From positions 1 to 47,877 of IMG/VR virus record IMGVR_UViG_3300038441_001742: 47,877 nucleotides of DNA; one strand, given 5' to 3'. The translations under genes and the position numbers were made by a program. Position 1 is the first letter of the stretch. Every line of letters starts with the position of its first letter. This document shows, piece by piece, positions 1-47,877 of this stretch. The notes beneath the pieces are model-generated. The model saw only the letters and a program-made list of their open reading frames with translations. It had not been told where the DNA came from and ran no database searches. This DNA comes from a virus.

Positions 1-55
1 CCTTAAGCCCCGGCCCCCAAAGGAGGGAGGGATGCTATAAGGGCCTATCCCTATC
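1..55. other. purine-rich left end
   Basis: There is no gene here. The stretch contains a GGAGGGAGGGA run near positions 21-32, followed by an ATGCTATAA tract. A similar purine run followed by an AT-rich tract lies at the right end (about 47838-47877), so the two ends are imperfectly alike. Whether these are physical ends or an arbitrary opening of a circular assembly cannot be seen. Confidence 0.3.
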
Positions 56-283
56 CTACCCCATCGCCTCTAACAAGGCCCTTCTCTTGGCCTCGTTCAG
101 TGCAACCGTTGCACCAGACCTCTGGCCTCTCCCTCCAGACCTGCGCCTCTGCCTCGCGTTGGCCCGCCGCTGCTCCCTGTCCGCCGTCTCATCCCAACTC
201 CAATGCACTACCCTCTCCTCCCTCACCATCGTCCCTTGCCAGGACGCTAGCGTCCCCCGCCCGCCGTCGTATATCGTTCTCAT
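56..283 (-). CDS. small basic protein of unknown function (75 aa)
   Basis: This 75-residue reading frame is strongly basic in its middle (an Arg-rich stretch around residues 38-55) and ends in an amphipathic, helix-like AKRRALLEAMG tail. Such Arg-rich, Glu/Ala-rich small proteins are common in phage genomes, often beside packaging genes. No family is recognised. It lies 71 bp downstream of the next minus-strand gene and could share its transcript. Arginine is mostly AGG/AGA, unlike the CGT/CGC/CGA used elsewhere, so it may be a recent arrival or a non-coding open frame. The start lacks a clear ribosome binding site. A plus-strand ORF overlaps it but looks less protein-like. Confidence 0.45.
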   Translation of the reverse strand: MRTIYDGGRGTLASWQGTMVREERVVHWSWDETADREQRRANARQRRRSGGRGQRSGATVALNEAKRRALLEAMG

Positions 284-354
284 AGACCTGAGGAGGAGAA
301 CAAGTCTCCCTGTCCTCCTCCTCCACGTCTAGGAGCTCTGCTCCCTCCCTCTCG

Positions 355-861
355 TCAAATCCCCGCCTTCAGGACCGCGTCCAAGAACACCTTGACCGAG
401 GCCAAAAACTCCGTCGTGTATGCGCCCTCCTCATCCGTCGTGTCCCCTTCATACCCGACCTTCTTGGCGATCGCGTCCAGCGTCGCCCCTCCGGCCACCT
501 TCTCGGCCAGAAGACTCTTCTCCCGGGCGAACTTAGGCCCGGCTGCCGTCGGAACGTATTCCGTCACCGTCACCTCGGAATCGATTTTTCCTTTGTCGTC
601 TCCGACTTCCATACAAAGGAAAATTGCCTTCAGCGCGTCAGCGATGGCATCTTTAAATTCCACCTCGCCGCGCTTCGTGCCCGTCCGGACGGTCTTCTCA
701 CCGACCTTCTTGACAATCCCGAGAACCTTGTCGATTTCGCTCTGACGTTGCGCAACCTGCAAAATCCCCTTCGCTACGAGCGTTTCCACTTGCTCGGCGC
801 TCACCTCGGTCACCAGCGTTACGTCGAAATTTCCAACATTCCAGTTGTTTTTGATTTTCAT
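355..861 (-). CDS. hypothetical protein (168 aa)
   Basis: This is a soluble, lysine/glutamate/valine-rich protein with no signal peptide or membrane segment, and no family is recognised. The body looks like an ordinary alpha/beta protein, with TLVTEVSAEQVETLVAKGIL near the start and DAIAKKVGYEGDTTDEEGAY near the end. I chose the ATG at 861. The upstream ATG at 927 adds 22 residues rich in Ser and Phe that do not resemble the rest and has a GGAGG run too close to the start. The gene contains one ACAAAGGAAAATTGCC repeat copy (611-628) read in antisense. It is the middle of three minus-strand genes at the left end. Confidence 0.75.
   Translation of the reverse strand: MKIKNNWNVGNFDVTLVTEVSAEQVETLVAKGILQVAQRQSEIDKVLGIVKKVGEKTVRTGTKRGEVEFKDAIADALKAIFLCMEVGDDKGKIDSEVTVTEYVPTAAGPKFAREKSLLAEKVAGGATLDAIAKKVGYEGDTTDEEGAYTTEFLASVKVFLDAVLKAGI
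611..628 (+). repeat. ACAAAGGAAAATT repeat, copy 1
   Basis: ATACAAAGGAAAATTGCC lies inside the 168-aa gene. The same 18 bases occur exactly at 47668-47685 on the other strand. See the finding on this repeat family. Confidence 0.8.
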
Positions 862-993
862 AGTATAGGAAAAAGGACGGAAAGACGAAGAGAACGAGCA
901 GGGAAACGTAATTGTTTCCAAGGTCATTCCTCCCTCATTTTCCTTTCTCCTTGCTATGAACTAAGAGAATAGAATCGAACGCGGGCGGGGTGG

Positions 994-1284
994 CTAGGAA
1001 GCGTATTCCTTACTGAGTTTCCATCCTCCCGTAGGAGTGCTTTCTGTAAAGCACCACCTTGAAGGCATTAGTGCCATTGTGAGTGAGTTTGCGAACTTTT
1101 CCAAGTTTTCATCGGTTCCCGAAACCTTCATTGCGTAATTTACGCAACCGGGTCCGCTTACCGCTTCCATCATGGAAACTTCGACTTGGTGATCAAATTG
1201 TGCGCACTCCATAACCATCCGGCAAAAATCCGTCCAGTTAATTTCGGGCACCAATTTCGAGCTTGCGATTAGTAGATTTTTCAT
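994..1284 (-). CDS. hypothetical protein (96 aa)
   Basis: This 96-residue protein of mixed composition has no signal peptide or transmembrane segment. The ATG at 1284 is followed by MKNLLIASSKLVPEINWTDF, and the body is rich in Met, Ser and Glu with three cysteines not arranged as a metal site. No family is recognised. It is the first gene leftward from the divergent control region 1285-1893, so it is probably transcribed from there, ahead of the 168-aa gene with a 130-bp gap. The start has only a weak purine match upstream. Confidence 0.7.
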   Translation of the reverse strand: MKNLLIASSKLVPEINWTDFCRMVMECAQFDHQVEVSMMEAVSGPGCVNYAMKVSGTDENLEKFANSLTMALMPSRWCFTESTPTGGWKLSKEYAS

Positions 1285-1701
1285 AGCCTACCGTCCGGGC
1301 TCAACTCTATCCTCTCAAAGAAGAGGGAAGGGAAGGACGAAATCGTAAGCTTTGACTAAAGTCATCATTCCTCAAGGGCTTTGCCTTGCTGGGTTGCCTA
1401 CGGGAGCGGCGTCTGTATCCTCAGACCACTATGGGCCTCCTTTCAACGCCTGACCTCCAGCTTTCGTCCCTCCTTCCCCTCTTCTTATCAGCGGGCCTTT
1501 CGGGCACCCGCGCTTCCCTTATCCTATCAGAGATCCAATCGGTTAGCGGATCACCGCTATCCATATAGAGCGCAGCCTGGGGCGGGGGTTTCGAAGGGGT
1601 ACCCTTGCCCCAAGCAAGTCACAGCCATAGTGTATAACAGACCTAGGTCCCCGCACGTCCAACCTACCGCAAACCAAAAGCAAAATATAAACTTAAAATA
1701 A

Positions 1702-1716
1702 GCAATTTTCCTTTGT
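1702..1716 (-). repeat. ACAAAGGAAAATT repeat, copy 2
   Basis: GCAATTTTCCTTTGT on plus, that is ACAAAGGAAAATTGC on minus. It is intergenic and faces copy 3 about 60 bp away. Confidence 0.8.
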
Positions 1717-1774
1717 AAAAAAGTAGCCGGGGGAGGTGGGTGGGTGTATAGTAGCGGGGATGGAAGAGGTTGAG

Positions 1775-1790
1775 ACAAAGGAAAATTGCC
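1775..1790 (+). repeat. ACAAAGGAAAATT repeat, copy 3
   Basis: ACAAAGGAAAATTGCC on plus, about 100 bp upstream of the chosen start of the small terminase gene. Confidence 0.8.
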
Positions 1791-1893
1791 GCGGAGCCGA
1801 CGGGGCGGAGGCGAAAGCCGTTGGCGAGATGCCGAGCGGCCACGGGGTGGACGTTCTTCCTTGGCCAACGGAGGCGCTGGCGATGCTGTGGAA

Positions 1894-2427
1894 ATGAGCG
1901 GAGATACGACGGCGATTGAAATCCTCCCACCGGGGGCCCAAAGTGGGCCTGGTTCGTATGGGGTTTTATCCTCGTTTCATGGGAAGCCCCAAACTCGGAT
2001 TATTCAGGCCGAACTCCCGTGGCATCGTAAAGCCGCGCAGTTGGTGGCGTCAGCTCAGTGGTCCCTTAAGCAAATCGCGGACCTTCTGGATAAAAGCGAG
2101 AGCCAGGTTCAGACGCTTTTTCGTCAGCCGTGGTTTCAAAAAACCGTTTCCGACATCATGCTCGAAGAGGGGCAGGATATTTCGGAGCAGTTTCGTGCAG
2201 AAGCCCTAAATTCGCTTAATACCCTCGTTGAAGTTCGCGACGACCTGGACGCGGGGAAGTCCATCCGCGTTGCTGCGGCTATTGCCATTCTCGACCGTGC
2301 GCCGAATGTTGGCAAGCCAATCCAACGCATCGAATCCAAAAATATCAATTTCTCCGGAGACCCGGTTGTCGAGGCCAATCGACTCAGGAGCGAAATCAAA
2401 AACCTCGAAAAACCAACCTACCCATGA
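1894..2427 (+). CDS. terminase small subunit candidate
   Basis: This 177-residue protein begins the rightward structural operon. After a flexible N-terminus it has a helix-turn-helix (about residues 50-85: a KAAQLVASAQWSLKQIADLL helix pair followed by SESQVQTLFRQP), then a long helical region, the usual plan of phage small terminase subunits that bind the packaging site and recruit the large subunit. The ATG at 1894 is preferred. The frame stays open to a TTG at 1786, but the added 36 residues are Arg/Gly-rich and sit in the control region. It overlaps the next gene by ATGA and carries a GGCCCA-N3-TGGGCC palindrome near its start. It could be another HTH DNA-binding protein, because the large subunit is 4 kb away. 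Confidence 0.6.
   Translation: MSGDTTAIEILPPGAQSGPGSYGVLSSFHGKPQTRIIQAELPWHRKAAQLVASAQWSLKQIADLLDKSESQVQTLFRQPWFQKTVSDIMLEEGQDISEQFRAEALNSLNTLVEVRDDLDAGKSIRVAAAIAILDRAPNVGKPIQRIESKNINFSGDPVVEANRLRSEIKNLEKPTYP
1935..1949. repeat. GGCCCA-N3-TGGGCC palindrome 1
   Basis: Perfect copy (spacer AAG) near the start of the small terminase gene, encoding AQSGP. Confidence 0.85.
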
Positions 2428-2804
2428 AATTTAAATACCTTCTCGAAAGCGTTATTTGCGCCACTATCATCGCGTGTGCTACGCTCCCCTTCGTTGGCTC
2501 CTCCTCCGCTCAGAGCCAGCAGTATCGACCCGACGTCAGCGTGATCTACAACACGGATGGCAACCCGAACACCAACGGCAAATACGGCAACCCCGGCGAC
2601 ATCTGCGTCGACAAGACGACTGGCTCCCTGTTCGTTAAAACCGGCCCCTCTGGCACCACCTCTTGGCAAGCCAATCCTGCGATTACGTCTGCCACGAACA
2701 ACCCGGTCACCGGCTCCCTGGTGCTTACTTCGACTTCGGTGAAGTTCTACCTTACTCCGACCACCGGGATCGAAATCAAGTCGGGAACCACAGCGCCCTT
2801 CTAA
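2424..2804 (+). CDS. secreted or virion-associated small protein (126 aa)
   Basis: The N-terminus is a good Sec signal peptide: Lys near the start, a hydrophobic core (ICATIIACATLPFVGSS) and likely cleavage after SSSAQ at about residue 30. The mature part is Gly/Asn/Thr/Ser-rich and contains the pattern NPGDICVDKTTGSLFVKTG, common in phage fibre and particle-decoration proteins that repeat short beta strands. A signal peptide is unusual for a virion protein, so it might instead be exported during infection. It overlaps the small terminase gene by ATGA and precedes the tailspike region. Function is not proven. Confidence 0.7.
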   Translation: MKFKYLLESVICATIIACATLPFVGSSSAQSQQYRPDVSVIYNTDGNPNTNGKYGNPGDICVDKTTGSLFVKTGPSGTTSWQANPAITSATNNPVTGSLVLTSTSVKFYLTPTTGIEIKSGTTAPF

Positions 2805-2816
2805 CCCTTCTTCGCT

Positions 2817-2933
2817 GTGCCCGACTCCTCTTCGTTACTTCAGCAAAAGCTCGACGAACAACTCGCTAACGGCGAAGTCTGGACCGAACTTGAAGCTGCT
2901 GCTGAAGTCCTCCTGAATGCCATCGTCGCCTAA
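2817..2933 (+). CDS. 38-aa microprotein resembling the tailspike N-terminus
   Basis: A GTG-started frame of 38 residues fills the gap between the secreted protein and the tailspike. It reads as MPDSSSLLQQKLDEQLANGE and continues with VWTELEAAAEVLLNAIVA. The first 35 residues of the following gene align with it along the whole length: SS-L---L-EKLA-G--WT--E---ELL-NA. It is therefore either a duplicated copy of the tailspike's N-terminal helical motif or a separate partner peptide with the same fold. There is no signal peptide. Its position 9 bp before the tailspike start suggests co-expression. Confidence 0.6.
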   Translation: MPDSSSLLQQKLDEQLANGEVWTELEAAAEVLLNAIVA

Positions 2934-2942
2934 CTTACTTCC

Positions 2943-4613
2943 ATGTCTTCTCAACTTCGTGAGCTTCTCAACGAGAAACTAGCAGCCGGCACTCCGTGGA
3001 CGGCTTTTGAGGGCTTCGTGGAACTTCTTGCCAACGCTTCGTCGGGCGGCGTTGGCGTAAGTTGGCCCCTTGGCAACGCCTTCATGCGGAGCGGGGAAAT
3101 CATCGTGGAGAATGGCGGCATCTGCGGAGACCCGCAAATCTTCTGGGACGAAGATAATTCCCGTTACGTGATGTATTACTTCACTACGTCACCGGAGCTC
3201 TGCTGTGCGTCGATGACGGCGGACAACCTCGAAGGTCCGTGGTCCCCTGGCGTCGCCTTCCTTCCCGGCTACCACAAGCCGTCGCTTTTGCTGGACCCAA
3301 ATGGGGTGCCGGTCAAAATCAACGGCCTTTATCATATTTACGTTTCCTCGTATCCGACCAAAGATATTTACGTCGCCACCTGCGAGGACCTTCAGGGTCC
3401 ATTCACGTTAATCGAGCCTCCTGTTCTTGTTCGTGGTGACTCTGGCATTGACCAGACCGGGGTGGACACCCCTAGCGCGTTGTTCTACAACGGCCACATT
3501 TATCTTTTCTACATGGCGTTTCCGACGGACGAGGACGCCACCTACGGCTACGCTTCTCGGATTGCCTTAGCCACATCAACAATTCCAACTTCTGGATTCG
3601 AAAAGCTCGGCGCGGTGCTCAACCCTTCTACGAACTCTGGCGATTGGGACTACGGATGGCTCGGCGGAAGCAACGTGCGCCGAATCGGACTGAAGTGGGT
3701 CAACGTCTACAACGGCGCAGCTGAGCGTCCGTCCGGTGGTTCAGGTGATGAACCTGACGGTTCCCAAATCGGCTTCGCTACTGCGGACTATCCCATCGGG
3801 CCGTGGACAAAATCCTCCTACAACCCTTATATTTCTCTCTCCGACAGCGGCTTCGAGTCCGTCAACGTCTGGCGCCCATTCTTGGTTCTCGATCCCACCA
3901 CTCGTCGTTGGCTTATCGCCTATAACGCTGGTTCCGGCGTCGAGAAAATCACCTTTGCCCGACAGGCGGATTTCTACGAACGCTATCGAGAAGCCACTCC
4001 TGGCGAAATCACCCTCGAAGACTCCTCTGGCAACGGTGCCGATCTCACCAACAACGGTGTAACCGTTGGGCAGTTTGGTGCGTATTTCACCTCCGGTGCA
4101 TATCTCAACGGCTCCGATGAGTTCCTCCCTGACGCCGACGAACCTCGCACGCTGTCGATTCGCATTCGCCCAACGTCTGCACTTCCTGCGTCTCCGTCCA
4201 ACCGTTCGTTCTTGGCCTACGGCACCCAGAACGATGAAAACGCTCAGGTCCTTTCCGCTGATTCTTCTCATGTCCAATACGCTGGTTGGGCTGATGACTT
4301 CCCATTTTCTGAGGCCCTTTCGGTTAACACCTGGTATTCCGTCATCGCTACCTTCGACGGCACGACTTGTGAGGTCTTCATTGACGGGGTCTCTATTGGG
4401 TCCGACACTCCAGTCGCCTGGGACACCATTCATTTCGGCCTTTGTATCGGGGCCAACCTCGACTCGAACCCTGACACCGCCTGGCAGGGCTATCTCAAAG
4501 ACGTTCGAGTTTACGACCGAGTCCTCAACGGAACCGAGATCACCAACCTCGCAGCGAATACCGCGGTGCCCATTAGTGGCCTCGTCGGCGAATGGATTCT
4601 ATTCAACTCCTAG
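2943..4613 (+). CDS. tailspike or receptor-binding protein with GH43-like propeller and lectin-like domain
   Basis: This 556-residue protein has three parts. Residues 1-35 form a short helical motif shared with the preceding microprotein. Residues about 55-345 resemble a five-bladed beta-propeller of the GH43/GH32 clan: GDPQIFWDEDNSRYVMYYF, then repeated blades such as KPSLLLDPNGV and VDTPSALFYNGHIYLFYMAF. Residues about 355-550 look like a LamG/concanavalin-type domain, with SIRIRPTSAL, NTWYSVIATFDGT and YLKDVRVYDRVL. Propeller plus lectin is typical of enzymes that bind or cut surface polysaccharide, so it probably recognises the host envelope. Whether it is catalytic is uncertain: the first-blade Asp is present, but the other two acids cannot be assigned by eye. 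Confidence 0.75.
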   Translation: MSSQLRELLNEKLAAGTPWTAFEGFVELLANASSGGVGVSWPLGNAFMRSGEIIVENGGICGDPQIFWDEDNSRYVMYYFTTSPELCCASMTADNLEGPWSPGVAFLPGYHKPSLLLDPNGVPVKINGLYHIYVSSYPTKDIYVATCEDLQGPFTLIEPPVLVRGDSGIDQTGVDTPSALFYNGHIYLFYMAFPTDEDATYGYASRIALATSTIPTSGFEKLGAVLNPSTNSGDWDYGWLGGSNVRRIGLKWVNVYNGAAERPSGGSGDEPDGSQIGFATADYPIGPWTKSSYNPYISLSDSGFESVNVWRPFLVLDPTTRRWLIAYNAGSGVEKITFARQADFYERYREATPGEITLEDSSGNGADLTNNGVTVGQFGAYFTSGAYLNGSDEFLPDADEPRTLSIRIRPTSALPASPSNRSFLAYGTQNDENAQVLSADSSHVQYAGWADDFPFSEALSVNTWYSVIATFDGTTCEVFIDGVSIGSDTPVAWDTIHFGLCIGANLDSNPDTAWQGYLKDVRVYDRVLNGTEITNLAANTAVPISGLVGEWILFNS

Positions 4614-4616
4614 CCT

Positions 4617-4841
4617 ATGCCTCCAAAAACGACCCTCCCGTCAACGGCTTCGCAACTCAACTCTCTCCTCCTCGCTATTCTGATTGGTGTTGCTTCGTTC
4701 ATTGCGGCTCAAGTCTGGTTAATGAACGGCCGCCTCGTCAGCGTTGAAGTCAAACTCGAAACAGTGCAAAACGGACAAAACATGCTTTCCGCTGACGTCG
4801 GCAAAATCAAAGATTCCCAGGCTCGCAATCGTTCCTTCTAA
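4617..4841 (+). CDS. small membrane protein with coiled coil, lysis cassette
   Basis: This 74-residue protein has one N-terminal transmembrane segment (about residues 15-36, LLLAILIGVASFIAAQVWLM) followed by a charged, helical tail with heptad-like spacing (VSVEVKLETVQNGQNML). The plan matches XhlA-type lysis accessory proteins or inner-membrane spanins. It stands 3 bp after the tailspike, and its stop overlaps the next ATG by one base. With the following four genes it forms a lysis cassette. The precise role is inferred from shape and place only. Confidence 0.6.
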   Translation: MPPKTTLPSTASQLNSLLLAILIGVASFIAAQVWLMNGRLVSVEVKLETVQNGQNMLSADVGKIKDSQARNRSF

Positions 4842-5068
4842 TGAAATCCATCACCGATGTTCTTTTGTTTTTGTGGAAGAACCGCGTCTTAATTATGACG
4901 GCGATTCCTCTTGTCAAAGAAGCTGCGCACGAATTCAACACAAATCCCGATAAAAAGTTCTGGGTCGCCGGACAACTTGAAGTCCTTAAAAGGTTCACCC
5001 CCGACGACATCGACAAGGGAATCGACCTCGTTGTTCAATTGTTGCAATGGAAAGGGATTCTCAAATGA
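4841..5068 (+). CDS. hypothetical lysis-cassette protein (75 aa)
   Basis: The 75 residues contain a moderately hydrophobic N-terminal helix (ITDVLLFLWKNRVLIMTAIP) and an amphipathic remainder with acidic and basic pairs. It could be a peripheral or single-pass membrane protein. The family is not recognised. The ATG at 4841 overlaps the previous stop by one base, and its own TGA overlaps the ATG of the holin candidate, so these genes are translationally coupled. Confidence 0.55.
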   Translation: MKSITDVLLFLWKNRVLIMTAIPLVKEAAHEFNTNPDKKFWVAGQLEVLKRFTPDDIDKGIDLVVQLLQWKGILK

Positions 5069-5310
5069 GGAGTGACCTTCCGGCTACGGCTCCGGTTCCT
5101 ATGAAAACCCCGCAGCCGGTTATCTATCTCGTTATTGGGACAATCGCCATCGTGGTCATTGGCATCTCCTCCACTATGTGCTTTATGGCTATTCGTGGGC
5201 TTGAAGCTACTGAAGTCTTTTCGTCTCTTAAGGACGTACTTATTTTATTCTCTGGCGTTCTCGCCGGACTTCTAACCAACACCCGTTCTGCTGAGGTTAA
5301 GGGCAAATGA
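5065..5310 (+). CDS. holin candidate with two membrane segments
   Basis: Of 81 residues, about 24-50 (VIYLVIGTIAIVVIGISSTM) and about 60-75 (VLILFSGVLAGLLTN) are membrane segments separated by a short acidic turn (RGLEATEVFSSL). Two-segment small proteins with this spacing are common phage holins, which open the inner membrane to release the cell-wall enzyme. The start at 5065 (MRSDLP) overlaps the previous stop by four bases and is preferred over 5047. Assignment rests on topology and neighbours. Confidence 0.6.
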   Translation: MRSDLPATAPVPMKTPQPVIYLVIGTIAIVVIGISSTMCFMAIRGLEATEVFSSLKDVLILFSGVLAGLLTNTRSAEVKGK

Positions 5311-5537
5311 GCGGTTGGATCGGAGGAAAGTTTTGGCGAACCATCTGGTTCAAGATTCCTTCGTCAAAACGTGACGACGTCGCTAAAGCAACTCGAAAAG
5401 CCGCGGAGGTATTTTCCGCCGAAGAACGCAAAGAACAACAAATTCGTGACCTTCCTGAGACTTCGTCTCGCCAGCCACAACCTATTCGTGAACACGTTAA
5501 ATCAACCCTCATTCGCCGTGGAAACCAAAAAGGATAA
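5307..5537 (+). CDS. charged small protein, possible spanin partner (76 aa)
   Basis: A 76-residue, strongly charged and probably helical protein (KSSKRDDVAKATRKAAEVF region). It has a short hydrophobic N-terminus (WIGGKFWRTIWFKIP) that may insert in or lie on the membrane. It overlaps the holin candidate by ATGA, and its C-terminus overlaps the lipoprotein gene by 20 bp in another frame. Overlapping inner and outer spanin genes are classic, so this could be the inner partner, but the N-terminal segment is short for a membrane anchor. Confidence 0.5.
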   Translation: MSGWIGGKFWRTIWFKIPSSKRDDVAKATRKAAEVFSAEERKEQQIRDLPETSSRQPQPIREHVKSTLIRRGNQKG

Positions 5538-5973
5538 CCAACAGTTGCTGGTGGTTTTGCTTTTGGTGATGTTGTTGAGCGGGTGTGCTGCTGGTCCAGG
5601 AGAGCGGATTAGTGTGCCAATTGCAGGAACGACGAGCAAGGGAACAAACGTAGAATTCATGGCAACAGCATATCAAAACGGGAACGACAATTTCGGCCCT
5701 AGCAAGGTCACTGTGAAGAAGGGTGATTATGAGGTCGTCGTGGATCGGTCCATGCCGACAGGCTACGAGGGACTGTTCGCCACAACAACCACTGTAAAGG
5801 ATGGAGTGACGACCACCACGCAGCAACCTCTTATGGCATCCCAGAGGGCGTCCTATGCGTGGGACGCCTTCTTTTCGGGGCTCGGCACCACTTTGGGTAA
5901 AGTTGGTCAGTATATTTTAGGAACCACGGTGGTTGGAGCCGCAGCAGTTCCAGCTGTAGGCGCTATCCCTTAG
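5518..5973 (+). CDS. lipoprotein, possible outer-membrane spanin
   Basis: From the GTG at 5518 the protein (151 aa) has a textbook lipoprotein signal: KK near the start, the hydrophobic run LLVVLLLVMLLSG and the lipobox Cys (LLSGC) at about residue 21. The mature part is a Thr/Val/Gly-rich domain (TTTTVKDGVTTTTQQP) with a C-terminal hydrophobic stretch. An exported lipoprotein inside a lysis cassette fits an outer-membrane spanin, although spanins are usually shorter and Pro-rich. It implies a host with an outer membrane. The upstream ATG at 5371 would lengthen it inside the previous gene and bury the signal, so it was not used. Confidence 0.65.
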   Translation: METKKDNQQLLVVLLLVMLLSGCAAGPGERISVPIAGTTSKGTNVEFMATAYQNGNDNFGPSKVTVKKGDYEVVVDRSMPTGYEGLFATTTTVKDGVTTTTQQPLMASQRASYAWDAFFSGLGTTLGKVGQYILGTTVVGAAAVPAVGAIP

Positions 5974-5988
5974 GGCCCACTTTGAGCC
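5974..5988. repeat. GGCCCA-N3-TGGGCC palindrome, one mismatch
   Basis: GGCCCACTTTGAGCC begins immediately after the lipoprotein stop codon, in the 24-bp gap before the cell-wall enzyme gene. Confidence 0.6.
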
Positions 5989-5997
5989 TAGTTTATT

Positions 5998-6591
5998 ATG
6001 CCCACCTACGACGAAATCAAATCCGCCTTCGCGAACAAGAATTATAAATTCTACGTTGGCGATCTCAACCTCAACGTGTTCGGTGTTCGCAAAGCCAACG
6101 GAAAAACAAACCTTTTCGACGATAGCCTCGGCGTCGTCTACGAACATCACGGCTCCCCGATTGTCAATCTCTGGTCCGCTACCACCGACCCTGGCCTCCC
6201 TTGGCTCGAAAACCCCCTCAACGCGAAGGGTGCCGCCATCCTTGTTCCTGGTCAATATCCCGTCTACTCGATCGACTACCATCGTGGTGCCTACAAAGCT
6301 CTGTGCCAACGCAGAGGCCCCGTAAAAGTCTATCGCGACGGCAACCGTAACGCCACACTCGACTACGACCCAAAAACAATTACCACGGGCGACTACGGCA
6401 TCAACATCCATCGCGCTTCACGGAATGGGCGCTCCGTCTTTGTCGACCGTAATTCCGCCGGCTGTCAAGTTTTCGCTGACTCAACCTCCTTCGACAACTT
6501 CATGTCCATCTGTTATGCAGCCGAAAAACGATACGGGAACAAGTTCACATACACCTTGTTCGACGAAAAAGACTTCCCCTCCGTCGGTTAA
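5998..6591 (+). CDS. cell-wall enzyme with L,D-transpeptidase-like motif (endolysin candidate)
   Basis: This 197-residue soluble protein has no signal peptide. Near residues 133-160 it carries GINIHRASRNG followed by a SAGCQVF motif. A His followed about 20 residues later by a Ser-x-Gly-Cys pattern is the arrangement of the YkuD/L,D-transpeptidase catalytic site, where the Cys is the nucleophile. Its position after a holin candidate and a spanin-like pair supports a role in peptidoglycan processing or cleavage at lysis. Similar small proteins occur in other phages, but the fold assignment here rests on a short motif. The frame ends before a zinc-ribbon-coding stretch in the next frame. Confidence 0.55.
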   Translation: MPTYDEIKSAFANKNYKFYVGDLNLNVFGVRKANGKTNLFDDSLGVVYEHHGSPIVNLWSATTDPGLPWLENPLNAKGAAILVPGQYPVYSIDYHRGAYKALCQRRGPVKVYRDGNRNATLDYDPKTITTGDYGINIHRASRNGRSVFVDRNSAGCQVFADSTSFDNFMSICYAAEKRYGNKFTYTLFDEKDFPSVG

Positions 6592-6700
6592 TCACGTTCC
6601 ACTTCAGTTTACTTTTTGTGAATCCTGCGACGAATCAATTCGAGCCGACCGACAATTCTGCCCCTACTGCGGAAGTCGGAACCTCCGTGTTCGACGTTGA
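6515..6700 (+). CDS. hidden zinc-ribbon reading frame
   Basis: A frame different from both neighbours encodes FCESCDESIRADRQFCPYCG followed by SRNLRVRR and a stop at 6700. This is an almost perfect zinc ribbon: C-x2-C, ten residues, F-C-x2-C-G. The only ATG in frame is at 6515, inside the cell-wall enzyme gene, giving 61 residues with an odd Ser/Thr/Pro-rich N-terminus. Alternatively the domain could be reached by a +1 shift at the GGT-TAA end of the previous gene, or start at a rare codon. Its end overlaps an alternative GTG start of the large terminase (6687) by 14 bp, like other overlaps in this genome. Real coding is likely; the start is unresolved. Confidence 0.45.
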   Translation: MQPKNDTGTSSHTPCSTKKTSPPSVNHVPLQFTFCESCDESIRADRQFCPYCGSRNLRVRR

Positions 6701-8327
6701 GGCATTTCTCGAGGTCCAAGAACTCCGGCGTAAGAAAGAGGGCCTCCTGCGGTTGAAGGAATTGCAGGAAACTCACGGGGTAAATTTCTATCGTCCACAC
6801 GCGAAGCAGGACAAATTTCATTGCTCTCTCGCCAACGGCCGTTACCTTCGCACGGGCAACCGATTCGGTAAATCCGATAGTGGCGCAGCCGAAGACGTAG
6901 CTTGGCTCCGTGGCCAGCGCGAATGGTATAAATACGAATTTGACGTGCTTGACGGCAAACGCAACGTCGTTCGGCATCACGAAGGCGGTGAAAACCATCC
7001 TCTCGTTCGCCAGGGTATTCCGCAGCGTCCTGTAAAGGGCCTTCTACTCGTCGTCGACTGGGACAAAGCGAAAGAAATCCACACAAATCGCGAAGGAGCA
7101 TTCGAAACCTGGGGCAAGCTATTCAAACTTATTCCTCGTGACGCGGTCGAAAAAGTTGTTTTAACTCGCGGCTCTCATGTTGTTCAAATCTTCGTCAAAC
7201 GTGCCGATGGCATGGGCAGTTCGGTTCTTTATATCGACACGGTTGAATCTTACAAACATAACAAGATGGGTGCTGAATCGTCGGATTGGGACTTCATCCA
7301 CGTTGACGAGCCTTGCCCCAACTCCATGTGGAAAGCTCATTCACGTGGCCTAACGGACCGGAACGGCGCTTTCTGGTTCACCTGCACCCCGATCGACGAG
7401 ATGTGGATGAACGACGAATTTGTCCCCGACGGCCAGCATATCATTAAAGACGCCACCGACGGGCTTGAATTCATCAAGGACAACAACTCCTTCATTACCC
7501 GTTACATCATCACCGGTTCAATTGAGGATAACCCTCACATCGACGAAGCCGGCAAAGCCAACTTCAAGTCCAAACTCACACGTGAGGAAATCGAATGTCG
7601 GTTCCACGGCCTGCCGTTGGCTCTTGCTGGCATGGTTTACAAAGAATTCATTTATGACGTTCACGTATTGGCCGACGTGCCGCAAGGCTGGGACGACTAT
7701 TGGCTTCCCCCCAAAGACTACACAATCCGTGTGTTCTGGGACGTTCACGGAGCACGAGTTCCTCAGGCATTGTTGTTCTTCGCTACCGCACCCGATGGAA
7801 CAGCATTCGTTTATGACGAACTCTTCTGCGAGCCGCTTATCACCCCCAACTGCGGGTTGCTAAAACGCAAGACCGCTGGGCGTCACGTCGTCGACTATCT
7901 TGCCGATCCTCGGGCGTTTATTAAAAATCCCGTCACTGGCACCGCTGACATCGAAGAGGAGTGGATCGCGCATAATCTTTTCTTCCTTCCTGCGTCGAAA
8001 GACCTCACCCTCGGGGTCTCGAAGGTAAAAGAAAAACTCAACGAACGGCATTCCGTTACTCGGCTGCCTACCATCTACATTTCACCCCGCTGCGCCCGCA
8101 CGTTGTTCGAATTCACCCATTACGTCTACGATCTCAAAACCAACGAGCCTAAGGACGCCGACAACCACATGATGGAAAATCTCTATCGTGCGGTTCTCAA
8201 CGGGTTGCATTACGTCCCGATTCAACTTAATCAACCCTCTCGGCCGTATATCATACGCGATAACGTCGACGTCCTCCACACCACCGAATACCGCGATCGT
8301 CGTGACGTAACCTCTTTTCTCAAATGA
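6618..8327 (+). CDS. terL: terminase large subunit
   Basis: This is the ATP-driven motor that packages DNA into the prohead and cuts it. The 569-residue protein has an N-terminal ATPase with Walker A GNRFGKSDS (residues 80-88) and Walker B IHVDEP (about 227-232), then a coupling segment, and a C-terminal nuclease-like domain starting near IRVFWDVHGAR (about 373), with acidic residues later (YLADPRAF, KDADNHMMENLYRAV). Length and order are normal for the family. The GTG at 6618 is the longest start. A GTG at 6687 would give 546 residues and leave the preceding zinc-ribbon frame nearly free. It overlaps the portal gene by ATGA. Confidence 0.9.
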   Translation: MNPATNQFEPTDNSAPTAEVGTSVFDVEAFLEVQELRRKKEGLLRLKELQETHGVNFYRPHAKQDKFHCSLANGRYLRTGNRFGKSDSGAAEDVAWLRGQREWYKYEFDVLDGKRNVVRHHEGGENHPLVRQGIPQRPVKGLLLVVDWDKAKEIHTNREGAFETWGKLFKLIPRDAVEKVVLTRGSHVVQIFVKRADGMGSSVLYIDTVESYKHNKMGAESSDWDFIHVDEPCPNSMWKAHSRGLTDRNGAFWFTCTPIDEMWMNDEFVPDGQHIIKDATDGLEFIKDNNSFITRYIITGSIEDNPHIDEAGKANFKSKLTREEIECRFHGLPLALAGMVYKEFIYDVHVLADVPQGWDDYWLPPKDYTIRVFWDVHGARVPQALLFFATAPDGTAFVYDELFCEPLITPNCGLLKRKTAGRHVVDYLADPRAFIKNPVTGTADIEEEWIAHNLFFLPASKDLTLGVSKVKEKLNERHSVTRLPTIYISPRCARTLFEFTHYVYDLKTNEPKDADNHMMENLYRAVLNGLHYVPIQLNQPSRPYIIRDNVDVLHTTEYRDRRDVTSFLK

Positions 8328-10201
8328 CCTCTGACGTCCTTGATTTCCTTTCAAAGGAACAACTCACACCCGAACACGAAGCCTTGCTCTCGCATTGCAA
8401 GGCACTCGTGCGTCGCTCTCGTGGCGACATGAGCAAAAAATATTCCGACTGGGATGTTCAAGACCTCGTCTACCGGGGCATTCGCTGCCTCGACCGCGAC
8501 GACATCAAAGCGGCGCAACAAGGCAAGCCGGTGAAGATGATCACCCCGAACACTTTTGCTCAGTGTCAAACCTTTATTTCGTTCCTTTTCCTCACGTTCA
8601 TGCAGAACCGGACATTCTTCGAGGTCGTTCCTACGGGCCGCGAAGACCACGGCACGAAGCACATGGACGTCGAGACGATGCTGCAATACGACCTTCGTCA
8701 AGCTAACTGGGCGGGCGTTCTTTATCAAAAACTTCTTGATACTTCACGGTTTGGTCTCGGTGTAACCGAGTGTATGTGGACTCGCGATGTCACACGTGCT
8801 TACGTGCCGTTAGCTGGCTCCAACCTCGTTATTCCATCCCCTGTCCAGCAAATGGAGTGGCAAGACTTCGTGAAGTTTGAAGGCAACCGAGTCCAGCCGA
8901 TCTCTCCTTATCGGTTCTTCCCTGACACCACGTTTCCGATGACTGAATTCCAACGTGGTGAATTCTGCGCAACCGAAGAAGAATTCACCATTGGTTCTCT
9001 TAAGCAACTCGAGTCCGTCGGCGAAGTCCATGGTATTCAATACGTGCCGCCGCTTCCTCGTAATTGGGCCAAAATGCGTGGCGCAGAGACACGAACCGTG
9101 CTTGACTTCTCTCAACGTTCCGTGATTAGTCAATCTTGTGGTCAATCGCAGGGCTCCGCTATCGTTACTAAGATGAAAGTCCGCATTGTGCCGAAGGACT
9201 TTAAACTCGACGGGGAAGGCAAGAAGACCCTTGGCCCGGAAGAGTTCCCGATCATGTATGTCATCTGGTACGCGAACGATTCCCGTATTATCCGTGCGGA
9301 ACCTGCTTACGCGTGGCATGATATGTTTGACCAGACGGTGAGTCAGTTCTCCCCTGACATGCACCACACGCTTAACCTTGGCCTCGCCGACCTCATTTAT
9401 CGTCTACAAGAGGTTATCTCGTGGCTTTATAATTCTCGCATCACCGACGTCCGCCGTGTTATGCGTGGCCGCAACCTCATTAATCCGATGCTCGTGGATA
9501 TGAAGTCCTACGACTCCGAAGGAGACATTTACATGCGCAGCGGGGTTAACGGCGCCATGATGGACCGCGCCATTATGCCCCTCAACCCTAACGAAGTCAC
9601 TTCTGGTCACGTGAACGACGCTCAAGTGCTTTCGCAGGTGATGGAAGTTGTCACCGGCATCAACGGCAACGCAATGGGACAATACTCCTCCGGACGTCGT
9701 TCTGCTCGACAAACTGAAGTCGTCACCTCGGGCTCCGCTGGCCGTATGCGTATGCATGGGCAGCTCATCTTCAACGAAGGCCTCGCCCCCTTAGCAATGA
9801 TGATGACTTCGAACTCTCGCCAACAGCTGCCCGAGGACCGTTTTAATCTCGTCATTGGCACCGCCGCGCAACAAGATCCTCGCCGTTACCTCGCCTTCAA
9901 GGGCACTCCGGAAGAAGTCATCTGCAACGCGGACTACTTCACTTTCGACGGCACTTTACAGTCCGAAAAAGGCTATCTTGCACAAGCACTTCAAGAACTG
10001 TTCGGCCAAGTCCTCGCAAACCCCGCCGCCGCTATGCAACTCGACGTCGATCCTCGCGTTATGTTGTCCGAGATCATGAATCTCCGGGGAGCAGGCGACG
10101 TCTCCCGGTTTTCGTTAGCCCAGAACGTCGCACGTGGCGCTCCTCCTCTTATGCCTCCGATGCCCGAACCTCAACCTTCTCCTTCAAATGTCGCAGCCTA
10201 A
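8324..10201 (+). CDS. portal protein
   Basis: This 625-residue protein follows the large terminase by a four-base overlap, the standard position of the portal, the ring at the capsid vertex through which DNA enters and leaves. The N-terminal part (NTFAQCQTFISFLFLTFMQN) and the long central helix region (ADLIYRLQEVISWLYNSRIT, then TDVRRVMRGRNLINP) are typical of podovirus-type portals, as is the later QTEVVTSGSAGRMRMHGQL stretch. The C-terminus is Pro-rich. The length agrees with other large podovirus portals. No oddity was seen. Confidence 0.8.
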   Translation: MTSDVLDFLSKEQLTPEHEALLSHCKALVRRSRGDMSKKYSDWDVQDLVYRGIRCLDRDDIKAAQQGKPVKMITPNTFAQCQTFISFLFLTFMQNRTFFEVVPTGREDHGTKHMDVETMLQYDLRQANWAGVLYQKLLDTSRFGLGVTECMWTRDVTRAYVPLAGSNLVIPSPVQQMEWQDFVKFEGNRVQPISPYRFFPDTTFPMTEFQRGEFCATEEEFTIGSLKQLESVGEVHGIQYVPPLPRNWAKMRGAETRTVLDFSQRSVISQSCGQSQGSAIVTKMKVRIVPKDFKLDGEGKKTLGPEEFPIMYVIWYANDSRIIRAEPAYAWHDMFDQTVSQFSPDMHHTLNLGLADLIYRLQEVISWLYNSRITDVRRVMRGRNLINPMLVDMKSYDSEGDIYMRSGVNGAMMDRAIMPLNPNEVTSGHVNDAQVLSQVMEVVTGINGNAMGQYSSGRRSARQTEVVTSGSAGRMRMHGQLIFNEGLAPLAMMMTSNSRQQLPEDRFNLVIGTAAQQDPRRYLAFKGTPEEVICNADYFTFDGTLQSEKGYLAQALQELFGQVLANPAAAMQLDVDPRVMLSEIMNLRGAGDVSRFSLAQNVARGAPPLMPPMPEPQPSPSNVAA

Positions 10202-10508
10202 AGAACTTAATCCTGACGTCGAGCGGTTGCCGAAGCTCAAATTGCACCTTGCTGCCCTTGAAGCATTCATCGACTCCCCTGCTCACGAAGGCTACCTCGA
10301 AGGTTGCAAAACGGAAATCGCTCAGGTCGAATATGAAATCGCCTCGTTCGAGCCTTGCAACCAGGACCAATTTCTCGAACTTGCAAAACTTTACGGAATG
10401 CGAAGAGCACTTCTTCCGCTTCCTAACCGATTTCAGGACGCCCGCGACATCCTGAAAAGCCGCATCGACGAAGTCGAGCAGCACATCAAATCGTCCGGAA
10501 ACCAATAA
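10188..10508 (+). CDS. hypothetical protein between portal and scaffold (106 aa)
   Basis: A 106-residue, charged, mostly helical protein (KLKLHLAALEAFIDSPAH ... DILKSRIDEVEQHIKSSGNQ) with two cysteines near the middle. It begins with an ATG that overlaps the last codons of the portal by 14 bp. The longer 10134 start lies inside the portal frame with a leucine-rich, unlikely N-terminus and was rejected. Small helical proteins at this spot are common and sometimes aid assembly, but no family is recognised. Confidence 0.7.
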   Translation: MSQPKELNPDVERLPKLKLHLAALEAFIDSPAHEGYLEGCKTEIAQVEYEIASFEPCNQDQFLELAKLYGMRRALLPLPNRFQDARDILKSRIDEVEQHIKSSGNQ

Positions 10509-10513
10509 CTAAA

Positions 10514-11305
10514 ATGAAACGAAAATTCTCAGTATTGTTTGGCGCCTTTGAGTCGCCGATGTTCATGTTCGACGAAGACGGCAACCCCGGCGGTAACGAC
10601 GTTCCTCCTGTTGAGGGCAATTCCGGCGGTGACCAGAATCCTTCCCCTCAACCGGCCCAAACTGGGCCTACTTTTGATCCTCGGGCCATCGCGACGGAAC
10701 TCCATTCTGTCTTTCAGCAGAATCAACCCCAGCGTCCGCCTACCGAGGCCGAGATCGCACAGGCCCGCAAGGACCTTCGTGTATTCGAAATCTCCGACGA
10801 ATGGGTCACTCGTTTCAACAACGCGGATACCCAAAAACAAGCGTTTGAACAGCTTCGCGATGGACTCATGGCCCAGTTCGCCACGTATACCGACCGTTTC
10901 GTTTCCGAACGTGACGCAGCGATCTTGGAGCGCATGTCTCCGTTTGAGCAGCACTTCGCCCAACAGCAAAACGAAGCTCTCATGACCCGTATGAATACCG
11001 CACATCCGGGGCTCGACAAACTGCGCCCGATCGTTGACAAGGTCATTGCGCATTTCCAGACTTCCAACGCCCGCTTTCCCGACGAGAAAAGCCTTTTCAA
11101 CGCTGTTGTCCAGCACGTTGAACAGGTCGTCGGAATCACCCAACCTGGATTTAAGCTGAGTGCAGGCTCAGCGAACCCACATCAACCTGCGCAAAACCAA
11201 CCCGGCTCTTTGCCGCGTGGAGCCTCTGGCTCTCGTGGTGGAGGCGCTCGGACGCCAGCCCCAGCCAACGGCGGAAGCCGTGTCGCTGCGTTGCTTGACG
11301 CCTAG
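10514..11305 (+). CDS. scaffolding protein candidate
   Basis: The gene lies directly before the major capsid gene. The 263-residue product has a low-complexity acidic/Pro/Asn-rich N-terminus, a long Gln/Glu/Arg-rich helical middle (TEAEIAQARKDLRVFEISDE, then ERMSPFEQHFAQQQNEALMT) and a Gly/Pro-rich tail. This is the usual appearance of phage scaffolding proteins, which organise capsid assembly and leave before packaging. No protease motif was seen. The start (ATG in an A-rich leader) has no ribosome binding site. A palindrome copy lies at 10654-10668. Confidence 0.65.
   Translation: MKRKFSVLFGAFESPMFMFDEDGNPGGNDVPPVEGNSGGDQNPSPQPAQTGPTFDPRAIATELHSVFQQNQPQRPPTEAEIAQARKDLRVFEISDEWVTRFNNADTQKQAFEQLRDGLMAQFATYTDRFVSERDAAILERMSPFEQHFAQQQNEALMTRMNTAHPGLDKLRPIVDKVIAHFQTSNARFPDEKSLFNAVVQHVEQVVGITQPGFKLSAGSANPHQPAQNQPGSLPRGASGSRGGGARTPAPANGGSRVAALLDA
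10654..10668. repeat. GGCCCA-N3-TGGGCC palindrome 2
   Basis: Perfect copy (spacer AAC) inside the scaffold gene, encoding AQTGP. Confidence 0.85.
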
Positions 11306-11341
11306 GCCCTCCGAAGCGGAGCCAAAACCTAACCAAAACAT

Positions 11342-12745
11342 ATGCCACTAGGACTTGAATCGAGCGAACAACTCGATAACTTCTGGAGCCAGAACAGCCG
11401 GCGTAGGGTCTTCTACTCCTACCCGAACGGCACGGCTCCGCTCACGGGATTCCTATCCCTCGCAGACCCTGACAACACCAGCCATCCGCAATACGGATGG
11501 AACGAAGAGCGCTGGATTCAGCGCCGGACGGTGACCATCACTGGTCCAACTGCCAACAACGTGTTCTATACCGCCGGCGGCGCTGAATCCAGCGGCAACA
11601 CGTTCACTCCAACCGCGGGAACCACTTACCGCATGTATGTCTACGACGCGGATCAGTTCCAACTCGACGACATGGTTAAGGTCCACAACCTTAACATTGC
11701 GGCGACTTCCGTTCGTACGGAAATCTCCGGTCTCGTGGTTACCAAGGGGGAAACCGTCGGCACCGGCGACTACATCGAAATTAAAGTCATCGCGAGTGCG
11801 GAAGGAGCTGTTACCAATAACTCCGCCACGCTCACGGTCGGACTTCCTGTCGTCCACGCTGGTTCGGCCTTCGCTGAAGGCTCTCGTTCGCGCACGGGCC
11901 GCTATCGGTTCCCGTCGGAAATCTTTAACTACACGCAGATTTTCAAAACTGCGTGGGAGATGACCGGCACGGCGCTGAAGGAGCCCACTAAGTACGACAA
12001 AACCGGCGACTACAAAAACCAACTCAAGAAGAACGGCATCGACCACCTTGCCGGTATGGAATGGGCGTTTTTGTTCGGCGACCGACGGACGGAAGCCGTC
12101 GAAGACCCCGACACCGGTTCTACCGTTCGTCGTGGCTACGTCGGTGGCGCCCTGTGGTTCCTCAAACAGTGGGAAAAAGGTTCCGTTGGCAACGGCGGCG
12201 CCTTCGACTACCGCGAAAACGCTACGGATGTCACCGCCCAAACCGACTACCGGGCGTATCCCGACAAACGCATCATTCGCCTTGGTTCGACGTCGATCTC
12301 CAAGGACGACTTCGAGGCCATTGAAGCGTTGCCGTTCGAGCGCACGAACTCCACCGAGTTCTGCAAACTCTGCCTCTGCGGCCCTGGCTACATTGGCAAA
12401 GTCAACGCACGGTATGGCAAGGACGTCCAAGTTACTCAGCTCCGTGGGGAGCAATACGAGGGCTGGGACTTCAAGATGACGAAGCGGACTTCGTTGACCG
12501 GCGACGTGTATTACAAAATGCATCCGTTGTTCAATAATCCCGAAATGCGCAACAGCGCGTTCTATATCGACCTCGGGTATATCAAATACCGGCCGATGGA
12601 GGACCGTGACACGGACATCATGCCGCTTATTCAGCTGCCTGATGCAGATAAACGCAAGGACCAATACCTCACCGAGGCCGGCCTTGAGTTCCCGTATCCC
12701 GAAGCGCACATGTTCGTCGGCGACCTGGGCAGCATCAGCCTGTAA
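11342..12745 (+). CDS. major capsid protein, SU10/DUF5309-like
   Basis: The 467-residue protein has the hallmarks of the SU10-type (DUF5309) HK97-fold capsid family: EIFNYTQIFKTAWEMTGTAL (about 197-216), then a segment ending in a helix that reads GMEWAFLFGDR, and a C-terminal region with an axial-domain-like DLGYIKYRPMEDRDTDIMP. An early stretch (VTITGPTANN, then GTTYRMYVYDADQF) may be an added beta domain. It lies between scaffold and decoration-like genes. The ATG at 11342 follows an A-rich leader without a Shine-Dalgarno sequence, although this should be one of the best expressed genes. A 442-codon antisense frame across it is a shadow. Confidence 0.8.
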   Translation: MPLGLESSEQLDNFWSQNSRRRVFYSYPNGTAPLTGFLSLADPDNTSHPQYGWNEERWIQRRTVTITGPTANNVFYTAGGAESSGNTFTPTAGTTYRMYVYDADQFQLDDMVKVHNLNIAATSVRTEISGLVVTKGETVGTGDYIEIKVIASAEGAVTNNSATLTVGLPVVHAGSAFAEGSRSRTGRYRFPSEIFNYTQIFKTAWEMTGTALKEPTKYDKTGDYKNQLKKNGIDHLAGMEWAFLFGDRRTEAVEDPDTGSTVRRGYVGGALWFLKQWEKGSVGNGGAFDYRENATDVTAQTDYRAYPDKRIIRLGSTSISKDDFEAIEALPFERTNSTEFCKLCLCGPGYIGKVNARYGKDVQVTQLRGEQYEGWDFKMTKRTSLTGDVYYKMHPLFNNPEMRNSAFYIDLGYIKYRPMEDRDTDIMPLIQLPDADKRKDQYLTEAGLEFPYPEAHMFVGDLGSISL

Positions 12746-12750
12746 CCACC

Positions 12751-13107
12751 ATGAGTGCACTCGCAACAACCGCGGTGTCACTCTATCCGGACAATCCTTC
12801 TTCCGAGTTCTATCCTCGGGGGAAGGACGACCGGACGGTGATCTGCCGTCGTCTCAAGCTTGTCCTAACCGGCCAAGGAACTGCCGCTAATCCTATCACA
12901 GCGGCGGCCCTCGGTGTCGACAAACTCCTTCGCGTCTCGAACCTCGTGGACGCTTCCAACAACAAGGGCTATCCTGCTGCCGTTGATCCAGTGAACAACA
13001 TTGTTCTCCTCTTCGACGGTGCTGCGGCCCCGGCTCCGGTGGACGTTACCGCCGCGGCCACCTACATCCTCGTCGAGGGCACGGCAATCAGCCGTGGTCC
13101 GGCATAA
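12751..13107 (+). CDS. small capsid-associated protein candidate (118 aa)
   Basis: This 118-residue protein is rich in Ala, Val, Asp and Pro. It has short beta-strand-like segments and no membrane or signal sequence. It follows the capsid gene by five bases. A small beta-rich protein at this place is often a capsid decoration or head-stabilising protein, but no family is recognised. The N-terminal LYPDNPSSEFYPRGKDDRT and the Ala-rich C-terminus give no further clue. Confidence 0.6.
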   Translation: MSALATTAVSLYPDNPSSEFYPRGKDDRTVICRRLKLVLTGQGTAANPITAAALGVDKLLRVSNLVDASNNKGYPAAVDPVNNIVLLFDGAAAPAPVDVTAAATYILVEGTAISRGPA

Positions 13108-13126
13108 CAACAAACCACAAAATCCT

Positions 13127-13324
13127 ATGTCCAAGAACATGATTGGTGAGTCGGTCTCCGACAAAACCTTCAACACGCCTAGCGGTTTCAACCGGGAGAA
13201 ATTCTTCGGCACCACCGCCAAGGACCAAGCCGACAACATTACCGGCACCAACGAACAGAAAGCCTTCCGCGGCAAGAACGCGAAACCCAAGGGGCCGTTT
13301 GGCACCCAGGGTCAGGAGTTCTAA
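13127..13324 (+). CDS. hypothetical small basic protein (65 aa)
   Basis: These 65 residues are rich in Lys, Gly, Asn and Thr and are probably largely disordered (NMIGESVSDKTFNTPSGFNR ... KGPFGTQGQEF). The ATG at 13127 is taken because the longer frame from 13001 runs through the end of the preceding gene. The position among head genes suggests a minor structural or assembly peptide. Confidence 0.6.
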   Translation: MSKNMIGESVSDKTFNTPSGFNREKFFGTTAKDQADNITGTNEQKAFRGKNAKPKGPFGTQGQEF

Positions 13325-13349
13325 GTAGTTTCGTCAAATTCTCCTTCTC

Positions 13350-14078
13350 GTGAACCTTCTCGAAATCAAAACAGACGCGGCTAGTTATCTTGGCGTTACG
13401 GTGGCTGACCTCACCCAAAACAGTCAAGACCTCTGGCTGTCGGCTGCGAATCGTGCCCGACGCAATGCTGAACAGTTATACAACTTTGAATTCAGTCGTG
13501 CGTTGGTTGAACTTGAAGTCGATGGAGTCACGGGAGGGAGCCTTGACGATGCAACTTATTACGGCGACGATGATTCGGCATTAGTCAAGTCGATCATCGA
13601 AGTTGGATTGTTTGACGAAAATGGCAACCTGAGGCCGATCGACTGGACCACAGTTGCCGCGTCTCTCGAATGGCAGCGGATGCAGAAACCAGGTTTCTTG
13701 CCTCGGTATCCTACCGATGGACAAGCCATTGCGGGGTTGTGCGGTTCACAACGCGTCACCTTTGCTAATCGCAATGTCTACCTCGTGCCTAAACAGGCCG
13801 ATTTTACCTTGACCCTGGGCTTAGAGGTTTATACTTTTGCTGCTGACTGGGCCGCAGCTGACCTTGATCCTACGCCAGTTGAAGATACATGGACCACCCA
13901 AGGGGCAGAATACCTACTTTGGGCAACTGTTTGTTCCCTCAACGTGCACTTCCAGCAATTCGTTCCCCGCACTGAAGGCAACCTGCCTCCTCCTACAGAC
14001 CTCCGAGACGCTGGCCTACAAACTTTACTTAATTGGGACATTATGTCGTTTGAACAATTCCGTCGGCACAACTCATGA
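13350..14078 (+). CDS. head-tail connector candidate (242 aa)
   Basis: A 242-residue protein with a GTG start. The N-terminus resembles phage connector/adaptor proteins: a helix pair MNLLEIKTDAASYLGVTVAD, then QDLWLSAANRARRNAEQLY, before a beta-rich middle and a C-terminus with PPTDLRDAGLQTLLNWD. Podoviruses carry a gp6- or tail-tubular-A-like adaptor at this place, attaching below the portal. Its last codons overlap the next start by ATGA. Assignment is by order and general look, not a firm motif. Confidence 0.55.
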   Translation: MNLLEIKTDAASYLGVTVADLTQNSQDLWLSAANRARRNAEQLYNFEFSRALVELEVDGVTGGSLDDATYYGDDDSALVKSIIEVGLFDENGNLRPIDWTTVAASLEWQRMQKPGFLPRYPTDGQAIAGLCGSQRVTFANRNVYLVPKQADFTLTLGLEVYTFAADWAAADLDPTPVEDTWTTQGAEYLLWATVCSLNVHFQQFVPRTEGNLPPPTDLRDAGLQTLLNWDIMSFEQFRRHNS

Positions 14079-15283
14079 AGAACCGTGGACCATTACTCGA
14101 AGGACTAGCGAGAGGAATCGCCTCGGTTATTCCGGAGCGCTTTCTCGCGTCGGTTAAAATCAACCGCACTAGCCAAGGAGTTCCTAACGGAACCGAAGCC
14201 GACTCCACTTCGACTACGGTTCTCGAATCTCAGGTTAGCATTGCCACTCGTAACGAGGATCGAAAAGAAAACGTCGAACGAGATGCTGCAACTCCGTGGC
14301 CGCCATTGTCCGGCCAGGAGTACGATCGGCAACTTAACGTCGGCATTCCCTACGAGGAAACGATTGAGCTCGCTCCTGGTCCCATTGGCGATCCGGCAAA
14401 GGAAATCACCCCGCTTAATGATAAGCTTTCCCTCGTTCGCTCATTCGATACTTCACTGATCAGCGACGTTCTTGACGCCATTCTCATCCAAGGGTATTCT
14501 CCAGATCGAGTTTCGCTTCCTGATAAACTCGTTGCGGCGGAGACAATCTACAGCACGGAAACCGCCTATGGCATCGGTATCGGGGGAGGCAAAAATCGAC
14601 GGGCTGAAAGTTCCGTGTCGGCGTCGATCATGCCAGACCTGGCTTACACCGTCGAACATGGGTATTCTGGCCCTGTCGATGGCACTATTCACTTGTTTTA
14701 TTTGCCAATTGGTGGTGTGACGAAGTCCGCGATTCTCGACAAAATTGGCGGCACCGTTGCCGTGTGGCCAAATATTAAATTGATTTCACAGCGGTTAATC
14801 CTTACCGGACGTGCAAAAAGCCTTTCTACATCGATTCAAAATTCCGCGTCATCCTGGGGCACAGACAAGTCGACTCGCGTTTCCGTTACCGTTCGCGCGG
14901 TGAACCTTCCCCCTACGCTTCACGATACCATCCTCATCGACGACGAAGAAGAAGTCGAAGTTGAAACTGTTGGGGTCGATCCAACAGCGGAGCAAACGTA
15001 TAACGAATCCGGATGGGTGTTCACCGAAGGCAGCGTTGGTCCTCCGCCGGTGGCCGGACAATGGAACTGGGTTGACGAAGATCCAGTTACCGTCGAAGTC
15101 ACTAATCCTCTATTCGCCGAACTAACTGTGGCTGCGAACGTCTCTGCGTCATCTATTGCAGCAACCGAATTTATCTCCTTCCCTGTTGGCACTTATCTCG
15201 TAGACGTAAATGTCAGCCTCTACGGCTATGGATATATGCAGGTTTACGCGAAAACCGTCGACATCACTGAGGACTACGTTTAA
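14075..15283 (+). CDS. structural protein of unknown role (402 aa)
   Basis: The 402-residue protein is mostly beta-strand-like with acidic patches (DDEEEVEVETV at about 290). It has no signal peptide or membrane segment. It starts inside the end of the connector candidate and ends three bases before the next gene, so it belongs to the same virion operon. A stub, tail-tubular or vertex protein would fit, but no family motif was recognised. The middle (IMPDLAYTVEHGYSGPVDGT, then IHLFYLPIGG) is the most distinctive part for a search. Confidence 0.6.
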   Translation: MKNRGPLLEGLARGIASVIPERFLASVKINRTSQGVPNGTEADSTSTTVLESQVSIATRNEDRKENVERDAATPWPPLSGQEYDRQLNVGIPYEETIELAPGPIGDPAKEITPLNDKLSLVRSFDTSLISDVLDAILIQGYSPDRVSLPDKLVAAETIYSTETAYGIGIGGGKNRRAESSVSASIMPDLAYTVEHGYSGPVDGTIHLFYLPIGGVTKSAILDKIGGTVAVWPNIKLISQRLILTGRAKSLSTSIQNSASSWGTDKSTRVSVTVRAVNLPPTLHDTILIDDEEEVEVETVGVDPTAEQTYNESGWVFTEGSVGPPPVAGQWNWVDEDPVTVEVTNPLFAELTVAANVSASSIAATEFISFPVGTYLVDVNVSLYGYGYMQVYAKTVDITEDYV

Positions 15284-15286
15284 TTT

Positions 15287-15748
15287 ATGTTCGGTAGCGA
15301 AGAACGAAAAGCGAAGCGTGCTGAAAAGGAGTTCGCTAAAGGTATGGACTACCTCGCCCGTGGGCGTGCTGATCTTGCACAGACGCGTTTCCAACGGGCA
15401 GAGAAACTCGGGCTTGACGTTAAGGCGCAAATGCGGGAGGTTGCAAGCCGCGACTTGGAAACTTTTAAACAGCGCATCGAACGCAAAAAAAGCAGCGCGG
15501 TAGATGACCCGCAGGTCATGGCTCCAATGAAAAACAACGCAGCAAGGTCTGTCTTCGACTCCCGCGAACGCATGTACCCTTCGGATGAGGCAACCGTTGG
15601 CGAAGGAACAACCTCTCGCAAAAGCGAAATTCCTGAAGAAATGCAGACGGAACGAGGACCACAGTCCGGCGAGAATCGCTACGAAGAGTTGCAATTGTGC
15701 GACGGTAGCGTTCGAGCGTTTGCCATTAAGTCGGGCTTCACGGGCTAA
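15287..15748 (+). CDS. hypothetical helical protein (153 aa)
   Basis: The 153-residue protein begins with a charged helical repeat resembling a single tetratricopeptide-like unit (KEFAKGMDYLARGRADLAQT, then RFQRAEKLGLD), continues as a Lys/Arg/Glu-rich region and ends in a Glu-rich tail. It may be disordered outside the first 60 residues. It sits in the minor structural region. No family recognised. Confidence 0.6.
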   Translation: MFGSEERKAKRAEKEFAKGMDYLARGRADLAQTRFQRAEKLGLDVKAQMREVASRDLETFKQRIERKKSSAVDDPQVMAPMKNNAARSVFDSRERMYPSDEATVGEGTTSRKSEIPEEMQTERGPQSGENRYEELQLCDGSVRAFAIKSGFTG

Positions 15749-15751
15749 GTT

Positions 15752-16330
15752 ATGGCAATTTTGTCTGCCGTTCCCGTTGGAAGCGAAATCTCTGCTTGTT
15801 GCTGCGACCATTGCGTTGTAGAAGAAGACCCAAGTGAATATCCAAACACATTCGAGATCACCGAAGAAGAGTTTAACGATTATTACAACGGTGGCATTTG
15901 GGCTATCACCGGCGACGGAGACTATGGCGAGTCGTTACCGGATGGACGCTATCTAACCGCAAGCGGTTCTGGCTCAGACAACATTGAAACAAGCGGTTGC
16001 GAGCAACTTGCTGGTTCTTATTTTCCTGTTAGTGGTGAACAGGTACTCGAGGTCGGCGAAGACCCAGTGCCTATTGCCTATGATGAACCTTACGGCATTA
16101 CTCTCACGTTATATAAATTCGAGGACCAATTCTTTGCTCAATTCACCGCGTATATTCAGCAAGCGGATACGGACCCAGCGAGTACAACAGGCTATCCGCC
16201 AACGATTTCGTTAAGTGTCGATGGCCACACTCTCACTGGCTACGGCCATTGGAGTCCAGATTGGGCAGTGGAAACCGGCTATTCCAATACTACTTCCGTC
16301 ACCCTCACCGCAACATTTACTCCAACATGA
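15752..16330 (+). CDS. hypothetical protein with N-terminal cysteine cluster (192 aa)
   Basis: The 192 residues include a short N-terminal cluster ACCCDHCVVEE (four cysteines within about 7 residues) followed by an acidic, Tyr/Gly/Thr-rich, beta-strand-like domain ending in TNTTSVTLTATFTPT-like strands. The cysteine cluster could bind a metal. The rest suggests a small surface-exposed virion domain. It overlaps the next gene by four bases. No family recognised. Confidence 0.6.
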   Translation: MAILSAVPVGSEISACCCDHCVVEEDPSEYPNTFEITEEEFNDYYNGGIWAITGDGDYGESLPDGRYLTASGSGSDNIETSGCEQLAGSYFPVSGEQVLEVGEDPVPIAYDEPYGITLTLYKFEDQFFAQFTAYIQQADTDPASTTGYPPTISLSVDGHTLTGYGHWSPDWAVETGYSNTTSVTLTATFTPT

Positions 16331-16560
16331 ACGAATTTCGGGTAATCCTCAAACCAAAAGACTGCCCAGACTGCCAACCAAAAATCATCACATATAAGGA
16401 AATGAAACGAGCACTTACTATCCGCGCACTTACTACTGGTTTTCTCGTCACTGTTGACGGAAAAACCGAAATCCCCGTTCTCGACCAAGCTTCTTTGCTT
16501 GAGTTGGTGAAAAAAGAAACCACGCCGGAGCCTCCAAAAGTGGAAGCGGCAAACCAATAA
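16327..16560 (+). CDS. hypothetical protein with CPDC motif (77 aa)
   Basis: This 77-residue protein has an N-terminal CPDC (C-x2-C) pair and a predicted alpha/beta body (MKRALTIRALTTGFLVTVDG). A single C-x2-C in a small phage protein may be a thioredoxin-like or half-zinc site, but the remainder is too short to decide. The ATG overlaps the preceding stop (ATGA), so I chose it over the longer in-frame start at 16249. Confidence 0.6.
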   Translation: MNEFRVILKPKDCPDCQPKIITYKEMKRALTIRALTTGFLVTVDGKTEIPVLDQASLLELVKKETTPEPPKVEAANQ

Positions 16561-16564
16561 CTTT

Positions 16565-17371
16565 ATGGCACGCCAAAACCTAGACGAAATTCTAAAGTTG
16601 GCTCAGGTTGCAATGGCTATGCAGGAGCCACAGCAACGTGCGGAACAGCAGGACTTGCAAACCATGCTCACTCTCGCGGGTCTTATGCAGCAGAGGCAAA
16701 ACGACGAGGCCCAACTTGGGCTTGGTCGGGAGCGAATGCAGTTCGAGCAGCAGGGACGAGACGCAGCGTTAGCCGGGGAAAGGTATAATGCTGATTCTCG
16801 GTTGATTCAAGAACTCGTTGGCGACCCGAGTATTCCTTGGGAAGATAAGCAACAGCTTCTTAGTGGTCGTGAAGCACTTGCTGGACCGCTTAAGCAGATG
16901 CACGACAATCGAGTCAACAAACAAGTTTCTGCTATGCGTCCCGGTATTGAAGCCACATACGTTGCCAACAAAAACAATCCCGCAAAACTTCGCGAACAGT
17001 TGGGAATGCTCGGCATTGACTTTAGTGGCGACGCTGCAGGACGATTTGATTGGAACGAACTCAACCAGAGGACTTGGCCAGTGGAGCAAGCCGCGCCAGT
17101 GTCACCTTCTACTGTAACACAAGGAAGAGCACCCAACCTCGATGTAAACAACAACTTTTTTAAGGCCGCAGTACCTTCTTCTAACGCTAGAGACAATATT
17201 ACTAACCTCATTACTTGGGGGCAGAATTTTGATCCAGTTGAAACTGCCACTAACAAGCTGGCCGACCTTTTATTCCCTCCTCCACCCACGGGAACTTTTA
17301 ACCAACGACGTCAATGGCAAGGAGCGGAAACTTTGCCCCAACCAAAAACAAAAGCAAAACTCAATCGTTAA
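16565..17371 (+). CDS. internal virion/ejection protein candidate (268 aa)
   Basis: The 268-residue protein has a Gln/Glu/Met-rich helical N-terminal half (AMAMQEPQQRAEQQDLQTML and following) and a Pro/Asn-rich C-terminal half. Gln-rich helical proteins immediately before a giant internal protein are common among podovirus ejection proteins, which leave the particle with the DNA. It is followed at 6 bp by another Gln-rich protein. A one-mismatch palindrome lies at 16708-16722. Confidence 0.5.
   Translation: MARQNLDEILKLAQVAMAMQEPQQRAEQQDLQTMLTLAGLMQQRQNDEAQLGLGRERMQFEQQGRDAALAGERYNADSRLIQELVGDPSIPWEDKQQLLSGREALAGPLKQMHDNRVNKQVSAMRPGIEATYVANKNNPAKLREQLGMLGIDFSGDAAGRFDWNELNQRTWPVEQAAPVSPSTVTQGRAPNLDVNNNFFKAAVPSSNARDNITNLITWGQNFDPVETATNKLADLLFPPPPTGTFNQRRQWQGAETLPQPKTKAKLNR
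16708..16722. repeat. GGCCCA-N3-TGGGCC palindrome, one mismatch
   Basis: GGCCCAACTTGGGCT inside the Gln-rich gene, encoding AQLGL in the same frame as the perfect copies. Confidence 0.6.
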
Positions 17372-17376
17372 ATATT

Positions 17377-18138
17377 ATGCCTCCTTATCTAATGCAGCTC
17401 CTTGCTGGTTTCCAACAGCAACAGCAGGACCCGATGATGGCCATGCTTCAACAGGTCATGGCCGGCCGTTCACAACAACAACCATTCGATATTACGTCTC
17501 TTATCCGTGAAGCCCGGAACACTCCCGTTCAGGACGCTAATAACGCTCACGATGCTCGACTCGCCGCTGACCCATGGGCTGAAGGCGGACTATTCGCCAA
17601 TCGTCCCCAACTATCGCCGGAAGCCCGTGCTGCGAGTCAGGGACTAAACGCTACAAATCAATGGGCGATGAGGGGGCAGGTCCCTGGCGTTGATCCACAG
17701 AAACTCGCGGGTATGATGCCGATGGCGCCGACGCCAGAACAAAACCGACAAAAGTTAGGTGCTGCCGGGTTGATTCAACCGCCAGCTCAACAGCCAATGG
17801 CTCCTGTTTCTAACGCATTCGATGCTAATACCACAGGGAAAATGTCCTTCGGAACGAACAATATCCCCGGCCAAACACCACAACGCCAAGGCACCATCAA
17901 CGGCATGCCCGCCCAACAAGCTATTGATTCCGCGTATCCAGCGGCACAACAAGCCCGTGATAAATCGGCCTTTGCACAACAACAAGAGGCTTCCCTCAAT
18001 CAGTGGCGGGGCCAAAATCCAGACCTCGCGAATAACATTGCTAACGAAGTCTACAACTCCCGCGGGATTCCGCAAAACCAACGACGGCTGAACAAAAACA
18101 AACGGCCAGCCATTGGTGCTAGTTCCTTGATTCGCTAA
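17377..18138 (+). CDS. Gln/Pro-rich internal virion protein candidate (253 aa)
   Basis: The 253 residues are dominated by Gln, Pro, Ala and Asn (FQQQQQDPMMAMLQQVMAGR near the start) with few hydrophobic stretches, so the protein is largely disordered. I took the ATG at 17377, six bases after the previous gene; the 17314 start lies inside that gene. Low-complexity Gln-rich proteins next to a giant internal protein probably ride in the capsid and help ejection. No family recognised. Confidence 0.5.
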   Translation: MPPYLMQLLAGFQQQQQDPMMAMLQQVMAGRSQQQPFDITSLIREARNTPVQDANNAHDARLAADPWAEGGLFANRPQLSPEARAASQGLNATNQWAMRGQVPGVDPQKLAGMMPMAPTPEQNRQKLGAAGLIQPPAQQPMAPVSNAFDANTTGKMSFGTNNIPGQTPQRQGTINGMPAQQAIDSAYPAAQQARDKSAFAQQQEASLNQWRGQNPDLANNIANEVYNSRGIPQNQRRLNKNKRPAIGASSLIR

Positions 18139-18153
18139 CCTTTTCCTCTTCTT

Positions 18154-21100
18154 ATGCCTCTTCCGTATAAATCCGTCCGAGAGCTCTACGACACGCTCTA
18201 TCGTGCCGGCGTCACCAAGGCCCCTTTATCGGAGTGGGCTGCCGCAATGAACGAAAACACTGGAACGACTAATTATCAGTCCGGCGTCAACGATAATTTC
18301 ATTAAGCGTGCGAGTTATGGTATTGATTCCCTGTTGGAGGCGACAGGACTGCCAGACGCTGGGGCGGCTCTCGGACGGAACGTGGGAGAATGGGTGGGAG
18401 ACGGCGAAGCCGGAGCGGAAATTGGAAGAAGTTTGCCAAGAAGTTTGGTGAACTTCGCTCCGTTGGCGTTGTCCGCGATTCCGGGAGTTGGAGCTCCAGT
18501 GGGACTGGGCTTGAGTGGATTGTTGGCTGGTGCTGATGCATACACGCAAACGGATTCCCCGTTGAGCGGTATCTTGTCTGGTGGCATCACCGCTGCTATG
18601 CCAGGGGCAGCGAGGTTCGGTGAGCAAGCTGCTCTGCGGTTACTGCAAGGGGAAGGCGGACGAATTGCGGGGAACATTCTAACGAAGGGCGGATTCCAAG
18701 GGGTTAATGAGTTTATCCCACGAACCATTAGCGAAGGGCTAATCTCCCAGGGCGCTGGACAAGCAACTGCCTCCGTCCTCGGTGAAGGCCAGCGTATGCT
18801 GGAGGCAGGACTCAGCGACGACGTTGATTACGACTTCTCGCCAACACGGGCATTGCTCGAGATGACTCTTGGCCAAGCGCCGTTCGCAGGAATGTATGCT
18901 TTGCGGGGAGGCAGGGAACAACTCGGTGGAGCCGCGTCCCAGGCAAGACGGTCCTCGTTGCAAGCGGATATCGAACGGACGAAAACAAATCTCGCGTTGG
19001 CGGACGCCAAAAAGGAGTTGGATAATACTCCTCCTGTTGCTAAGCCACCGCCACAATCGGACGCGTTGACGAAGGCAAAGACGGAAAAACTCCTCTTAGA
19101 TATTCAGAATCGCGTTACGTCGAATGATGCTCGTATCGACGCGTTGCGCAAAGAAGCCACGCCTGAAGCGTTGGACGAGTTGTCGCGCCTGGAGCGTGAG
19201 GACGATGCGATGTCGTTCGACGAAGGCTATCGCAGGGCACTGGAGGAAAACGGAGTCGAAGAAGTTTACAACCGTTCGTTGGATTCTATTCGCAAACGGA
19301 AGGGCATCGATCCTGAGTTGAATCCGGAGTTGCCCGTTGGACCTGAAGTCATTCCCGACCTTGTGCATCAGCGGAAGTTCAAAGAGGCTCAAGACCGCAT
19401 TACGAACGCCAAATCCACGAAAGACCTCGCAGACGCGTTTGATGACGCGAATCAGGTTCTGGAGAGACTTGGTATGACGAAGATTCAGCGGAGCACTATC
19501 GAGGCGAAAAGAAAAGAACTCGAAGGAAACGCGACTCCGCCGACCGAAGGTGAGATTGCTATGGCGGTGGTTAATGACGCCAAGAATCAGTCGACGAATC
19601 AGTTAAAAGTTTTGCGGGACAAGGGCGTTAAACGAGAGGAAGCGCGACAGTTCGTTCAGGCACAAGAAGCCGAAGTTAAGTCGATGCTTGATGAAGACAA
19701 CGAACTTATTCCGGGGTCCAATGAGTCGTTGGTCGCGGAGATGAACAATCTCAACGGATTGAAAGAAGCCTTCGCGAACCAAGGTGGACGTGCTAGCCAA
19801 CTGGTCGAAACTGGCGAAGTCGATCGGATTTATTTGGACTGGGTGAATGACGGACGCAAGGGGGGATTTGATACAGTTCGGACGCGGTTGCTTGAAGCCC
19901 GGCGGACTGGAGCAGGGTTGCCAGGGAGGATTCAGAAGTCGGATTTGGAAAACGTCGTTAAGGATTATACGGCTCAAGACGAGTTGCAGAATTATACTGA
20001 ACTTGCAGAAGAGTATGGATTCTTGAGCGAGTGGGAACTTGCGATTAAAAATAAGGATAAAAAGGCGATCGTGCAGTTGATGAATGAGATCGACCTTGCG
20101 GAGAAGGAAGCAGTTGCTCCAGCGCCCAGCAACGTCGGCGGAGGATTCACTTGGAGTTTAGTGGACTACAATCCAACAATGAACAAGCTGGGCAAACACA
20201 CGTTGCCGAAGACGGGATTGTTAAAGGTTAGCCAGTTTAAGAACATGGCGAACCGGGATAACGCTGGCCCGGTGCCAGACGCGGAAGTTGATTTCATGAG
20301 GGAAGTGGTGCCTGAGGCGTTTGAGGGGGAGAATATTAATGTTCCGGTATTGTTCAAGGGGCTTGAGGAAAAGGGTCCGGTGGTGGAGGTGAAGAAGTTG
20401 GGGGGAACACCTGACCCTAAAGTTTCTACGTTAGAATCACAACGGCTTCTACACGAACTAGATACTAGGTTTCCTGGATGGCAAGAACGAAATGATATTG
20501 AGCGTTCTCCTGCTGAAATGGACCTGGTTTCAGCCTATGAAGACGCCTGGAACCAAGGTGAAGCTAATCGCGGTGCTACTAATCGTTCCCGCTACTCCTT
20601 CCTCGGTCCCAAATCCGAACAGGATATGCCGGGGTATGTTGAGGGGTTGGTGAGGTTGCCTGACGCTAACGTTGACTTAGGGGGTGGTGTTAAAACAGAT
20701 ACAGCTTATACAGGACCGCACTTTGGAAGTGAAGACAAAAACGTCCTCGCGTTCTTCCGTGGATACGAAGAGACGTTGCCCTCGGGCGAAAAGGCGTTTC
20801 ATGTTATTGAGGTTCAGAGTGATTGGGGACAAGACGCACGTAAGAGCGGCACTTCAGAAAATAACGGACGCGCCCAAATTACTTACGGTATCACTGAAGG
20901 ACATCCTCTCCTCCGCGTCTACGAGTCCCTCGCACTCAAAGCCGCGATCAATCACGCCAAGGAAATCGGTGCGACGAAGTTGATTCTGTCGGACGGGGAA
21001 ACGGCGATGATGACGGAGGGGCATGATAAGGTTGCTCGAATGACGATCACCGGAGACGAACTTCGTAATTACGGTCTTGAAAATTTAGTTGATAAGTTGC

Positions 21101-24100
21101 CTAAAACTGGCGACGGTGGTTATTATCTTACACCTGAAATTGCTGCACAATACGGCATCGAAACAAAGGGTCGGCTCGAACCCTCCCAATCCGCCGGAAT
21201 GCGTCTCCACTACGACCAAACCTTGCCTTCTGCGTTGAAGAAGCTGACGGGAGTGGAAGGAGAGAGGGTGGAGTTGGGGAATCATAAGTCGGCTATTGAA
21301 GTAGGGAATCCGCGTCGAGTAGACCTTGACTTATTTAACGAAGGAAACGGAGCGGAAATTCCAGTTTCTCCGGATCGCCTTGTTGGCTCCCCCGTATTCC
21401 GCAATCCTGACGGCACGCCGAAATCCTCTATCACCGGCCGCGCCTACGACATCTCATCTCTTCCCCGTCGCGACGCACAAGGGGGCGACTTCACCTTGGG
21501 AGGACGTGCTGCTGCTCCTCGTGGACGCCGGAACATCACTCCGTTCGTTCCTACCGACGACACTGGCGCGGCCTGGGTCCAAAGCGTTGGGGACTCCGGC
21601 GTGTCGTTGTATAATCGACTTCTTGCCTCGACTGATCCGGCGATTGCCAAAGTCATGCCTAGGCTTCAGTCGTTCATGGACGCTATCGAGCGCATCGGAG
21701 TTCAGCACATTGAAGGACGATCGGAGACCCATGGACTTGGAGGTAATGTCACCGTTCGGTTGAACGCCGCTCTTCGTAACGCTAGTCCTTGGGCAGCCGA
21801 TAAAGAGATGGCTCACGAATTGTTGCACGGGATTACTCTGCACGAACTGCATCGGCCTACAAACGCGGAACACGTTGTCACGTTGGGTAAGTTGAGGGAA
21901 CGCGTAGCACAGTCGTTGCCGAAACCGTTAAAAGACGTGCTCAACAAAGCCGTCGACAACGAATGGTATTCCGGCTGGGCGAACGGAACGAAAACCTGGG
22001 GCGAATTGTTCGACGGAACGAAGACAACCAAGGACGATCAAAACCTAATCTACGGGCTTCTCAATAATGACGAGTTCATTAGTCAAGCGTATTCCGACTC
22101 CTCGATGCAGGAGTTCCTTACGAACCAGAAAGGCAAAGCGAAGAACTTTAAAGATGAGTTTGTCGATTGGGTAAAGGGGTTGTTGGGCATGAAGGGGCAA
22201 ACCGCCCTTGATGAATTCTTCCAAACCTCGGATCGAATTCTTACTTCCGCGAATGACGCAGCGAAAATCATGACCTACGGGGAGAAGTATCTTGAACGTC
22301 AGGGAACGCTCCCGCTTGTGGCGAGGAATCAATCGGAACGAGCCCTTGGCTTGATGTTGTCGATACAAAAAGGTGCGAAGGGCCAGGAGGTTTTGGACCT
22401 TCTTTCTGCTCAACATACGATTAGTCCCGCCTACGTGCGTGCGAAGCAGCAAATGGTTTCGCATTTCATGCAATTAGACAACGATACTGTGCTCTCTGGT
22501 CGTGTCCTCGAAGAAACCGGCTTCCAGCCAAGTCCTGAAGGGGTTGACGATTTCGTTAATTCGACGATCCTTGGCGACGTGCCGAACTATGAGTTCGCTA
22601 TGGATTTGTTCCCTGAGCCTGTGGCGAATTATATTATCGCGAAGAATCACGATTATCGACAGGTCCTGGACGTAGCTGCTGCGAGCACTAGAAAGGAAGT
22701 TTCACAGTTGTTAGGAATGGACGACGTGAGCGGAGTGCATAATACGACACGGGAGACACTTGCCGGACTGAAAAAGCTTCAACAGTTTACTACGCAGCAT
22801 TTGCAGAACGTAAAGGACGTTCAAGCGTTGAGCACGTTGCCAGTCCCAGATTCGTTTCTTGACGACGCGGTGGTTCCTGCGCCGTTCATGCAGGCTGTTG
22901 ATGGCGTTGGAGAAAGTGCTAAGCACGCAGGAAATTGGGTCGAATGGTTCCTGCGGACTCCAGCGGATTACGCTCGGACTAATCCAGTCCTCGGTGAGTT
23001 CTTTTCGAAAGGTTATCAGTTGCAGTCGAATGCCCGCAAGTTCTATAGCGAAGCAGTCCGAATCCTAGGGGAAGACTTGACAACGGGCAAGGCCACCAAA
23101 GAAGCCGTTGACGAGTCGAATAAGGTCTTGTCTAACAAGAAGTTGCTAACTGCTACAAACAAGTGGCTCGCTGCAAACCAGTTCGCAGCGAAGCAAGGCA
23201 AGACGGGAGTTAGCACTTTGATGTCGACTGATGCCCGAGTGCAGGGAATCTTGAAAGGACTAACGCCAGAGGAAGTTTCGTTAGTCGGAAACATGGTCGC
23301 TCGTGCGCAGGGGATTACGCAGAACGTCCACGCGTCTAGCCTGGAGAAAATGGAGCAAATTGCGGTTACGCGAGGAGCGGTAATTCCATTGCGCGATGGA
23401 ACCGTGAAGACGGTGGACCAGGCGACGAAGTTGTCTGAAGCTGTGTTTCAGGCCATTGGTGCAGATCGCACTGACCCTGCCGCCGCAATGAAAGCGGATC
23501 AGCAATTGGCGTGGGCTCGTGGGGAAATGAGCCCACAGGCGTTCTTGAATTTGCTGGAGTTTCAACAAAAGCAAGTTGCAAACTACGGAGATTACGCTTC
23601 GTGGTATGAGCAGAATCCTGCATGGGTAACGGCCCAAAGACAGGAGAAATATTTGGTGCGGTTTAAAGAGGGCAAGCGCATTAAGAACCTTCAGGCATCG
23701 AGTCGTAAGGAAGCGATGGAAATCGTTAAAGATCACAAAGGAGAATTGATTGCTATTGAAGATAACTTCAAAGGAGGCGACGACGAATTTCCGGCGCTTG
23801 GTCCAGAAGCTGACGCGTTGATGGCAAAGTTGAATGAGCGCCAGGAGAGTGGTATTCAGATGATGTTGGCGAACGGGTATATTAACGAAGCAGGAGCTGA
23901 GTACATGCGCAATACGGCAGGTGTTGCTACACAGTTTGGTCGGGAAGCCGGAGCCCAGGGAAATATTCCGAACTTTCAACCGCCAGCTAGAAATTTGTCA
24001 CAAGGGGCAGAGGACTTGCCGTTCATGTGGAACCACATGTCGTGGGCGGAACGCCAAGCGAACTATTGGACAAGGGCGCTATTTAGGGCACAAGCGGACC

Positions 24101-25932
24101 TGCATTTACAAGACCCAACGATCAACGCAAATGAAAAGTATCGCGAGTTGGTGAAGACCCATAAGGATAATTTGTTGCAGCGTGATCCTGGGCTTGCGCA
24201 GAAACTGCAACGGTTTACGACTACATGGTTCATGGGGTTTGCGCCCGCGAGTGCGATGGTAAATGCAACGCAGAGCTTTGTTACACACGTGGCAGAATTG
24301 ACCGCCATGACCGGGAGCCCGATCCAATCGTATAAACAGGTAGCCGGTGCGTTCGGACGGCTGATCGACTATTATAAAGGCGGCCGGAAGTGGAGTAATC
24401 CAGATCACGAATGGCTAATGCACGAGGCGACGAAAGCTGGGGAACGTAGTTATTCGATGTATGATGACGAAGCTGCGGCTCAGGAGTCAATCGCGACGAA
24501 TACCAAACGGTTGATGATGAAGACGAAACCGCAAACAGCAGGCCAGCGAGCTGGTGGGTTGTTCGATGGGGTTCAGAAAGCTTCGATGATGATGTTTAAG
24601 GGCATCGAACGGTTGAATAACGACGCGGCGTTGTTGGCCGGCTTTGACCACTATCGGGAACAAGGGTTGCCTAGAGAAGAAGCGTTGGCAAAGGCGTTTG
24701 AGTTCAACCACGCGGTGAACTTTGGTGGGGGACGGGCCAACCGACCGATTGGTATTTTCTCTGGCCGAGGAGATACCTTGCGAACCGCGGGGATGTTCGC
24801 CACTGCGTTGCAGAGCTATGTGCTTGGAACCACGTGGCAGCTGACGAGGTATATCAAGCAAGGGTTCTTTCAGCCAGAAGGACTAACTCCACATCAGAAG
24901 TGGGCGAGTCGTAAGGCTGCAATGCAGATGCTGGGAACGCAGTTCGCGTTAGCTGGGACGTTGGGGCTGCCGTTCGTTAGTGGTGCGATTGCCGTTCTTG
25001 AACAAGCGTTCCCAGACCTGGAAATCAATAAGAACATGCGAGAGCTGTTTGCAGGGCTGATGGGCGAAGACGACGAAAACGGCAGCGTCATGCAAGATAT
25101 CGCCATGACGGGAATCCCTTCTATGATGGGGTGGGATTTGCAGAGTAGGTTGTCGATGGGAAATACACTGCCGGGAACAAGCGAAATCAACGGGTTTCAA
25201 CCGCAACAGTTGGCTGGCCCTACGCCAAACCTTATTGCGAACTTTGTCCAAGGGGGATTAAAAACTTTGCAAGGGCAGATGCCGTGGGAGTTTATCCCGC
25301 CGGGCGCCCGCAAGCTTGCTAAAGACGCGGTGAATGGAGGCCAAAAAGACTGGAAGGGCCGACCGCTGACAGGAGGGCTTACGCCGACGGAGCAGGTAGG
25401 GGTGACGTTAGGATTTAATCCGAAACGGGTGAGTGATTTTAACGCTGCAAGCCGCATCGCAACCCGGGCCGACGAAATCCACAATCGCCGCGAAGGGCAG
25501 TGGAGGCAACAGCAGGCAACGGAAATCCTCAAAGGCAACTTCGGGAATGTTCGCTCTGCGTTGCAGGAACGAGCACAAAACGAGAAGGACTTTGATGTCC
25601 GTCAAGCAGTGCGCTCAATCACGCAGGCGAGCGAGGAGCTCACGTATCCTAGAGACCTCCGCAACGAGGGAGGGAAAGGCCGCGATTCGCGGTTGATGAG
25701 CCTCTTTAACTTGGCCCAAACTGGGCCGACTGAGGAGGAGAGACTACGGTTCAGAATGCTCGTTAGCCAACGGCTGGGATTGCCCACGGGGTTGAACCGA
25801 GGGGACGTCCAGCGGGCGCAGCTAATGGACAGACTGAAAGCTGAGAAACCAGACGCAACGAGAAGCGAACTTCGCAGAGCTGTTCAAATCAGCCTTCGGG
25901 GTTCTTCAGCTTCTTTAGAGTCTCTTGACTAG
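18154..25932 (+). CDS. giant polyvalent internal virion protein (2592 aa)
   Basis: This multi-domain protein is probably packaged in the head and injected, as for large polyvalent proteins of podoviruses and mobile elements. A Gly/Ala-rich hydrophobic stretch (about 100-150) may touch membranes. Residues about 850-1030 hold a domain with HVIEVQSDWGQ (883-893), LALKAAINHAKEIG and LHYDQTLP, the EIQSDW-type module of such proteins. A zinc-metallopeptidase motif HELLH is at 1221-1225. Residues about 2020-2130 (FMGFAPASAMVNATQSFVTH) resemble LPD38-like regions, and 2263-2286 is hydrophobic. Leucine codon use shifts abruptly across 20400-21560. Its last 44 bp overlap the oppositely directed ATPase gene. 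Confidence 0.75.
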   Translation: MPLPYKSVRELYDTLYRAGVTKAPLSEWAAAMNENTGTTNYQSGVNDNFIKRASYGIDSLLEATGLPDAGAALGRNVGEWVGDGEAGAEIGRSLPRSLVNFAPLALSAIPGVGAPVGLGLSGLLAGADAYTQTDSPLSGILSGGITAAMPGAARFGEQAALRLLQGEGGRIAGNILTKGGFQGVNEFIPRTISEGLISQGAGQATASVLGEGQRMLEAGLSDDVDYDFSPTRALLEMTLGQAPFAGMYALRGGREQLGGAASQARRSSLQADIERTKTNLALADAKKELDNTPPVAKPPPQSDALTKAKTEKLLLDIQNRVTSNDARIDALRKEATPEALDELSRLEREDDAMSFDEGYRRALEENGVEEVYNRSLDSIRKRKGIDPELNPELPVGPEVIPDLVHQRKFKEAQDRITNAKSTKDLADAFDDANQVLERLGMTKIQRSTIEAKRKELEGNATPPTEGEIAMAVVNDAKNQSTNQLKVLRDKGVKREEARQFVQAQEAEVKSMLDEDNELIPGSNESLVAEMNNLNGLKEAFANQGGRASQLVETGEVDRIYLDWVNDGRKGGFDTVRTRLLEARRTGAGLPGRIQKSDLENVVKDYTAQDELQNYTELAEEYGFLSEWELAIKNKDKKAIVQLMNEIDLAEKEAVAPAPSNVGGGFTWSLVDYNPTMNKLGKHTLPKTGLLKVSQFKNMANRDNAGPVPDAEVDFMREVVPEAFEGENINVPVLFKGLEEKGPVVEVKKLGGTPDPKVSTLESQRLLHELDTRFPGWQERNDIERSPAEMDLVSAYEDAWNQGEANRGATNRSRYSFLGPKSEQDMPGYVEGLVRLPDANVDLGGGVKTDTAYTGPHFGSEDKNVLAFFRGYEETLPSGEKAFHVIEVQSDWGQDARKSGTSENNGRAQITYGITEGHPLLRVYESLALKAAINHAKEIGATKLILSDGETAMMTEGHDKVARMTITGDELRNYGLENLVDKLPKTGDGGYYLTPEIAAQYGIETKGRLEPSQSAGMRLHYDQTLPSALKKLTGVEGERVELGNHKSAIEVGNPRRVDLDLFNEGNGAEIPVSPDRLVGSPVFRNPDGTPKSSITGRAYDISSLPRRDAQGGDFTLGGRAAAPRGRRNITPFVPTDDTGAAWVQSVGDSGVSLYNRLLASTDPAIAKVMPRLQSFMDAIERIGVQHIEGRSETHGLGGNVTVRLNAALRNASPWAADKEMAHELLHGITLHELHRPTNAEHVVTLGKLRERVAQSLPKPLKDVLNKAVDNEWYSGWANGTKTWGELFDGTKTTKDDQNLIYGLLNNDEFISQAYSDSSMQEFLTNQKGKAKNFKDEFVDWVKGLLGMKGQTALDEFFQTSDRILTSANDAAKIMTYGEKYLERQGTLPLVARNQSERALGLMLSIQKGAKGQEVLDLLSAQHTISPAYVRAKQQMVSHFMQLDNDTVLSGRVLEETGFQPSPEGVDDFVNSTILGDVPNYEFAMDLFPEPVANYIIAKNHDYRQVLDVAAASTRKEVSQLLGMDDVSGVHNTTRETLAGLKKLQQFTTQHLQNVKDVQALSTLPVPDSFLDDAVVPAPFMQAVDGVGESAKHAGNWVEWFLRTPADYARTNPVLGEFFSKGYQLQSNARKFYSEAVRILGEDLTTGKATKEAVDESNKVLSNKKLLTATNKWLAANQFAAKQGKTGVSTLMSTDARVQGILKGLTPEEVSLVGNMVARAQGITQNVHASSLEKMEQIAVTRGAVIPLRDGTVKTVDQATKLSEAVFQAIGADRTDPAAAMKADQQLAWARGEMSPQAFLNLLEFQQKQVANYGDYASWYEQNPAWVTAQRQEKYLVRFKEGKRIKNLQASSRKEAMEIVKDHKGELIAIEDNFKGGDDEFPALGPEADALMAKLNERQESGIQMMLANGYINEAGAEYMRNTAGVATQFGREAGAQGNIPNFQPPARNLSQGAEDLPFMWNHMSWAERQANYWTRALFRAQADLHLQDPTINANEKYRELVKTHKDNLLQRDPGLAQKLQRFTTTWFMGFAPASAMVNATQSFVTHVAELTAMTGSPIQSYKQVAGAFGRLIDYYKGGRKWSNPDHEWLMHEATKAGERSYSMYDDEAAAQESIATNTKRLMMKTKPQTAGQRAGGLFDGVQKASMMMFKGIERLNNDAALLAGFDHYREQGLPREEALAKAFEFNHAVNFGGGRANRPIGIFSGRGDTLRTAGMFATALQSYVLGTTWQLTRYIKQGFFQPEGLTPHQKWASRKAAMQMLGTQFALAGTLGLPFVSGAIAVLEQAFPDLEINKNMRELFAGLMGEDDENGSVMQDIAMTGIPSMMGWDLQSRLSMGNTLPGTSEINGFQPQQLAGPTPNLIANFVQGGLKTLQGQMPWEFIPPGARKLAKDAVNGGQKDWKGRPLTGGLTPTEQVGVTLGFNPKRVSDFNAASRIATRADEIHNRREGQWRQQQATEILKGNFGNVRSALQERAQNEKDFDVRQAVRSITQASEELTYPRDLRNEGGKGRDSRLMSLFNLAQTGPTEEERLRFRMLVSQRLGLPTGLNRGDVQRAQLMDRLKAEKPDATRSELRRAVQISLRGSSASLESLD
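25713..25727. repeat. GGCCCA-N3-TGGGCC palindrome 3
   Basis: Perfect copy (spacer AAC) near the 3' end of the giant gene, encoding AQTGP. Confidence 0.85.
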
Positions 25933-27145
25933 CAGCGTAGACCTTAACGGTGGTTGACCCCACCGCAACATAAGTCTCGAAGATTTGTGCGTCTTCGACG
26001 AGGAACTGGAGAGCCATATCCAGTTCCTCTTTTGTTTTACAGTCAGCGAAAAACAGAGCCCACATTTTTTGCTGAGTAACCGCACATTTTTGATGTTCAA
26101 GAAACGTGCGGATTTTAATCGCGATTTCAGCGACTTCGTTTCGGCCAACGCCACCAAAGACTTTAAAAAGGTCCTTTTCCAGGAGTTCAAGATAGTCGAG
26201 GGCGATTTGCAGGTGGTCAACGCGAACCTCCATAGACGGAGTCTCCTCCATCAACGCGAGAAGCATACCGAGTTTTAAAACTTGGTCGGGTTTGCTAGCG
26301 AACCAGCCTTGGACCTGCGGAGCCTTTTTTGGGACTTCGAGATTGTGCGCGTTGTACCATTCTTTATACCACGCCCGGGTGTAGTCCGAGCGTCCCATTT
26401 CACCAGAGACGGAACGGAGTAACTTGAGATGTTCCAAGCACCGATTTTGTGCGGAAAGTTGTTCAGGAGTAGCAGTTGGCTCTGAGTGAGGATTGTCGAA
26501 TTGCCGTTCGCCGTATTGGAAAAATGTTCGACGAGCTAAGCCGGTGGAGATGATTCGTTGTTTGTGCAGGTCGCTACTGACTTCCGTAGTAAGGGCTCCT
26601 AACAAGACCATATACGGATTAGAGAGGATGTCTTGGCCCTGGTTCTTGGTGCCATACGAATAGTTGTCTTCGTCGTAGATATTCGTGAGGAGGTTGGTCC
26701 ACCCGTCGGGATTCTTTGAAATAAAGTCGATGTATTCGTTGGCGACAATGGTCATAGGATTAACTTCAACCATTGCTCCAGTCGGGCCTTTGGTAACGAA
26801 TTTAAATTCGTATTCACGACCTGGCTTATCGCCAACCGGAGGATCACCACCCATGAAGCGAAGGAGGCCTTCAACGGTTTCAACAGACTTCGAGATGGGA
26901 ATGCGATCGAGGCGTTTGAGAAGGGTGGTCACGTGACGCATGGCAAACGATTTTCCGTTGCCCGCGCTGCCGACATACATGACGTAGATGTTCGGCCAAA
27001 GAAGGAATTTGCCATTGGGCAGCCAGACCTTTCGAGAGATGGCCGCAGAGACGGTAACAAAGGCGCCCCAAACATGGAACATCGTAGGTGCCTCGTTGCC
27101 TTCAGAGTAGAGTAAATAATCGCGGAGGTAGGGAACGTTGTTCAC
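25889..27145 (-). CDS. DUF3987-type replication ATPase/helicase
   Basis: This 418-residue P-loop protein has Walker A GSAGNGKS (59-66) preceded by LLWPNIYVMYV, an acidic Walker-B-like strand (MTIVANEYIDF, about 131-141), and downstream VLLGALTTEV and GLARRTFFQYGER (an arginine-finger-like segment). The order matches DUF3987/RecA-like proteins that serve many phages as replicative helicases. It is the last gene of the leftward operon. It overlaps the giant structural gene tail-to-tail by 44 bp with no terminator between, and its ATG overlaps the next gene's stop (ATGA). Confidence 0.7.
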   Translation of the reverse strand: MNNVPYLRDYLLYSEGNEAPTMFHVWGAFVTVSAAISRKVWLPNGKFLLWPNIYVMYVGSAGNGKSFAMRHVTTLLKRLDRIPISKSVETVEGLLRFMGGDPPVGDKPGREYEFKFVTKGPTGAMVEVNPMTIVANEYIDFISKNPDGWTNLLTNIYDEDNYSYGTKNQGQDILSNPYMVLLGALTTEVSSDLHKQRIISTGLARRTFFQYGERQFDNPHSEPTATPEQLSAQNRCLEHLKLLRSVSGEMGRSDYTRAWYKEWYNAHNLEVPKKAPQVQGWFASKPDQVLKLGMLLALMEETPSMEVRVDHLQIALDYLELLEKDLFKVFGGVGRNEVAEIAIKIRTFLEHQKCAVTQQKMWALFFADCKTKEELDMALQFLVEDAQIFETYVAVGSTTVKVYAASQETLKKLKNPEG

Positions 27146-27507
27146 GAATTGTCAGAAGGGTTGTTAGGGATTTGTTGCGCGGCTTCGAAGAACGAACGAA
27201 CGAGGTCGAAGCGCGAGACGGAGCCGATCATCTGACCATAATCGGCGGCGAGTTGTAAACGGATTTGTTTAAGGTTGCAGGAACGGATGAGCTTGATAAC
27301 GGCGGCGATAGCCTCGTCGGAGTCGTCGGAATCGGGGGCGTCGACAATTTCGACTTTCTTTTCGTCGCAAATGAAGAAGCCGTCACAATGAGACCACTTA
27401 ATTTTCAGCTGGTTGTCGGGAAGCCGTTCAGCGACTCCAATAAAGTAGTCGGTTGGGTTGGCTTCGTCCCAGCGTTTTGCCATGCGGACGTTAAGGGTTG
27501 GATTCAT
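27142..27507 (-). CDS. hypothetical protein (121 aa)
   Basis: The soluble protein has an alpha/beta N-terminus (NVRMAKRWDEANPTDYFIGV), an acidic linker (DAPDSDDSDEA) and a helical C-terminal half. The ATG at 27507 overlaps the upstream stop by 17 bp; 27519 is also possible. The four-base overlap with the ATPase gene downstream suggests co-translation and perhaps a role as its partner in replication. No family recognised. Confidence 0.65.
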   Translation of the reverse strand: MNPTLNVRMAKRWDEANPTDYFIGVAERLPDNQLKIKWSHCDGFFICDEKKVEIVDAPDSDDSDEAIAAVIKLIRSCNLKQIRLQLAADYGQMIGSVSRFDLVRSFFEAAQQIPNNPSDNS

Positions 27508-27808
27508 TTTCGATGACAAGTGCGTTGAGGAGTTCGAGGTAGTTCATCGCGTCGCAGATTCGACCTTTGATGGGTTCACTTTGGGACATGGTGGGATTCT
27601 TGGCGAACTGGGATATTGAGGCCACGTGTTTGCGGAAGTAGACGTACCAAACTTGAATCGGCGTTAGGCCGACTTCACGAGCGACGACTTTGAAGTTGTT
27701 AAGGACGTCGATGTGGCCTTCGGTGTATTCGGGACGTTTGGCCATGACGATGGCGAGACGTTCGGCAGCTAGGGATTCGCGAGAGGAGTCGAATTCGGAG
27801 ATGTTCAT
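27491..27808 (-). CDS. DUF1599-like small protein (105 aa)
   Basis: The 105 residues follow the DUF1599/nucleotide-modification-associated pattern: a helical N-terminus with YTEGHIDVLNNFKVVAREVG, a central KHVASISQFAKN and a C-terminal SEPIKGRICDAMNYLELLNA. In phages such proteins sit beside nucleotide-metabolism and DNA-modification genes, and the family is proposed to act on nucleotides or modified bases. This is inference from a short conserved pattern. It overlaps the next gene upstream by ATGA and the downstream gene by 17 bp. Confidence 0.5.
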   Translation of the reverse strand: MNISEFDSSRESLAAERLAIVMAKRPEYTEGHIDVLNNFKVVAREVGLTPIQVWYVYFRKHVASISQFAKNPTMSQSEPIKGRICDAMNYLELLNALVIENESNP

Positions 27809-28038
27809 TTTGAGAAGTCGAGTTGTTTACAGCGCTTGCACATCCATTGATGGTGTGAGTTGATTTCAGCTATCCGTCCGCAGTCGCAAATACGAGGTTG
27901 ATCTTTTTTGCGAACGGGGTACGAAGGCCGAGCTTTTCGACGAACTGGAAGTGGTGTTCCATGAGGCCAGACCCAACGGCCACGACGGATTTCCATCCCT
28001 GGGTGGGGACAAGGAGAAGTTGCTAACGGATGACTCAT
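27805..28038 (-). CDS. zinc-ribbon small protein (77 aa)
   Basis: The 77-residue protein has a basic Pro/Arg-rich N-terminus and a C-terminal zinc ribbon, CDCGRI ... MCKRCKQ (C-x-C, then C-x2-C). This type commonly binds nucleic acid or proteins. It lies between the DUF1599-like gene and the DNA ligase with ATGA overlaps on both sides, so it is coupled to ligase expression. Function unknown. Confidence 0.6.
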   Translation of the reverse strand: MSHPLATSPCPHPGMEIRRGRWVWPHGTPLPVRRKARPSYPVRKKDQPRICDCGRIAEINSHHQWMCKRCKQLDFSK

Positions 28039-28949
28039 AAGACAGCGAGAACGGTTGCGTTGAGTGGTTTACCTTCGTCAGATAAGGTGAGATATTTGAT
28101 TTTGAGTTTGCGACCGATAGGTGGATTCTGGAAATAGTAGGTGAGATCGGAATCGGTGAAGCCCATGAAGACGCCGACGGAGAAGGGCACGATGGTAAAT
28201 GGTGGAGTTTCGCAAAGAAAGGAGCCAACCATTCCGGCGCGCTTTCCTTCTCCTTCGATGACGCCGATGCATTTAAACTCTCCGTCTTGCCAGTCCTTAC
28301 GTTTTAGCATGTGCCAAACGCGGTTGTCTTTGTCGGAGAGGAATTTGGACTGCGTTCGAAGGTAGGGGTAGGTTTGTTCGTTGTGACTAGTATATACGCG
28401 TTCCTGCTTTGGCCGGGTATATGGACAATCACCAATCCGATACATCATGCCTTCATATCCTGCGCTTACGAATCTCGAATAATGCGACTCGATAGATGGG
28501 CCAATGTCCCGAATGCGCAGTGTTGGAACCATGTGCACGCGTTCCCCGCCACGAAAAATCCACCGATGGATGAGGTCGTAACGGTCGGAGAAGGGAAGTT
28601 GAAAGTCGACTCGATCGAAGATGTGGTATTCGACAAGATGAGTATCGTCGCGAAGTTCCTTGCGAACGGGCGTGATTGCTCCGTTGATTTTTTGCAGCGA
28701 CCACCCGTGGACGTAGAGTTCTCCGTCGAGGACGTAGTCCTTGGGAACGCCGAGGGAAGCGAGTTCGGTGGAAAGATGTTCCAGGATTTCGTAGTCCCAA
28801 GGAAGTTCGTCGCGAGACTGGAACCGCCAGCGGCCCTGGTTGTCAGTGCCTGCAAGAGCACGGACGCCGTTGAGCTTTGGTTGGACGAATAACGGGGTGC
28901 CGAACGGGACGCGATGGGCTTCGTATTTGTGGGCGAGAAGGGGTTTCAT
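28035..28949 (-). CDS. ATP-dependent DNA ligase
   Basis: This ligase seals nicks in DNA using ATP. The 304-residue protein has motif I PKLNGVR with the adenylated lysine K25, motif III LDGELYVHG (about 94-102), motif IV YEGMMYR (about 169-175) and motif V-like MLKRKDWQDGEFK (about 219-231). A short OB-fold domain follows, with GRKLKIKYLTL near the end. The size fits the small phage/T7-like ligases. It is flanked by ATGA overlaps and lies near the polymerase gene, so it probably works in replication and repair. Confidence 0.85.
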   Translation of the reverse strand: MKPLLAHKYEAHRVPFGTPLFVQPKLNGVRALAGTDNQGRWRFQSRDELPWDYEILEHLSTELASLGVPKDYVLDGELYVHGWSLQKINGAITPVRKELRDDTHLVEYHIFDRVDFQLPFSDRYDLIHRWIFRGGERVHMVPTLRIRDIGPSIESHYSRFVSAGYEGMMYRIGDCPYTRPKQERVYTSHNEQTYPYLRTQSKFLSDKDNRVWHMLKRKDWQDGEFKCIGVIEGEGKRAGMVGSFLCETPPFTIVPFSVGVFMGFTDSDLTYYFQNPPIGRKLKIKYLTLSDEGKPLNATVLAVL

Positions 28950-29188
28950 TTAAACGTCACCCCAAATTTTTCCATTGCCCGGCGAACGGCTTGCGATGGA
29001 GTTGCACCTGCGGCAGCTTGATTATCACCGCCGTGATAAATGCTCGCGTCGTAGTAGGTTCCGACGACGAGGTTGTCCACGCGAGACTCGCGTTTGGTGA
29101 TGTAGTGGAGAATGAAGTCGGAATTCGCTCCAGTGCGGAGCAGATTCGAGATGTAGCGTTCACTGACGTTTTGTGGTGGATTTGTCAT
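28946..29188 (-). CDS. hypothetical protein (80 aa)
   Basis: The 80 residues are mainly alpha-helical and charged (VSERYISNLLRTGANSDFIL ... ATPSQAVRRAMEKFGVTFK). There is no metal site, signal or membrane segment. It is coupled by ATGA to the ligase downstream and separated from the polymerase by 3 bp. It may be a small partner of either enzyme, but there is no direct evidence. Confidence 0.6.
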   Translation of the reverse strand: MTNPPQNVSERYISNLLRTGANSDFILHYITKRESRVDNLVVGTYYDASIYHGGDNQAAAGATPSQAVRRAMEKFGVTFK

Positions 29189-29191
29189 AGT

Positions 29192-31810
29192 TTAAATTTT
29201 GTTTGTTGTTTCTTTCCAGTTTTGCCCCCATCCGCCGTCGAATGGAATTTTAATTTTGATTCCGGCGATGATGAGTTCGTTGTTAAAATATGCCCTGATT
29301 TTTTCCTTTGCCCAGTCTCGACGATACTGTGGCCACTGACCGCACAGTGCATCATGGATCTGATGCAGCGGCTCAATGACCAAGCTTCCATTACTCCGCC
29401 GATTTTCAGGGTCGTTCCACAAGTTAAGCATCGCCATGTTTGTCGCCCAGGTAGTATTGGCTTGCGGCTCGTGGGCGAGGAACTCTTTGAGCGTGTCATG
29501 AAGACGCTGCCCGGAGCGTCCGCCAAAGAATACTCGGACCTGTCCGGAGGCAGCAGTAAGGATGCCTTTAGCAATGATGGTTGCTTCGGCCCACGCGTGC
29601 CAGGCTTTAACTCCGTGGTAGCGAATGAAGTAGAGGTCTTGAAGGGTTTTCGCGTCGCCATAAGCAAGGTAGATCGGGGTTCCGGATTCTTTGTAGGAGT
29701 CCCTGAGGACGTTCAACTGCATGGTTGGGATGCCCATGAGGTAGTTGGAGCCATGTTGCACACGTTTGCAACCCATATAAAGCCACTTACCGACGATCTT
29801 TTGGACTACGGGAAAGACGTTGTCGTGAAGCCATTTGAGGTCGGAACGGGAGAGGGTGTTAATGACAGGGCCGAAGTAGTAAAGTAGGGCGATGATCTTC
29901 GCAGGTTTCATGCCAGCGAGATAATCGTCTAGCATGGTCGAGTCACCTAGTCGGGCACAATGCGCAGCAACAGTCCAGCCGTCGGCGCCTTCGAGGTCGG
30001 CTTGGAAGAAATCGAACCCGGGGTTTGCTCCATAAAGAACTCGCAAATCTTTTTGAATTGTTTGAAGGTTAGCTCCTGATCCCGTCGGAGATGTATAACA
30101 CTTGACTCGTCCAGTTTCAGCTTCAAGAGAGTAGCCGCATCGCACTCGACCGTCAGAGTCGCAGTCAATTGCAAGGGTCTCGCGGATGCCTTCGAGGTGT
30201 CGATGCAATAGGACATCCGTAAGAAACTGATCGTCGGGGAATTGCTTTTTGAGGGCGAGGAGGGCTTCGACGTCGGAGGTGAGCTTGTCCGTTTTGCGGC
30301 CGTTTTCTTTTTTGTATTGGGGAGGATAGCGGAACGACGCGGTGTTTTCCCCGAGGTAGAGGGAACGGTTGAGGCGTTGAGAAGAGATCGAACCTTTTTG
30401 GCCCCTAATGTCAAAGCCCGCGAAAGCTGTGAGTCGTTCAGCAACTGGGACAATTTCCCCTTTGTTAACCGCTTGCAATTCTTTTTGTTTTTCTTTGTCA
30501 TACGCAATGCCTCGGAGTTCCATAAAAAGAAACGGCTTCTGAAGCTCGATCATTTTACGGTAGTGAATATTGGCGGGACGATATTCAGGTTCGTTTTCGA
30601 GAATGCCTAAATGGGCTTGAGAGATTTCCGCGGTTACGCAGCAGTCGATTCCACAACCGCGGGCGAGTCCTACTCCATCGGATTCGTACATGGAATCGTC
30701 TTTCCAGTGCGGTTCGCGGGTGTAGATTGAGGCTTGAGTGGACAGTCCGCGGGGGAGTTCTGAGTAAACTTCCCAGCCGGAGATCATGGTATCGTCGGAG
30801 ACGTTTCGGATGGGGATACGGTAGCCGTAGGTGAGGACGAAGTTGTCGTAGAGTTGGTTTTGGAGGACCTTGGGGACATCGAGGCGATCCATAAGGCGAG
30901 CGAAAGCACGAAGAACACGGCAATGATCGTCAACTGAAAAAGTATTCCAACGAATAACATAGGCCTTTCCCGGACGTGCGCTAATGCCAACGCAAGGCCA
31001 GCCATAGGTGCGGCGTTGGTCCTTCGGTTTCTTTTTGTTTCGGATGACTTCATCTGGATGTACAAGGTTAATGGGTAGTCCACCTTCGATGTCCATGTAG
31101 CATTTTTGACCAGCGGGCCAAGAGTCTAGGACGTAGCAGAGAACAGACGCTGTAGCATTTGTGATGATTTCTCGCTTAGGTAGGACGAGGTCTTTGGATC
31201 GTCCTTCTTCTGCCGCTCGTTTAAGATCGAATTGGAACAACGGAAGTCCGGAATATTCACGTAGAATATAGGCTGGGTGTAGCGAAGAAATGCACTTAAC
31301 CCCATGCCATGCGCCACAAACGGAGGACCGAAAAAGACTACCTCTCCAGGCCGAGATAGAGTTCGGATATTTATACCCGGCTTTGTCGACCTTCGGGACG
31401 TAGTTCCGTTCGCATTTGAGGACATGAAGAGGAGTCCCGCCGAGAGCAAGGATAAGGTTGGGCTTGAAGATCGACAGGTCATGGGAAAGCTGCGTTATTC
31501 CGTTTTGAATTTCGTCCCCGAGCCAAGAGAAATACGGGAGGCGGTTGCCTGGGGGACGGACTTGGCAGACGTTGCCAACGAAGCATTTGTCACGGGAGAT
31601 TCCGACGGAATGCAGGACGTTGTTGAGGAGTTGTCCGGAGACGCCAGCGAATGGTTGGTTATAGTTTTCTTCGGTCTCGCCAGGGGCTTCGCCTACAATG
31701 GCGATTCGATATTCGTCAGGTTCAATGATTGGTTGGAAGTTGGGAACATGGCGACGTTCGTAGACGATGGACGGAGCAGGAGGAGAACCTCCTCCTTGCC
31801 CAAAGTTCAT
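29192..31810 (-). CDS. uracil-DNA glycosylase/DNA polymerase A fusion
   Basis: This is a replicative polymerase with an N-terminal glycosylase-like domain. Residues about 35-215 carry the UDG family-4/5 signature GEAPGETEE (40-48), PFAGVSGQLL and SLHPAYILR (about 176-184). Exonuclease motifs follow: DIEG (about 240), NQLYDNF and GIDCCVTAEI. The polymerase domain has motif A ADLEGADGWTVA (near 605), a B-like CKRVQHGSNYLMG and motif C HQIHDAL (near 816). The glutamate of motif A is Asp, and the second acid of motif C (HDE) is Ala, so catalytic efficiency or sugar selection may be changed. The start at 31810 (MNFGQGG) overlaps the upstream stop by ATGA; 31834 is also possible. Confidence 0.85.
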   Translation of the reverse strand: MNFGQGGGSPPAPSIVYERRHVPNFQPIIEPDEYRIAIVGEAPGETEENYNQPFAGVSGQLLNNVLHSVGISRDKCFVGNVCQVRPPGNRLPYFSWLGDEIQNGITQLSHDLSIFKPNLILALGGTPLHVLKCERNYVPKVDKAGYKYPNSISAWRGSLFRSSVCGAWHGVKCISSLHPAYILREYSGLPLFQFDLKRAAEEGRSKDLVLPKREIITNATASVLCYVLDSWPAGQKCYMDIEGGLPINLVHPDEVIRNKKKPKDQRRTYGWPCVGISARPGKAYVIRWNTFSVDDHCRVLRAFARLMDRLDVPKVLQNQLYDNFVLTYGYRIPIRNVSDDTMISGWEVYSELPRGLSTQASIYTREPHWKDDSMYESDGVGLARGCGIDCCVTAEISQAHLGILENEPEYRPANIHYRKMIELQKPFLFMELRGIAYDKEKQKELQAVNKGEIVPVAERLTAFAGFDIRGQKGSISSQRLNRSLYLGENTASFRYPPQYKKENGRKTDKLTSDVEALLALKKQFPDDQFLTDVLLHRHLEGIRETLAIDCDSDGRVRCGYSLEAETGRVKCYTSPTGSGANLQTIQKDLRVLYGANPGFDFFQADLEGADGWTVAAHCARLGDSTMLDDYLAGMKPAKIIALLYYFGPVINTLSRSDLKWLHDNVFPVVQKIVGKWLYMGCKRVQHGSNYLMGIPTMQLNVLRDSYKESGTPIYLAYGDAKTLQDLYFIRYHGVKAWHAWAEATIIAKGILTAASGQVRVFFGGRSGQRLHDTLKEFLAHEPQANTTWATNMAMLNLWNDPENRRSNGSLVIEPLHQIHDALCGQWPQYRRDWAKEKIRAYFNNELIIAGIKIKIPFDGGWGQNWKETTNKI

Positions 31811-32043
31811 TTCTTTTTGTTCTGGCGTTTCCAAAGTAACGTGCGAATTTCGTGTTGATGATAGGGGTTAATAGCAGACAGAAGATCGTATCGAACCGGA
31901 TCGGAGCGGAGGTCCGAGTCTAGGTAGCGAAGCGCGTAGGAGAACGAAAGATCACGGTTGAGATAGATGTGATAGATGTCGTCGAAGCGCTCGTCAACGT
32001 AGTCGATCTTAAGTAAACTGTATGGGTCGTTTGAGGATGTCAC
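31807..32043 (-). CDS. hypothetical protein (78 aa)
   Basis: The 78-residue product is acidic and helical with a basic tail (LLWKRQNKKK), rich in Tyr and Asp. It starts at a GTG within the last 35 bp of the methyltransferase gene, in another frame. It ends overlapping the preferred polymerase start. No family recognised. The overlaps at both ends argue it is real. Confidence 0.55.
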   Translation of the reverse strand: MTSSNDPYSLLKIDYVDERFDDIYHIYLNRDLSFSYALRYLDSDLRSDPVRYDLLSAINPYHQHEIRTLLWKRQNKKK

Positions 32044-33439
32044 GGTAGCCGGTTTGCAGGTTAATGATTAGGCGACCGTAGTGGTCGGGTTGGATTTCAC
32101 AACCAGAGGGACGAAGCTGACATTGAGCGGCAGCGATGGCAGCGGAACCGGAGCCGACACACGGGTCGAAGACGGTTTGGTTCGGCGTCGCGATAGCGCG
32201 ATAGATGAAACGCCAAAGGGAAAACGGTTTCGCGAATGGGTGATTGAGGTCGCGGACGACGGAACCGGTGGGGCCAACGAATATAGAGGACATCTGCGGA
32301 GAGACAAGGGTTGCGTTGGCCTTGCGACAAACCATTGCGTATTCGATGTTCTTGCAGAAGTTGTAGGCAGGAGCAGCGTTGGAACGGTAGTCGGCTTTGT
32401 GCCAGATGAGGGGCCAGCGTTGCACGGAGAAGCCAGCAGCGGTCGCGATCGATTGGAGCTTCTCGTGATGGTCGAGGTCGTAGAAAAACACGAAGAAGCC
32501 ATTGGGTTTGACGGCGCGATAGGCCGCAGGAATCAAGCGGCGGAGGTCCGCAAGGGAGTCGGCAACAGAAGCTTGAGCTACCCCGGTGGATGCGTTGGCG
32601 ATGGACGCAAGAAGTCGGTCGACGTCGACGCCGTAGTCAGGATCAGTGACGATATGGTCGAATGAACCTTCGGGGCAAGATTCCATGAAGTCGATGCCGG
32701 AGCAGTTGTGAAAAGCAGAAGAAAGGTTGATGACGACGGGAGGAACTTCGACGGAAGGATCGTCCTCAGTGGGCTCAGAGTGGGCCGAGTCGATAGGGCG
32801 AGGAGCTGACGCAGGAGTGTCACGCAAGGAAACTTCGGCGAGGGCGATCAACGCGTCGGCTTGCTTTTGTTTAAGCATGAAGGAATAAGCGTGTCGAAGA
32901 CCGGTGCACTGAGCGTAGCGGTCAGGGTTCGCCATGAAGTCGTAATAAATGGCGTTAGCCGCTTGGAGGTCGGCGTAGGTTACGCCTAGGGTGGCGCCAA
33001 ACTGACGCATAAGAAGAACCTCACCGCGTTGGCCAGCTTCAATTTGTGCGTATTTCCAGGCCTCGACCATGAGGGAAAGTTCATCCCTCCAGTCGACGTC
33101 TTCACGGTGGAGATTCTCCGCGATCTCGGTGATGAGGGAATTGAAGTTGGAATTGTGGAGTTCGTTAACGAGGAGGTAGCCTGCCTTGCCGGGTTCGCGG
33201 GTAATGCCGTGATGGAATTCGGTAATGCTCGCGAACTCAGTTGAAGCGCGAAAACGGCGACCACCAGCCCATAGTTTGTAGGTGCCGTTGCCGGACGAAA
33301 TGAGGGTAATCGGGTTGATGAGACCGACTTCGAGGATTTCGGAGGCGAGTGAGTCGAGGTTTTTGTAACCGCCGAACTGGCGGGAGATACGTTCACCGAG
33401 AACGATGGAGGACGCGGGAATGACGGGTGGTGGGGTCAT
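32009..33439 (-). CDS. ParB-like domain fused to DNA methyltransferase
   Basis: The first 130 residues resemble a ParB N-terminal domain: EILEVGLINPITLI, LWAGGRRFRA and EIAENLHREDVDW. The rest is a beta-class DNA methyltransferase with the catalytic motif IVTDPDYGV (about 262-270, a DPPY variant) and the AdoMet-binding motif FDPCVGSGSA (about 423-432), in the order IV then I. Such fusions occur in phages and may modify host or phage DNA at sites chosen with help from the ParB part. A one-mismatch palindrome falls in the linker. The final codons overlap the next gene by 35 bp. Confidence 0.8.
   Translation of the reverse strand: MTPPPVIPASSIVLGERISRQFGGYKNLDSLASEILEVGLINPITLISSGNGTYKLWAGGRRFRASTEFASITEFHHGITREPGKAGYLLVNELHNSNFNSLITEIAENLHREDVDWRDELSLMVEAWKYAQIEAGQRGEVLLMRQFGATLGVTYADLQAANAIYYDFMANPDRYAQCTGLRHAYSFMLKQKQADALIALAEVSLRDTPASAPRPIDSAHSEPTEDDPSVEVPPVVINLSSAFHNCSGIDFMESCPEGSFDHIVTDPDYGVDVDRLLASIANASTGVAQASVADSLADLRRLIPAAYRAVKPNGFFVFFYDLDHHEKLQSIATAAGFSVQRWPLIWHKADYRSNAAPAYNFCKNIEYAMVCRKANATLVSPQMSSIFVGPTGSVVRDLNHPFAKPFSLWRFIYRAIATPNQTVFDPCVGSGSAAIAAAQCQLRPSGCEIQPDHYGRLIINLQTGYRDILKRPIQFT
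32772..32786. repeat. GGCCCA-N3-TGGGCC palindrome, one mismatch
   Basis: GGCTCAGAGTGGGCC on plus, in the linker of the ParB/methyltransferase gene, encoding AHSEP on the minus strand. Confidence 0.55.
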
Positions 33440-33711
33440 GATTGAGAAGCGTTCTTGATTTTGATAGCCTTGATGTTGCGAACGGCGAACGAGATGTCGG
33501 CTTGGACATCGGGCGGAAGGATAGCGAGTTCGACGTCGGACATGGGACGGGTGACGACAGAGGAATTAGGGAGGATTTGCACGATGGTTTCGACGGCGCC
33601 GCAGTTGCCACAGATGTGGATGTCAGAAGGACGAGGAGGGTCGTCGGAAGGGCGCGTTGCGCAAAGGTCTGCGGAGTAGGAACAGGACTGGCAGGTGTGG
33701 AGAAGTTTCAT
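33436..33711 (-). CDS. zinc-ribbon protein (91 aa)
   Basis: The 91-residue protein has two C-x2-C pairs, CQSC near residue 7 and CGNC near residue 31, the spacing of a zinc ribbon. An acidic/hydrophobic C-terminal half follows (SDVELAILPPDVQADISFAV). I chose the ATG at 33711 because it overlaps the stop of the 56-aa gene (ATGA). A nucleic-acid-binding or regulatory role is plausible. It precedes the methyltransferase by a four-base overlap. Confidence 0.6.
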   Translation of the reverse strand: MKLLHTCQSCSYSADLCATRPSDDPPRPSDIHICGNCGAVETIVQILPNSSVVTRPMSDVELAILPPDVQADISFAVRNIKAIKIKNASQS

Positions 33712-33878
33712 TTGGAACAAAGTTCAGCGACGTGGCGAGCGGTGGCTTCGGAAACGAGGATGTGGGTTCCGACCAAATGAATTGTCCACGTCCTTTGTCC
33801 GCTGTGTAGGGCGATTGCGGTAACACATTCAAGGTCGATCCAGGCGTCGACGCCGTCGTAATCAGTTATTTTTTCCAT
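33708..33878 (-). CDS. small hypothetical protein (56 aa)
   Basis: An unbroken 56-codon frame from ATG 33878 to TGA 33708 encodes MEKITDYDGVDAWIDLECVT and continues through HSGQRTWTIHLVGTHILVSE. It looks like a compact beta-rich domain with an acidic start. The stop overlaps the ATG of the zinc-ribbon gene by four bases, the same coupling as the rest of this operon, which argues that it is expressed. Family unknown. Confidence 0.65.
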   Translation of the reverse strand: MEKITDYDGVDAWIDLECVTAIALHSGQRTWTIHLVGTHILVSEATARHVAELCSK

Positions 33879-33922
33879 AAATTCGTGGCAGACTATAATG
33901 CGGTCTGCCAGCGCGGTGGAGG

Positions 33923-34132
33923 TTAAAGAACCGAGAGCTGGTCGTTTCGGCGAACGAGAGTTGCTAGTTCGGTAGCGTTGGAGAGTTGCTCGTTCTTCAA
34001 CGATTCGAGTTCGGTAAGAATCGTCTTGGCACGAGTGTTAATGGACTTATCCCTTGCCTTCAGCATTTCAATGCGGCGGGCGTTGCGGATGAGTTCGGGT
34101 TCGGGAGCGGCTGCGATGTGTTGTTTTTTCAT
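33923..34132 (-). CDS. small coiled-coil-like protein (69 aa)
   Basis: The 69 residues are almost wholly helical and charged (RNARRIEMLKARDKSINTRA, then ILTELESLKNEQLS) with a heptad-like leucine pattern. It could dimerise. It follows a hairpin (34147-34177) and precedes the 56-aa gene by 44 bp. Function unknown. Confidence 0.6.
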   Translation of the reverse strand: MKKQHIAAAPEPELIRNARRIEMLKARDKSINTRAKTILTELESLKNEQLSNATELATLVRRNDQLSVL

Positions 34133-34146
34133 AAAGATTGGGACAA

Positions 34147-34177
34147 AGCCGCAGAGGAGATGGTCACCCCTGCGGCT
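34147..34177 (-). terminator. hairpin between two genes, possible attenuator
   Basis: AGCCGCAG and CTGCGGCT form an eight-base-pair stem with a 15-base loop, followed on the minus strand by TTTGTCCC. The T tract is short, so it could stop or only slow transcription between the 160-aa gene and the coiled-coil gene. Confidence 0.35.
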
Positions 34178-34231
34178 ATCAGATGGCGGTCGGAAAAAAG
34201 AGCCATTCCCCGCCCTCCTAGTCAGTTGAGG

Positions 34232-34714
34232 TTAGGCCTGAACGTCGCCGGGGAACTTGATCGACTTGATTTCGTTCTGGTCAACGCCTTCCTGGTTGGG
34301 CTTGAGGGTGAACGTGATGAAGACCTCCTTGTTCACCATGTCGGGAATGCACTCGACGCCGAAGGGCGGCCGCTCCGGTTTGCCTTTGTCATTCTCCTTG
34401 TCGCCGGTGCCGAGACAGGCGTCCTGGATACGAGCAATGTCGGAGACAGCGCGCTCAGGAACCTGGCCGGGAGGCGTGTTCTTGTCGTAGAGAAAGACAC
34501 GTTTGAAAACGGGGAATCCCGTGTTGATTTCACGGCCGCCGACCGCGGGTGCGGGATCGAGGGTCTTGAATTGGAACGAGAGGAAATCCCCCTTGTCGTT
34601 TTTGTCTTGCTCAACTTTGACAAAGGCACAGCGAACCGTGGAGTCTTTCTCGAACAGAGGAAGAGCGGTTGTGGCGCCGGTGGTGTTGAGGGTGATGCTA
34701 AGTGGACCTGGCAT
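34232..34714 (-). CDS. hypothetical protein, possible ssDNA-binding partner (160 aa)
   Basis: The 160-residue acidic protein is beta-rich (VRCAFVKVEQDKNDKGDFLS, then FQFKTLDPAP) with a charged middle (DKENDKGKPERPP) and a C-terminal strand pair (NKEVFITFTLKPNQ). Phage single-strand-binding-like proteins often lie beside Sak4-type ATPases and have this composition. No OB-fold signature is visible, so that role is only a suggestion. Confidence 0.5.
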   Translation of the reverse strand: MPGPLSITLNTTGATTALPLFEKDSTVRCAFVKVEQDKNDKGDFLSFQFKTLDPAPAVGGREINTGFPVFKRVFLYDKNTPPGQVPERAVSDIARIQDACLGTGDKENDKGKPERPPFGVECIPDMVNKEVFITFTLKPNQEGVDQNEIKSIKFPGDVQA

Positions 34715-34745
34715 ATAGTTAGTAGGTTATTTGTTTATTTGAATT

Positions 34746-34762
34746 GCACGATAGCGTCGTGC
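34746..34762. other. intergenic hairpin
   Basis: GCACGA and TCGTGC form a six-base-pair stem with a TAGCG loop in the 67-bp gap upstream of the 160-aa gene. There is no T tract on either side, so it may shape the leader rather than end transcription. Confidence 0.35.
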
Positions 34763-34781
34763 GCGCTAGAGGGCGGAGGCC

Positions 34782-34961
34782 CTAAATGGGTTGAGGAGGA
34801 GGAAGAATAGTGGATAGCGGTTCGGTAGTCGGGGCAGCCCACGCCTTAACGGATTCAACATCGAACCCCGACGCGAGAAGTTCCTCTTGAATGTCCTCGG
34901 CGGTAGCGACTACGTCGTCGAGGCCGTCCGATACAATGGCGACAAGATAGGTCCGGGTCAT
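34782..34961 (-). CDS. small hypothetical protein (59 aa)
   Basis: A 59-codon frame begins at ATG 34961 with MTRTYLVAIVSDGLDDVVAT and ends with TEPLSTILPPPQPI. The first half looks like a small alpha/beta domain and the last part is Pro-rich. Its ATG overlaps the stop of the Sak4-like ATPase by four bases, consistent with operon coupling. It was left unannotated only because of its length. No family recognised. Confidence 0.65.
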   Translation of the reverse strand: MTRTYLVAIVSDGLDDVVATAEDIQEELLASGFDVESVKAWAAPTTEPLSTILPPPQPI

Positions 34962-35728
34962 AGAGAAACCTGCTTGTTGAGTTTTTCTTGAATGACGTTC
35001 CAGTCGAACTTGAACTCAGGCGGAAGATCAAGGTCGTTCTTGAGGCCGTAGAATGTGGCGTCTTGGACGGTGCGAAGTTTTTGCTCGTAGTTGTTGCCGA
35101 CCTTTTTGACCTCGGAGCGCCAGACATTGGTGAAGTAGGCGCCCATGAACGAGGCGAGTTTGCCCGGCCACGCCATCTTGTATTGCGCAAGTGAGGTAAC
35201 GGGGTCCTCTTTAACTTCTTCGTGAACGGTGAGGACCACGTGCTTGTTGATGGACATGAGCACGTTGATGAGGGCCATGCCGTAGTTGTAGAAGAACCCG
35301 TAGGCTTGACGGCCGTCCTTTGGAAAGCTCTGCTGGACGTTGGTCCAGGCCCAGAGGAGCTGGTGAAGTACGCTGCCGCTGTCGAGCACGAAGGTGTCGA
35401 ACTCGTTGGAGACTTGCGCGTCCATGAGGAGTTCGTTTAGCCGGTCGTATCGAGGAGCAAGTTGACGGGCGATTTCCTGTTCGGTTTTCTTACCGATGAG
35501 GTTGCCGATGGGCTTGCCGTTCTTGTCCTTGTCGGCATGGTCATAGCCGACGGGGAGCGGAAGGTTGTGTTCACGGTGGAAATTAATCACGCCAGCGAGG
35601 TTCTTGTCCAGGTCGATGAAATAAGGACGAGGAAAGAAGCAGGCGAGCGAGGACTTGCGGGAACCGGGAGGGCCTTGGAGAATGACGCGGGCTTTGGCGT
35701 CCGACGAGTATTGGGATGTCGGGGTCAT
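34958..35728 (-). CDS. P-loop ATPase, Sak4/AAA_24-like recombination protein
   Basis: This 256-residue ATPase has Walker A GPPGSRKSS (19-27), a following strand with FIDLDKNLAGV, Walker B TFVLDSGS (about 112-119) and HVVLTVHEEV (about 166). The plan is that of AAA_24/Sak4-type phage proteins, RecA-like ATPases that stimulate annealing on single-stranded DNA. ATG 35728 is chosen; the 29 residues upstream lie inside the preceding gene in another frame. A four-base overlap links it to the 59-aa gene. Confidence 0.7.
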   Translation of the reverse strand: MTPTSQYSSDAKARVILQGPPGSRKSSLACFFPRPYFIDLDKNLAGVINFHREHNLPLPVGYDHADKDKNGKPIGNLIGKKTEQEIARQLAPRYDRLNELLMDAQVSNEFDTFVLDSGSVLHQLLWAWTNVQQSFPKDGRQAYGFFYNYGMALINVLMSINKHVVLTVHEEVKEDPVTSLAQYKMAWPGKLASFMGAYFTNVWRSEVKKVGNNYEQKLRTVQDATFYGLKNDLDLPPEFKFDWNVIQEKLNKQVSL

Positions 35729-35729
35729 G

Positions 35730-36080
35730 TTAGCAGACCTCCATTCCGTCGGTGAGCATAATCGGCCAGTCGGTTTTGAGGACGACACGAGTGACGGTTT
35801 CGCGTTCACGAACATTGGAGAGGCGGACGGTTACGCCGTCGATAACCTTCTCCCAGTTCCACCACTGTTCTCCTTCCTCTTTCCAAGTCCAGTTGTCACG
35901 ACCGATAAGTTCGCCGATGGCGTCAATCTTTTCGTTGTTGCCATAGACGCCGATGTTGATCATTGGTTTGTCAGTGTATTCGCACCAACCCGCGAGGTCG
36001 TCGAGTTTGGGATAGCGGGTGAGGAGGCGTTCAATGAGGTCAATGATATTGCGTTTGTTTTTTAGGGCTGTAATTATCAT
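35730..36080 (-). CDS. hypothetical protein (116 aa)
   Basis: The 116-residue protein is Trp-rich in the middle (DNWTWKEEGEQWWNWEKVID) and ends in a beta-rich part (VTVRLSNVRERETVTRVVLK). It has no signal or metal site. Tight spacing with the ATPase (one base) and ATGA with the gene upstream place it in the recombination operon. Function unknown. Confidence 0.6.
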   Translation of the reverse strand: MIITALKNKRNIIDLIERLLTRYPKLDDLAGWCEYTDKPMINIGVYGNNEKIDAIGELIGRDNWTWKEEGEQWWNWEKVIDGVTVRLSNVRERETVTRVVLKTDWPIMLTDGMEVC

Positions 36081-36307
36081 AAGGAATCTAAGCGTTGTTG
36101 GGCTTTAGAAAGTTTGGAAGGACGGACGGTGATGAGGAGTTGTTCGCTACGTGAGGGAATGTAGCCGTCGGGACATTCGACGTGAAATTGTCCCCAAGTG
36201 TAGAGCGAGCGGCCAACGCCAGCGGCAGCAGCAAACGAAGGATAGCGGTTGCCGTCGCGAAGGAGATGGCCGGACGGAGCACGAACCTGGAGAAAGAACG
36301 AAGGCAT
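36077..36307 (-). CDS. hypothetical protein (76 aa)
   Basis: The 76-residue basic protein appears to be a compact beta-rich domain (SFFLQVRAPSGHLLRDGNRY ... VECPDGYIPSRSEQLLITV) with a basic helical tail. No family recognised. It lies two bases after the Cas4-like nuclease gene and overlaps the next gene by ATGA. Confidence 0.6.
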   Translation of the reverse strand: MPSFFLQVRAPSGHLLRDGNRYPSFAAAAGVGRSLYTWGQFHVECPDGYIPSRSEQLLITVRPSKLSKAQQRLDSL

Positions 36308-36309
36308 AC

Positions 36310-37395
36310 CTAGCGGTTGTCGGTTGGGTTCCAGGTTACGGATTTATAAAGGTCCGAATGCAGGAGTTTGTAGCGATTCGGTGCGTGGTCGTTAACGCAC
36401 ACGTCGTGGTATTGGCACTTGCCGTATTTGCCCATGCACTGGTTGTCGTGAGAAGGGAACGCGGACCGAATGAGACAGCGGACGATGTCGGAAACGTGAT
36501 TGATGGTTTGTTCTTTCCACCAATCCATGCGTTCAGGGGAGTATTCGTAGAAGCAGCGAAAGAATTTCAACGCTGGTTCGCCACCGCGCGGCCCCTTCTC
36601 CATTAAGGGAGTTGAACCTGAGGGTCGCTTGAGCCGAATAACGTTCAAGCAGAAAGCGCGCAAGTCGAGCTCAGGCCATAGCTGTCTGCCGGCCCAGATA
36701 TAACCAAGGACCTGAGACGAGAGGACGAAAGATTGGGTAAAAGTGTCCCCGTCGATGGAGGAAGTCTTGTGGTCCACTACGCGGTTGAGACCGTGGGTAT
36801 GCGCGACCAGGTCGATTCGACCAGACCATGCAACGTGGATCTGTGAGACGAAGCGCGGTTCGTTCCAGGCAGGGAGCTTTAAGGTGGAGTTGACCGGAAT
36901 GGTGCATAAAGGAAGTTCGAATGGGCGTTCGACGATGAGGCCCGAGGAGTCGGAGAGGAGAGAGAGTTTGTAGTCGTCGAATTGACTACGCCATTGGTAA
37001 TGTTTGAGGACTTCGATGCAGGTGGAAGGGGTGCGGTATTCGTCGGGCGGAGGAGGATTGCGAGAAAAGAAGTCGATTACGTTTTGTTGCCAACGAGCAG
37101 CAAAGGATTCGGGGGATTCGTCGGGAAGGGGTCCACGATGAAGGTCTTCAAGTCCGACGTGAGTGCCTCCACCGAACGATAGCGCAGCGTTCTTAGCGTG
37201 AGCTTCACGGCCATAGACTGCGTAGAAGAGCCACGACGTGGGGCATTCTTTGAACTTGGTAAGGGAAGAGTTATCGAGGACGAGAAGATAGGCGGAGTCG
37301 GTTCCGGGGATGAGGGTGAGGAGTTCGCGACGAGAAGGAGCGACAGAAGGAGCGAGTTGCTCGGTGTGGGATGAGGTGGTGTCGATGGAGATCAT
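36310..37395 (-). CDS. Cas4/RecB-type iron-sulphur nuclease
   Basis: This PD-(D/E)XK nuclease of 361 residues has an N-terminal Cys (KFKECP, C51), GGGTHVGLE (a helix His), the core SGRIDLVAH followed by VVDHKTSS with the catalytic D/K around 208-210, and a C-terminal cluster CMGKYGKC ... HDVC. Four cysteines in this layout normally hold an iron-sulphur cluster. Phage homologues trim DNA ends in recombination together with Sak4-like ATPases. The start at 37395 gives an ATGA overlap with the upstream gene and is preferred over 37467. Confidence 0.75.
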   Translation of the reverse strand: MISIDTTSSHTEQLAPSVAPSRRELLTLIPGTDSAYLLVLDNSSLTKFKECPTSWLFYAVYGREAHAKNAALSFGGGTHVGLEDLHRGPLPDESPESFAARWQQNVIDFFSRNPPPPDEYRTPSTCIEVLKHYQWRSQFDDYKLSLLSDSSGLIVERPFELPLCTIPVNSTLKLPAWNEPRFVSQIHVAWSGRIDLVAHTHGLNRVVDHKTSSIDGDTFTQSFVLSSQVLGYIWAGRQLWPELDLRAFCLNVIRLKRPSGSTPLMEKGPRGGEPALKFFRCFYEYSPERMDWWKEQTINHVSDIVRCLIRSAFPSHDNQCMGKYGKCQYHDVCVNDHAPNRYKLLHSDLYKSVTWNPTDNR

Positions 37396-37706
37396 TTGAA
37401 GATGAGGTAATAGGCAACTGAAGCTGAGAGCACTGCAAAACTGACGTGGATTCCTAAGTAAAACCAAGTAGGAAGTCTGTTATAACAGATGGTAACGTCT
37501 AGTGATCGTTTAAGGGCATATTCGAGACCGGAAATTTTTGCCTCTAAGGAGTCAATGAGCATGTTGCGTTCGTTATAGCCGGTAGCATACGCTTCGTAAA
37601 GAAGGTCGTATATGGGATCGTGCTTTCCGTCCATGAGTTGGGCTACAGAAGGTTTTAAATACTCTGGAGCGTTGTCTTTTAAAAATTGTTCGAAGGTCTT
37701 GTCCAT
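37392..37706 (-). CDS. tail-anchored small membrane protein (104 aa)
   Basis: The 104-residue protein has a charged helical N-terminal two-thirds (LIDSLEAKISGLEYALKRSL) and one C-terminal transmembrane segment (FYLGIHVSFAVLSASVAYYL). A tail-anchored protein placed between DNA genes might tie replication to the membrane, but this is only inference. ATG 37706 is preferred; 37733 would overlap the preceding gene. Confidence 0.6.
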   Translation of the reverse strand: MDKTFEQFLKDNAPEYLKPSVAQLMDGKHDPIYDLLYEAYATGYNERNMLIDSLEAKISGLEYALKRSLDVTICYNRLPTWFYLGIHVSFAVLSASVAYYLIFK

Positions 37707-37707
37707 T

Positions 37708-37875
37708 TTAGTGATGGCCCATATTGGGCCCATTGAAGAAAAGAATTGTGCAGTTGAGAGGATCGAAAGAATACCCGAGGGTGGTGTAGTACCACGCGGC
37801 GCGAGAGCAAATCACGCCGAGGAGTTCATCTTCGGTTAAAGTTTCGCCCTCCAGAGACGGCAACGGCCCGCACAT
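37708..37875 (-). CDS. small hypothetical protein (55 aa)
   Basis: The frame is open from 38037, but the first 54 codons there overlap the better-looking 52-aa gene. The internal ATG at 37875 gives MCGPLPSLEGETLTEDELLG and then a Cys/Trp/Tyr-rich hydrophobic part. It begins 28 bp after the preceding stop and ends one base before the next ATG, so the operon is tidy with this parse. The stop region coincides with a perfect GGCCCA-N3-TGGGCC palindrome. Confidence 0.5.
   Translation of the reverse strand: MCGPLPSLEGETLTEDELLGVICSRAAWYYTTLGYSFDPLNCTILFFNGPNMGHH
37716..37730. repeat. GGCCCA-N3-TGGGCC palindrome 4
   Basis: Perfect copy (spacer TAT, so the whole 15 bases are nearly self-complementary) at the end of the 55-aa gene and just before the tail-anchored protein gene. 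Confidence 0.85.
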
Positions 37876-37903
37876 AAAACACGGGCCGGACCAAAGGATG
37901 TAA

Positions 37904-38062
37904 TTACAACGAGTCAAGCATAGCTTTTCGTTTAGCACTGATGCCTGGTGTCCGTGTTCGAGCAATGCTTTTTGACTCTGATCCCAGAGCCGCACTAAGA
38001 GCTTGTGGGCTTGCGAGTGCTCGAAGTTGTTGGACATAAGAAGTGAGTTCGTCAGGTGACAT
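37904..38062 (-). CDS. conserved-looking small helical protein (52 aa)
   Basis: The 52 residues MSPDELTSYVQQLRALASPQ and following contain a helix, a Ser/Ala-rich turn and a basic tail (ISAKRKAMLDSL). The composition resembles small proteins often seen in phage replication operons. ATG 38062 overlaps the upstream gene by 11 bp. The longer frame to 38236 is Ser/Pro-rich low complexity antisense to nothing sensible and was rejected. Function unknown. Confidence 0.6.
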   Translation of the reverse strand: MSPDELTSYVQQLRALASPQALSAALGSESKSIARTRTPGISAKRKAMLDSL

Positions 38063-38387
38063 TTCCAGCAGCTTTTTGTTTTTGCTTACGCTTAGAAGAT
38101 GTTGGATTGGGGCATCCGGTTCGAGGGAGGAAGTTAAGCTCGTCGAGGAGGACTCGGAGCTGTTCGACGTTGGCGGAGTCTGGGTCCCAGGAGGGGGAGA
38201 TCCCCCGTTCGAGGCAGGCGGCATGGAGTTTTCCATAGAGGATGTTGGTTAAAGCCGCGGCGGCACCGCGTTCACCAGCGAAGACTCCGCGGAAGAAATA
38301 GTCGAAGGCTGCGGAGTCGAGGTTGATGTTGATACGGGTAGTGGCGTCGAGGGATTTGATGGGGTTGACGAGGGTGGTGTTTGGCAT
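38052..38387 (-). CDS. hypothetical protein (111 aa)
   Basis: The 111-residue product contains a helical, aromatic region (INLDSAAFDYFFRGVFAGER, then ALTNILYGKLHAACLERGIS) and a basic C-terminus (SSKRKQKQKAAGNV). The first 139 bp are shared, in another frame, with the low-complexity tail of the exonuclease gene, an unusually long overlap. The protein-like composition here and the Ser/Thr/Pro-only composition there suggest that this gene is the older occupant of the shared stretch. Function unknown. Confidence 0.6.
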   Translation of the reverse strand: MPNTTLVNPIKSLDATTRININLDSAAFDYFFRGVFAGERGAAAALTNILYGKLHAACLERGISPSWDPDSANVEQLRVLLDELNFLPRTGCPNPTSSKRKQKQKAAGNVT

Positions 38388-38911
38388 AAATTTTGAAGCG
38401 CGAAGTAGACGCGGGCACAAGCACGGCAGTCGACCATGGCGTTGTGTGCCCCGGAAAGGGGTTCGTTGAAGAAGAAACGGTAGGCCTCGAAGAGTTTCGG
38501 CCATTTGAAACCGCCGCGGTTGGTATTGGGGATGCGGACGATTGGGGTGGCAGCCTTCATGGTGCAGAAGGAGAGCGAGGAGTTGAGCGAGGGGACGCCG
38601 ACTTCGAATAGCGCAGCGTTCATTACGCGTTCGTCGAACGAGTAGTTGTGGGCGACGAGAGCACGGGAATGTTCGAGGAGGTTGGTGAATAGGTGAATGG
38701 CAGCAGGAAGTCCGACGCCGAAGTTAGCACGGTGTTCTTCGGAGATGCCGTGGACGGCGAGTGCGCCGGGTTCAACAGAGCGGCCATAGTTCTTGACGAT
38801 GACGTCAAGGGAACACATTTCGTGACCGTTGTCGTCGGTGAGGAGGGCACCGAGCTGGACGAGGTGGGGATTGTTGAACCCGGTGGTTTCGGTGTCGAAG
38901 AAGAGGAGCAT
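38249..38911 (-). CDS. DnaQ-type 3'-5' exonuclease
   Basis: The 220-residue protein carries the DEDDh exonuclease motifs: FFDTETTGF (4-12) with Asp and Glu, ALVAHNYSFDERV (about 85-97) and SGAHNAMVDCRA (about 154-165) with the last His and Asp. The Asp/Glu residues bind two metal ions and cut DNA or RNA from the 3' end. The last 45 residues are Ser/Thr/Pro-rich and disordered and overlap another gene. Since the polymerase has its own exonuclease domain, this one may serve repair or nucleotide recycling. It is the first gene after the structured gap at 38912-39505. Confidence 0.8.
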   Translation of the reverse strand: MLLFFDTETTGFNNPHLVQLGALLTDDNGHEMCSLDVIVKNYGRSVEPGALAVHGISEEHRANFGVGLPAAIHLFTNLLEHSRALVAHNYSFDERVMNAALFEVGVPSLNSSLSFCTMKAATPIVRIPNTNRGGFKWPKLFEAYRFFFNEPLSGAHNAMVDCRACARVYFALQNLCQTPPSSTPSNPSTPLPVSTSTSTPQPSTISSAESSLVNAVPPRL

Positions 38912-39154
38912 GATGGATGAGGTTAGGTTGAGGTTGAAAGGGCCGGTGATTACGCACGCCGGGATGCGGAAAGTAGCGTTACTGTCGATCGCATTTCACG
39001 CTTTTCAAATTGTGCTGGTTTATACACAGAGCCAGCGTGTGAGTCGTAACGCGTTTGAACTTATAGGTGCTATACCGACCAACCCCCTGCAGCTAATTTA
39101 ACGTCTTCGCTTACAGTTCGCGACGGCTAGGATTTACGTGCTGCGTCAGCGACG

Positions 39155-39219
39155 GAAGACTAGGAGTTAGCGATCTCCTTGGACAGGTTACCATCCTGCC
39201 TACTAGTTAGTGGGTCTTC
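39155..39219 (-). ncRNA. tRNA-like element, 65 nt
   Basis: Read on the minus strand, a six-pair end stem GAAGAC/GTCTTC closes three arms. A very short arm sits within 39201-39213. A GGCAGG/CCTGTC stem holds a seven-base loop ATGGTAA (39182-39200), whose positions 33-37 would give anticodon GGT. A five-pair AGGAG/CTCCT stem holds an eight-base loop (39162-39179). The order matches a tRNA with a shrunken D arm, but the T loop does not read TTCRA and no CCA follows. It may be a degenerate tRNA or an unrelated structured RNA. Confidence 0.3.
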
Positions 39220-39226
39220 ACCACCC

Positions 39227-39241
39227 GCGGATTCGAACCGC
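39227..39241 (-). ncRNA. isolated T-arm-like hairpin
   Basis: GCGG-TTCGAAT-CCGC on the minus strand has the canonical TTCRA T-loop sequence on a four-pair stem. No matching seven-pair acceptor stem was found. A weak outer pairing of 39267-39274 with 39215-39222 (seven of eight) would close it but competes with the neighbouring element. Confidence 0.25.
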
Positions 39242-39276
39242 TACAGTGTTAAGGTTGAACCTCGAAGGAGAAGAGA

Positions 39277-39329
39277 AGTTAGATACGGAATCGAACCGTA
39301 AATCCCGTGCCCAGGATTGTTACCTAACT
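39277..39329 (-). ncRNA. D-armless tRNA-like element, 53 nt
   Basis: On the minus strand AGTTAGG (39329-39323) pairs with TCTAACT (39283-39277): seven pairs, one G-U. Inside, after a four-base linker, is an AATCC/GGATT arm with an eight-base loop (39301-39318). Immediately next is a perfect T arm TACGG-TTCGATT-CCGTA (39284-39300) that abuts the end stem, exactly as in a tRNA. A D arm is absent. D-armless tRNAs are known mainly from animal mitochondria, so this is either a tRNA mimic, a remnant or a new small RNA. No anticodon can be assigned safely. Confidence 0.4.
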
Positions 39330-39505
39330 CTAGCAACTGCCGCTGCTTTACCTTCTCTCCTCGTTCGAGGTGAGCCGCCACATTGTCAGCAGGTTGCTCA
39401 GTCTCTGGATAGACATTTAACGTCAAGCCTATCAGTTAGACGTTCCGTTCCGCGCGATTTCGGCTGGCCAGTGGCCGGAGTGCCAAGGGAACGAAAGGCG
39501 AAGCC

Positions 39506-40141
39506 TTACAGACCCGCGGCCAACCAGGCGTCAACGGCCTTGGCCAACGAATCCTTGGTCGGGCGCCCGGTTTCCTCGTCCCGTTCGATCTTGCCGGAGC
39601 CGATAACGGCTTCGATGACGGCCACCTTCTGTTCGAGGGTATCGTCATCGAGGAGCAAGAGCGAGTCGGCCTTGTCCCGGGCAGCCTTGGAGGCGCCGGC
39701 TTCACGACGCGAGGGCGACGGGTCAATGGAAATGGAATCAGCGACCTCTTGGGCTTTCGCCTGGAGTTCGGATTCCTTGGCCTTGAGGGTGTCGCCGGTG
39801 AGAGGGTTTCCGTCGTCGTCCGAAAAGTACTTAGCCTTGGCACGTGCGAGGTGCTGGGAGAAGAGTTCCTTGACGGGGGAAACTTCGTCCGGGTTCTTCG
39901 CACGGGCTTTCGCGGCTGCGGTTTTCTTTTCGTCCGTGGCGCGTTCGACACCGGTGAGGGAGACGAGAACCTTGGAGAACTCACGCTGCCACTCGGGAAG
40001 CGTGCCACGCCAGATTTCGGCGGAGCAGGCGTCGGCGAGGCAGGAGCCGAGTTTACCGGCGGCGGTGTCGTAGGCTTCAACGGTATCGGGGCCTTCAAAG
40101 AGGAGGTCGAGACCGTTGGAGGATGTTTTATACTTAGCCAT
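39506..40141 (-). CDS. hypothetical protein (211 aa)
   Basis: The 211-residue protein has a compact N-terminal part (AKYKTSSNGLDLLFEGPDTV, then EAYDTAAGKLGSC) and a long charged helical region rich in Ala, Lys, Glu and Asp (DEKKTAAAKARAKNPDEV and onward) that may form a coiled coil. No membrane or metal site was seen. ATG 40141 is chosen; 58 extra residues to 40315 are unlike protein and overlap the zinc-finger gene. It lies just upstream of the structured gap. Function unknown. Confidence 0.65.
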   Translation of the reverse strand: MAKYKTSSNGLDLLFEGPDTVEAYDTAAGKLGSCLADACSAEIWRGTLPEWQREFSKVLVSLTGVERATDEKKTAAAKARAKNPDEVSPVKELFSQHLARAKAKYFSDDDGNPLTGDTLKAKESELQAKAQEVADSISIDPSPSRREAGASKAARDKADSLLLLDDDTLEQKVAVIEAVIGSGKIERDEETGRPTKDSLAKAVDAWLAAGL

Positions 40142-40172
40142 ATGGATTTGTTTGGTTGATGACGGATAAGGT

Positions 40173-40376
40173 TTACACGTCCGTCGGGCGTGATTCGTCG
40201 AGTGGTTCGACAAAAGGGATTGAGATGGTTTTGTGGGTGCGCCAGAAGAACGCAGAGCGACAAGCTGGCGAACAGTGGAGCTGGGATTTACGGTAGGGAA
40301 TGAAGGCCGCGCCACAGTTTTTACAGTGTGACTCAGGGAGGGGAATTTTCCTTATGGGAGGGCGGCGAAGGGGCAT
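40173..40376 (-). CDS. small zinc-finger protein (67 aa)
   Basis: The 67-residue protein has a classic four-Cys zinc finger: CKNCGAAF, then QLHCSPACRSAFFWR (C-x2-C, 13 residues, C-x3-C). A related pattern, missing one Cys, is in the 178-aa protein at the right end, so the two are probably paralogues. Likely a DNA- or RNA-binding regulator. The start is 16 bp downstream of a good promoter candidate (40392-40419), giving an almost leaderless mRNA. Confidence 0.65.
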   Translation of the reverse strand: MPLRRPPIRKIPLPESHCKNCGAAFIPYRKSQLHCSPACRSAFFWRTHKTISIPFVEPLDESRPTDV

Positions 40377-40391
40377 GGGAGGCGAGCCCTT

Positions 40392-40419
40392 AAGATAGGC
40401 GTACTAGCGCCTTTTGCAA
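40392..40419 (-). promoter_or_regulatory. sigma70-like promoter candidate
   Basis: On the minus strand TTGCAA, a 16-base spacer and TATCTT stand 15 bases before the ATG of the zinc-finger gene at 40376. Match to TTGACA/TATAAT is four of six and four of six. The mRNA leader would be very short. Confidence 0.35.
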
Positions 40420-40473
40420 GCGGAAAAATGGATATATTTTCGAGGAGCAGAAGGCGCTGGAAAGGCCAGCAAA

Positions 40474-40490
40474 ATACAAAGGAAAATTAG
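40474..40490 (+). repeat. ACAAAGGAAAATT repeat, copy 4
   Basis: ATACAAAGGAAAATTAG on plus, in the 149-bp gene-free gap between two minus-strand genes, about 100 bp from the zinc-finger start. This is the only copy far from the window ends. Confidence 0.8.
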
Positions 40491-40525
40491 CTGTGCTTAG
40501 TTTGCTTTCGCGATTAACGAAAGTT

Positions 40526-40789
40526 TCATTTGCCAAGGTAGAGTGGAATGTAGCGGGGATTGCGTTCGAGGTAGCGATAGAGCACGGGGTTGTCGGGGTA
40601 GGCAGAGTAGATAGATTGAAGTTGGAGCTGACGCTGGAGACGTTCGTAGATGAGTTGCTGTTCGAGCAGGCGCAGGCGTTCGGAGGCGGCCCAGGTTTGA
40701 AAGGACGAGGGAGTCGGTTGTTGGCCGAAGACCACGTGGCAGAGGGCGGCGGTGCCAAGGACGATGAGGAGTTGAGTGCGGAGTTTCAT
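40526..40789 (-). CDS. small exported protein (87 aa)
   Basis: From ATG 40789 the protein starts MKLRTQLLIVLGTAALCHVV, a clear signal peptide or membrane anchor with likely cleavage after FGQ. A Gln/Leu/Arg-rich helix follows (EQQLIYERLQRQLQLQ), then a Tyr-rich end (YLERNPRYIPLYL). An exported small helical protein in a replication-side block could act at the envelope, for example in superinfection exclusion. This is only a guess. It is the last gene of the block 40.5-43 kb. Confidence 0.6.
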   Translation of the reverse strand: MKLRTQLLIVLGTAALCHVVFGQQPTPSSFQTWAASERLRLLEQQLIYERLQRQLQLQSIYSAYPDNPVLYRYLERNPRYIPLYLGK

Positions 40790-41160
40790 AGGAGTTTGAT
40801 GAGATTGCGGGTAAGGCAGAAGGCGATAAGGAGGTGGAGTGGGGAGGCCAACAGCGGATACCTCCATTTGATCCAACACGTTGGCTGTGTTAAGTCGTAT
40901 AAGCAATCCTCGAAGACGTGCCACTCTTCGTCCGTCAACGCCGCAAGAAGCTCACGGCAGGCGTCGAGGGAGGCGGGGTAGTTGGGGAGTTCGTGAAGAA
41001 AGTAATAATTAGGCTTACCTGCCATTGCGCCAAACTGCAACTTCTCAGGAATTGGAACCTTAACCCACTTCATTTCTTTCGCCGCAAGTTCACGAAGAAG
41101 GTTGTCGTGCTGACCGGAGAGGAGGGATTCAAGGGTGAAAGAGGGAATATTATTCGACAT
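40786..41160 (-). CDS. hypothetical protein (124 aa)
   Basis: A mixed alpha/beta protein with several Trp and Cys residues (EEWHVFEDCLYDLTQPTCWI) and a hydrophobic, helix-like C-terminus (LLASPLHLLIAFCLTRNLIK) that may be a membrane segment. Overlaps with neighbours are 4 bp downstream and 11 bp upstream. No family recognised. Confidence 0.6.
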   Translation of the reverse strand: MSNNIPSFTLESLLSGQHDNLLRELAAKEMKWVKVPIPEKLQFGAMAGKPNYYFLHELPNYPASLDACRELLAALTDEEWHVFEDCLYDLTQPTCWIKWRYPLLASPLHLLIAFCLTRNLIKLL

Positions 41161-41359
41161 ATTTGTGGCGCACTTCTAGCAGTTTCTGAGCTGCTAGATA
41201 GGCTTGGTCGGGTGTGCAATTCTCATTCGCCGCGTAAAGTTGACCCGCGAATAGATCAAGCAGGGTAGCGCAATCCACGGGAACCCACGCAGTGATTGGT
41301 TGGATTCCGTGGTCAGGGTGATGAATGGCTGGGATAGGGCTGAGAGGTGGGGTGTTCAT
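41150..41359 (-). CDS. hypothetical protein (69 aa)
   Basis: The 69-residue protein has a Pro/His-rich start (MNTPPLSPIPAIHHPDHGIQ) followed by a helical part (CATLLDLFAGQLYAANENCT). It overlaps neighbours at both ends by 11 and 4 bp. Function unknown. Confidence 0.55.
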   Translation of the reverse strand: MNTPPLSPIPAIHHPDHGIQPITAWVPVDCATLLDLFAGQLYAANENCTPDQAYLAAQKLLEVRHKYVE

Positions 41360-41742
41360 TCCGTGATTTCATTTTCGAGGGTTTTGGCGAGGGCGACGGC
41401 GCGGGTTTGCCAGGGGGCGACGGCGACAACGAATACAGCTAATGATATTTGAGTCGAATCAATCGGAAGTGCTTCTTTGCAGAGCGCGTCCCAATACACT
41501 CGTTGCTCGTCGCGGTTCAGCTTCTTCTCAACCTCGCGGACGATCCAGTCCCATTCGCGGGGAGTGACGGGGGTTCGCGTGTCATTCCAGAATACATTGG
41601 TGTCACCCATTCCGGTGTGAGGGTACAATAACTCCGGCAACTCCTTGGCGAGGAAGAGTTGCAGGGCGAGGTCAGAGGGTTGGGAGTCTTCCTCCATTAT
41701 TCGGCGGGCCTCTTCAGACCAATCATCAGGTTGTCTGATCAT
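41356..41742 (-). CDS. hypothetical protein (128 aa)
   Basis: The acidic 128-residue protein is mostly helical, with Trp-rich stretches (PVTPREWDWIVREVEKKLNR) and an Ala/Val-rich end. ATG 41742 is selected because it overlaps the upstream stop by ATGA; 41751 is possible. No family recognised. It belongs to the block of small unknown genes. Confidence 0.6.
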   Translation of the reverse strand: MIRQPDDWSEEARRIMEEDSQPSDLALQLFLAKELPELLYPHTGMGDTNVFWNDTRTPVTPREWDWIVREVEKKLNRDEQRVYWDALCKEALPIDSTQISLAVFVVAVAPWQTRAVALAKTLENEITE

Positions 41743-42176
41743 ACTCCACAAAGGGTTAAGAGTTCGTCAGGGAAGAGGGTGAGGATTTCGTCAAGTTCAG
41801 CATAGAGGGCGTGGTATTTTTTAGGCATGAATGCCTCCCACTCTGAAACTCCCATTTCACACGCAATAGCAGCTTGCTCGGCGTAAGCTTCGTGCAACGT
41901 CAAGAGTTCATCGCGTTTTGTGACTAAAGAATTGAGGTGGACTTTCCCCATCTTCACCAACGGCACGATGATGTTGCGGTTGAGGGCGATGAAGGAGGCG
42001 TCTTCTTCGCACATTAGTGACCCGAGATACTGGCTCTGTCCCTCGCTCCATAATTCGTAAAACGGATATTCAGTATCGACGGTAGATGCCCACCGTTCCA
42101 TTGTCGCCATCTTCTCCATCTCTTCAACCTTGGCGAACAGGTTGCGAATGCGGGTGAGGTGTTCGGCGGTGGTCAT
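41739..42176 (-). CDS. hypothetical helical protein (145 aa)
   Basis: The 145-residue acidic protein is almost all helical (TAEHLTRIRNLFAKVEEMEK ... VTKRDELLTLHEAYAEQAAI) with a Met/Trp-rich core. No catalytic or metal motif. Its ATG overlaps the stop of the ABA-sandwich-like gene by four bases. Function unknown. Confidence 0.6.
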   Translation of the reverse strand: MTTAEHLTRIRNLFAKVEEMEKMATMERWASTVDTEYPFYELWSEGQSQYLGSLMCEEDASFIALNRNIIVPLVKMGKVHLNSLVTKRDELLTLHEAYAEQAAIACEMGVSEWEAFMPKKYHALYAELDEILTLFPDELLTLCGV

Positions 42177-42520
42177 TTCGTGTCGTCCCAGAGGTTGAGG
42201 GTTCGGAGAAAGGCTTCGGCGCGTTGGGAGGCAGCAATGTGGACTATTGAACTATCACAACAAACGTGAAGATATCCTTCGTATTCTAACGCCATGTTGG
42301 AGTAAGGTCCATATTTATAGATGCACACTTTCTCCGCCTCGTGCATGGCGTTGAGGTCGGAGAGGTAGTTGGGAAGGATTCGTCGTGCGTGGACGTCATT
42401 TAAGTCTCCTTCGTGACTTGGCGGAATCCCAGTAGGGGCGTTGTTCCACAGGCTAGTGCTGTATACGCCACGCCACCCACACGCTTCAGCAATCGCAATT
42501 CGTTGTGCTTCGGGAGTCAT
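42173..42520 (-). CDS. phage ABA-sandwich-like protein (115 aa)
   Basis: The start TPEAQRIAIAEACGWRGVYS, the central LPNYLSDLNAMHEAEK and the end SQRAEAFLRTLNLWDD match the pattern of small phage ABA-sandwich proteins, widespread in phages and of unknown function. The middle carries three cysteines (VCIY, HVCCD). ATGA overlaps with both neighbours show operon membership. Confidence 0.6.
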   Translation of the reverse strand: MTPEAQRIAIAEACGWRGVYSTSLWNNAPTGIPPSHEGDLNDVHARRILPNYLSDLNAMHEAEKVCIYKYGPYSNMALEYEGYLHVCCDSSIVHIAASQRAEAFLRTLNLWDDTK

Positions 42521-42684
42521 ATCATTTTCTCAAGGTGATAGTTGATGCGATCGAGGTGATGAGTGGCGATGTTGAGGAGCTCCTCGCCGCGCACGAGCCC
42601 GAATTCGTTTTGCAGGGCTTTAGTTGCAACGGCGCCACGCCATTCGTGAAAGTTGATCCAGAAGAGATGGTAGAGTTTTTTCAT
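42517..42684 (-). CDS. small hypothetical protein (55 aa)
   Basis: The 55 residues MKKLYHLFWINFHEWRGAVA and following form an aromatic, His-rich helix and a helical remainder with ELLNIATHHLDRI. ATG 42684 overlaps the preceding stop by four bases; 42762 is rejected because its start is Arg/Leu-rich and inside the upstream gene. Function unknown. Confidence 0.55.
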   Translation of the reverse strand: MKKLYHLFWINFHEWRGAVATKALQNEFGLVRGEELLNIATHHLDRINYHLEKMI

Positions 42685-42980
42685 AGCAGTGGGATGTAGG
42701 CTGCGAGGCAAAGGCCGACGATGCGAGCGTCGAAGGAGTCGATTTGGTAGTTTTTGTAGCAATCTCCGTAGCCCCAGTAAAGAGGAGAGCGGCCAAGGAC
42801 GTAGGAATCCGGCGTTTCCCCGAAAAGGTTTTCGAAGTGCGTAAGGTAAGGGTCAGCAGAGACGTTGTGAACACATGCGGCTATTCTAATGGCTATGCAG
42901 CCATAGTGATAAAGCTCGTCTTCGACTAGCCGTGCGGCGTGAAGAAACACGGCTTTTTGTTTTGGGAGTTTTTGTCTCAT
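42681..42980 (-). CDS. hypothetical protein (99 aa)
   Basis: The 99-residue protein is Tyr/Cys/Leu-rich with a helical N-terminus (KQKAVFLHAARLVEDELYHY) and a hydrophobic end (DARIVGLCLAAYIPLL). It may associate with membranes. Four-base overlaps occur at both ends. No family recognised. Confidence 0.55.
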   Translation of the reverse strand: MRQKLPKQKAVFLHAARLVEDELYHYGCIAIRIAACVHNVSADPYLTHFENLFGETPDSYVLGRSPLYWGYGDCYKNYQIDSFDARIVGLCLAAYIPLL

Positions 42981-43096
42981 AGCGAGAGGACCAGGATTAC
43001 GAGACCACAGAGGAACATAATGAGGTGGAAGGGAGGAATGAACGAAAAAAGAATAATCACCAATCCGGTGATGATCGAGAAGCCGTTAGTTTTCAT
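42977..43096 (-). CDS. 39-aa membrane microprotein
   Basis: A 39-codon frame encodes MKTNGFSIITGLVIILFSFI, a short Pro-Pro-Phe-His turn and LIMFLCGLVILVLSL: two hydrophobic segments joined by a tight turn. It overlaps the C-terminal helicase gene by 11 bp and the next gene by ATGA, so it fits the operon exactly. A hairpin-type membrane peptide could affect the envelope during infection. No annotation is possible by family. Confidence 0.6.
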   Translation of the reverse strand: MKTNGFSIITGLVIILFSFIPPFHLIMFLCGLVILVLSL

Positions 43097-43703
43097 AAAT
43101 GAAATCGTCGGAATTGATATACGTCAGGTTTTCTTTTGCACGAGTGGCGGCAACGTAGTGCAGGTTGATTTCTTGCTGGCGTTGCCAAGCGTTGCTGGCG
43201 AACTTGCCGATAAGGAATTGGTCGAGAATGAAGACATTCGTCCATTCAAGGCCTTTGGCCTTATGGATTGTTGAAAGAACGATGCCGTTGGGCTGAACGG
43301 TAAACAGCTTTTCGATAAGAAGCGGCACTTCAGTCGGCCCAAACTGGGCCTTGTTTGCGAAGAGTAGGAGACAGTCGGCGCGATCGCGAACGCTGGCGGC
43401 ACGTGCTACGCGGTTCGAAGAGAGAAATTTCGTTGTTTCTTTTTCGCACCACGAGCGAATGGCTACGCGGAGCGCGGGAAGATCAGGCGACTTGAAGGTT
43501 TTTACCTGGGTGATCAGTTGTTGCGCCACGTCCCGCCCGAGAATATAACACGGACGGGACGCACGGAGTAGTTGAAACGCGGTGGAGACTAGTGGGGCGT
43601 TGGTCCGGCAAAGGACTGCGGAGCCGGAGGGAATGTCGTCCGGGGTCCAGGAGATCGCGTGCCGAACGGAGCCCAGCGGTGCTGTTGGCGAAGGAAGGAT
43701 CAT
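43086..43703 (-). CDS. SF1 (UvrD-like) helicase, C-terminal half
   Basis: The 205-residue protein has helicase motifs V and VI only: VLSTIHKAKGLEWTNVFIL (about 141-159) and YVAATRAKENLTYI (about 184-197), preceded by the motif-IVa-like SAVLCRTNAPLVST. It lacks Walker A and B, which are encoded 1.3 kb upstream in 44986-45849. Together the two products would make one complete UvrD-type domain pair. Four unrelated genes lie between. The N-terminus (MILPSPTAPLGS) looks like a new start rather than a cut domain. A perfect palindrome lies inside at 43336-43350. Confidence 0.75.
   Translation of the reverse strand: MILPSPTAPLGSVRHAISWTPDDIPSGSAVLCRTNAPLVSTAFQLLRASRPCYILGRDVAQQLITQVKTFKSPDLPALRVAIRSWCEKETTKFLSSNRVARAASVRDRADCLLLFANKAQFGPTEVPLLIEKLFTVQPNGIVLSTIHKAKGLEWTNVFILDQFLIGKFASNAWQRQQEINLHYVAATRAKENLTYINSDDFIYEN
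43336..43350. repeat. GGCCCA-N3-TGGGCC palindrome 5
   Basis: Perfect copy (spacer AAC on plus) inside the C-terminal helicase gene, encoding AQFGP on the minus strand. Confidence 0.85.
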
Positions 43704-43717
43704 GACGAAAGGAGGGC

Positions 43718-44362
43718 TCAGCTCAGGTTGAGGTTTTTCTTCGCCTCAGCGAGTTTTTCGACGACATCGAGGGAGAAGGTCTGACAGCCGACTTTGATGC
43801 CGGAAGCAGAGACGACGGCGGAATAGCTGGCGTTGAGAGGGACGACTTCTTCGGTGGGAATAGACCAAGTGGTGAGGAGACGCAGGAACTCTTCGAAGGA
43901 GAGTTTAACCGCATCGACGGATTCCCAAAATGCGCGAGAGCTATAGTCGAGGCGGAACCTAGAGGATGCAATGCCGACTGCGTCGGTCAGACTCTCGCGA
44001 AACCCATAGCATACATTTAACTTCAACGCTTCCGCGAAGGCTTTGATTGCTGCAAGTTGAGCGGGAGTTTCGATTTCGGTGTAGCAGGGAAACGGGGACG
44101 TTGGAAGGTAGCTTTTACGAGGGAGGCCAACGTAGTTGTACATGATGTTGATGAACTCGTTGAAGCTGACTTCAGGGTAACCTTGCTCCTGATAGTATTC
44201 GAGGCTGCTACCGTCGATTCGTGGGCGTGCGGGGTTTGCGTCGTCGAACCCCACTGTGGCGGCGGTTCTATTTGGAACGTTCATGGCCCCGGTGATTCCA
44301 ACTTGCCGCATGTGGAACTCCAACTCGGGATATTGTTTTTTAGTGATTCTTGTGAATTTCAT
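43718..44362 (-). CDS. hypothetical protein (214 aa)
   Basis: The 214-residue protein mixes an N-terminal KFTRITKKQYPELEFHM, a YPEVSFNEFINIMYNYVGLP stretch and a C-terminal domain with SFEEFLRLLTTWSIPTEEVV. The two FxEF segments look like an internal repeat of one short domain. It is one of four genes separating the two helicase halves. No nuclease or homing motif is visible. Function unknown. Confidence 0.6.
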   Translation of the reverse strand: MKFTRITKKQYPELEFHMRQVGITGAMNVPNRTAATVGFDDANPARPRIDGSSLEYYQEQGYPEVSFNEFINIMYNYVGLPRKSYLPTSPFPCYTEIETPAQLAAIKAFAEALKLNVCYGFRESLTDAVGIASSRFRLDYSSRAFWESVDAVKLSFEEFLRLLTTWSIPTEEVVPLNASYSAVVSASGIKVGCQTFSLDVVEKLAEAKKNLNLS

Positions 44363-44487
44363 TTTGTTTTGGAATTTGTTTTCGTGAGTTTTTCTTGTAT
44401 TTGCTTAACTTCTTCGCGGATCATGTCCCGTGTTTTGCGGGTGATCGGCTGAAAGATTACTTTGCGCTGCTGATTGTTATTCGGCAT
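44359..44487 (-). CDS. small basic protein (42 aa)
   Basis: From ATG 44487 the frame gives MPNNNQQRKVIFQPITRKTR and a Lys/Glu-rich helix (REEVKQIQEKLTK). It overlaps the upstream gene by 11 bp and the downstream gene by ATGA. The longer 44580 start is inside the upstream gene and was rejected. Unknown function; possibly a DNA-binding peptide. Confidence 0.5.
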   Translation of the reverse strand: MPNNNQQRKVIFQPITRKTRDMIREEVKQIQEKLTKTNSKTK

Positions 44488-44755
44488 CGGGGAGAACTTC
44501 GCGGAACAGTGCGCAGTGAGGGCAGGTTTGCCAGTTAGTGGGAGGAGTAGCGAAGGCAGTGACATAAAAGCCCTCGTCATGAATTACATACTCGCGTGGC
44601 ACACGAGGAGGTTTGACGCGATAGTCGTTTTCAACGAAGTTGAATATAGGGTTAAGAACCTCCCACCAGGGATTGTTCGTCCCGTGGTCCCTGAATTCAA
44701 TCATTTTCCCGGCTTTCGCGGCCTCCAACACGGCGATCTTTTCGTCGATAGTCAT
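44477..44755 (-). CDS. small conserved-type phage protein (92 aa)
   Basis: The protein starts TIDEKIAVLEAAKAGKMIEF, has a central WWEVLNPIFNFVENDYRVKP and ends in CPHC. The pattern of an initial helix followed by a W...N...DYRVKPP segment is common in small phage proteins annotated only as conserved. The CPHC pair may bind a metal but lacks partners. It lies in the helicase-splitting segment. Confidence 0.6.
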   Translation of the reverse strand: MTIDEKIAVLEAAKAGKMIEFRDHGTNNPWWEVLNPIFNFVENDYRVKPPRVPREYVIHDEGFYVTAFATPPTNWQTCPHCALFREVLPDAE

Positions 44756-44756
44756 G

Positions 44757-44939
44757 TTATTTCGCCTCCGGGTTGAACAGAGGATCGTTCGGGTTCAGGT
44801 GCCGACTCCTCAGTTGCTCGGCAATTGCCTCGGGCGTCTTTTTCATTTGCCAACGCGGCACCAGTTGGCTGTTGTTCGGGGTGCCGACGTCGATGAGGAG
44901 GTTGCGATTGCGTTTACGGTGGTATTTTTTCAGTTGCAT
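44757..44939 (-). CDS. small hypothetical protein (60 aa)
   Basis: The 60 residues have a very basic start (QLKKYHRKRNRN) and a helical tail (TPEAIAEQLRSRHLNP). One base separates its stop from the next gene. It is the first of the four genes between the helicase halves. Function unknown; a nucleic-acid-binding peptide would fit the composition. Confidence 0.55.
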   Translation of the reverse strand: MQLKKYHRKRNRNLLIDVGTPNNSQLVPRWQMKKTPEAIAEQLRSRHLNPNDPLFNPEAK

Positions 44940-44985
44940 AATAGTGGTTGGTTAAAAGGGAGACTGTTATGGAGGATGAAATACG

Positions 44986-45849
44986 TTAGTTGATTGTTAT
45001 TCTAGGCTCCGTCGCTGCGCTGTTCTGTCCTAAGATGCGTTGGGCTTCTTTCACCACAGCGTGGCTGCACCGATAGCTAACGCTCAACGGCAGCTCTTTC
45101 GCGGAGAACATCTCTGCTAACTTCTTCATGCCGTCCACGTGCGCGCCACGGAACCCATAAATGGCTTGGTTCGGATCACCAACGGCAATCAGCCGTCCGT
45201 TGGGCTTGAGCATCCGAGTCAAGAGCTCATGCTGAATTCCACTTAAATCCTGGGCTTCGTCGACGAAGATCATGTCCGCCAACGATTTAAAGGGAACATT
45301 CAGCTGATAAGTCAGCCAGAGCATATCGTCGAAGTCGACCCTCGAAGTATCCGCTAACGAGAGTTTAAGTAGTTCTCCTGCGATTTCGAATGAGTCCTCC
45401 GGCGGATCGTCAAGATCATGATGATCCACGATTGCCCCGAAATCCACGTTCATTGGATTTTCCGTGCTCCCTTTGGCGAAGCTAACTAGCTTATCGACGT
45501 ATGGGAAAACCCGCCAAAAGTCTTTGTCGCTTAACAGTTCGTTATCCTTCGCGAGTTGTTTTGTTTTCGCCGCGTCGATGCGCACGCGAGGGAACATCTT
45601 CTTCAGCGCGTCCAAGCATGCGCTGTGGAACGTGCTAACAACCACGAAGTAGGGCATTCCGATTTTTAACTCCTCCGCGATGCTCTTGCTGAAGGCCAAA
45701 AATTTATACAACCCTCCGGGGCGTAGCTCCTTCGCGGCCATTTTTATCGTTGTCGACTTTCCGCTGCCCGCTGCTGCGTCGATGACGAGGCTTCCGCTTT
45801 CGTTCGCGATGAAATCAAAAATATCTTGTTGGAATTTGCTTGGCGTCAT
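44986..45849 (-). CDS. SF1 (UvrD-like) helicase, N-terminal half
   Basis: This 287-residue protein carries SF1 motifs Q, I, Ia, II, III and IV: FQQDIFDF, AAAGSGKST (25-33), a STFHSACLDA segment, VDEAQD (196-201), VGDPNQAIYGFRGA (about 221-234) and LSVSYRCS. It stops at ITIN just after motif IV. Motifs V and VI are missing and are encoded separately at 43086-43703. It is therefore the ATP-binding half of a split UvrD-type helicase. The ATG at 45849 overlaps the upstream gene by ATGA. Confidence 0.75.
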   Translation of the reverse strand: MTPSKFQQDIFDFIANESGSLVIDAAAGSGKSTTIKMAAKELRPGGLYKFLAFSKSIAEELKIGMPYFVVVSTFHSACLDALKKMFPRVRIDAAKTKQLAKDNELLSDKDFWRVFPYVDKLVSFAKGSTENPMNVDFGAIVDHHDLDDPPEDSFEIAGELLKLSLADTSRVDFDDMLWLTYQLNVPFKSLADMIFVDEAQDLSGIQHELLTRMLKPNGRLIAVGDPNQAIYGFRGAHVDGMKKLAEMFSAKELPLSVSYRCSHAVVKEAQRILGQNSAATEPRITIN

Positions 45850-46133
45850 ACGAATAAAACCAGCTGCTCCGGTTGGCCGAAGCCTCCGGAATGTCTCGCC
45901 TTGATTCCTTGCGTGGGCCAGTTGTTCGGCACCTTCTTTAGCGCCCCAGCAAACGTGAAGCTCACTTCAAGTTGCTCGGCTCTAGACGCAATCTGCGTTG
46001 CGGTTGCCTTTTTCGTCCGCCCTCTCTGGATTCCATATGCGGTTGCAATATATCTCAACTGCTCCCGCGTATACGCGTTCATCAGCCGCTCCACGAGCAT
46101 CCCGCGTTCGGTTATCGTCGGTCTCGTTAGCAT
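45846..46133 (-). CDS. small protein with SAP-like helical motif (95 aa)
   Basis: The 95-residue basic protein contains TREQLRYIATAYGIQRGRTK followed by KATATQIASRAEQ, the pattern of a SAP-like DNA-binding helix pair (helix, GI, basic loop, helix). It then has a basic, aromatic C-terminus. It is coupled by ATGA to the N-terminal helicase half, so it may help recruit it to DNA. The SAP assignment is tentative. Confidence 0.5.
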   Translation of the reverse strand: MLTRPTITERGMLVERLMNAYTREQLRYIATAYGIQRGRTKKATATQIASRAEQLEVSFTFAGALKKVPNNWPTQGIKARHSGGFGQPEQLVLFV

Positions 46134-46134
46134 T

Positions 46135-46473
46135 TTAGTTCTGCCCCACGTAGTCGCGGAGCGCCTTGGTGAAGATTGCGCGATTCACCACCCGGGCCAG
46201 CGCCTGTGGCACGTCGTCGTTGCCCATCGTAACCAGCATCGCCAACATAACCTGGGCTTTGTTGTACCCGAGCAAGACCAAAACATTGATCATCACGGCC
46301 AAATGCAACCCGTCTTCTTGCTTCATCGCCAACGACATGATCGCGAAGGTCAGCCTGCAGTCGAGTTCTTTAAATTCCTCGATAACCTTCTTCGCTGCCT
46401 GTCGACTTCCTTCGTCTTCGATCGCTTGTTCGTAAACCTGGTCTTGACTTTTGCTGTAGTTGATTTCTTTCAT
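46135..46473 (-). CDS. hypothetical helical protein (112 aa)
   Basis: A 112-residue, mostly helical protein (SKSQDQVYEQAIEDEGSRQA, AKKVIEEFKELDCRL) with a Met/Leu/Val-rich amphipathic middle (LAVMINVLVLLGYNKAQVML). No metal or catalytic motif. It begins 16 bp after the last GGCCCA-N3-TGGGCC copy and ends one base before the next gene. Function unknown. Confidence 0.6.
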   Translation of the reverse strand: MKEINYSKSQDQVYEQAIEDEGSRQAAKKVIEEFKELDCRLTFAIMSLAMKQEDGLHLAVMINVLVLLGYNKAQVMLAMLVTMGNDDVPQALARVVNRAIFTKALRDYVGQN

Positions 46474-46489
46474 AAACTCGTTTTCTTTG

Positions 46490-46504
46490 GGCCCATCCTG
46501 GGCC
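46490..46504. repeat. GGCCCA-N3-TGGGCC palindrome 6
   Basis: Perfect copy (spacer TCC) at the stop codon of the 189-aa gene, in the gap before the 112-aa gene. Confidence 0.85.
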
Positions 46505-47073
46505 TACAGTGCCGCGAGCATTGCGTCTCGCTGGGCCTTTTTTGTTGAAATCTTTTCTGCCTCGTTGGCCGAAGGCCTCTTAACCCTTTTCCCCTTCGCC
46601 TTTGCGGAGCGTTTCTCCACCACGTTGCCATCGGCATCCAACACCAACCCTTCTTCTTTCTTCGGCGTTCCGAATTTCGGCGGTGGCGCCCCGCTTCCGA
46701 CCTCTCTCACCACATACCTGTCTTCGCCGAATTCATCCTTGACCTTCAGCACAATCTCTTTCGTTTCGTCCCAAATGAACCGCTGAACATGTCCCCACAG
46801 GGCTCCGCCTTCGTTCCTCACGAAGATTCCTAGATTCCCGTCCGTCGCGATGCACGTCAAGTTCCCTGCTACCCCTTTGATGTGACCTGCGGTTCTTTTC
46901 GTTACCCTCCAGCCCCGCATCCGACTCCCTTCGATCGTCATTCCGCTTTCCCGCAGAACTTCATTCATGCCCTGTTCATTCGCGCTTCGCGCAGCGTCCC
47001 GAAGGTCAACCAGCTCCGTATTTTTCAACTTCGCCTCTGCAATTTCGTGCGGCTTGAGTTTCTTAACTTGCAT
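46504..47073 (-). CDS. hypothetical protein with basic tail (189 aa)
   Basis: The 189-residue protein has a helical N-terminus (KLKPHEIAEAKLKNTELVDL), a beta-rich centre (LTCIATDGNLGIFVRNEGGA) and a Lys/Ala-rich C-terminus (RSAKAKGKRVKRPSANE). The basic tail suggests nucleic-acid contact. ATG 47073 overlaps the upstream gene by 11 bp; 47091 adds six residues. No family recognised. Confidence 0.6.
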   Translation of the reverse strand: MQVKKLKPHEIAEAKLKNTELVDLRDAARSANEQGMNEVLRESGMTIEGSRMRGWRVTKRTAGHIKGVAGNLTCIATDGNLGIFVRNEGGALWGHVQRFIWDETKEIVLKVKDEFGEDRYVVREVGSGAPPPKFGTPKKEEGLVLDADGNVVEKRSAKAKGKRVKRPSANEAEKISTKKAQRDAMLAAL

Positions 47074-47251
47074 ATTCCCCTTTCCGTCCACATCTATCGC
47101 AGTGGGTGAACTTCAGTTTCGGTTGTGGTTCCAACTTTTCGTTGAACATTACATGCTTTAACGCAAGTCCTTTTGGCTTAGTTGCGCATTCTTCATGCGC
47201 AACGAAGCTTCCATAAACACACTTGAGGTCTTTATACGCGGTTAGTTTCAT
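47063..47251 (-). CDS. small zinc-knuckle-like protein (62 aa)
   Basis: The 62-residue protein has cysteines at KCVYG and EECATKP and a C-terminal HCDRCGRKG (C-x2-C). Together these could form a single four-ligand site. It is basic and compact. It lies between two larger unknown genes near the right end. Unknown function; possibly a nucleic-acid-binding regulator. Confidence 0.5.
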   Translation of the reverse strand: MKLTAYKDLKCVYGSFVAHEECATKPKGLALKHVMFNEKLEPQPKLKFTHCDRCGRKGEYAS

Positions 47252-47257
47252 TTTGTT

Positions 47258-47794
47258 TCAACTGCAAATCACCCAAACGTTCATCTCGCCCGGCTTCGCC
47301 ATAATATTCATTTGCATTTCGAAATCCTCTTCCCAACCTTCGGGCATCTTATCCACAATGATCACCGGCATTTCCGGTTTCAACAACATCGCCGCGTGCA
47401 TAACCTCCCGCAATTCCTGCATCGTCGGACTATACAAAACCCTGCTCGCTTTTCGCCGAATGTTATCCTGCTGAACCGCAGCTTTCATCTCCGCTTCAAC
47501 CAGCAAATCCTTTTCGCGTTTCCTTTTACGCTCCGCAGCCTTCCGGCATTTCGTTCTATCATACCATTGATTCGCCCTTACTGGGACAAACGAATTTCCA
47601 CAAATTTTGCACTCCCTTGTCAGCGAAATCCCTTCAAATGACCCTTCTTCGATGCCGTTTGCCGCTAGGCAATTTTCCTTTGTATTTTCCATAGGCTCCC
47701 ATCTTCCCTCTTTCCCTCCCTTCCTGCAATCAAAATACAAAGGAAAATCTCCTAAGCGCAAACCTTCCTCTTGCGTAACCTTCCTCTCACTCAA
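47258..47794 (-). CDS. zinc-finger-like regulatory protein candidate (178 aa)
   Basis: A TTG start at 47794 with AAGGAGG four bases upstream gives 178 residues; ATG 47692 would give 144. The middle has CKICGNSFVPVRANQWYDRT ... KCRKAAERKRKR, a zinc finger resembling that of the 67-aa protein at 40173-40376 but with one Cys replaced by Asp. A charged helix and a hydrophobic C-terminal domain (MPVIIVDKMPEGW) follow. It encloses two inverted copies of the ACAAAGGAAAAT repeat (47668-47685, 47735-47748). It is the first gene of the leftward operon and may control it. Confidence 0.55.
   Translation of the reverse strand: MSERKVTQEEGLRLGDFPLYFDCRKGGKEGRWEPMENTKENCLAANGIEEGSFEGISLTRECKICGNSFVPVRANQWYDRTKCRKAAERKRKREKDLLVEAEMKAAVQQDNIRRKASRVLYSPTMQELREVMHAAMLLKPEMPVIIVDKMPEGWEEDFEMQMNIMAKPGEMNVWVICS
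47668..47685 (-). repeat. ACAAAGGAAAATT repeat, copy 5
   Basis: Minus-strand ATACAAAGGAAAATTGCC, identical over 18 bases to copy 1, just after the ATG at 47692 of the zinc-finger-like gene. Confidence 0.8.
47735..47748 (+). repeat. ACAAAGGAAAATT repeat, copy 6
   Basis: ATACAAAGGAAAAT on plus, facing away from copy 5 at a distance of 49 bp within the same gene. Confidence 0.7.
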
Positions 47795-47877
47795 CCTTCC
47801 TCCTTCCCTAAGATCATTCCTCCCTCCTCTGGCCTCTAGAGCCCGAAGGGAGGGAGTGTATATTATATAGTTATATA
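47795..47877. other. right end, purine run and AT-rich tract
   Basis: No gene. A minus-strand GAGGGAGGAATGA (also at 924-937) precedes a nine-codon leader-like frame starting at 47817. Further right, GAAGGGAGGGAG is followed by TGTATATTATATAG and a run to the end. If the genome is circular, this AT-rich tract would join the left end and could be a promoter or origin. Confidence 0.3.

Follow-up and report, generated by a model that had tools for sequence, protein, structure and literature searches.

A UvrD-like helicase is encoded by two genes in the window, a 47,877-nt stretch of viral DNA (positions 1 to 47,877 of IMG/VR record IMGVR_UViG_3300038441_001742). Comparison with relatives suggests that their products probably form a heterodimeric UvrD/PcrA-type (SF1A) phage helicase, in which two separately translated chains assemble post-translation. 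The two halves, and the genes lying between these, are as follows.

44986..45849, minus strand: N half, 287 aa; domain 1A and the motif IV unit of domain 2A; PF00580, phrog_1967.
44757..44939, minus strand: gap gene 1, 60 aa; no weighty family match and no homologue in the other split loci.
44477..44755, minus strand: gap gene 2, 92 aa; phrog_21668 (unknown function), E 7.2e-9.
44359..44580, minus strand: gap gene 3; the first ATG would give 73 aa, but the likelier start is the ATG at 44487 (42 aa), which overlaps the stop of gap gene 2.
43718..44362, minus strand: gap gene 4, 214 aa; no assigned function.
43086..43703, minus strand: C half, 205 aa; rest of domain 2A and a reduced domain 2B; PF13361, phrog_1967.

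The first-pass annotation had proposed a UvrD-like helicase in two genes at these positions, and both open reading frames are confirmed by complementary family matches. Pfam UvrD-helicase (PF00580) matches the N half with 90.4 bits (cut-off 23), and UvrD_C (PF13361) matches the C half with 45.3 bits (cut-off 25.6). The best match of both halves is phrog_1967, a phage DNA helicase family (PHROG 1967), and along its 776-column profile they occupy adjacent stretches, the N half columns 151–454 and the C half columns 473–674; this adjacency is far beyond chance. Motifs I (AAAGSGKST), II (VDEAQD), III (GDPNQAIYGFRGA) and IV (LSVSYRCS) are found in the N half, and motifs V (STIHKAKGLEW) and VI (YVAATRAK) in the C half, whose first residues are MILPSPTAPLGSV. 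By domain, the N half holds motifs Q, I, Ia, II and III in 1A, and motif IV in the first strand and helix of 2A. The signature residues of SF1A are present in the N half (Walker A, DEAQD of motif II, GDxxQ..YGFRGA of motif III, YR of motif IV) as well as in the C half (TIHKAKGLEW of motif V, YVAxTRAK of motif VI). Positions that are near-invariant in the fused family are kept at 27 of 27 places in the N half and at 21 of 23 in the C half, where the two missed positions are conservative and lie outside motifs V and VI. No catalytic part is missing across the two halves, and the earlier claim of clean motifs with nothing lost stands. SF1A helicases carry all motifs on one polypeptide, whereas here they are found in two open reading frames 1,282 bp apart, and I therefore file this helicase as a split variant, not as a standard UvrD-like SF1A member.

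The gap had been described as about 1.3 kb with four small genes devoid of homing or intein motifs, and this is correct: it measures 1,282 bp and holds four small open reading frames (60, 92, 73 and 214 aa), none of which matched an endonuclease or intein model among the Pfam and PHROG profiles. No HNH, GIY-YIG or LAGLIDADG gene is found in the window gap, and the gap gene of another split virus, L006, is a SASA esterase instead. This endonuclease scan covered the gap genes of the window, the SASA esterase gene of L006 and a 54-aa gap gene described below, for which no family match exceeded the cut-off. The operon-style overlaps reported earlier hold in part, since the N-half start shares an ATGA overlap with the preceding gene, but a spacer of 46 nt separates the N half from the next gene and 14 nt lie ahead of the C half. 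A strong ribosome-binding site is absent upstream of the C half, as it is for most of the neighbouring genes. An intron at the break was considered and rejected, as an Rfam search of window positions 42800–46200 gave only a sub-threshold sroB match; an intron or intein was likewise set aside on account of L008, whose break is a 4-nt overlap with no DNA between the halves.

A fused version of the helicase does exist in related phages. Viral contigs were scanned with the two halves, and the loci obtained were then checked for N and C sharing an open frame. This was the case for 154 of the 166 loci, the remaining ones being contig-edge cases, the window copy L084 (the window itself, not an extra split virus) or truly split. 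The tree-building set comprised 146 fused proteins, or 93 once near-duplicates were removed, which gives at least 93 distinct fused relatives. In the cultured Pseudomonas phage JG054, the helicase is a single gene, pcrA (KX898400, 53291–54814). The exonuclease marker of the window lineage gave zero matches to cultured phages, and the best terminase matches to these are just 22–24%, so that no cultured relative of the lineage can be named; a scan of genome contigs gave no prophage relatives.

Together with the window, six further uncultured viruses (L008, L007, L089, L006, L184 and L199) make up seven distinct viruses with the split. Two of these, L184 and L199, were found by using the exonuclease of the same cluster as a marker, and a search with the L006 C half and the C-half start pattern gave no additional distinct split virus. 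The number of genes between the halves is zero, one, two or four. There are none in L008, where the end of the N half and the start of the C half share a 4-nt ATGA overlap, and one in L007, where a 54-aa gene is flanked by ATGATC at both junctions; the N halves of these two viruses are 98% identical. L089 also has the 54-aa gap gene, and an identical copy of its helicase region comes from a second metagenome (L174). The L007 and L089 versions of the gap gene (L007 2319–2483, L089 2548–2712) are 70% identical in protein and 73% in DNA, against about 40% for the flanking halves, and a search for it elsewhere matched no viruses beyond these. It is missing in L008, although this is a close relative of L007; L008 may have lost it between the ATGATC repeats, or else L007 may have acquired it. 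The L184 gap holds genes of 101 and 71 aa, and that of L199 (identical to L200 across the helicase region) four small genes. L006 is a 7.8-kb fragment that contains the C half, with the SASA-type esterase gene and another gene upstream, and its N half would fall past the contig end.

The first-pass annotation had attributed the split to the four gap genes of the window. This is contradicted by the relatives, in which the slot is empty or holds one, two or four other genes; given this varied content, the four window genes did not cause the split. With the exception of the common 54-aa gene, the gap genes of different split viruses show no mutual homology by tblastn. Relatives of the 101-aa gene of L184 are found at other sites, in the window (42173–42520), in L193 and in L181, and gap genes therefore look like ordinary mobile accessory genes.

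While the slot varies, the cut point does not. When the halves were added to the alignment of fused proteins, the conserved part of the N halves was found to stop at residue 296–297 of the fused L004 protein, a point past which the N halves of the window and L199 extend by short tails. The window tail is 14 aa long (GQNSAATEPRITIN) and absent from most split relatives; that of L199 (N half 4491–5453) is Cys-rich (CPLCGETAQDCVC; CPLCG...CVC) and not seen in other split viruses. Every C half starts at L004 residue 298 with an ATG-ATH of its own, encoding Met-Ile where fused relatives have His-Ile. An AlphaFold2 model of fused L004, obtained with a 50-sequence alignment (pLDDT 94.8), resembles PcrA, UvrD and Rep with Z scores of 23–27, and shows the cut flanked by a helix (286–292) and a strand (309–313). 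Modeled alone with AlphaFold2, the window C half (pLDDT 95.8) aligns to UvrD 306–617 and PcrA 309–623, corresponding to domain 2A and a reduced 2B, and the window N half aligns to PcrA 20–305. The models thus place the cut in a loop inside the RecA-like domain 2A, not at a domain boundary, with the N chain predicted to stop after the first strand-helix unit of 2A, the one with motif IV. With the cut in this loop, the motor would need both chains. In PcrA and UvrD, ATP is lodged between 1A and 2A and contacted by residues of motifs I and II, the motif IV arginine and the motif VI arginine. These contacts are divided over the N chain (I/II, IV) and the C chain (VI), suggesting that the active site needs both as well.

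The split viruses have a gene order in common, which includes a GTLPEWQ-type protein, a PD-(D/E)XK exonuclease, a Sak4-like protein, an SSB-like protein, a ParB-methyltransferase and a UDG-PolA, and is missing from the fused loci found with the helicase. In a maximum-likelihood tree of four proteins of this common cluster, 7/7 split viruses fall in one group with a support of 100/100; this group also takes in three viruses without a detected helicase, and L193 and L214, two members of the wider lineage whose helicase is fused, fall outside it. In the helicase tree, constraining the split proteins together gave likelihoods 8.3 and 11.7 units above the free quick search, and their grouping was not rejected by the AU test. 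The quick single-gene helicase tree left L089 and L006 unplaced, and the clade claim therefore rests on the four-gene tree and the AU test. Since the split clade is recovered at 100/100 with the fused L193 and L214 outside, a single old fission, retained since, is the simplest account and the one that best fits the sequences. As the cut point is fixed while the gap genes differ, this fission has to predate the present gap genes. Exchange is suggested by L007 (L088) and L008: a block almost exactly spanning the N-half gene (1470–2328 in the former, 885–1741 in the latter) is 96% identical, against 87–89% in the flanks, and dS between the two viruses is 0.08 for N and 0.48 for C. The low N-half dS and the sharp identity block suggest that the N half was exchanged as a unit between relatives of these viruses.

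In the window, the ParB-methyltransferase gene (32009–33439) encodes a fusion of a ParB N-terminal domain with an N6/N4 DNA methyltransferase, and is conserved across the lineage. The UDG-PolA gene (29192–31834) encodes an 880-aa protein that combines a uracil-DNA glycosylase domain and a family A DNA polymerase, the latter scoring under the Pfam cut-off. Separately, the structural-gene region contains an open reading frame of 2,592 aa (18154–25932), whose product is probably a large virion protein.

The sequences indicate that an ancestral single gene was broken once, in the loop between the first beta-alpha unit of 2A and the rest of 2A, and that a clade of tailed phages inherited this break, with unrelated accessory genes coming and going between the halves. 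In the model proposed here, 1A, the Walker A and B site, and motif IV with its strand, helix and arginine would come from the N chain, and what is left of 2A, including motifs V and VI, from the C chain. Neither the ATP site nor the DNA groove would exist until the chains have joined into a heterodimer, which is expected to move 3′ to 5′ along single-stranded DNA, as do PcrA, UvrD and Rep. The role of the heterodimer would probably be in recombination or replication, beside the Sak4-like protein, the PD-(D/E)XK exonuclease and the PolA of the same cluster. It is conceivable, but rather unlikely, that the break has been kept as useful in itself: holding the chains apart would control assembly, possibly via the products of slot genes, the slot would be a favoured landing place for new phage genes, and the halves could be exchanged separately. 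The possible role of slot genes in assembly control draws on the 54-aa protein, which is better conserved between L007 and L089 (70%) than are the halves (about 40%).

Alternatively, the two proteins may have taken on separate jobs and form no helicase, with for instance the N half acting as an ATPase or decoy, and the C half as a DNA-binding or regulatory protein. The Cys-rich tail gained by the L199 N half would agree with this, as would the apparent exchange of the N half apart from the C half in relatives of L007 and L008. I nevertheless consider it unlikely, because each chain alone has an incomplete second RecA-like domain, and the C chain, which has no Walker motif, still keeps the residues of motifs V and VI that act on ATP. 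The substituted motif V of the L199 C half (6492–7106), which reads IHRAKGGEW against IHKAKGLEW, does count against the two-chain helicase. Neither half occurs alone among the 22 whole records of the lineage: both parts are present in four (split in two, fused in two), both are absent from 18, and no record has a single half, although whole records may be fragments and few independent losses are represented.

The same counts bear on the still less likely explanation that this is a decaying pseudogene, that is, a helicase broken by mutation or insertion whose pieces are remnants. Three relatives inside the split clade (L181, L198 and L204) have no detectable helicase half in records of 44–47 kb; the helicase is hence dispensable for some members of the clade, and this loss, like the 14-aa tail of the window N half, is what decay might produce. 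However, losses take out both pieces together, and in the seven viruses, whose halves are about 37–52% identical to each other (about 37–47% to those of the window), both pieces are open, have a clean ATG and keep the catalytic residues. Near-invariant positions are kept across the split viruses at 23–27 of 26–28 places in N halves and 21–24 of 23–24 in C halves (leaving the window aside, 23–26 of 26–28 and 21–24 of 24), and no inactivating change was found in either half of any split relative. Between L007 and L008, dN/dS is far below 1 for each half (0.20 for N, 0.11 for C), for one virus pair with few changes in the N half. A second complete helicase, which might make this one dispensable, was not found either: in the annotated module of the window no second full SF1 helicase is seen, and the replication module has only a DUF3987 primase/helicase-like protein, of a different type. 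Decay of the helicase is unlikely, and the view that this is a working two-subunit enzyme is supported by the comparative evidence, with a split that persists across deep divergence and both halves kept.

Finally, production of a single chain by frameshifting, ribosome bypassing, RNA splicing or protein splicing is highly improbable, since, although the L008 frames overlap at ATGA and a frameshift is formally possible there, the window halves are 1.3 kb and several stops apart, no Rfam intron and no intein sequence adjoining either half were found, and C halves consistently have an ATG-ATH start of their own at one fixed position.

A two-chain UvrD/PcrA helicase of this kind offers a natural, evolution-tested split point in its second motor domain, and the fused relatives can serve as controls. 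It opens to experiment the questions of completing an SF1 motor domain in trans, and of what makes phages tolerate, or favour, replication genes that are broken without a homing endonuclease; the split point could also be used for switchable laboratory helicases.

The closest comparison is to the fused helicases of phrog_1967, such as JG054 pcrA, which have the same motifs in the same order, about 34–42% identity to the halves, the same 2A fold and a reduced 2B, but are one polypeptide of about 480–550 aa, whereas in the window two chains are encoded 1.3 kb apart. PcrA, UvrD and Rep have the fold and all motifs in common with the window family, but are single chains with large 1B and 2B domains, in contrast to the reduced 2B and the 2A built from two chains seen here. 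PcrA has been crystallized in pieces, as the PDB chain lengths of 2PJR (chains A and B) and of the 1QHH fragments correspond to a PcrA fold made of separate pieces; in my reading these arose by proteolysis, and unlike the cut in the window, the nicks are in other loops and not genetically encoded.

Among split phage genes, those of T4-type phages, where genes are split by endonuclease insertion, have been reviewed (PMC2988022). The split NrdA of Aeh1 is an active enzyme, the split gene 43 of Aeromonas phage 25 gives products 43A and 43B, which co-purify and show polymerase activity, gene 43 of Aeromonas phage 44RR is also split, with an untranslated spacer between the parts, and the T4 topoisomerase is split as well (gene 60) (PMC2988022). 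As in these, the coding sequence of the window helicase is broken in place, with both parts kept and, as for Aeh1 nrdA, conserved. Function is demonstrated for split NrdA and gp43. The enzymes are however different (NrdA, gene 43 and topoisomerase there, an SF1 helicase here), and the gaps in the T4-type phages hold homing endonuclease genes or an untranslated spacer, where varying accessory genes and no endonuclease were found here. The catalytic core of PolIII alpha is likewise divided into two proteins in group 2.2 jumbo phages, and predicted to reconstitute (PMC7824862), but this is a polymerase, its genes are far apart in the genome, and the phages are larger than those described here. 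No report of a split UvrD-type or SF1 helicase was found in a literature search of partial coverage, with most subscription journals outside it. The principle of split phage enzymes is thus known; the enzyme, the cut within a RecA-like domain, and the changing gap, in which no endonuclease was found, are new.
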